Of a stretch of 33,823 nt of DNA, positions 1 to 33,823 are shown piece by piece. Made by a program: the position numbers and the translations under genes. The DNA is taken from IMG/VR virus record IMGVR_UViG_3300030116_004586, positions 1 to 33,823 of that record; one strand, given 5' to 3'. The stretch comes from a virus. Every line of letters starts with the position of its first letter. Position 1 is the stretch's first letter. The notes below the pieces were generated by a model, which did not search any database, was not told the DNA's origin, and saw only the letters and a program-made list of their open reading frames with translations.

Positions 1-315
1 CTTTAGTATGTCTCGTAGTTTCCACCAACTACGGTGTTCGACATAATACCTATACTCATATTCTTCAGCGAGTGCTTTGAAATGCTCATACAACCATTGG
101 TAATTGTCAGATGATCGCATGACCCACTGCGTACATGGGTGGTGTTCGTGAGTAATACCATAGATAGGACTATCTGATGGAGTGATGTCGTAGTCGAGGC
201 ACCTGTGAGCGGCAGACAGCATCTGCGCTGATTCCAAAGGCATCTTAACAACGTGTTTGTCACACTGCATACGAGCCGCCTGCTGCGGATCTAAGTCGAG
301 AACGAATATATTCAT
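1..315 (-). CDS. Conserved phage protein of unknown function, N-terminal part (cut by window edge)
   Basis: Reads leftwards from ATG at 315 and stays open for 105 codons to base 1, so the C-terminus lies outside the window. The product begins MNIFVLDLDPQQAARMQCDK and continues with CDKHVVKMPLESAQMLSAAHR and, later, THEHHPCTQWVMRSSDNYQWLYEHF. The pattern CDKHVVKM...AQ(M/L)LSTAHR plus a downstream H-P-x-x-x-W is familiar from proteins of unknown function in marine phages. The conserved His, Asp and Cys residues suggest a metal- or nucleic-acid-acting enzyme, but this is inference. Its start overlaps the stop of the upstream gene in an ATGA arrangement (translational coupling). A 86-residue frame on the same strand in another phase is a shadow. 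Confidence 0.8.
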   Translation of the reverse strand, partial: MNIFVLDLDPQQAARMQCDKHVVKMPLESAQMLSAAHRCLDYDITPSDSPIYGITHEHHPCTQWVMRSSDNYQWLYEHFKALAEEYEYRYYVEHRSWWKLRDILK

Positions 316-638
316 AGCTCACTTCTCCATTGTTTAATTTTATTTAACAAACTTTCGGCACACTCATGTCTGCCATAGATAATATCGTCTGTATTATCTG
401 AAGTTACACATTCGTCGTTATTATCAATAGCTTCTTTAACTTGTGCGCCATCATATACTTCTTCCTCAAGCCACTTCTCGGCTTTACCAAGCACAATGGC
501 ATCTCTAACTATTTCGTCATATACGGATTGTGGTTTTGCACGATCACTAAACAGTCCTGCTAACCATAGTATGTAGACGGTGACTACTGCCCCGCCGCAC
601 AGGAACGTCGCGACGAATAATATTATTTGATGATTCAT
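312..638 (-). CDS. Small membrane-anchored protein, unknown function
   Basis: The 108-aa product starts with one strong hydrophobic segment (about residues 5-29, IILFVATFLCGGAVVTVYIL and on), followed by a charged, mainly acidic cytoplasmic-type tail ending in a short helix rich in K/R/W. The signal-anchor layout suggests an inner-membrane protein with its C-terminus on one side of the membrane. A good Shine-Dalgarno (GGAGGG) lies about 5 nt before the ATG. Its stop overlaps the start of the next gene (ATGA), so it belongs to the leftward operon. I do not recognise the family. A role in host takeover or superinfection control would be guesswork. Confidence 0.75.
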   Translation of the reverse strand: MNHQIILFVATFLCGGAVVTVYILWLAGLFSDRAKPQSVYDEIVRDAIVLGKAEKWLEEEVYDGAQVKEAIDNNDECVTSDNTDDIIYGRHECAESLLNKIKQWRSEL

Positions 639-647
639 TTAACCCTC

Positions 648-896
648 CTATAATTCTGGTACTACTACTTTGAATGTATACCCAAGTTGCTTGATCGTAT
701 CTATTGCATTATCCGTCAACGTCGTCTTACCTGCCAGATCCGCAAACAACTGCGATTTCATACAATCAGGATATACTCGACGTATACCGTCATGATATTC
801 AACGGATACTACTAACGTGGTATTGTTAGACACAACAAGGGGATTTTGTTCTTCATACTCCCCATCAATTTCTTCAATTTTAGTTATGTAGGACAT
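648..896 (-). CDS. Small acidic hypothetical protein
   Basis: The 82-aa soluble protein has an acidic N-terminus (TKIEEIDGEYEEQNP) and a likely beta-strand-rich middle (TTLVVSVEYHDGIRRVYPDCM). It has no membrane segment and no motif that I recognise. A strong Shine-Dalgarno (GGGAGGG) precedes the ATG, and the start overlaps the stop codon of the upstream gene by one base (TAATG). It sits in the leftward early operon. The coding call rests on the ribosome site, the tight coupling on both sides and the normal composition. Confidence 0.7.
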   Translation of the reverse strand: MSYITKIEEIDGEYEEQNPLVVSNNTTLVVSVEYHDGIRRVYPDCMKSQLFADLAGKTTLTDNAIDTIKQLGYTFKVVVPEL

Positions 897-1174
897 TAGT
901 TCCCTCCCAATATTTTAGGTCGTGGTAATGGTACTTTCATAGGTTTGCTTATGATGTTAGTCTGTTTGCAACCCATCATTATATCTTTCCCATAAATCTT
1001 TTTGAAATGGGCATAGAGATTGTCTACTGACTTACTCAACTTAGCATTGTGTTGAAATACTTCTTGGCATTCGTCTTGGTTCTTGAACCAGATAACAGTA
1101 TTAACGTCGTGGTTCTCACCGTTAATCGGAAACGAATACGATATAACCAAGGCAGTTACGTATTCAATGAACAT
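896..1174 (-). CDS. Small hypothetical protein with N-terminal hydrophobic segment
   Basis: The 92-aa product starts MFIEYVTALVISYSF, which may be a short signal or membrane-associated segment. It is followed by a region with two cysteines (DECQEV and MMGCKQTN) and a proline/lysine-rich C-terminus (KPMKVPLPRPK). The two cysteines after a hydrophobic N-terminus would suit an exported protein with a disulfide bond, but this is inference. GGAGGG lies upstream at good spacing. The start lies inside the 3' end of the 47-aa gene upstream (11-bp overlap) and the stop overlaps the next ATG. Family unknown. Confidence 0.7.
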   Translation of the reverse strand: MFIEYVTALVISYSFPINGENHDVNTVIWFKNQDECQEVFQHNAKLSKSVDNLYAHFKKIYGKDIMMGCKQTNIISKPMKVPLPRPKILGGN

Positions 1175-1307
1175 GAGTTATACCCTCCAATCCGTAAGCT
1201 AAAAGTAAAAGTATATAGATTGTTAAAAAGACACAGAGCGCACCAATTATACTTTTGGTTATTTCACTCTGTGCCATGCTCAATAGGAATGTCTTGAGTT
1301 CTTGCAT
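1164..1307 (-). CDS. 47-aa single-pass membrane microprotein
   Basis: From ATG at 1307 the frame reads MQELKTFLLSMAQSEITKSI, then a hydrophobic stretch IIGALCVFLTIYILLLLAYG (about residues 20-39), and ends GLEGITHVH. It fills the gap between its neighbours and overlaps the next gene's start by 11 bp, typical of this operon. The product is an amphipathic N-terminus plus one transmembrane helix. The ribosome site is weak (AGG about 13 nt upstream). Small membrane effectors of this kind are common in phage early regions, but the role is not recognisable. Confidence 0.6.
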   Translation of the reverse strand: MQELKTFLLSMAQSEITKSIIGALCVFLTIYILLLLAYGLEGITHVH

Positions 1308-1322
1308 GATGCACCAACCTAC

Positions 1323-1631
1323 TTACGCGTTGTGTGTTTGTACTACTGATTGACTGGCGTTGATCGCATCGGTCATTGTCGCGTAGATGTAAGGCACTCC
1401 GTTAGTAACAACGAACCACATTCCTTTGTACTCTTTGATCTCGCACTTGCGCAAGGTCTGTCTCCACTTCTTGTTTACAACTTTAGCGACCCTATGCACT
1501 GCTAGTTTCTCGCTACGTGTAGCAGAAGATTTATTAATAGACCCACCATCACGTCGTGCCTTTTCTTGTGGCTTGATGTAATTGTGAGTAGCACAACGTC
1601 GTGTTTGCACACGTCTAACTTTGTTAGGCAT
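1323..1631 (-). CDS. Basic hypothetical protein, 102 aa
   Basis: The start was set at ATG 1631 (MPNKVRRVQTRRC) because AGGAGG lies directly before it. The frame is open upstream to 1697, but that part has no ribosome site. The N-terminal half is very basic (RRVQTRR, KARRDGG, RVAKVVNKKWRQTLRK), and the C-terminal half has a compact beta-like stretch (YKGMWFVVTNGVPYIYATM). This suggests nucleic-acid contact, though no known fold is recognisable. It lies 126 nt downstream of the 192-aa gene in the leftward operon. Confidence 0.7.
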   Translation of the reverse strand: MPNKVRRVQTRRCATHNYIKPQEKARRDGGSINKSSATRSEKLAVHRVAKVVNKKWRQTLRKCEIKEYKGMWFVVTNGVPYIYATMTDAINASQSVVQTHNA

Positions 1632-1757
1632 GGTAGCACCTCCTGAATATATGTAATGGAATTGGCTTGTCTCGTCAGTATCGTGTGAGCCACACACGAT
1701 AGACTAGGTGGTTTAGTCACGTTACCTCTTCTTCGGTACTCCCACCTAGTTTCGACC

Positions 1758-2336
1758 TTATGCTACTGCTTTAAGTGGCACAACTTTTGTGCTATTAGCC
1801 AACTTTTGAAGTTGAGCAATAGCGTTCTCCAAACCACCAGTAGTACTTTCTTTTACAACGGTGGCTCTTGGTCGACCCTTAAGGTCAGCATTCTCGTCAA
1901 TATTCTCATTGCCTTTCTTGACGAGCGCGATAACCATTTGGTCAAGTGTCAAGTCTTTTGCGATCTGCTTTACAGACTTCACGAAGTCAAACCAAGGCAC
2001 AACTTCTGTGTCCTCGTGTGTGTACTCGTCGTACACTGCTTGACCGTTCGCAAACTCTGAGTTGTCACGCATAGTCTTGTTTAAGCTAAACGCACCATCA
2101 GACTTGATCTTGGCAAAACCGTACTTCTCAATCCAATCGATAATAGCTTTACGGTCTTGACCTTTCACACTATCTAGCAAGTGAGTGAACATTGTCACGT
2201 CACCATGCTCATAAGAGTGCGCAGATATCTCGCAAAGAGTAGATTGTATCATTGAGCGCAAAGTCTGATTTCTATTAGAAATAGCTTTGATCTGAGCCTT
2301 AATACGCTTATTAGATGCTTTTGCGTTATCGAACAT
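1758..2336 (-). CDS. Conserved phage early-region protein, 192 aa, unknown function
   Basis: This is the first gene of the leftward operon, next to the divergent intergenic region. GGAAGGAGTT lies immediately before the ATG. The product is helical and soluble: an N-terminal KRIKAQIKAISNRNQTLRSM helix, a central stretch IQSTLCEISAHSYEHGDVTM followed by LLDSVKGQDRKAIIDWIEKYG, and a charged C-terminus. I recall this central pattern (aligned helices around HxxxHGD and a WxExxG motif) in unannotated proteins of marine short-tailed phages. No catalytic motif is visible. Its position at the head of the operon next to the iterons would suit a DNA-metabolism or regulatory partner, but that is only inference from location. 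Confidence 0.8.
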   Translation of the reverse strand: MFDNAKASNKRIKAQIKAISNRNQTLRSMIQSTLCEISAHSYEHGDVTMFTHLLDSVKGQDRKAIIDWIEKYGFAKIKSDGAFSLNKTMRDNSEFANGQAVYDEYTHEDTEVVPWFDFVKSVKQIAKDLTLDQMVIALVKKGNENIDENADLKGRPRATVVKESTTGGLENAIAQLQKLANSTKVVPLKAVA

Positions 2337-2418
2337 GATTAACTCCTTCCATTGTTTCCATGTATCAAACTAGGTGACGCCAAAGGCTTAACGAGAACTG
2401 CATTAGCTTGGAACTCGC

Positions 2419-2663
2419 ATGACGTTTCGATATGACGTTACTAATTGAGTAACCCATTGAGAAACAAGCATTATGACGTTATGACGGACAAAAAGAGTGA
2501 TACTGAAATTGTCGCAAAATCGTATGCACTACTACACACTCTAGGAAATACCATATCTCTCTTAACTAACGTCATAACGTCATAACGTCATAAAGGTCGT
2601 ACTAAATGGCTGATTTCATTGAATATTCCATTATGACGTTCCATATGACGTTTCATATGACGT
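2419..2663. repeat. Iteron array: ten copies of TATGACGTT in four groups
   Basis: Copies of TATGACGTT (or its complement AACGTCATA) fall in four groups. Group 1 is at 2419 and 2431 (plus orientation). Group 2 is at 2472 and 2480 (the second ends GG). Group 3 is three inverted copies at 2568, 2576 and 2584, tandem with an 8-bp period. Group 4 is three copies at 2632, 2644 and 2656 with an exact 12-bp period (the last is TATGACGTC). Direct, ordered short repeats of this kind are classic binding sites for a replication initiator or a repressor. The 8-bp and 12-bp periods differ from the helical repeat, so neighbouring sites would present on rotated DNA faces. Confidence 0.85.
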
Positions 2664-2723
2664 CACCTACGTTGACACATGGCGTGGACACGAGCTAATC
2701 GAGACTGACAAGCAGACAACGTG

Positions 2724-3122
2724 TTGGCACGATATACGATCGTCATGCCCACGCACAATGTGTCATGTGCTACATGAACCGTGCCAATTTTAGATATAGT
2801 TGGTCTGGAGACCTAGTGCATTGCCAAGATGCACGTCAGCCGTTTTCGTGTTGGGGAGCATTTCTGCTACTAGCCCACTCCGATAAGTCGGTAGCACTGG
2901 TTCAGCCGATCTCTTTCGAGACCCACACTACACGTGTGGGAATACGTCTTGCGCTTTACATTCGGGTACGCTCGAGAGCGCACTCACAACTAGCCTGCTT
3001 TCCACGAGGTGCAGTTAGACCCGTATCTTTAACGCGCGGTGGTTCGGCGCGTGGCTTTGGCTACTCACGTTACGTCGTCAGACGTCGCTCACAGCTAACC
3101 CAATCTGTCGGCTCGCATTGGG
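2724..3122. other. Dense array of short hairpins (structured region or possible ncRNA)
   Basis: Inverted repeats follow one another without a gene. TTGGCACG/CGTGCCAA is at 2724-2731 and 2780-2787. TCATGT-GCT-ACATGA is at 2763-2777 and GGTCTGGAGACC at 2802-2813. GTGCAT-7 nt-ATGCAC is at 2816-2834. AGCA-TTTC-TGCT is at 2857-2868, or alternatively TGCTAC/GTAGCA at 2865-2870 and 2891-2896. CCGA-TAAG-TCGG is at 2880-2891 and TCTC-TTTC-GAGA at 2910-2921. CCCACAC-TACAC-GTGTGGG is at 2922-2940. CGCT-CGAG-AGCG is at 2969-2980, or alternatively TGCGCT/AGCGCA. ACGCGC-9 nt-GCGCGT is at 3032-3052, ACGTC-GTCA-GACGT at 3072-3085 and CCCAAT-12 nt-ATTGGG at 3099-3122. The block looks clearly more GC-rich than its neighbours. 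No tRNA fold was found. Confidence 0.7.
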
Positions 3123-3152
3123 CGAACCTCAACAATAGCGAGACGTAAACAA

Positions 3153-3179
3153 GGGGGGGAGGGGACGATGGGGGGTGGG
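3153..3179 (+). other. Putative G-quadruplex motif
   Basis: Four G tracts occur in 27 nt of the plus strand: seven G (3153-3159), four G (3161-3164), six G (3170-3175) and three G (3177-3179), with loops of 1, 5 and 1 nt. This meets the usual G3+N1-7 definition of an intramolecular quadruplex. It lies just right of the hairpin block and upstream of the late promoter, in a genome otherwise poor in long G runs. Whether it acts in DNA or in a transcript is not known. Confidence 0.65.
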
Positions 3180-3263
3180 TGCTGCCCCTGGCCTTATGTA
3201 TCCCGTGTATAGCAACCCCTATTTTTTCCATTGTTCTCTTTTTGTTCTTCGTCATGCTGTTTC

Positions 3264-3299
3264 TTGACGAAAATGCTCTAGTCTGCTAACGTGTAGAAA
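3264..3299 (+). promoter_or_regulatory. Late promoter before the small terminase gene, with palindrome copy A
   Basis: TTGACG (3264-3269), a 17-bp spacer and TAACGT (3287-3292) put the predicted start of transcription at about 3299, the A of the ATG. A degenerate copy of the recurring palindrome (TGCTAACGTGTAGAAA, 3284-3299; 12 of 16 match the consensus) overlaps the -10. There is no Shine-Dalgarno before the ATG. The -10 is a poor match to TATAAT, and the case rests mainly on the identical geometry at 5059 and 7131. Confidence 0.5.
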
Positions 3300-3649
3300 T
3301 GAATGAGCGCGTAAATCATGTTATAGACCCTACAAAAGTGGCTGAGCCTATCTTGTCGCCTACTGAACTAGCTAAAATTGAGGAAGATCCGTCTCTAATG
3401 GAGACTGTTGCTCGACTATTAGGGGCGGTAAACCTCGATAATTTGTTTCGCACAATGCAAAGCCCTGAAATAAACCCGACTGCCCGTATAGAATTTCAAA
3501 AATTACTCAATAAAATGGGCAGACTAGAGCCTGATACCAAGGCAGATGTCGCTGGTGCGGGCCCGCAGGTTGTAATTAACATCACACGTGCTAAAGATCA
3601 GGAAGATGCCATCACTATAGAGGGTCAGGCAATCGATAATGGCGCATGA
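3299..3649 (+). CDS. Putative terminase small subunit
   Basis: The 116-aa product directly precedes the large terminase and overlaps its start by 11 bp, the usual place of the DNA-recognition subunit. A central helical part (PTELAKIEEDPSLMETVARL, then INPTARIEFQKLLNKMGRLE) is followed by a beta-like, poorly structured tail (PQVVINITRAKDQED). The motif ARxEFxKLLxKMGRLEPD is typical of short proteins in this slot of marine phages. No helix-turn-helix is obvious. The start at 3299 is the only suitable ATG, since the nearby ATGs at 3303 and 3318 are out of frame. The lack of a ribosome site fits a leaderless message. Function is assigned by position. Confidence 0.7.
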   Translation: MNERVNHVIDPTKVAEPILSPTELAKIEEDPSLMETVARLLGAVNLDNLFRTMQSPEINPTARIEFQKLLNKMGRLEPDTKADVAGAGPQVVINITRAKDQEDAITIEGQAIDNGA

Positions 3650-5054
3650 AATCAATTTTGAGGTCATAAAAAGCCTTGATGAGTTCTTTTACAGTGAAAA
3701 ATTCATTAGTTTAGCTGTCGGCCCCGTAGGATCGACGAAAACGACAGCAGGAATTATGAAAATTTTGCATCATTCGGCTAGAATGGCTCCATGTAAGGAC
3801 GGAATTAGGCGTTCCAGGGCGATTTGGGTACGAAATACGCGAGAACAACTGCGGGATACGTCTATTCCAGACTTTTTAAAGTGGATTCCAGACGGTGTTA
3901 TGGGTAGTTTTCTTAAAACTGAGTACAAATTTATACTAAAAGTAGGGGATATTGAGTGTGAAGTGCTCTTCAGGGGCCTTGACGACGCTAACGACGTACG
4001 AAGATTGCTGTCATTACAGGCTAGTTTCTTCATTTTTGACGAGTTTAGGGAGATACACCCCGATATTTACAACGCTGCACAGGGTAGAATAGGCCGATAT
4101 CCCGACAAAATGATGAATGGAGTGGGGTGTCAGACTGATGATGGAGAGCCTAATATGCACCTTTGGGGTATGACAAACCCCCCTGATATGGACACATATT
4201 GGGAAGATTTGCTTACAGACCCCCCTGAAAACGTCCATGTTACTCTACAACCTAGTGGTTTAAGCCCTGAAGCTGATTGGATAAAGTATTTGCCTGATGA
4301 TTATTATGATAATTTATCTCAAGGTAAGACTGAAGATTGGGTAGATGTATACATACACGCTCAGTTTGGTAAATCATTAAGTGGTCAACCCGTATTCAGG
4401 TCGTTCGATAGGTCAGTACACGTGTCCAAAGACGAGCTGAAGCCGATGTTCTCTGATGCTCCCCTTATCATAGGTGTCGACGCCGGGTTGACGCCTGCTG
4501 CGGTAATCGGCAATGTTGCGTATGACGGCAGGCTCGTCGTCTACGATGCCCTTATCTCCGACGGGATGGGCGCGCTACGCTTCATAAGAGAATGCCTGAA
4601 GCCCCTATTAGCAAATAAGTATGCTGGACGTAGGGCAATCGTTATAATTGATCCTGCGGCTTTTCAGCGCGTTCAGACGGACGAACGGACGGTAGCTGAC
4701 ATCTACAAGAACGAAGGATTTAGTATACGTCCTGCACGAACAAATGCTGTTGCTGCTAGAATTTCAGCAGTCGACAAATATTTAACACGTGTGGTAGATG
4801 GTAAGTATGGATTTATTGCCTGCCCTGTACATGCAGGAAATTTAATACAGGCTCTTGCAGGAAAATACCGATATAAAATAAATACGAAGGGGGTACGTGA
4901 CGAAAAACCAGAAAAATCCCATCCGTGGTCTGATATAGCTGATGCGTTTCAGTATTTATGTTTGCACGCTGACGGAGGTGAAGTTTTTGGAGCAGCTAAC
5001 TTTAATAAAGCAAGAAAAGAAGTTGTTAAGGTTTCAGCAGGAGGTTGGACATAA
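3639..5054 (+). CDS. Terminase large subunit (packaging ATPase and nuclease)
   Basis: The product of 471 aa drives DNA into the prohead and cuts the concatemer. The ATPase part shows a variant Walker A (GPVGSTKT, residues 28-35), a hydrophobic Walker B ending in Asp-Glu (FFIFDEF, 130-136) and a coupling motif (GMTNPP, 177-182). The RNase H-like nuclease part shows GVDAGLTP (Asp281), IIDPAAF (Asp338) and SHPWSDIADAFQY (Asp432 and Asp435), the expected acidic metal-binding set. Length and motif order are normal for the family. The start overlaps the small subunit gene and has only a weak ribosome site, which suggests coupled translation. It is followed after 39 bp by the portal gene and its own promoter-like sequence. 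Confidence 0.96.
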   Translation: MAHEINFEVIKSLDEFFYSEKFISLAVGPVGSTKTTAGIMKILHHSARMAPCKDGIRRSRAIWVRNTREQLRDTSIPDFLKWIPDGVMGSFLKTEYKFILKVGDIECEVLFRGLDDANDVRRLLSLQASFFIFDEFREIHPDIYNAAQGRIGRYPDKMMNGVGCQTDDGEPNMHLWGMTNPPDMDTYWEDLLTDPPENVHVTLQPSGLSPEADWIKYLPDDYYDNLSQGKTEDWVDVYIHAQFGKSLSGQPVFRSFDRSVHVSKDELKPMFSDAPLIIGVDAGLTPAAVIGNVAYDGRLVVYDALISDGMGALRFIRECLKPLLANKYAGRRAIVIIDPAAFQRVQTDERTVADIYKNEGFSIRPARTNAVAARISAVDKYLTRVVDGKYGFIACPVHAGNLIQALAGKYRYKINTKGVRDEKPEKSHPWSDIADAFQYLCLHADGGEVFGAANFNKARKEVVKVSAGGWT

Positions 5055-5056
5055 TC

Positions 5057-5087
5057 TGTTGACGTGTTAATGGTTTAATGATAGGAT
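5057..5087 (+). promoter_or_regulatory. Promoter before portal gene, with palindrome copy B
   Basis: TTGACG (5059-5064), a 17-bp spacer and TAGGAT (5082-5087) place the predicted start at about 5094, the A of the portal ATG. The -35 is the left arm of a palindrome copy (TGTTGACGTGTTAATG, 5057-5072). An AGGA inside the -10 could act as a weak ribosome site if transcription begins further upstream. The spacing from the first T of the -35 to the ATG is 35 nt, the same as at 3264 and 7131. Confidence 0.6.
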
Positions 5088-5093
5088 TTTTAC

Positions 5094-7118
5094 ATGACGC
5101 TTGGCCCAGCTATAATTCCTGTTGCCCGTTCTAGTGATTTAGAGGCAGCAGCAAAACGCGAGTCTGAAGACACGCAAAATCGTCCTATTGTTCAAGGTCT
5201 AGCTTCTCATGCAAGAAAACGCTGGGAAGTTATGCGGGATCATTTCCGCGACGAGCTTGAAGATAGACTTACAAAATGTGTTCGTGCTAGAAACATGGAG
5301 TACGAACCAAGCAAACTTGCTGAAATAAAAGAACAAGGTGGTTCTGAAATATTTATGGGTATTGTCAGCGCAAAGTGTCGTACCGCGACAGCTTGGCTGA
5401 GAGATACTCTTTTAGGGCAAGGAGAAGATAAACCTTGGTCTCTTTCTCCTACTCCAATTCCTGAGGTAACTCCTGATGTTGCACAGGCTATGCAAAATAT
5501 TATGCGAGAAAATTTGTTGCAGTATTATGCGGCAGGTAATCAACCTCCTTCACCAGAAGAATTAAAACAACTGGCTAGTGGAATGAAAGATACTGCCATG
5601 CGTGCAATGAAACACGAAGCCGAAAAACGTGTTGAACGTATGGAAACCAAGATGGAAGATCAGATGACAGAGGGTGGTTATACCAAAGCTCTGTTTGAAT
5701 TTACTAATGATATAGCAACATTCCCGTACGCAATTATGAAAGGGCCTATTCCACGTAAACGCAAAACTATGCAATATATGGAAGGAGGACTAGGCGTTAC
5801 AGAAGTATTTCGTGATGAATGGGAACGTGTTGACCCTTTTAAATTTTATTGGGCTCCTTGGGGCGATAATGTGCAAGACATGCCTGTTATTGAGATACAT
5901 CATTTAACCCGTGAAGATGTTGAAAATATGATAGGTGTAGAAGGTTATGATGAAGCGTCTGTTCGTTCTTTACTTATAGATTTTGGGGCAGGGGGGCTAA
6001 CGTGGTTAGACCAAGATAACCACGATTATGAAGATGTAACAAGTGTTGATATGGATGAGGCAAGTTCTGATGTAATAGCCGCTATTCAATTATGGGACAC
6101 AATTCCTGGAAGTTTACTACTAGAGTGGGGGTTATCAGAAGAAGAAGTTGAAGATCCTCATAAATCTTATCCTTGTGAAGTATGGATGGTAAATAATACT
6201 GTCATTCGTGCTGTTCTTAATTATGACCCTTTAGGTCGTAAACCTTACTACGTTACTTCATTTGAGAAAGTGCCAGGGCGTCTCGATGGTAACGGAGTTG
6301 CCGATTTATGTATGGATGCTCAAAATATGTGTAACGCTGCTGCTCGGGCGCTCGCAAACAATATGGGTATATCATCTGGCCCACAAGTCGGTGTTAATAT
6401 CAGCCGTCTCCCTGCGGGCGAGGATATCACACAGATGTATCCTTGGAAAATCTGGCAATTTCAAGCTTCTGATTATAATGATTCCTCGCCCCCCATGACA
6501 TTTTTTCAACCCAATTCTAATGCTGCAGAGCTTTTAGGAGTATTTGATAAATTCATGATTTTGGCTGATGAGGTGTCTGGTATACCTAAATATATGACAG
6601 GATCACATGTTCCTGGAGCGGGAAGAACTTCTTCTGGGCTATCAATGTTAATGAGCAATGCAGGGAAATCTATCAAGCAGGTTATAAGTAATATTGATTT
6701 TGATGTAATTCGTCCAATGCTTGAGCGTCAGTACCAAAGAAATCTAAGATACGCTAGTGATCCTGATTTAATTGGAGACGTGCAGATATTAGCGCGGGGT
6801 GCTATGTCTCTCGTCGTTAAAGAAGCTGAAGCAGTAAGAAAAAGCGAATTTTTACGTATGGTATTGGAAAGTCCAGTTGCACAACAAATTGTTGGACTTC
6901 CTGGCACAGCCGAACTTATGCGTGATATGGCGGGTAATTTAAATACAAATGTTGATCGTCTTGTACCGACACGTGAAGAAGTACAAAAAATTCAACAACA
7001 GCAGATGATGATGCAGCAAATGCAAGCAGAACAAGAAGCCGCTAACCTACAAGAAGATGGTACACCTCAAGGTGGACGACAAGATAATATAATAAGTCCT
7101 AGACCAAATGGACAATAA
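5094..7118 (+). CDS. Portal protein (head-tail connector)
   Basis: The 674-aa protein is placed between terminase and scaffold. The length and helical, Trp-rich core fit podovirus-type portals, which form a dodecameric ring at one capsid vertex through which DNA passes. Stretches typical of the family include the N-terminal KRWEVMRDHFRDELEDRL helix, EIFMGIVSAKCRTATAWLRD, a wing region with ERVDPFKFYWAPWGDN, and DADEVSGIPKY-like and GAGRTSSGLSMLM segments before the long C-terminal helix. The extreme C-terminus is Gln/Met-rich (IQQQQMMMQQMQAEQEAA) and then disordered. The start ATG has little leader, see the promoter at 5057. The gene is preceded and followed by its own palindrome copies, so it may be a single-gene transcript. 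Confidence 0.92.
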   Translation: MTLGPAIIPVARSSDLEAAAKRESEDTQNRPIVQGLASHARKRWEVMRDHFRDELEDRLTKCVRARNMEYEPSKLAEIKEQGGSEIFMGIVSAKCRTATAWLRDTLLGQGEDKPWSLSPTPIPEVTPDVAQAMQNIMRENLLQYYAAGNQPPSPEELKQLASGMKDTAMRAMKHEAEKRVERMETKMEDQMTEGGYTKALFEFTNDIATFPYAIMKGPIPRKRKTMQYMEGGLGVTEVFRDEWERVDPFKFYWAPWGDNVQDMPVIEIHHLTREDVENMIGVEGYDEASVRSLLIDFGAGGLTWLDQDNHDYEDVTSVDMDEASSDVIAAIQLWDTIPGSLLLEWGLSEEEVEDPHKSYPCEVWMVNNTVIRAVLNYDPLGRKPYYVTSFEKVPGRLDGNGVADLCMDAQNMCNAAARALANNMGISSGPQVGVNISRLPAGEDITQMYPWKIWQFQASDYNDSSPPMTFFQPNSNAAELLGVFDKFMILADEVSGIPKYMTGSHVPGAGRTSSGLSMLMSNAGKSIKQVISNIDFDVIRPMLERQYQRNLRYASDPDLIGDVQILARGAMSLVVKEAEAVRKSEFLRMVLESPVAQQIVGLPGTAELMRDMAGNLNTNVDRLVPTREEVQKIQQQQMMMQQMQAEQEAANLQEDGTPQGGRQDNIISPRPNGQ

Positions 7119-7127
7119 ATGTACAAT

Positions 7128-7159
7128 CTGTTGACACGTTAACACATATTTAGTATTAT
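7128..7159 (+). promoter_or_regulatory. Strong sigma70-like promoter with palindrome copy C; leaderless geometry
   Basis: TTGACA (7131-7136), a 17-bp spacer and TATTAT (7154-7159) make a near-consensus sigma70 promoter. Six T residues (7160-7165) then lead straight into the ATG at 7166, so the predicted start is the A of the ATG and there is no Shine-Dalgarno. The palindrome TGTTGACACGTTAACA covers 7129-7144. The 22 bases 7128-7149 recur exactly, as reverse complement, at 31099-31120. Confidence 0.75.
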
Positions 7160-7165
7160 TTTTTT

Positions 7166-7399
7166 ATGATTGACTTGAATCTTTGTGATCAGCAGCAAAT
7201 TAACGCGCTGCTAAAAATTAAAGAAACAGGCAATACTGCCTTAATAGCTTTGCTAGAAGGGCAAATTGATAAAGCCGTTTCGCGGTTAATACAAGCAGAT
7301 GACATGGCCTTAATCCACCGTCTGCAAGGTCGCTGCGAAGCATTTAAAGATTTACTGACGGCGATTGAAGATTCGCCTAAAGTAGTTAACCGCTCGTAA
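7166..7399 (+). CDS. Small helical protein between portal and scaffold
   Basis: The 77-aa soluble product is mostly alpha-helical: DQQQINALLKIKETGNTALI, then LLEGQIDKAVSRLIQADDMA, then HRLQGRCEAFKDLLTAIEDS. Small proteins with the ending RLQGxxxAxxxLLxxIExSP are common between portal and scaffold genes in marine phages, so a head-assembly role is likely but unproven. The strong promoter-like sequence directly before it makes it the probable first gene of the scaffold-capsid transcript. The ATG at 7166 has no ribosome-binding site and fits translation of a leaderless mRNA. Confidence 0.75.
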   Translation: MIDLNLCDQQQINALLKIKETGNTALIALLEGQIDKAVSRLIQADDMALIHRLQGRCEAFKDLLTAIEDSPKVVNRS

Positions 7400-7480
7400 G
7401 AGCAAGACGAAGCAGACCAAAGACGGGAGCAGCTTACCAACGGCGCTGCAAAACAGAGTTGGAGCTTTAAGGAGAAAAAT

Positions 7481-8500
7481 ATGGCGTTGCCAAAACAGGT
7501 ACAGAAACAATTAAAGGACGTTGAAGAATTAGAGAAAGCGTTACAAGCCCAATCCGGAGTTACTAAAGAAGAAACTTCTAAAGAAGCAGATTCTGAAAAA
7601 ACAGAAGCAAAAGCTGAAGAAAAAGTAGACGGAACGGAAACTAAACCAAAAAACTCTAAAAAAACTGAATCTAAAAAAGCTGAACCTGCGGAAGTAAAGC
7701 CAGCTGACATGTCGCCGACGGACGTAGAGGACGATTTTAAGCAGAAGTACAATACCTTACGAGGTAAGTACGACGCTGAAGTTCCCCGGCTTCACCAACA
7801 AGTGAAGCAATTAACGGATGAATTAAGCGCTTTTCGAAATGAAATGACTGCAAAAAAAGAAGAACCGACAAAGCCGAAGGAGAAAGTTAGTTTAGTGACT
7901 GACGCAGATCGAGAAGAATTTGGTGAAGATTTACTGAACGTCCAGCGTAAAGTTGCAAAAGAAGTTTCGAGTGAATACGAAGATCGTCTTGAGCAACAAG
8001 ATAAACTTATCAAGGCTTTGCAAGAAAAAATTGCAGGTACTGATAAACAAGTTGGAGAAGTCGGGTTTAGTCAGAGATTAATTAATTTAGTTCCTGATTT
8101 TGCCGAAATTGACAACGATGAACGCTGGGTAGCGTGGCTTAATGAGCATGATCCTATGCTTAGAGGGGCACGAAGGATTCAGGCACAGGCTGCATTTGAT
8201 CGAGGTGATGCTGAAGCTATAGCAGATTATGTAAAGCTTTGGAAATCATCGCTCTCTGAAACATCAAAGGAACCTGAAAAATCAGATCCTCAAAAAGAAC
8301 TTGAAAAGCAGGTCGCGCCAAATCGTAGTGCAAACTCCGTAAAAACGCCGACTAACCAAAATGGCAAAATCTATTCTTCAAAGGATATGGATAGTGCTTG
8401 GACTAAGGTAAGAACGCTTAATACAAGGGGAAAGTACGAAGATGCGGCAAAACTTGAAGCAGAATTGACTGCTGCCTATATGGAAAATCGAGTAAGATAA
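7481..8500 (+). CDS. Capsid assembly scaffolding protein
   Basis: The 339-aa, very charged protein lies directly before the capsid gene. Residues 1-80 are rich in Lys, Glu and Ala (low complexity, probably disordered). A long coiled coil follows (about residues 85-190, with KYDAEVPRLHQQVKQLTDEL and YEDRLEQQDKLIKALQEKI), and the C-terminal part contains YSSKDMDSAWTKVRTLNTRG and a helical end. Acidic, coiled-coil composition and position are the hallmarks of phage scaffolds, which template the prohead and are then lost. AAGGAG precedes the ATG. The 81 bp upstream hold no further gene. Confidence 0.88.
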   Translation: MALPKQVQKQLKDVEELEKALQAQSGVTKEETSKEADSEKTEAKAEEKVDGTETKPKNSKKTESKKAEPAEVKPADMSPTDVEDDFKQKYNTLRGKYDAEVPRLHQQVKQLTDELSAFRNEMTAKKEEPTKPKEKVSLVTDADREEFGEDLLNVQRKVAKEVSSEYEDRLEQQDKLIKALQEKIAGTDKQVGEVGFSQRLINLVPDFAEIDNDERWVAWLNEHDPMLRGARRIQAQAAFDRGDAEAIADYVKLWKSSLSETSKEPEKSDPQKELEKQVAPNRSANSVKTPTNQNGKIYSSKDMDSAWTKVRTLNTRGKYEDAAKLEAELTAAYMENRVR

Positions 8501-8547
8501 TCTGTAAAAAGCAGCCGTCTTAACAACTTAACTTAAGGAGGCCCAAT

Positions 8548-9558
8548 ATGGCTGCTGTATTCCCCGTCGTAGGCTCCGGCTCATTCGACACAAATCCGAG
8601 TTACTCGGGCACGTTTATTCCTCAGTTATGGAGTAATAAACTTAACGCAAAATTTTATGCGAACACCATGATGACTGAAATTGCTAACACTTCTTGGGAA
8701 GGCGAAATCAAAAATCAGGGTGATACTATAACCATCCGAACTGCACCATCAATCACAATTAATGATTATGCAGGCGCGGGTACAACATTAACCAACGAAG
8801 TTCCAACCCCAGTGACTGTAGATATGCAGATCGACAAAGGTAAATACTTCTCTGTTCAAGTCAACGACGTGTTAGCGCACCAAGCAGACATGGACTTAAT
8901 GAATATGTTTACTGATGACGCTGCAAAACAGTTGAAAATATCAATCGAAAACGAGTGTTTCTTTCAGTATTTTGTAACTGCTGGCGCAGCTGCTGCTAAT
9001 AAAGGCGCTACTGCTGGTGCAAAATCTGCTGGATATAATCTTGGTACAGATACTGCTCCAATTGATCAGGCAACACCTGCAAATGTGCTTAAAGCCATTC
9101 TTGCAATGTCTGCAACATTGGATGAGCAAAACGTACCAGAAGATGGTCGTTGGTTGATTATTTCACCATTTGATCGTCAGCTACTTATGCAGACAGATAT
9201 TGCTCAAGCTTATTTTACTGGGGACGCGTCAAGTACCGTTCGTACTGGTAAAATCGGAATGCTTGATAGATTTACTGTTTATGTGTCTAACCTGCTTCCA
9301 AAAGGTCAAGCTGGTAAAGCACTTGTGGCAGGTCTGTCAGCTACATCATCTGGTGCTACAGTTTCTAATGCTAAAGTTAGACGTATGATGGTAGCTGGTA
9401 CTTCTGATGCTTGTGCGTATGCTTCGCAAATTAGCAAAACTGAGCCTCTACGTAACCAAACTGATTTTGGTGATATAGTGCGTGGCTTAGCAGTGTATGG
9501 GAGAAAAGTTATTAAAAACGAAGCTCTATGTACTGCTCTAGTAGGTTCAGCAAGTTAA
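8548..9558 (+). CDS. Major capsid protein
   Basis: The 336-aa product is compatible with an HK97-fold coat protein of the P22/podovirus-related type. A beta-rich N-arm (SGTFIPQLWSNKLNAKFYAN) is followed by a loop with NQGDTITIRTAPSITINDY, the spine-helix region VDMQIDKGKYFSVQVNDVLA, and an A-domain with DGRWLIISPFDRQLLM and IGMLDRFTVYVSNLLP. The last 40 residues hold FGDIVRGLAVYGRKVIKNEA. The strongest Shine-Dalgarno of the left half (AAGGAGG) fits very high expression, and a GC hairpin immediately follows the stop. Position after the scaffold is as expected. Confidence 0.95.
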   Translation: MAAVFPVVGSGSFDTNPSYSGTFIPQLWSNKLNAKFYANTMMTEIANTSWEGEIKNQGDTITIRTAPSITINDYAGAGTTLTNEVPTPVTVDMQIDKGKYFSVQVNDVLAHQADMDLMNMFTDDAAKQLKISIENECFFQYFVTAGAAAANKGATAGAKSAGYNLGTDTAPIDQATPANVLKAILAMSATLDEQNVPEDGRWLIISPFDRQLLMQTDIAQAYFTGDASSTVRTGKIGMLDRFTVYVSNLLPKGQAGKALVAGLSATSSGATVSNAKVRRMMVAGTSDACAYASQISKTEPLRNQTDFGDIVRGLAVYGRKVIKNEALCTALVGSAS

Positions 9559-9565
9559 CACCCTA

Positions 9566-9587
9566 GAGGGGGCGTAAAAGCCCCCTC
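9566..9587 (+). terminator. GC-rich hairpin after the capsid gene (terminator-like, no U-tract)
   Basis: GAGGGGGC (9566-9573), loop GTAAAA and GCCCCCTC (9580-9587) form a perfect 8-bp stem eight bases after the capsid stop codon. No run of T follows (GCAATTTGG), so it may attenuate transcription or protect the 3' end of capsid mRNA rather than end transcription fully. The next gene's ribosome site (GGAGA) begins shortly after. Confidence 0.7.
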
Positions 9588-9605
9588 GCAATTTGGAGAT
9601 TTGCA

Positions 9606-9881
9606 ATGGATATATACAAGCTACTTGAAAAACTTGATGGAGAAATTGTTAGCAATAAAGCAATGGTTGTAATTGACGGTGACCCTGTTGAAATAGGCGG
9701 AATTGTTGATAATGAGTTTCAACTTAATGAACGAGGAATGGAACTTGCAGCCGCCCATAAAGATTCTCCTGCACCTGCATCCACAAAACGAAAGCGTGCG
9801 CGTAATGAAGATGGAACCTTGAAAGCAGACGATCCCAGCACGCCTAACATAAATGAGGCTTGGGAACATGGCGACGATTAA
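9606..9881 (+). CDS. Small head/neck-region protein, unknown function
   Basis: The 91-aa acidic protein has an N-terminal part YKLLEKLDGEIVSNKAMVVI followed by beta-like VDNEFQLNERGMEL. A basic patch KRKRAR (about residues 62-67) and a disordered acidic end (EAWEHGDD) follow. GGAGATTTGCA precedes the ATG. The last 14 bases overlap the next gene. The position between capsid and adaptor genes suggests a head-decoration or head-completion role, but no family is recognised. Confidence 0.7.
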   Translation: MDIYKLLEKLDGEIVSNKAMVVIDGDPVEIGGIVDNEFQLNERGMELAAAHKDSPAPASTKRKRARNEDGTLKADDPSTPNINEAWEHGDD

Positions 9882-10566
9882 AGTTATAGATGTAATTTCA
9901 CGCGTTGAATCAATTTTACAGGACACAAATGTTCGGTGGCCTCGGCTAGAATTGCAAAAATGGCTAAATGAATCGTACCTAAGCATTGTTCTTCTTAGAC
10001 CTGACGCAAATGCAAAATGTGCAACATTTACATGTGCTGCTGGGTCAAAACAAGAATTAACAGCTACAAGTGGAGGATTTCCCTCTGCTTTACGCTTATT
10101 AGATGTTACTAGAAATGTTAAAACTGGGTCTCTTAAAAAAGTGGTTAGAGTTGTTGATAGAGCTGTTTTAGACGATCAACGTCCTGGTTGGCACGCGGAA
10201 ACACAAACAGATAACATCCAACACTACACATATGACCCACGTAACCCAAAACAGTTTTATGTGTATCCGCCTGCTACGGCTGTAGCTCAGTTAGAAGTCG
10301 TCTACGCAGACGCGCCTGGTTCGCACACAATGACGGAAACACAGTTAGACCCTGCAAATAACGATACAGCAGTTATTTTGCTTGATGATATTTATCTTAG
10401 CCCAATTACAGATTGGATTTTATACCGAGCATACTCAAAAGATGCTGAATATGGGGCTAATGAAGCTAGAGCTGTAGCTTCTTACCAAGCATTTAACGCT
10501 GCAGTAGGTACAAAAACACAGGTAGACGCGGCTGTAACGCCGACGCCAGGAAGTACGGTGACATAA
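9868..10566 (+). CDS. Head-tail adaptor protein (first neck protein)
   Basis: The start was chosen at ATG 9868 (MATIKVIDVISRVESILQDT) because GAGG lies nine bases upstream. An in-frame ATG at 9853 has no ribosome site. The product is 232 aa. The N-terminal stretch VISRVESILQDTNVRWPRLELQKWLNE is the recurring signature of phage adaptor proteins that sit below the portal in short-tailed phages. Later features are YDPRNPKQFYVYPPA and a helical C-terminal half with YLSPITDWILYRAYSKDAEY. The gene overlaps the next one (TAATG). I recall this family as a DUF (DUF6682-like) with adaptor annotation; the DUF number is from memory. Confidence 0.85.
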   Translation: MATIKVIDVISRVESILQDTNVRWPRLELQKWLNESYLSIVLLRPDANAKCATFTCAAGSKQELTATSGGFPSALRLLDVTRNVKTGSLKKVVRVVDRAVLDDQRPGWHAETQTDNIQHYTYDPRNPKQFYVYPPATAVAQLEVVYADAPGSHTMTETQLDPANNDTAVILLDDIYLSPITDWILYRAYSKDAEYGANEARAVASYQAFNAAVGTKTQVDAAVTPTPGSTVT

Positions 10567-11207
10567 TGGCAACTATAACTTGGGACAAATTTTATCCGTA
10601 TATACAACCTTACGTGCCTGGATGTCCTGAAATTGTAATGGAATCTCATCTTCAAGAAGCGGCAGCTAAGTTTTTTGAAAGAAGTGAAGTATGGCGTTTT
10701 GATATTGAAAAAGATTTTGCTGTTAAAAATGTTGCTGATTATGCTATTTTTCTTCCTTCTAACGAAGCTGTATTAGAAAATGTTTACGAAATAGTACTTG
10801 ATGGTAGATGTATTCCTCGAATAACAGATAGACATTTAAATTCTACAGCTTTTACAGAAAATGCCTGTCCTAAGTATTATTCTATTTACCAAGATTCTTC
10901 TATAAAGTTTTATCCTACTCCTGACGCCAAATATGAATTTACGGGTATTGGTGTTCTTAAAACTAAACTTACAGCAACAGGAATTGAGGATTGGATTTTT
11001 GAGTCTCATGGTCGTTGTATATCTTATGGAGCTATTTCTCAATTAACATCTGTTCCTAATAAAGAATGGAGCAGTCCTGAGTTGTCAGTTTATTACCATC
11101 AGAAATTTTTAAGAGAAGCAGATTCAGCTAAAACACGAGATTATCGACGTGTCGGAATGCGTGTTCGTGGCCCGAGCTTCACAGGTACAAGAAGGGTGGC
11201 ATACTAA
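10566..11207 (+). CDS. Second neck/adaptor (tail tubular A-like) protein
   Basis: The 213-aa product begins MATITWDKFYPYIQPYVPGC and continues with AAAKFFERSEVWRFDIEKDF, a helix pair seen in neck proteins that follow the DUF6682-type adaptor. The middle is beta-rich (NEAVLENVYEIVLDGRCIPR, KYYSIYQDSSIKFYPTPDAK) and the C-terminal part contains ISQLTSVPNKEWSSPE followed by a basic tail. The layout (helices, beta sandwich, helices) and place are those of T7 gp11-type gatekeepers, but sequence identity to gp11 was not tested. Both ends overlap neighbours (TAATG, TAATGA). Confidence 0.75.
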   Translation: MATITWDKFYPYIQPYVPGCPEIVMESHLQEAAAKFFERSEVWRFDIEKDFAVKNVADYAIFLPSNEAVLENVYEIVLDGRCIPRITDRHLNSTAFTENACPKYYSIYQDSSIKFYPTPDAKYEFTGIGVLKTKLTATGIEDWIFESHGRCISYGAISQLTSVPNKEWSSPELSVYYHQKFLREADSAKTRDYRRVGMRVRGPSFTGTRRVAY

Positions 11208-11542
11208 TGAGCACATCATTTAATTACGTCCAAGGTGATACTGGCCCTCAAATTAAACTTACATTTACTGATGAAGATACAAATACTGCTACAGATTTAA
11301 CTGGAGCAACTGTAACATTGCATTTTAGAGCTGCAGGAGAGTCAACTGTTTTATTTTCTCGAACTGTTTATGTAAACCCTGATACAGCTGATACGGGTAT
11401 TGGAGTTATTCAGTGGCAAACTAATGACCTTAATCAAGAACCTGGAACCTATGAAGGTGAGATAGAAATTGTCCGTTCAACAGGTTTAAGAGAAACAATT
11501 TATGATATCCTCAAATTTAGAATACGAGAGGATTTTGCATGA
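11207..11542 (+). CDS. Ig-like phage structural protein (BppU N-domain type)
   Basis: The 111-aa product has the pattern VQGDTGPQIKLTFTDEDTNT, then LTGATVTLHFRAAGESTVLF and GVIQWQTNDLNQEPGTYEGE. This is the small beta-sandwich that precedes or anchors fibres, related to the N-terminal domain of lactococcal BppU-type upper baseplate proteins (family statement from memory). The 'D-LTGAT-V' and 'PGTYEGE' turns are the clearest markers. It is coupled to its neighbours by ATGA and TAATG overlaps and is the first gene of the fibre block. Confidence 0.75.
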   Translation: MSTSFNYVQGDTGPQIKLTFTDEDTNTATDLTGATVTLHFRAAGESTVLFSRTVYVNPDTADTGIGVIQWQTNDLNQEPGTYEGEIEIVRSTGLRETIYDILKFRIREDFA

Positions 11543-12396
11543 AATTAAAATCAGCAGTATTTATTGATGCTCTCAAGGTAGCTTTTACGCAGCTTAAAAC
11601 CACTATGACTGCGGAAGAGTATCAAAATATTAAAATGAAAGCAGAGATTGGTAATTTTATGCTCTTTGCTGAGTATCTTGATAATTTAAATGTACGAGAT
11701 GGTGTTGGAACGCTAGATGGTGCAGCTTTGTCCTTCTTTAAAACACTTACTGATAATGCTTCTGCTGCAGAACAAGCAACAATTACATTTATTAAAGGTC
11801 TAGGAGCTACAGAAACAGTATCTATAGCTGATGATGGAGATCTTGTTCGAGGTCTTGCGCGTCCTCTTTTTCATACGTCTTTAGTATCTGAGTTAATATC
11901 GAAAGACGTTCCTAAAGTATTTGCAGACGGTGCATCAATTGCCGAAGACGCTGCTTCTTTAGAATTAGGTAAAGGATTATCAGAAGCGCCTTCAGTAGCT
12001 GAGCAGTTAGAACCTTTTGTTTTTGGTAAAAACCCAAGTGATAGTCCTGTGTTTAGTGATGCAATAAATATTAAAGCTATAACAAAACTTTTTACAGAAC
12101 TTGTTGATGCAACAGATGACATCGACGGAGCTGCAACAACACAAGATGATCAAGAGTTACAGTTTGCTAAAATTACTACAAATACTGCGGCTCTTACAGA
12201 TGCTCTTTCAATTGAAATGACTTTCAATAGAGCGTTTGCAGAGACGTTTGGAGCGACCGATGGAGACGTTTTAGATTTTGGAAAACGACCATCAGAAACA
12301 CCCTCGATTACCGACGCAGGGTCATTAAGAAGTCAGGGATATTCTGATTTCACTTATTTTTTGGAAGATTACGTCGGTGCTTCCCGAACCTTTTAG
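11539..12396 (+). CDS. Repeat-containing virion protein ending in QGY-DFTYF-EDYVGASRTF
   Basis: The 285-aa product is acidic. The N-terminal 60 residues are helical (LKVAFTQLKTTMTAEEYQNI). The remainder is built of loosely repeated units of about 20-35 residues with the cadence F-x-x-G-K-x-x-S-(E/D)-x-P-x-(I/F)-(A/T/S)-D (for example FGKNPSDSPVFSDAI and FGKRPSETPSITDAG). The end, SQGYSDFTYFLEDYVGASRTF, is a highly characteristic C-terminus that I recall from marine phage structural proteins of variable repeat number. It is probably a virion surface or fibre-adaptor protein. Confidence 0.75.
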   Translation: MKLKSAVFIDALKVAFTQLKTTMTAEEYQNIKMKAEIGNFMLFAEYLDNLNVRDGVGTLDGAALSFFKTLTDNASAAEQATITFIKGLGATETVSIADDGDLVRGLARPLFHTSLVSELISKDVPKVFADGASIAEDAASLELGKGLSEAPSVAEQLEPFVFGKNPSDSPVFSDAINIKAITKLFTELVDATDDIDGAATTQDDQELQFAKITTNTAALTDALSIEMTFNRAFAETFGATDGDVLDFGKRPSETPSITDAGSLRSQGYSDFTYFLEDYVGASRTF

Positions 12397-12405
12397 GAGA
12401 TCGTT

Positions 12406-12864
12406 ATGATTAATGAAAATTTAAAGCTCTCCGGTCAGCTTAACATCGTCCTAAAGGACAAGGCCGGGAATATCAAAGACGAGAGGAATGTAAAAAATCT
12501 CGTAGTGAATAAAGGACTAGAGTACATCGCATCTCGGATGAAAGATACTAGCAAAAGTGTTATGTCTCATATGGCGTTAGGCTCTGGAACAACATCAGCT
12601 GCGGCAAGCCAAACTGATCTAGTAACATTATTAGGATCACGTGAGGCACTCGATAGCACAACTATATCAGGCACAAATAACGAAAAAATAGTTTACGTTG
12701 CTGCTTTTGAAGCCGGAGACGCTACAGGAGCGGTCACTGAGGCAGGTATTTTTAATGCTGCTACCTCTGGAGACATGCTTTGTAGAACCGTCTTCAGCGT
12801 CGTTAATAAGGCCGCTGATGATACAATGTCCGTTACTTGGACAATAACACTGTCAGCAAGTTAA
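12406..12864 (+). CDS. Tail-fibre-associated structural protein
   Basis: The 152-aa product begins MINENLKLSGQLNIVLKDKA and contains NLVVNKGLEYIASRMKDTSK, HMALGSGTTSAAASQTDL and TEAGIFNAATSGDMLCRTVF. The series 'N-x-V-x-x-G-x-x-x-I-A-x-R', 'ALGSGTT' and 'EAGIFNA' is a well-known motif set of small phage structural proteins with a tail-fibre/collar type beta fold. AGGAGATCGTT precedes the ATG. It is located in the fibre gene block. Confidence 0.75.
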   Translation: MINENLKLSGQLNIVLKDKAGNIKDERNVKNLVVNKGLEYIASRMKDTSKSVMSHMALGSGTTSAAASQTDLVTLLGSREALDSTTISGTNNEKIVYVAAFEAGDATGAVTEAGIFNAATSGDMLCRTVFSVVNKAADDTMSVTWTITLSAS

Positions 12865-12882
12865 TGAGTTAGGGGGTAAATC

Positions 12883-13221
12883 ATGGCTACTATTGTAACA
12901 CGATCTGGCAAAGGTTCGCCCCTTACGAACACTGAAGTCGATGCGAATTTTACAAATTTAAATAATGATAAGGTGGAAACGAGTACAATAACTACATTTG
13001 GAGCATCTTTAATAGATGATGCAGATGCGGCTGCAGCTCGAACTACTCTTGGTTTAGGAGCTTTAGCAACGGCGGCAGGTGTTAGTAATTCAACATGGAG
13101 TGGAACAGATTTAGCAGTTGCCAATGGAGGTACTGGTGCATCTACGGCGGCAAACGCTCGAACAAATCTTAACGTAGACGAGGCTGGCACCGCCCTCGCC
13201 TTATCAATAGCATTGGGGTAG
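12883..13221 (+). CDS. Short tail-fibre protein with trimeric repeat motifs
   Basis: The 112-aa product begins MATIVTRSGKGSPLTNTEVDANF, a start typical of phage fibres that continue with a coiled coil (NFTNLNNDKVE). Then follow the fibre repeats DADAAAARTTLGLGALATAA and LAVANGGTGASTAANARTNL. The 'AVANGGTG-STAANAR-NL' unit is characteristic of trimeric phage fibre shafts. It is short compared with usual fibres, so it may be an adaptor segment or a fibre that lost its tip. The ribosome site is AGGGGG. Confidence 0.8.
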   Translation: MATIVTRSGKGSPLTNTEVDANFTNLNNDKVETSTITTFGASLIDDADAAAARTTLGLGALATAAGVSNSTWSGTDLAVANGGTGASTAANARTNLNVDEAGTALALSIALG

Positions 13222-13224
13222 TTC

Positions 13225-13536
13225 ATGGCAAATGTATTTAAAAATTATACAGTAGATGGTGGCGGAACATCACTATCAACGTTTCATACAGTACCAAGCA
13301 ACAAAACTATGGTCATAATTGGACTAAATGTTGCAAATGTTACTTCTTCTCAAATTGCTGTTGATGTTAAAATAGGAAACGTATTTTTGATTAAAGGCGT
13401 GCCTATACCCGCAAACACAGCATTTTCTGTACTAGATGGAAAAATTATAGCTGAAACAGGTGATGCAATAACAATTCAATCAGATACCAATGCATCAGTT
13501 GATGGTGTCTTATCAGTATTGGAGCAAGACGTATAA
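13225..13536 (+). CDS. Small beta-rich tail protein
   Basis: The 103-aa product starts MANVFKNYTVDGGGTSLSTF and continues as alternating strands (NKTMVIIGLNVANVTSSQIA, VFLIKGVPIPANTAFSVLDG, KIIAETGDAITIQSDTNASV). The 'IPANTAFSVLDGKIIAETGD-I-I-S' pattern is common in small phage tail or head-decoration proteins of about 100 residues. It is coupled to the next gene (TAATG) and sits only 3 bp after the preceding stop. Function is structural by context. Confidence 0.7.
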   Translation: MANVFKNYTVDGGGTSLSTFHTVPSNKTMVIIGLNVANVTSSQIAVDVKIGNVFLIKGVPIPANTAFSVLDGKIIAETGDAITIQSDTNASVDGVLSVLEQDV

Positions 13537-15419
13537 TGGCAGGATATCTAGGATCACGACCAGTTGTCGTACAGGTAGACGGGTATCAGCGTACAGAAGC
13601 TGAATCACGTTATGTAAATGTGTCTGGAGATGATTTTACAGGTCATTTAGATTTTACTGATGATGCAAAAGCTCGTTTTGGTAGCTCAGATGAAATGCAC
13701 ATTTATACAGAAAGCTCTGGCAGTGGTTATAGTTATATCCAAGGCGACAATATAGTTATTCGAAAAGCTGACCAAAGTACCAATTATCTTACTGCTTTAG
13801 GTGGTGTTGTGCGTTTGCAACCTGGCGGAGGTAACGTTGGAATTGGTAGTGTCGCTCCTACTCAAAATCTACATGTATCTAGTGCAGACCATACAAAAGT
13901 ATTAATTACTGGTGGCACTGACAAATATGCTGAACTACAATTTGAAAATGATGCACAAAAATTTTCAATAGGCGTACAAAATGACGATAAGTTTTTTATG
14001 TATAATAATACTGGTTCATCACCTGTATTAGAAGTAGATACATCTAGTAATATAATTTTTAGAAAAACTGTTGGTATTGGTGATACTACATTAAGTACGT
14101 ACAATCCTAATTATCCAGCATTAGAACTTGGTGCTAGTGCTAGTATACAAGGTTATACTGGCAATAATGGAATATGGCTACAAAGTAATCTGTTTATGAA
14201 CACAAACGGACAGTGGACATCAAAAAGTGATGATTTCTCTGCAATGCTAGAATTGTATGATGGTAATTTTTATTTTTATAACACAGCTAGTGGAACAGGA
14301 ACTAGAACATTATTAACACCAATGGTTATTAAACAAAATGGTTCCGTTGGTATTGGTGATCCTTCACCTCCTAGTAATGTTAAACTAGCTATACAGGCAG
14401 ATGGTATTGCAATTAGATTAGATGGCACTGCGAATACTACTAAGACAGTATTTTTTAGAAATACAACGACTTCTAATCCAGCCCAAATTTATGCAGATGG
14501 TTCATTAAGACTTAGAACAGAAGATGCTAGTACTGCTATCATTTTTAACACAAACTCAACTGGAACTAACAATGAAGCCATGAGGATAGATAGTTCTCAA
14601 AATTTAATGGTGGGCAGAAGTGCTTTAGGTATTTCAAACACAGGCCACACATTAGCTGCAGCTGGATATGTAGAGTTTACTAGAGATGGTGCTGCTGCTT
14701 TAAATGTTGGTAGAAATTCATCTTTTGGGGAAACAGCAGTATTTTGGAAAGATGGGGTACAAGCAGGTAGTATTCATTCAGAGGGAGGATACCTTAAAGT
14801 TTTAGGTGGAAATGGAACTTCTGTAGGTTCTGGATTATTATTTACTAATACAGTTATAGCTCCAAGAAATCATACAGGTGGTACTACTAATGGTACAATT
14901 GACCTTGGATATAGTTCAGAACCATTTAAAGATATACATATAGGTGGCAGAGTAAAATTAGGTTCTAGTGGTGGTATTGAGTTTGGTCATGCTACAGCTT
15001 CATCACCAGCTTCAGCTTCTAGCACTCTTTTAGATCACTACGAAGAAGGAACTTTTGAACCTACGTTTAATTTAAGCAGTGGCTCAGTAACTATGAACTC
15101 TGTGTATAATACAATGTCTTACACTAGGGTTGGAAGACTTGTTACAGTGTTTGGTTTGGTTATTACTGCAAGTGTATCAAGTCCTGGTGGAAATTATTTT
15201 TTTGTTGATAATCTACCGTACACCTCTTGTAATTTAACTGAAGGTTCTGGTCGTAGTGGCGGTGGAGTATTTTATTGGGATGGAAGTAATCCTCATGTTC
15301 AACCTTGGGAAATATCAGAAGCTAGTACACGATTAACTGTTTATATGGGTAATGGTGGGGCCAGTAATTTAACAGGTGGCGATGATTTTTATTTTTCATG
15401 TACATATCAAACGTCGTGA
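13536..15419 (+). CDS. Tail fibre protein, 627 aa
   Basis: The N-terminus MAGYLGSRPVVVQVDGYQRT resembles the start of the 842-aa fibre (MAGYIGVQPVP). The 'VNVSGDDFTGHLDFTDDAKA' linker is followed by a long shaft of parallel beta repeats (GGGNVGIGSVAPTQNLHVSS, DTSSNIIFRKTVGIGD, NGSVGIGDPSPP, DSSQNLMVGRSALGIS), typical of 'NVGIGTTxP' phage fibres. After LDHYEEGTFEPTF comes a tip domain (YTRVGRLVTVFGLVITASVS and onward) of the kind that ends many marine phage fibres. There is no C-terminal chaperone domain. Likely role: receptor binding or side fibre. Confidence 0.88.
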   Translation: MAGYLGSRPVVVQVDGYQRTEAESRYVNVSGDDFTGHLDFTDDAKARFGSSDEMHIYTESSGSGYSYIQGDNIVIRKADQSTNYLTALGGVVRLQPGGGNVGIGSVAPTQNLHVSSADHTKVLITGGTDKYAELQFENDAQKFSIGVQNDDKFFMYNNTGSSPVLEVDTSSNIIFRKTVGIGDTTLSTYNPNYPALELGASASIQGYTGNNGIWLQSNLFMNTNGQWTSKSDDFSAMLELYDGNFYFYNTASGTGTRTLLTPMVIKQNGSVGIGDPSPPSNVKLAIQADGIAIRLDGTANTTKTVFFRNTTTSNPAQIYADGSLRLRTEDASTAIIFNTNSTGTNNEAMRIDSSQNLMVGRSALGISNTGHTLAAAGYVEFTRDGAAALNVGRNSSFGETAVFWKDGVQAGSIHSEGGYLKVLGGNGTSVGSGLLFTNTVIAPRNHTGGTTNGTIDLGYSSEPFKDIHIGGRVKLGSSGGIEFGHATASSPASASSTLLDHYEEGTFEPTFNLSSGSVTMNSVYNTMSYTRVGRLVTVFGLVITASVSSPGGNYFFVDNLPYTSCNLTEGSGRSGGGVFYWDGSNPHVQPWEISEASTRLTVYMGNGGASNLTGGDDFYFSCTYQTS

Positions 15420-15430
15420 GGAGATAAGTA

Positions 15431-15685
15431 ATGGCATTAACGGAAGAAACAATAGAAGACAAAATTGAGATTGTAGCTCCGTTTAAACATATACATGTTA
15501 GAACCGCATTGATCATTAAACGTGATGGACAGGAGATCAGTCGATCTTTTACTCGTCATGTCGTAGCACCAGACGCAGATATTTCAAAAGAGTCAGGTGA
15601 AGTTAAAGCAATTTGTAGTATAGTTCACACTGAAGAAGTTAAAGAAGCGTACGCACAACATTTAAAAGATACTGCACCTAAATAG
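15431..15685 (+). CDS. Small conserved protein between fibre genes
   Basis: The 84-aa soluble product MALTEETIEDKIEIVAPFKH has a strand pair around HIHVRTALIIKRDGQEISRS and the stretch FTRHVVAPDADISKESGEVK, with an acidic helical end (HTEEVKEAYAQHLKDTAP). I recall this type of protein ('ITRHVVxPDxDxSxExxEVK') next to fibre genes in marine phages. It may be a fibre chaperone or attachment partner, which is inference from location. The ribosome site is GAGGAGATAAGTA. Confidence 0.7.
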   Translation: MALTEETIEDKIEIVAPFKHIHVRTALIIKRDGQEISRSFTRHVVAPDADISKESGEVKAICSIVHTEEVKEAYAQHLKDTAPK

Positions 15686-15695
15686 AGGAAAAAAT

Positions 15696-18224
15696 ATGGC
15701 AGGATATATAGGAGTTCAACCAGTACCAAAAGCCACGCAACGGCGTGAGTATTTTACAGCAGGTAATAACCAGACGACATTTAACACTTCTGGGTACACA
15801 CCTGATTACGTCGATGTGTATATGAATGGCGTTAAACTTTCTCCTGCTGACTTTACAGCTACAAATGGTTCTGATGTTGTTCTTGCTTCTGGAGCAGCAA
15901 CAGGTGACTTACTTCAAATCATTAGTTTCTTACCTTTTCAAGCAGCAAATCAGGCTTTTACAGGTACGTTTAGCGTAACAGGAGCAGTAGATTTTGATAG
16001 TACTTTAACAACTAATGGTAATATTACAATCAATACAGGCAATTCAGGCGTTCCCGCAATAAATTTAAGTCATAGTAATGCAAATGCTGATAACTTTCAA
16101 TTAACTGCTGGTATTCCAGGCGTTGCAAATTCTGGTTTTTCGATTAGAGATGTAGATGAGTCTGCAAATAGATTAGCTATTGATACATCTGGTAATGTTG
16201 GTATTGCAATGACGCCAGACAGTGCTGTAAAGCTAAGTGTATCTGGTGCAATTGGCCCAACAAACGGTTCTAACTCTGCACCAACCCACACTTTTTATAG
16301 TGACCCAGATACAGGCATGTATAGGTCAGGAGCTAATGCTTTATCGTTTGCTACTGGTGGCACAGCCGCTTTAACTATTAATAGTTCTCAAAACGCTACT
16401 TTTGCTGGAACTGTTACTAGTAGTTCTTCAATAACTGCAACGACTACAATAAATGTAGGAACAGGCGGAGGTTTTTATTTAAAGCAAGATAGTAGTGAAA
16501 GTACAATTAGATCAGAAAGCCAACCTATTGTATTACAAACTTTCGCGTCAGGTGCTTGGCAAGATAGATTAACAATTGCTAATAACGGTGACGTAGATTC
16601 TGCTACTTTTTTTCGCGCGCCAAATTTTTATACTGGTACTGGCTCTCAGGCATTTAAAGCAAATGGTAATGATATAAATATTGTATCTCAAGCTGGTGCT
16701 ACTCAAATGATTTTAAAAAATGATGGGTGTACTACTATTCAAACAGGAACGTCAAATGTAGCTGATGAATTTATTTTTGCTAAATTTTATTGCTCTGTAT
16801 CCCCTGGTAATGCAGCAGGAATATTGCTTGGTGGGTATCCTGCAGATGGTTATGCTAAACAAGGTATATTTATAGATAGATATCTTGGTTTTCCTGGTAA
16901 TTCTGGTAGAGGTGATCTTCTATTAGTAAATAGAGATTCAACAAGTACTGATACGCCAACAAGTGCTGATACTAAAGTAAGAATTACTCCTGTAGGTGAT
17001 GTTATTATTACAGGTACGTCTAGCCAAAAAACGTCTTTGATGACATATGATGATAATTCAACAAAACTTACTGTATATAATGGTGATGGCTCTGCAAGGT
17101 CAGGTTATCTTGAGCTAGGAGCTGCTGCAAATGTAAATGGGTATAATGCAGGAGCTATTCAATTTATTAACAATAATAATTCAGATTCTACAACAACCGA
17201 TACAGCAGGGACAACTTGTGTAGGACAAATAAGAACAGTTATTAAAACAACAGATAGTAACGCAGGTGATGATAGTGGCGGGACAATACAGTTTTGGACT
17301 AAGCAAGAAGGTGAAAAATTACATAATACTGCTCGTCTTGAACACCCTAATGCTTATCATAGAGTAGATTTTGTAGTAACTGCAGAAGGTTTACCTGGTG
17401 ATAGTGGGATTAACGCTAATTCTTTTTTTCGATCAATAGCAAAAGGTAACTACTACACTGGTTTAGAAATATCTTCAACATCAGGTCATGTTGGAGGTTG
17501 GATAGGACATTGGAATGGTAGTGCAACTGCTAGAGGACTTCAGGCAAGAGTCGCTGGTAATGGGCTTAACGCTAGTGATATTTTAGCCATGAAAGTTGAA
17601 GCTGATGGTAAAATTAAAGTTGGTCGAAATAGTGATAGCATTAGTGGAGATCCTGTATTTACTGTAGAGCGTAATGCAACCGATCACGATAGTGCTATTA
17701 GAACTATTGTAAACGGAACAAGCAGCAGGTACGCTATAGATTTTCATAATGGCAATGGGTCTCAAGGTAATATTACTGTAAACTCTGGTTCCGTAAGTTA
17801 TAACAGCACATCAGACTATAGGCTTAAAGAAAATGTAACAACATCTTGGGATGGAACTTCTAGGTTAAAACAACTTAAACCAAGTAGATTTAATTTTAAA
17901 ACAGATACAGATAAAACTATCGATGGGTTTTTGGCGCATGAAGTAAGCAGTATTGTACCAGAAGCAGTAGTAGGAGAAAAAGATGCAACCAAAGTTTTAC
18001 AAAAGGTTATTTTAGCTGAAGATGGTAGTGTAGTAAATAATAATATAGAAGAAGATGATTGGAAGCATGGAAAAGAAACTGAAGTATATGATTCAAAAAC
18101 AACTTGGGTAGCAACAAAAGAAGTTCCTGTGTATCAAAGTTTAGACCCAGCAAAACTAGTACCATTATTAGTTAAAACTATACAAGAACTTGAAGCTAGA
18201 ATAACAGCATTGGAGGCAAAGTAA
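15696..18224 (+). CDS. Tail fibre with C-terminal intramolecular chaperone (Peptidase_S74) domain
   Basis: The 842-aa product has an N-terminal phage-binding domain (residues 1-100: MAGYIGVQPVPKATQRREYF, then YVDVYMNGVKLSPADFTATN), common at the start of marine phage fibres. The beta-helical shaft contains SLSHSN-type and 'DTSGNVGIAMTPDS' repeats and a 'HTFYSDPDTGMYRSGANALS' unit. At about residue 704 an S74 chaperone begins (STSDYRLKENV, with Ser706-Asp707 at the expected autocleavage site), followed by FLAHEVSSIVPEAV with its conserved His. The last residues QSLDPAKLVPLLVKTIQELEA form the trimeric coiled coil. This domain folds the fibre trimer and normally cuts itself off. Confidence 0.92.
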   Translation: MAGYIGVQPVPKATQRREYFTAGNNQTTFNTSGYTPDYVDVYMNGVKLSPADFTATNGSDVVLASGAATGDLLQIISFLPFQAANQAFTGTFSVTGAVDFDSTLTTNGNITINTGNSGVPAINLSHSNANADNFQLTAGIPGVANSGFSIRDVDESANRLAIDTSGNVGIAMTPDSAVKLSVSGAIGPTNGSNSAPTHTFYSDPDTGMYRSGANALSFATGGTAALTINSSQNATFAGTVTSSSSITATTTINVGTGGGFYLKQDSSESTIRSESQPIVLQTFASGAWQDRLTIANNGDVDSATFFRAPNFYTGTGSQAFKANGNDINIVSQAGATQMILKNDGCTTIQTGTSNVADEFIFAKFYCSVSPGNAAGILLGGYPADGYAKQGIFIDRYLGFPGNSGRGDLLLVNRDSTSTDTPTSADTKVRITPVGDVIITGTSSQKTSLMTYDDNSTKLTVYNGDGSARSGYLELGAAANVNGYNAGAIQFINNNNSDSTTTDTAGTTCVGQIRTVIKTTDSNAGDDSGGTIQFWTKQEGEKLHNTARLEHPNAYHRVDFVVTAEGLPGDSGINANSFFRSIAKGNYYTGLEISSTSGHVGGWIGHWNGSATARGLQARVAGNGLNASDILAMKVEADGKIKVGRNSDSISGDPVFTVERNATDHDSAIRTIVNGTSSRYAIDFHNGNGSQGNITVNSGSVSYNSTSDYRLKENVTTSWDGTSRLKQLKPSRFNFKTDTDKTIDGFLAHEVSSIVPEAVVGEKDATKVLQKVILAEDGSVVNNNIEEDDWKHGKETEVYDSKTTWVATKEVPVYQSLDPAKLVPLLVKTIQELEARITALEAK

Positions 18225-18225
18225 T

Positions 18226-20805
18226 ATGACTAAAACCCGTGATCTAGCAAATCTGATTGCCGACAGTAAAATTGGCCCGACTGAAATAGATACTTCAGGT
18301 ACATACACAGTCGGAGGAATTGTTACATCTGGGAATGTAGACGGACGTGATGTTTCAGTAGATGGTGCAAAACTAGACGGTATTGAAGCTAGTGCCGACG
18401 TTACCGATGCTGCAAATGTTACAGCTGCTGGTGCGTTGATGGATAGTGAGGTAACAAACCTTACTGCTGTTAAAGCCATTAATCAAGGTCTTGCAACAAC
18501 AGATTCACCTGCATTTGAAAGTTATAATTTAAATGCAATTGCTAAAGATATATCAAATACAGCTGTAGATATAGTTGTATACGATACTGCAAAAGATAGT
18601 GATGGTGGTGCTTGGAGACACAAAACACAACATACTTCTTGGTATAATGAGACCCTAAATAGTAGCACTCGTGGCGCGCGCAAGGAATTTCCATCAGTAG
18701 CTGTTATTGTAGCTGAAGTTGCTAAAGTTACAATTTACGATGGTGATGATCCTGATATGCCTATGTGGATGGTATTTAACCAACCAACTAATTCTAATAT
18801 TACTCATTTGGCAACAAATGCAAAAACAATTTCGTGTATTTCTATGTTAAATGGTAGTTTGTGTGTTGGTTTTAGTGATGGTGGATGGGGGGTATCTCAA
18901 ATTGGATTTGTAACTGACTCACAGCGTTGGCTTTGGTCTAACAATTATTATATGCAAGTTAGAAATACAGTTGTTGAAAGAAACACTACTGGAAGTTACG
19001 TAGTAATTGATACAATCGGTCTTAATGATGCTATTATACATGATATAGCTATGACTGTGCTACCCAACTCTCTTATTGACCCCAAAACAGGATTACCTGC
19101 GCCAACTCTTGCTGTAACTCATGATAAGGGTGCTACTGTTGTTAAAGATAATCATAATGGAACTATTACGTTTATTGATAAAACTACTACTGCGGACGCT
19201 ATGAGTCAAATTGCCTGGATGGGGCAAAGTATAGTCTGTGTAGCTCCTTTGTATTATGGTATTTATAAAGATCCTTTTAGTGAAGAAAGTAGTTCTTACT
19301 TAAGTAATACGTCAGATGCTAATTATTATTGGGCTGATGACGCTACCAATCCATATGGTGGAGGAGCTTTTAATTTTCCCCGCCCTTTAGGTAATACTGA
19401 TAAATTAGTTACGGCTGAGCCTAAAACTATAATTACTTCAAGTACTCTTCAAACTGTCAACAGTTTTAATGGGCAAGCAGGTTTAACTATACATCAACTT
19501 AGTGAAAGTGACATTACAGATAATGCTGATGGAATAGCTGCTTATATAACTTCAAGTTACAATACGGGGTGGCAAGTAGGAGATACTAGAATTGCTACTC
19601 TTTCAGACACTGATACTACTAATGCAGTTGCTACTAATCTTGTAACTAATGGTACTTTTACAAGTGATACGACTGGTTGGACAAGTAGTGGAACATCAAT
19701 AAGTATAGATAGTAATAGATTAAAAGTTGTTGGTTGGGGGGCACACCAAACTTTAACTACTGTAGTTGGAAAATGGTATAGATTTACTGTTGATTTTATA
19801 CAAAATAGTTCACATAGAGGAGGACTTTATTTAGGTACAACAAACAATGGCGCTGAAATTTTTACTTCAGGAGCTGCAACTAGTAGTACTACTATTGTGA
19901 AATATTTTAAAGCAACTACTACTTCCGTATTTGTAAAAGTAGGAGCATGGGACGGTGGTTCTGAAATTGCTTTTTATGATAATATTGCTTGTGATCTTTT
20001 AGAAGCTGATCATTCCTACCATCACAAAGGCCCATTAGTTTATGGAACAGTTACTAAAACTGCTGTAGCAAGCGGAGCTGAACTTGTTGGATATAGTGGG
20101 TTTAGTTCTAGTAATTATTTTCAACAAAAAATATTTAGCAACATACAAGACATGGAAAGAAGATGTTTTATGTGTTGGGTAAAAGCTTCAAAACAAGCTA
20201 CTGGGTATCAATATATTTTTGCACTAACAGATAATACTGCTTACCATTATGGGTTGGCTATATTTCAAGGAACTAGTGGAGATGGAGGAAAACCTTACAT
20301 TTATGATCAGGAACATGGAGTAGTTAAATTTGATGCTGATATAGCCACTGATTCATGGCGGCATGTAGTTTTAACTGATGATGAAACTAGAAGACGTCTA
20401 TATGTCGATGGATATTTTGTAGGGGAAGGCGGAGGGCCTTATGATCTTAATTCTGCAAATAAACAAAATATGGTGCTTCGTATTGGCAATTTTTCGCAAG
20501 GACAAAATCCAATGAATAATGGTTCTTTAGCTTTGTTTAAAGCAAGTAATACAATACCATCAGATGAACAAATTAAACAAATTTATGCTGAAGAAAAACT
20601 TCTTTTTGTGGAAAACGCAAAAGCCACTTTGTATGGTAGCAGTGATACAATAACAGGTTTAGCTTATGACGATGTTAAAAAAGAATTTCATGCAGGAACT
20701 TCAGCAGGACGATCGGTTTTTAAAGATTTAAATAGAATTTCAAATACAACAGATGCAATTGGCGCAGTAATTTCTGTTTCTAATGGCTTAGTAGCAGAGG
20801 AGTAA
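18226..20805 (+). CDS. Tail fibre/receptor-binding protein with LamG-like lectin domain
   Basis: The 859-aa product begins MTKTRDLANLIADSKIGPTE, then GNVDGRDVSVDGAKLDGIEA (the classic 'VDGRDVxxDGxKLDGIE' fibre segment). The middle is beta-rich with YKDPFSEESSSYLSN-type loops. From about residue 470 a carbohydrate-binding-like module appears (LVTNGTFTSDTTGWTSSGTS, WYRFTVDFIQ). From about residue 630 a concanavalin/LamG-like domain follows (RCFMCWVKASKQATG, DSWRHVVLTDDETRRRLYVDG, NMVLRIGNFSQGQ). Such domains bind surface sugars, so this is a good candidate receptor-binding protein. It starts 2 bp after the preceding stop. Confidence 0.85.
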   Translation: MTKTRDLANLIADSKIGPTEIDTSGTYTVGGIVTSGNVDGRDVSVDGAKLDGIEASADVTDAANVTAAGALMDSEVTNLTAVKAINQGLATTDSPAFESYNLNAIAKDISNTAVDIVVYDTAKDSDGGAWRHKTQHTSWYNETLNSSTRGARKEFPSVAVIVAEVAKVTIYDGDDPDMPMWMVFNQPTNSNITHLATNAKTISCISMLNGSLCVGFSDGGWGVSQIGFVTDSQRWLWSNNYYMQVRNTVVERNTTGSYVVIDTIGLNDAIIHDIAMTVLPNSLIDPKTGLPAPTLAVTHDKGATVVKDNHNGTITFIDKTTTADAMSQIAWMGQSIVCVAPLYYGIYKDPFSEESSSYLSNTSDANYYWADDATNPYGGGAFNFPRPLGNTDKLVTAEPKTIITSSTLQTVNSFNGQAGLTIHQLSESDITDNADGIAAYITSSYNTGWQVGDTRIATLSDTDTTNAVATNLVTNGTFTSDTTGWTSSGTSISIDSNRLKVVGWGAHQTLTTVVGKWYRFTVDFIQNSSHRGGLYLGTTNNGAEIFTSGAATSSTTIVKYFKATTTSVFVKVGAWDGGSEIAFYDNIACDLLEADHSYHHKGPLVYGTVTKTAVASGAELVGYSGFSSSNYFQQKIFSNIQDMERRCFMCWVKASKQATGYQYIFALTDNTAYHYGLAIFQGTSGDGGKPYIYDQEHGVVKFDADIATDSWRHVVLTDDETRRRLYVDGYFVGEGGGPYDLNSANKQNMVLRIGNFSQGQNPMNNGSLALFKASNTIPSDEQIKQIYAEEKLLFVENAKATLYGSSDTITGLAYDDVKKEFHAGTSAGRSVFKDLNRISNTTDAIGAVISVSNGLVAEE

Positions 20806-20808
20806 AAA

Positions 20809-21888
20809 ATGACCGTTAAAGTATCAAAATCAGCTATTGATATTAGAACAGAATTATCTGAGTTAAAAAAACCTTCTGGTGTAGCTGGGCAAGAATTACT
20901 TAAAACTAATACGTTAGAGCAGCAACAAACCTTAATTGGTGTAAATAAAGTCAACCATATAATAAATGGGGATTTTCAAATTTGGCAGCGCGGAACCACA
21001 GGAAGTGCTGTTAATGCTTTTAATATGGTTTCAGCCGACCGTTGGTATGCAGTTAGAAGTTCTTTAAATCGAGAAACTGATACTTATGGAAACCCTTATG
21101 CCCACATGGTATGTGGTAGTTTTACTGATACTAATTATATTAATACTAGAATAGAAAACCCAAGACAATTTGCAGGAAAAACTTTAACTATTCAGTTCTA
21201 TATGAAATCAGATGATGGAATGGGAGCTGGTGGACAAGTTTATATTCGTAATTATTCTACATCAAACTCATGGCAGGTACATCTTAGTAAAAATTTTGTA
21301 TATGGAAATACTTGGCAAAAATATGCTTTTACTTTTCATATCCCTGAAAGCACAACTTTTAATACTGGAGATTATGGGTTAGATATATTTATCTATGGTA
21401 ATAATTTAGCTGTAAATTATAATAATAAATCTTATGATATTAAAGATGTTCAACTTGTAGAAGGTGATTATCCTAAAGGTATTGAATTTATAAGACGTAG
21501 CGAAGGCGAAGAACTGGCATTGTGTCAGCGGTATTATTATGAGCACGTGAGGGGCGTAAATGGTTCTAGGACGTATGTTGGCCCAGGTGATTTTTATACA
21601 ACTACGCAACTTAATTTACACATAAGTTTTCCAGTGACAATGAGAACTACTCCTACATTGGTTCAAGGTAATGGGACAAATTATTTTGGTTGGTGGGGTG
21701 GGTCTCAAAATGGTGATATAAGCTCTACTTGGACTTTATTTTTACCTAATAGAAATGTAACTTCTTTATATGTAAATCCAGATAATGATCCAAGTTCATC
21801 TGGTATAGGTGCACGAATTTATATAAAAGATGATAGTAGTGTATCTGGTACAACAAATGCGTTTTTAGCATTTAACGCAGAACTTTAA
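20809..21888 (+). CDS. Tail fibre-type protein with beta-sandwich domain
   Basis: The 359-aa product starts MTVKVSKSAIDIRTELSELK and contains the well-known fibre segment HIINGDFQIWQRGTTGSAVN, then SADRWYAVRSS and a jelly-roll-like part (TLTIQFYMKSDDGMGAGGQV, WQKYAFTFHIPESTTFNTG). Next come the sequence LVEGDYPKGIEFIRRSEGEE and the CQRYYYEHV segment, which are typical of this family. It is probably another receptor-contacting or carbohydrate-binding fibre component. It ends the fibre block. The ribosome site is GAGGAG, 3 bp after the previous stop. Confidence 0.85.
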   Translation: MTVKVSKSAIDIRTELSELKKPSGVAGQELLKTNTLEQQQTLIGVNKVNHIINGDFQIWQRGTTGSAVNAFNMVSADRWYAVRSSLNRETDTYGNPYAHMVCGSFTDTNYINTRIENPRQFAGKTLTIQFYMKSDDGMGAGGQVYIRNYSTSNSWQVHLSKNFVYGNTWQKYAFTFHIPESTTFNTGDYGLDIFIYGNNLAVNYNNKSYDIKDVQLVEGDYPKGIEFIRRSEGEELALCQRYYYEHVRGVNGSRTYVGPGDFYTTTQLNLHISFPVTMRTTPTLVQGNGTNYFGWWGGSQNGDISSTWTLFLPNRNVTSLYVNPDNDPSSSGIGARIYIKDDSSVSGTTNAFLAFNAEL

Positions 21889-21911
21889 CCCCAACCCAAA
21901 AGGAGATCAAA

Positions 21912-22136
21912 ATGGCAGAAAATAAAAAAACCATAACGATTGACGGTACAGAATATACCGAGGATCAGCTTACTGATGAGCAAAAAATTATGGTAAACCA
22001 CGTAAGTGACCTCGACCGAAAAATAGGTGCGACCCAATTTAACCTTGATCAGTTGAATGTTGGCAGAGGTGCATTTGTTAATATGCTAACACAATCATTA
22101 TCAAAATCAGAAGAAAAAGCAGAGGCTACAAACTAA
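21912..22136 (+). CDS. Small conserved protein, DUF6447-like
   Basis: The 74-aa product has a short beta hairpin at the N-terminus (KKTITIDGTEYTEDQLTDEQ) followed by helices (MVNHVSDLDRKIGATQFNLD). The pattern 'ITIDGxEYxxDxLxDExKxxxxxxxxxDxxIxxxxxxLxxLxxxRxA' matches small marine phage proteins that I remember as DUF6447 (name from memory). Its function is unknown. Its last base overlaps the next ATG, and a strong ribosome site (AAGGAG) lies before the start. It opens the lysis/small-gene block. Confidence 0.75.
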   Translation: MAENKKTITIDGTEYTEDQLTDEQKIMVNHVSDLDRKIGATQFNLDQLNVGRGAFVNMLTQSLSKSEEKAEATN

Positions 22137-22369
22137 TGGAAATGGACGCGCTTTGGAGTGCCGCTCTTACAGGAGGATTAGGTTTTATCGTATGGTGGGT
22201 TAAAAACCAACATGACGAACTAAAGCGCGTTTCTATTCTTTTAAATAAAACTAGAGAGGAGCTTGCAAAAGAATATTCAACTAAAATTGAAAGTAATACT
22301 TCTATTGATCGTGTAATTGCACGCTTGGACGCTCTTGACGCCAAGATGGATCGGATCTTAGAGAGGTAA
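22136..22369 (+). CDS. Membrane-anchored coiled-coil microprotein
   Basis: The 77-aa product has one N-terminal membrane segment (ALWSAALTGGLGFIVWWVKN, residues 5-24) followed by a charged coiled coil (HDELKRVSILLNKTREELAK and IDRVIARLDALDAKMDRILE). This layout is conserved in many marine phages and is usually unannotated. A spanin-like or holin-accessory function is possible because of its place in the lysis block. The start overlaps the preceding gene (TAATG). Confidence 0.8.
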   Translation: MEMDALWSAALTGGLGFIVWWVKNQHDELKRVSILLNKTREELAKEYSTKIESNTSIDRVIARLDALDAKMDRILER

Positions 22370-22372
22370 TGA

Positions 22373-22858
22373 ATGATTGAAGTACTGGCCTTAGCGGGAG
22401 CGGTTACAAAAATCGCTGGTTCGGTAAGTTCTGCTGTAAAAGCTGGAAAAGATATTCATTCTTTATTACCTCAAGTTGGCAAATTAGCAAAACTTGAAGC
22501 CGATATTAATCTTGCAGAGTCAGGTAAACATAAAAATCCTTTTAGTCGTCTTACTAAAGGTTTAACTTCTTCTGAGGAAGAAGGGTTTGCAATTGCCCAA
22601 GCAAAAATGGCGCATAAACAAGCGCAAGATGATCTTCGGAGTGCATGTCAGTTATATGGAGCTCCAGGGCTTTGGGACATGGTAGTAAAAGAACAAGCTG
22701 CTGCTCGTGTCAGACAAAAACAAGCTTTAGAAGAAGCTGCGGCTAGAAGGGATAAAATATTTTATATAGTAGGTCTTATTATTGGTGTTATATTTTTTGC
22801 AGTAGGAATTACAGCAATGATTTATGTTGCTAGCTATTTAGGAGATGGAAGATTATGA
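22373..22858 (+). CDS. Conserved phage membrane protein, 161 aa
   Basis: The N-terminus is hydrophobic and small-residue rich (VLALAGAVTKIAGSVSSAVK), followed by a helical charged middle containing GKDIHSLLPQVGKLAKLEAD, LTSSEEEGFAIAQAKMAHKQ and LYGAPGLWDMVVKEQAAARV. One transmembrane segment occurs near the C-terminus (IFYIVGLIIGVIFFAVGITA, about residues 127-150). I recall homologues in cyanophages and other marine phages with no known role. The tail-assembly or lysis block location gives no firm answer. The gene follows the preceding stop by 3 bp. Confidence 0.8.
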   Translation: MIEVLALAGAVTKIAGSVSSAVKAGKDIHSLLPQVGKLAKLEADINLAESGKHKNPFSRLTKGLTSSEEEGFAIAQAKMAHKQAQDDLRSACQLYGAPGLWDMVVKEQAAARVRQKQALEEAAARRDKIFYIVGLIIGVIFFAVGITAMIYVASYLGDGRL

Positions 22859-22867
22859 TGGAAAAGA

Positions 22868-23023
22868 GTGTACATTGAAGAAGTTAGAAGAAAGTCAGGC
22901 ACTGTTTGGGTTGTGTACAACGATAAAAATAAAATTATTGTAATAACGCATGATCGAAATATTGCTAAAAGTTTTTTAAAACCAACCAAAGAAAGGAAAT
23001 CAAATGCCAAAAATAGGAAATAA
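22868..23023 (+). CDS. 51-aa basic small protein with GTG start
   Basis: From GTG 22868 the frame reads VYIEEVRRKSGTVWVVYNDK and on through IIVITHDRNIAKSFLKPTKE, ending in a lysine/asparagine-rich tail. A compact strand-strand-helix pattern ('YIEEVR..GTVWVVYNDKNKIIVIT..RNIA') looks like a real small fold. GGAAAAGA directly before the GTG may serve as ribosome site. It fills the otherwise empty stretch after the 161-aa gene and overlaps the next microgene by 20 bp. No ATG alternative exists in this frame. Confidence 0.6.
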   Translation: MYIEEVRRKSGTVWVVYNDKNKIIVITHDRNIAKSFLKPTKERKSNAKNRK

Positions 23024-23135
23024 AAGATTCGGATACGGTGCAGCTGGAATGAAAAAAGCTAAAGCGTATGCATCCAAAACAGGAAAACCTATGAAAATGA
23101 CCAAGGCTAAAAAAATGCCTGGAAAGAAAAAGTAA
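23004..23135 (+). CDS. 43-aa lysine-rich microprotein
   Basis: The product, MPKIGNKRFGYGAAGMKKAK and on, has 15 Lys/Arg among 43 residues and no acidic residue. GAAAGGAAATCAA precedes the ATG. The pattern 'MPKIGxKxFxYxxxGMKxAKxYAxKTGK' is known to me from marine phages and is normally unannotated. It probably binds DNA or RNA or phosphate surfaces. The stop overlaps the next ATG (TAATG), which supports it as a translated gene. Confidence 0.75.
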   Translation: MPKIGNKRFGYGAAGMKKAKAYASKTGKPMKMTKAKKMPGKKK

Positions 23136-23365
23136 TGCCAGCGACGATCATTGACGATTATAAAGTTTTTCCTCGGTTAATGATGTTAGTTGTAACAATA
23201 CTTACTTATCAAGCAGTTCATTGGTTTATGACTTTACCCGACCCAAGTGTTGCTCAGAGTGGTTTAGTATCCATTTGTATGGGCGCACTTACGGGCTGTT
23301 TTGGTATTTGGATGAATAAAGAAGCTAAAACTGATCGTTCAACTAACGGCACTGGAAAAGAATAA
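23135..23365 (+). CDS. Small two-TM protein, holin candidate
   Basis: The 76-aa product has two membrane segments (LMMLVVTILTYQAVHWFM, about 15-32; LVSICMGALTGCFGIWM, about 44-60), a short connecting loop with DPS and a charged C-terminal tail (KEAKTDRSTNGTGKE). Length, two helices and a basic/polar tail fit class II holins. It is located upstream of the peptidoglycan peptidase within the lysis block. An alternative holin is the 127-aa protein downstream. Confidence 0.7.
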   Translation: MPATIIDDYKVFPRLMMLVVTILTYQAVHWFMTLPDPSVAQSGLVSICMGALTGCFGIWMNKEAKTDRSTNGTGKE

Positions 23366-23372
23366 GTTTTTA

Positions 23373-23398
23373 TGCTATAAAGTATTAACGCGTTAACA
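23373..23398 (+). promoter_or_regulatory. Extended -10 promoter with palindrome copy D
   Basis: TGCTATAAA (23373-23381) is an extended -10 sequence. The palindrome TATTAACGCGTTAACA (23383-23398) covers the predicted start (about 23388) and runs directly into the ribosome site AGGAG of the 35-aa gene. The centre TTAACGCGTTAA is a perfect 12-bp palindrome, as expected for a dimeric regulator site. Confidence 0.6.
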
Positions 23399-23409
23399 GG
23401 AGATTAAAA

Positions 23410-23517
23410 ATGATTAGCTATTTTAAAAGATTATGGAAAGCTTTTTTTAGCAAAAAGAAACCTGCTGTTAAAGAAAAGAAACCTGCTGTTAAACGAGGAA
23501 GGCCAAAAAAGAAATGA
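23410..23517 (+). CDS. 35-aa basic microprotein with AT-hook-like end
   Basis: The frame MISYFKRLWKAFFSKKKPAV continues with KEKKPAVKRGRPKKK. It has an aromatic/hydrophobic N-terminal amphipathic helix and a C-terminal tail with a tandem KKPAVK repeat (21-bp period in DNA) and the AT-hook core RGRPKKK. It follows palindrome copy D and an AGGAG site 7 nt before the ATG, and its stop overlaps the next ATG (ATGA). AT hooks bind the minor groove of AT-rich DNA. Membrane association by the amphipathic helix is also possible. Confidence 0.7.
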   Translation: MISYFKRLWKAFFSKKKPAVKEKKPAVKRGRPKKK

Positions 23518-23897
23518 TTCAATTTTTAAAGCCAATTGCTAACCTCGCTGGATCATGGATTCAAGGTAAAGCTGATGCAAATGCAGCTGCAGCAAAAATA
23601 AAATTAACTGAAGCAGAAAGTAGAGCTAAAATTTTGCTTTCTGAAAAAACATCTACTGCGGATTGGGAGCGTATTATGGCTCAAAGTACGCAAAACTCTC
23701 TTAAGGACGAGTTCGTAACTGTTGTCGTCTTAATACCTGTAATTTTATGTTTTATTCCAGGCTTAGAAACGGTTGTCCAAAATGGATTTGATCGTCTTGC
23801 TGAGCTTCCTGAATGGTATACGTGGCTTGTTTTTACCGTCTGCAGTGCTGCGATAGGAATAAGAGGCGGTAAACACTTTTTTGGAAGGAATAAATAA
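23514..23897 (+). CDS. Holin of the 3-TM (GTA holin-like) type
   Basis: The 127-aa product has an N-terminal amphipathic part (FLKPIANLAGSWIQGKADAN), the characteristic segment STADWERIMAQSTQNSLKDEF, then membrane helices VTVVVLIPVILCFIPGLETV and WYTWLVFTVCSAAIGIRGGK. The 'ADWER-MA-S---S-KDE----------P------PG---VV--GF--L-----WY' pattern is typical of proteins annotated as holin/GTA holin 3TM in phages and gene transfer agents. It would form membrane lesions that give the endolysin access to peptidoglycan. Both ends overlap neighbouring genes. Confidence 0.8.
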   Translation: MIQFLKPIANLAGSWIQGKADANAAAAKIKLTEAESRAKILLSEKTSTADWERIMAQSTQNSLKDEFVTVVVLIPVILCFIPGLETVVQNGFDRLAELPEWYTWLVFTVCSAAIGIRGGKHFFGRNK

Positions 23898-24094
23898 TGT
23901 CACGCATAAAAGATATTGTTGTTTTAGTAATGGCGTTGGGGCTCATGGGGCTTCTTGCATTAATTGTTGTTGATGAATTTATGATGGCAAACGCGCATGG
24001 TGGCACACTAGATAATTCTGTTATTGAATTGTTGCAAATGAGCATCACAGGTGTAATTGGAATTGTTGCAGGTTACGTAAGCGGTAAGTCGTAA
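23897..24094 (+). CDS. 65-aa two-TM microprotein
   Basis: Two membrane helices are visible (IVVLVMALGLMGLLALIVVD, residues 7-26; VIELLQMSITGVIGIVAGYV, about 42-61) joined by a loop MMANAHGGTLDNS. It starts by TAATG overlap with the holin gene and ends by TAATG overlap with the next one. The tight placement between holin and peptidase suggests an antiholin or an accessory lysis protein, unproven. Confidence 0.75.
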   Translation: MSRIKDIVVLVMALGLMGLLALIVVDEFMMANAHGGTLDNSVIELLQMSITGVIGIVAGYVSGKS

Positions 24095-24234
24095 TGGATA
24101 TGTGGCAATGGGTTTTATTGTTTTCTGCAGTGTTTTTAAACACGTTGGTTAACTGTTACCGATTGTATTTGGAGTTTAAAAGACGCGAGTTTGAAGACGA
24201 TGTTCCACGATATTTGAAAGGAAAAAATAAATGA
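24094..24234 (+). CDS. 46-aa single-TM microprotein (possible spanin component)
   Basis: From ATG 24094 the product reads MDMWQWVLLFSAVFLNTLVN, a membrane segment, then a charged helix YLEFKRREFEDDVPRYLKGK. There is one transmembrane helix plus a charged tail. It overlaps both neighbours (TAATG at the start, ATGA into the peptidase), which is good support for such a short gene. In position it resembles i-spanin-like lysis accessories, but no lipobox partner is visible. Confidence 0.7.
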   Translation: MDMWQWVLLFSAVFLNTLVNCYRLYLEFKRREFEDDVPRYLKGKNK

Positions 24235-24686
24235 GTTTTAAATTAAGTCAAAGGTCTCTTGATAAATTAAAAGGTGTACATACAGATATGATTAAGTGTG
24301 TTACCTCGGCCATAAACTACTCAAAAGTGGATTTCGGTGTGATTTGCGGGATGAGAACAGAAGCAGAGCAAAAAGAACTCGTTGCTAAAGGAGCAAGTCA
24401 AACGATGCGATCAAAACACCTTGAAGGTTTGGCCGTCGACCTCATGGCTTATGTTGGTTCGAGGGCATCATGGGAGTTGAATCTTTACGATGATATTGCA
24501 GATGCAATGGCTAAAGCTGCCAAAGAACATAATGTTCCTATTAAATGGGGAGCAGCGTGGAGCATAGGAAATATAGCTCAATGGAATAGTGGGATGGAAG
24601 GTGCTATGAATAGTTATATTGATCTACGTCGATCTGAGGGCAGAAGACCATTTATTGATGGCCCTCATTTTGAACTTATAACTTAA
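24231..24686 (+). CDS. Endolysin, L-alanyl-D-glutamate peptidase (M15 family)
   Basis: The 151-aa product cleaves the peptide bridge of peptidoglycan at the end of infection. The zinc-peptidase signature is clear: CGMRTEAEQ (around residue 39), SKHLEGLAVDL (His63, Gly66, Asp70 of SxHxxGxAxD) and DGPHFEL (His146), with WGAAW preceding. This matches the T5/T4-like and VanY-type M15 lysins in length and spacing. There is no signal peptide, so it depends on the holin. ATGA overlap with the preceding microgene. Followed by palindrome copy E and the nozzle gene. Confidence 0.92.
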   Translation: MSFKLSQRSLDKLKGVHTDMIKCVTSAINYSKVDFGVICGMRTEAEQKELVAKGASQTMRSKHLEGLAVDLMAYVGSRASWELNLYDDIADAMAKAAKEHNVPIKWGAAWSIGNIAQWNSGMEGAMNSYIDLRRSEGRRPFIDGPHFELIT

Positions 24687-24688
24687 TG

Positions 24689-24704
24689 CAATAACGCGTT
24701 AAAG
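24689..24704 (+). promoter_or_regulatory. Palindrome copy E before the nozzle gene
   Basis: CAATAACGCGTTAAAG (three bases after the endolysin stop) matches the TGTTAACGYGTTAACA consensus at 11 or 12 positions, and its right arm merges with the strong ribosome site AAGGAGGT (24702-24709). A clear -35/-10 pair is not evident (TATAAC at 24677-24682 is a weak candidate -10). Confidence 0.5.
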
Positions 24705-24715
24705 GAGGTACATAT

Positions 24716-28513
<3,798 letters not shown>

Positions 28514-28514
<1 letters not shown>

Positions 28515-28786
28515 TGTCTTATGGAATACAGGTTGATGGGCAAAATTTAACGTATAGTGCTTTAAGTGTTATAACTAAAGGTTCTTTAAATTCTGCAACC
28601 TCATTTTCTTTGACCAAAAGCAGTTATGCTGACGTAACAGAGTTTAAAGTAGTATTTATACCTATTGGTATTAGAGATACTTCTAGTGAAGAAGTTCGTC
28701 CAACTAGTTCTCAAAACTCTACATATATAACAATTACTCAGCCTAGTAATGGAAGCCCGCATCAATATTTGGTGCTTGGTCGATGA
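28514..28786 (+). CDS. Short MSYG-module tail protein
   Basis: The 90-aa product starts MSYGIQVDGQNLTYSALSVI and continues with beta strands (DVTEFKVVFIPIGIRDTSSE). The N-terminal 'YG-x-x-V-x-x-x-(G)-x-L-x-(F/Y)-x-S' is a module often found at the start of small phage tail accessory proteins. It shares this module with the next gene, so the two may be a duplicated or a split pair. It overlaps the next gene's start by 4 bp (ATGA). Confidence 0.75.
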
Positions 28787-29877
28787 GTTATGGTGTAGCG
28801 GCATATGGGGCTGATGGGAAATTAACTTTTCATAGCGATTACTCGTCGATTATTTATTACGGGGCACTGTCTACGACGACGACTGCTGTTCGACCAGTTT
28901 ATACTGGGGATTATCATATGGCTATCAGTAGTTCTGTAAAAGATAGTAATTACGATATGGGGTGGCTTATACAATATTCTATTACTTTAAACGTAGATTA
29001 CATGATTCCTTTTTATTGTCCTGCGTTTAATAATCAAGAAATTGCAATTATAGATATAGTAAATGAAAGTACGACTTGGATTGTTAACGTGCTTTATAGC
29101 GGTTCTTCAACTCAATACCCATCGTTGTATGCTTTTTGTCCAATATCAGAAATAGGTTCGTCTATTCCGTTAAACAGTCATGGTATTGCTGTATATGACG
29201 CGAACTCGCAACTCGTGTTTACGGATAGTAGACGACCGTTAAGAATTGATGATGTTGTAACTATTACACATCCTAGTTCAATAAAAACTGGTGCTCGAGG
29301 GACATGCGGTTATCAGGGTACAGCTAATGGTGGGGGTACTTGCCATATTAATTATACAGCTGACCAGTTAACTTCTACTTCTGGAACTCTTAATAACACA
29401 TCAAGTAAACTTTATCACATAGTACCTTCTGCTTATGGCGGGCTGGCTTATAATAATACTGGTACAGGTTCCAGGTCATGCGGTTTTTTGGGGTTGTTTA
29501 CTCGTAATTATTCATGGGCGTATAAATCTTGGGCGTCTTTTAGGGGCGTACTTCGCCACCCACAAAACCAAGCTACACATATTGCTACTTGGAAAGGTGA
29601 TTTTAGCGGTTCTGCGTATCAATATGCTGAAGGAGGATGTGGTATAGGAGGATTTTTAGGTGCTTTGATTGGCGCTTTTCTTGTAATTTTTACATTTGGA
29701 GCTGCATTAACCATTGTTGGTCTTGTTGGTGGAGCATTAGCAGGATTTGCAGTTGGAGGTATGACAGTTGGCAGTACACCTTCTTTGGTAGCATACGATA
29801 ATGATGCGGTATTTGATCAAAGCGGAAGGTCACAAAATTTAATGGTAACAGATAAAAGTTATTATGGGATTACTTAG
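28783..29877 (+). CDS. Tail protein with repeated MSYG modules and a glycine-rich hydrophobic helix
   Basis: The 364-aa product begins MSYGVAAYGADGKLTFHSDY, and a second copy of the module lies near residue 150 (HGIAVYDANSQLVFTDSRRP). A cysteine-bearing stretch (GARGTCGYQGTANGGGTCHI) and GSRSCGFLGLF follow. Residues about 285-327 form a strongly hydrophobic Gly/Ala-rich segment (GGCGIGGFLGALIGAFLVIF continuing to GGM) able to insert in membranes, and the tail is polar. A tail-tip protein that contacts or enters the host membrane would fit, by inference. ATGA overlap with the preceding gene. Confidence 0.75.
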   Translation: MSYGVAAYGADGKLTFHSDYSSIIYYGALSTTTTAVRPVYTGDYHMAISSSVKDSNYDMGWLIQYSITLNVDYMIPFYCPAFNNQEIAIIDIVNESTTWIVNVLYSGSSTQYPSLYAFCPISEIGSSIPLNSHGIAVYDANSQLVFTDSRRPLRIDDVVTITHPSSIKTGARGTCGYQGTANGGGTCHINYTADQLTSTSGTLNNTSSKLYHIVPSAYGGLAYNNTGTGSRSCGFLGLFTRNYSWAYKSWASFRGVLRHPQNQATHIATWKGDFSGSAYQYAEGGCGIGGFLGALIGAFLVIFTFGAALTIVGLVGGALAGFAVGGMTVGSTPSLVAYDNDAVFDQSGRSQNLMVTDKSYYGIT

Positions 29878-29885
29878 GAGGTAGT

Positions 29886-30230
29886 ATGGCGTATAATAGA
29901 GAGTTTATTGTAGATAAAATATACGTAATTGATAACTTTCATGGTTGGATTAAAGCAATTGCTCGCGTTGAAGCGTATTGGAAAATAACAAACGACGAAT
30001 ATCCAAAAGGGTTTAAAAACTATGATTTAAGTAAAGATTTACCTATTGAAGATATTACAAGAGATACGTGGGTTGATATAGATAAAGTAACAAATGAGCA
30101 TCTTGAGGCTTGGGTAACTGTTGGTATGACAACTCAAGATAAACTTGAGATTGAGTTAGAGTCTCAACCAGAGCTTATAAAAACAAATCGCATGGATAGT
30201 TGGGTCGTACATTATGACAGAAATGCTTAA
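29886..30230 (+). CDS. Conserved structural-region protein, 114 aa
   Basis: The soluble product MAYNREFIVDKIYVIDNFHG continues with WIKAIARVEAYWKITNDEYP and VTNEHLEAWVTVGMTTQDKL, then a short acidic helix ELESQPELIK. The first 60 residues look like a small beta-sheet domain. I do not recognise a named family, but such proteins recur after tail-tip genes in marine phages. The ribosome site is AGGAGGTAGT. Confidence 0.7.
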   Translation: MAYNREFIVDKIYVIDNFHGWIKAIARVEAYWKITNDEYPKGFKNYDLSKDLPIEDITRDTWVDIDKVTNEHLEAWVTVGMTTQDKLEIELESQPELIKTNRMDSWVVHYDRNA

Positions 30231-30318
30231 AAGATTAAATAAGTCTTGTTTTCAATGTTGGTTTGGTCGCTTTCTTTTAATTTGTTTTGTTGTAGCTTTA
30301 GCAATAGAATGGAGTTAA
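30214..30318 (+). CDS. 34-aa single-TM microprotein
   Basis: From ATG 30214 the product is MTEMLKRLNKSCFQCWFGRF then LLICFVVALAIEWS: a short basic head and one hydrophobic helix. The start lies within the previous gene (17-bp overlap), and only a poor ribosome site is visible, so the in-frame ATG at 30223 is also possible. The CxxCW pair in front of the membrane helix is notable. Real-gene status is uncertain. It occupies the gap before the next ribosome site. Confidence 0.5.
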   Translation: MTEMLKRLNKSCFQCWFGRFLLICFVVALAIEWS

Positions 30319-30351
30319 TTTTGATACATTTTATTTACAAAGGAGAAAAAT

Positions 30352-30645
30352 ATGGCTCATGAAAATAGAAAAAAAGCTTTACTTAAAAAACATGGGCTAA
30401 AAGGAGTTAATAAACCTAAACGAACGCCAAGCCATAAAACTAAATCACATATGGTATTAGCCGCAGAAGGGCATAACATGAAGCTGATACGTTTTGGGCA
30501 ACAAGGTGTACGTGGTGCAGGTAAAAACCCTAAATCTGCTAAAGATAAAGCACGTAAAAGATCTTATTATGCAAGACATAATGCACAAGGTAAACCTACT
30601 AGTAAGTTATCAGCAAAATATTGGTCGCATAAAGTAAAATGGTAA
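30352..30645 (+). CDS. Very basic conserved protein, 97 aa
   Basis: The product MAHENRKKALLKKHGLKGVN continues with KPKRTPSHKTKSHMVLAAEG, then NMKLIRFGQQGVRGAGKNPK and ends in SAKYWSHKVKW. I recall the core 'KLIRFGQQGV-GAGKNPK----KAR--SY-ARH' and the final 'KLSAKYW--KVKW' from marine phage proteins of unknown function. High Lys/Arg content suggests binding of packaged DNA or RNA. It is the first of three basic proteins in a row. AAAGGAG precedes the ATG. Confidence 0.8.
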   Translation: MAHENRKKALLKKHGLKGVNKPKRTPSHKTKSHMVLAAEGHNMKLIRFGQQGVRGAGKNPKSAKDKARKRSYYARHNAQGKPTSKLSAKYWSHKVKW

Positions 30646-30657
30646 GGAGGAATAAAT

Positions 30658-30825
30658 ATGCCCGTAAACGCATCTAAAAATTATACGCAACCAAAAAAAC
30701 GCAAAGCTATATTTAATAGAATTAAAGCAGGTGGTAAAGGTGGAAAGCCTGGTCAATGGTCGGCTAGAAAAGCACAAATGCTTGCTAAACAATACAAAGC
30801 CAAAGGTGGAGGTTATAAATCATAA
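30658..30825 (+). CDS. 55-aa basic conserved microprotein
   Basis: The frame MPVNASKNYTQPKKRKAIFN continues RIKAGGKGGKPGQWSARKAQ and MLAKQYKAKGGGYKS: 15 Lys/Arg, no acidic residue. The motif 'GGKPGQWSARKAQ-LAK-Y---GGGYK' is one that I recall in many marine phages and some bacteria, without known function. AAGGAGG lies before the ATG. Its stop overlaps the next ATG (TAATG). Confidence 0.82.
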   Translation: MPVNASKNYTQPKKRKAIFNRIKAGGKGGKPGQWSARKAQMLAKQYKAKGGGYKS

Positions 30826-31061
30826 TGGCACTAACTAAACATCAAAAATCGTTAAAGGATTGGGGTAAACAAAAGTGGAGAACATCTGATGGTTCTCCAT
30901 CTAAAGGAAAGAAAAGATATTTACCAGACGCAGCTTGGAAAGCTTTATCCCCATCAGAGAAAGCAGCTACGAACAGAGCAAAGGCAAAAGGTAATAAAAA
31001 AGGTAAACAGTTTGTTAAACAACCCAAAAATATAGCTAAAAAAACAAAAGCATATAGATAA
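30825..31061 (+). CDS. 78-aa basic protein, DUF5872-like
   Basis: The product MALTKHQKSLKDWGKQKWRT continues SDGSPSKGKKRYLPDAAWKA and ends KQFVKQPKNIAKKTKAYR. The motif series 'SLKDW-KQKWRT-SG-PS', 'RYLP--A---LS--E-AA--R-K' and 'GKQF-KQPK-IAKK' matches a small family that I know as DUF5872 from phages and large DNA viruses (name from memory). It is very basic and of unknown role, probably nucleic-acid associated. Starts by TAATG overlap. Confidence 0.8.
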   Translation: MALTKHQKSLKDWGKQKWRTSDGSPSKGKKRYLPDAAWKALSPSEKAATNRAKAKGNKKGKQFVKQPKNIAKKTKAYR

Positions 31062-31098
31062 TAGGTAAGGATAAGAAAATTATTGTCAAAATAAGGTC

Positions 31099-31120
31099 AT
31101 ATGTGTTAACGTGTCAACAG
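31099..31120. promoter_or_regulatory. Palindrome copy F, 22-bp inverted copy of the 7128 element
   Basis: The 22 bases are the exact reverse complement of 7128-7149. The palindrome TGTTAACGTGTCAACA is at 31104-31119, and its right arm merges with the ribosome site AGGAG (31119-31123) of the GNAT gene. On the minus strand the copy would carry the TTGACA of the 7131 promoter, pointing leftward. A possible plus-strand -35 is TTGTCA (31083-31088), with TAACGT 18 bp later. Confidence 0.65.
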
Positions 31121-31128
31121 GAGTATTT

Positions 31129-31596
31129 ATGTCTACCTCTCGATTAATCTTTGATGATATTTCTCGAGTCGGTGAATGGGTGGCCGATCAAATGCCTGAC
31201 GGTGCTTCTCCTTGGCACGAATACTACGCAATGGGCGCTGAAGCAAATGGCGACTTGGTAAGTGGCATCGTGTTTGAAAACATGAACGGCTATAACGCCA
31301 ACGTCCATATTGCCGTTAGCAAACCCACCAAGCTGTTTTTGGAGCTTCTTGATCACGCTTTTATTTATGCGTTTCAAACATGTGGGCTTCGAAGATTAAC
31401 TGGGCTGGTGGAAGCTGACCATATAAAAGCTCTCCACCTCGATTTACATATTGGCTTTAGAATTGAAGCTGTAATGAAAGGAGCCGGATCGTCCGGTCAA
31501 GATTTATTAATACTCGTGCTTTGGCCGGAAAACTATAGAAAAGGAAAGAGAATATGGGAAAACAACGAATCAGCCCCCCAGACTACACTCCATTAG
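31129..31596 (+). CDS. GNAT-fold acetyltransferase-like protein (T7 gp13 position)
   Basis: The start was set at ATG 31129 (MSTSRLIFDDISRVGEWVAD) after AGGAG. An upstream GTG at 31111 lies inside the palindrome and lacks a ribosome site. The 155-aa product shows a GNAT-like order: HEYYAMGAEANGDLVSGIVF, then HIAVSKPTKLFLELLDHAFI, then the acetyl-CoA-type region RRLTGLVEADHIKALHLDLH and IGFRIEAVMKGAGSSGQD. Short marine podoviruses carry such a gene between the nozzle and internal virion protein genes, where T7 has gene 13. Whether it acetylates or only assembles virions is unknown. Its 3' end overlaps the next gene by 43 bp. Confidence 0.82.
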   Translation: MSTSRLIFDDISRVGEWVADQMPDGASPWHEYYAMGAEANGDLVSGIVFENMNGYNANVHIAVSKPTKLFLELLDHAFIYAFQTCGLRRLTGLVEADHIKALHLDLHIGFRIEAVMKGAGSSGQDLLILVLWPENYRKGKRIWENNESAPQTTLH

Positions 31597-32573
31597 CAGA
31601 AGCATCTGCGGAAGCTGCTCGTATTCAAACGGGGTTAGGTAGAGAACAACTAGCGTTTGCTCAGCAACAATATAATCGTTCTGCTCCAATTTTAGAAAGC
31701 ATAGCTCGGCAACAAATGGCAGCTCAAAATGAGCAAATGGCTCAAGCACGAGATTATTATAACTACCAAAGAGATACATATCGTCCTCTTGAAAGATCAA
31801 TTGTTCAAGATGCGCAAAGATTTAATACAGAAGCTTACCGAAACGAACTCGCATCGCAAGCTGCGGCGGATGCTGGAAGAGCGTTTGGTATATCACAACA
31901 ACAAAATCAGAGAGCAATGGCGGCTATGGGAGCAAATCCTGCTTCTGGAAGATTTGCAGGTATGCAAAATGCGTCGGGGTTACAACAGGCAGCTGCAAGA
32001 GCGGCGACGATGACAGGCACAAGAACTCAAGCACAACAAATGGGTTACGCTCGTCAATTAGATGCTGCAGGGCTTGGTCGTGGATTAGCAGGTGCATCAG
32101 CCGCCGCATATGGTGGCGCTACAGGTGCAGGCTCAGCTGCAGGGCAAAGCGCTCAATCTGCAGGTCAGAATTATATGGGTAATATGGCAATTGGTGCTGG
32201 TACAATGGCGGCTGGAACTGGTCAACAAATACAAGGGCTAAGTAATGTTTTAAACAATCAAACTCAGACATATATTAATACATCAGGTAGTTTTCTAGGT
32301 GATCTTGGCGGTATTATGGGAGGAGCAGCGTCTCTTTATACGGCTTTTTCTGACCGAAAAATAAAAGAAAATATTGTTGAGGTTGGTGTCGATCAGCGTA
32401 CAGCATTAACGCTTTATGAATTTAATTATATTGGAGATACTGAACGTCGTTTTCGTGGTGTTATGGCTGATGAAGTTGAACTTGTTTACCCAGATGCTGT
32501 TACAAATACTGATTTAGGTTTCAAAGCAGTCGATTACGGTGCGCTTGGTATAGAATTTAAGGAGGTGGCATAA
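31554..32573 (+). CDS. Internal virion protein with C-terminal chaperone (S74-like) domain
   Basis: The 339-aa product starts MGKQRISPPDYTPLAEASAE and continues with a long Gln/Ala-rich helical part (QQYNRSAPILESIARQQMAA, YNYQRDTYRPLERSIVQDAQ), then a Gly/Ala-rich segment (AAAYGGATGAGSAAGQSAQS). These are typical of gp14-type ejection proteins. From residue 265 an S74-like intramolecular chaperone appears (FSDRKIKENIVEVG, Ser266-Asp267, then RGVMADEVELVYPDAV). The His found in the fibre copy (AHEV) is Asp here (ADEV), so autocleavage may differ. It is followed by the next internal protein with TAATG overlap. Confidence 0.85.
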   Translation: MGKQRISPPDYTPLAEASAEAARIQTGLGREQLAFAQQQYNRSAPILESIARQQMAAQNEQMAQARDYYNYQRDTYRPLERSIVQDAQRFNTEAYRNELASQAAADAGRAFGISQQQNQRAMAAMGANPASGRFAGMQNASGLQQAAARAATMTGTRTQAQQMGYARQLDAAGLGRGLAGASAAAYGGATGAGSAAGQSAQSAGQNYMGNMAIGAGTMAAGTGQQIQGLSNVLNNQTQTYINTSGSFLGDLGGIMGGAASLYTAFSDRKIKENIVEVGVDQRTALTLYEFNYIGDTERRFRGVMADEVELVYPDAVTNTDLGFKAVDYGALGIEFKEVA

Positions 32574-33823
32574 TGGCTCGTAAATCACCGTGGCAGGAAT
32601 TTGCTGAAAATTTTGATGCTGTTTATGGCACATTTCAAAAAGTTGGAAAAAATATTGAAACATCTCGAATTACAGGAGATGAATTTACAGAAGAAGGTGG
32701 GCTTGGTTTTGGGTTAAAAGGTGATGCGCTAGAAAGAGCTCGTTATAAAGCGCTTGGTGATATTTATACTAAATATGGTGAAGCAGATAAAGGATTGGCT
32801 ATTCGCCAACAACTTATGAATTTAGAAGAAGCTCGGCGGGCTAATGACATAAATGCTGCAACTCTCCAAGAACAAATAAGACAAACAGGCATATTAAAAT
32901 CACAACTTATGGAGTCTAACATTAATAAAAATAATGCAGCTGCTGCTTTATCTTCACAAAGAGCTGCTGAAATATCTAGGTTATTAGGGCCAAAATATGA
33001 TCAGGCTGTAGCACTTGCAAGACAACAAGGTTATAAGGCAGATATTGAAGGGGTAAATGCGTGGCTTGCTCAAAATACAAAAGGCAAAACTTTAGAGGAT
33101 CAAATTGCAGAGCTAAATAAAAGTATCAGAACAAATGAAGCAATAATTGCAGCAGCTGATGGAGAAGTAAGCCTTGAACAAGAAATAATTGCTAACCGAG
33201 AAGGAATAATAGCAGACTCAAAAATAAAAAAAATAACAGCAGAGAATGAAGATGAAAAGCAAAAAGCTGAGATTGAATCTATTAAAGCAGGTACAGGTTT
33301 AACAGGAGCGCAAACAGAAAAAACTGAAACAGAAACTGAAATTACAGAAAAAACTAAAGATACTACAATACAAGCAACAAATGTACAAAACCAAGTAAAT
33401 ATTGCTGAGTCTGAAGCATTTTTAGCTTTTAAAGAGTTAAACCAAGAAGCCTTTGGGCAAGAACTTCAAACTCGTTTAACAACTGCTAGAGCTCAAGGAA
33501 ACGCTGCAAAATTACAAGAAATAGAATCTGCTGCTTTTCTTAAGTATGCAAAAGATTATAAAAACGGTTTGTATGAAACAGGTAAAGACGCGGCAAATGC
33601 TTTTATAAGTATTGTTGGGCAGTTTGATCCTACTCGAGCGGCTAAACTTGCTAATGAATATAGCGCTGAAGAAATTGGCGCTATAGCTAATAACGGGTTG
33701 AAGATTCAAAATGAAGTTTCATCTTTTCTACAAAACCAAGATTTTGTAGGACTAGCTGAGTATTTTGACAAAAAAAATGGAACCGATTTTGGTATTACCC
33801 TTACACGCACCGAAGGAGGAGGC
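32573..33823 (+). CDS. Large internal virion protein, N-terminal part (cut by window edge)
   Basis: The frame from ATG 32573 is open for 417 codons to the last base, so the C-terminus is outside. It begins MARKSPWQEFAENFDAVYGT and continues almost wholly alpha-helical and coiled-coil (LMNLEEARRANDINAATLQE, AALSSQRAAEISRLLGPKYD, TEKTETETEITEKTKDTTIQ, AFLAFKELNQEAFGQELQTR). Position after the gp14-like gene and long helical composition fit gp15/gp16-like ejection proteins that form a channel for DNA. No lytic transglycosylase motif is visible in this part. AAGGAGGTGGC precedes the ATG. Confidence 0.85.
   Translation, partial: MARKSPWQEFAENFDAVYGTFQKVGKNIETSRITGDEFTEEGGLGFGLKGDALERARYKALGDIYTKYGEADKGLAIRQQLMNLEEARRANDINAATLQEQIRQTGILKSQLMESNINKNNAAAALSSQRAAEISRLLGPKYDQAVALARQQGYKADIEGVNAWLAQNTKGKTLEDQIAELNKSIRTNEAIIAAADGEVSLEQEIIANREGIIADSKIKKITAENEDEKQKAEIESIKAGTGLTGAQTEKTETETEITEKTKDTTIQATNVQNQVNIAESEAFLAFKELNQEAFGQELQTRLTTARAQGNAAKLQEIESAAFLKYAKDYKNGLYETGKDAANAFISIVGQFDPTRAAKLANEYSAEEIGAIANNGLKIQNEVSSFLQNQDFVGLAEYFDKKNGTDFGITLTRTEGGG

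Follow-up and report, generated by a model that had tools for sequence, protein, structure and literature searches.

Genes and promoter sites of the head module

The whole stretch of DNA analysed here (hereafter the window) is an uncultivated virus record of 33.8 kb in which a head module is present. Matches over the cut-off to PF23899 (portal) and PF24175 (adaptor) were found, which identifies a phage with SU10-type (podovirus-like) portal. Its group of SU10-portal-type tailed phages is widespread, abundant and mostly uncultured, with hundreds of relatives in IMG/VR. Searches of IMG/VR resulted in 479 portal, 225 terminase and 597 capsid relatives, and the best 80 of each were read. Upstream regions of relatives were gathered with tblastn, and redundancy was removed at 90% identity. 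Among deposited phages no relatives at the DNA level were found. Relatives at the protein level, such as Rhizobium phage RHph_TM3_14A, were set aside due to their other layout, in which terL is on the opposite strand and the portal gene is without this promoter. Distant portal relatives infect alphaproteobacteria. A contig of a Geobacteraceae MAG was considered for naming the host, and its portal identity of 41% is too little for this. The features of the module are as follows.

3264..3269, plus strand: -35 element TTGACG of the terS promoter (ATG 3299)
3287..3292, plus strand: TAACGT, -10 element of the terS promoter; part of a GTTAACGTGT / GTGTTAACAC palindrome in relatives
3299..3649, plus strand: probable small terminase (terS), 116 aa; adjoins terL, predicted leaderless, Shine-Dalgarno energy 0.6 kcal/mol (none)
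3639..5054, plus strand: terminase large subunit (terL), phrog_2, E 2.6e-28; start overlaps terS
5059..5064, plus strand: -35 element TTGACG of the portal promoter (ATG 5094), within the palindrome 5057..5072
5082..5087, plus strand: -10 element TAGGAT of the portal promoter; includes an AGGA Shine-Dalgarno 7 nt before the ATG
5094..7118, plus strand: portal protein, PF23899 4.6e-10, phrog_332 2.5e-62
7131..7136, plus strand: -35 element TTGACA of the promoter of the 77-aa gene (ATG 7166), within the 16-bp palindrome 7129..7144
7154..7159, plus strand: -10 element TATTAT of the promoter of the 77-aa gene
7166..7399, plus strand: 77-aa gene between portal and scaffold, the strongest candidate for a leaderless message
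7481..8500, plus strand: scaffold-position gene, Shine-Dalgarno-led, phrog_13678; downstream cistron of the promoter of the 77-aa gene
8548..9558, plus strand: major capsid protein, Shine-Dalgarno-led, phrog_267 7.9e-56

The 116-aa gene at 3299..3649 matched no Pfam or PHROG family, and it is labelled small terminase by its position beside terL only. Between the phrog_1448 gene and terS (window 2337-3299), many copies of TATGACGTTA / TAACGTCATAA were observed in both orientations. They resemble the iterons or operators of an origin or control region.

A first-pass annotation of this DNA had described three promoters, TTGACG at 3264, TTGACG at 5059 and TTGACA at 7131, each with a 17-bp spacer and six bases between -10 and ATG. 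Positions, spacers and gaps could be read from the sequence for all three sites. The strict pattern TTGACN-N17-TAnnnT has four matches on both strands of the window, and three of them are these sites, with an ATG exactly 35 nt away. In 200 dinucleotide shuffles of the window, the mean number of strict matches with an ATG at 34-36 nt was 0.06, and the maximum of two was reached once. A general promoter scan of window positions 1-12000 revealed no excess of promoter-like sites (30 found, 26.8 expected). The signal is the spacing to the ATG together with its conservation, not the number of promoters. The -10 element of terS, TAACGT, agrees with TATAAT at just three positions.

Spacing and ribosome sites among the relatives

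The proposed 35-nt geometry was found to be kept in relatives for the 77-aa gene and terS, but for the portal gene it is restricted to the window's clade. A lack of conservation had been named in the first-pass annotation as a refutation, and the prediction thus withstood this check for two of the three genes. Among 56 non-redundant upstream regions of the 77-aa gene, TTGAC lies 35 nt ahead of the ATG in 44, 36 nt in five and 34 nt in one, i.e. at 34-36 nt in 50/56; these relatives are not independent samples, though identities go down to 46-59% in the group and to 46% for the 77-aa protein. With a scoring that favours TA and a 17-bp spacer, the spacer was 17 and the first two -10 positions were T and A in 53/53 scored promoters, and T at position 6 was present in 43. 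For terS, TTGAC was detected 35-37 nt ahead of the ATG in 29/34 non-redundant relatives (34-37 nt in 30/34). The distribution is bimodal with 12 cases at 35 nt and 15 at 37 nt, thus the predicted leader is 0 or about 2 nt. In about half of these relatives the gap from -10 to ATG is 8, which could give a leader of 1-3 nt.

The -10 hexamer ends 6-8 nt before the start codon in 49/56 relatives for the 77-aa gene and in 29/34 for terS, and for the portal gene in the window's clade only. In terS relatives it reads TAACGT, TAACAC or TAGCAT-like. The final T occurs in about 80% of the relatives for the 77-aa gene and less often for terS and the leaderless portal relatives. By sequence, the sites of the relatives have the elements of sigma-70-type promoters, a TTGACA-like -35, a spacer of 17 +/- 1 and a TAnnnT -10. 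ATG was the start codon in all relatives checked (34/34, 56/56 and 39/39), and it is preceded by a pyrimidine in 33/34 cases for terS and 49/56 for the 77-aa gene, as at a Y/R transcription start. In the alignment of the 77-aa gene, columns 4, 5, 8, 11, 13 and 14 are invariant. Coding starts at this ATG, since the variation is mostly at wobble positions from codon 2 on.

Wider searches gave comparable results. The window and the contigs of 11 relatives contain 31 strict promoter matches, and 15 of these stand exactly 35 nt ahead of an ATG. Searching IMG/VR for the geometry returned 109 contigs with the 17-bp spacer and five with a 16-bp spacer as control. For the palindrome TGTTGACACGTTAACA, discussed below, an ATG at 35 nt was found in 42 of 61 distinct contexts.

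The absence of a Shine-Dalgarno site from two of the three genes, as described in the first-pass annotation, applies to terS and the 77-aa gene, and strong ribosome sites were indeed present at scaffold (AAGGAG) and capsid (AAGGAGG). Of 39 starts examined in the window, just one more, at 9853, has no such site, and this gene overlaps the preceding one. Anti-Shine-Dalgarno energies in relatives were at shuffled level for terS and the 77-aa gene and far stronger for scaffold, capsid and most other genes; a site was found in 38/38 scaffold and 45/45 capsid genes. Furthermore, folding over the first 40 nt is weak in terS and the 77-aa gene (-2.0 and -3.4 kcal/mol) compared with capsid, scaffold and portal (-6.4 to -8.9 kcal/mol).

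The portal gene has a different history. Most relatives carry the same promoter, but its -10 is separated from the ATG by 26-34 nt, corresponding to a leader of about 20-27 nt. In a tree of 84 portal proteins the members with leaderless geometry are nested inside those with a leader, hence the leaderless portal is a derived state within the window's clade. The other six members with this geometry have lost the final T of the -10. In the same region of the tree are members in which an additional reading frame was acquired between promoter and portal gene. A sub-clade with such an additional small ORF was noted separately (L228 5505-5718; L011-L014, L016, L018). A leaderless message is likely for the window's portal, too, but the case is weaker than for terS and the 77-aa gene.

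The first bases of three contigs (L207, L198 and L186) correspond to bases 10, 14 and 16 in the 77-aa gene. The contigs come from three datasets and make up three of the four below 4 kb noted among those examined, a pattern spotted post hoc; a further scan for short contigs gave no new one. Over the 3.6 kb ahead of the capsid gene, 76 contig 5' ends were counted, duplicated loci included. Taken as a uniform background, they predict about 0.5 ends within the initial 25 nt of the 77-aa gene. Of the datasets 3300005234, 3300019276 and 3300023685, some may be metatranscriptomes. The contig starts are a hint at a 5' end at the AUG if they derive from transcript assemblies; they may be metagenomic.

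terS and the 77-aa gene are best explained by leaderless messages, which are probable judging from the sequence. Such messages, predicted at first for all three genes, are supported for these two by the kept spacing and the missing Shine-Dalgarno site. For the portal gene the spacing is found in the window's clade only, and the portal of the window itself has AGGA. Alternatively, the promoters could be real but minor, with terS, portal and the 77-aa gene made mostly from read-through messages by Shine-Dalgarno-independent initiation behind a leader. The genes follow one another in the same orientation at short distances, and AGGA precedes the portal ATG in the window. Starts with a leader and without Shine-Dalgarno exist in the group, since the portal gene has a leader of 20-27 nt in most relatives, yet its Shine-Dalgarno energies are no better than shuffled. 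We consider read-through unlikely as the main source, because a start behind a leader needs no fixed distance between -10 and ATG, yet this distance is kept while the surroundings diverge, and because a pyrimidine stands nearly always directly before the ATG, as at a transcription start.

Observations on the scaffold gene concern the role of the promoter. In the Geobacteraceae MAG contig mentioned above, TTGACACGTAAGCACGTTAGTAATATCTT (L233 8321-8435) was found after, not before, the small portal-adjacent gene, and the same kind of promoter leads the scaffold gene with a leader of roughly 80 nt. This outlier suggests that the promoter serves constantly for the expression of scaffold and capsid, with the leaderless first cistron as an arrangement of the window's group. 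The scaffold leader of the window itself (7400-7480; AAGCAnACCA...GGGAnCAGCnTACC...GGGCGCTGnn...AACAGAGTTGGnGCTTTAAGGAG) shows strong conservation among relatives whose scaffold identity is 56-80%. It is predicted to form a small hairpin, and no Rfam match was obtained for it or elsewhere in the window. Possibly, it is a regulatory RNA element.

A repeated palindrome at promoters and gene starts

In the promoters of the portal and the 77-aa gene, TTGAC makes up the left arm of TGTTRACRYGTTAACA, a palindrome composed of two inverted TTRAC half-sites and absent from the first-pass annotation. The following copies were located in the window.

5057..5072, plus strand: palindrome TGTTGACGTGTTAATG with partial right arm, containing the portal -35
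7129..7144, plus strand: 16-bp palindrome TGTTGACACGTTAACA, containing the -35 of the 77-aa gene
23385..23396, no strand assigned: palindrome core TTAACGCGTTAA, directly before an AGGAG site and ATG 23410
24691..24702, no strand assigned: palindrome core ATAACGCGTTAA, directly before AGGAGG and ATG 24716
31099..31120, minus strand: palindrome, an exact 22-nt reverse-complement copy of 7128-7149, directly before AGGAG and ATG 31129

The core T[AG]AC[AG][CT]GT[CT]A occurs five times in the window, always immediately ahead of a gene. Its copy at 31107 would be coding only via a GTG start, and ATG 31129 is the likely start. Three copies directly precede the Shine-Dalgarno sites of tail-region genes. 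In 12 sequences of the group, the 14-bp form was counted 118 times compared with 19.9 in shuffles, and 72 copies are located in the 12% of the DNA that is non-coding. In relatives the palindrome lies over -10 and start of terS, not over the -35, and it is often found about 50 nt ahead of the capsid gene. A related palindrome, GTTTACATGTAAAC, was noted in an early region (G001:C1, about 26990-27039, minus strand), where it follows a strict promoter and stands at the predicted start. Judged from its placement, the palindrome is most likely the operator of a regulator, probably a repressor. A promoter-blocking operator would fit these positions.

If the element is mainly an operator, the fixed distance to the ATG could originate from a regulator bound at the gene start, and TTGAC...TAnnnT would be a by-product of the palindrome. 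The conservation and enrichment of the palindrome agree with this, as do the three copies directly before Shine-Dalgarno sites in the tail region of the window. We rate this explanation as improbable: TA(nnn)T of the 77-aa gene (-13 to -8) is not part of the palindrome and TTGAC of terS stands apart from it, yet both are kept, and the near-invariant 17-bp spacer is left unexplained.

The two inverted, -35-like half-sites could also be read by a phage factor, e.g. a free-standing sigma region 4 protein, which steers RNA polymerase to palindromic -35 elements. Free-standing Sigma70_r4 proteins were identified in two relatives (G001, G002).

L216:15136-15444, minus strand: free-standing sigma-70 region 4 protein, 102 aa
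L214, about 14017-14238, minus strand: free-standing sigma-70 region 4 protein, 73 aa, much like the end of host RpoD

Such a protein was not found in the 57.6 kb of a third relative (G003), which keeps palindrome and promoter, and the window is without that genome region. It was therefore rejected as a general reader of the palindrome, and we regard a factor of this kind as very improbable. A search for T7-like RNA polymerase (PF00940) gave no match, but the control genomes gave none either, thus the result is no sign of absence. Finally, a chance resemblance picked by eye agrees with the lack of a general enrichment of promoter-like sites in the window, but is practically negligible with three sites against 0.06 in shuffles and a spacing kept in dozens of diverged relatives.

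Proposed start mode and relation to known systems

The leaderless reading preferred here goes beyond what the sequences show, namely the sites, their kept spacing, the missing Shine-Dalgarno and the clustering of the palindrome in non-coding DNA, in that precise 5' ends, the way of translation and a regulator are inferred. At terS and the 77-aa gene, sigma-70-type promoters would direct transcription from the A of the start codon or from 0-2 nt earlier; at the portal gene this would apply to the window's clade only. Host RNA polymerase would thereby produce a message beginning with AUG, and its first cistron would be translated by leaderless (AUG-recognising, 70S-type) initiation. Later cistrons would start ordinarily, terL through its overlap with terS, scaffold and capsid from their strong Shine-Dalgarno sites. 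The palindrome, over the -35 of the portal and the 77-aa gene or over -10 and start of terS, would serve as the operator by which the regulator times these promoters. A leaderless first cistron would be made from its own promoter only and not by read-through, thus the supply of portal and terminase would be separate from that of scaffold and capsid. Whether late protein levels are tuned in this way, as the first-pass annotation proposed, is a matter of hypothesis. Tentatively, and with somewhat more doubt than trust, we propose a rule for the whole group across deep divergence: promoter-proximal packaging and head cistrons may be leaderless and later ones Shine-Dalgarno-led, with a repeated palindromic operator that has the -35 as one half-site. 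One regulator would then switch the late messages, and leaderless initiation would tie the first cistron to its own promoter.

Leaderless translation is common in some alphaproteobacteria, and for Caulobacter crescentus 375 leaderless mRNAs were reported, translated as well as leadered ones (PMC4117421). The features are alike, namely a -10 that sets the start on the start codon, no Shine-Dalgarno, AUG and little 5' structure. Those messages were mapped in a cellular genome, whereas here packaging and head genes of a phage are concerned and the messages are predicted from sequence. Mycobacteriophage L5 possesses stoperators and start-associated sequences, repeated in intergenic gaps. A single short motif is likewise repeated here in intergenic gaps near gene starts, but with another sequence, a palindromic design and promoter overlap. 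In Thermus phages the middle and late genes are leaderless, and the hosts are rich in leaderless messages. Among phage genes, lambda cI is named as leaderless (PMC9031893). These cases have in common with the messages predicted here that phage genes are read from a 5' AUG. In contrast, cI is a lysogeny repressor while terminase and head-module genes are affected here, and, unlike in lambda and the Thermus phages, a large phage group shares the arrangement. For Deinococcus-Thermus, a -10 motif directly before the ORF was described, and the spacing to the ATG affects expression (PMC12340547). The -10 is directly ahead of the ORF in our phages too, but these in addition retain a complete TTGAC -35 at 17 bp, overlapped by the palindrome.

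Leaderless phage genes are usually discussed as single cases, such as lambda cI, or in hosts rich in leaderless messages. With the arrangement conserved here in packaging and head genes of an abundant, uncultured phage group, it is plausible that leaderless translation belongs permanently to a lytic programme. Starts of this type may be misassigned by gene callers that depend on Shine-Dalgarno sites. The repeated palindrome is a concrete target for finding the late regulator, and the kept spacing between promoter and AUG makes an unusual start mode of phage late genes directly testable.
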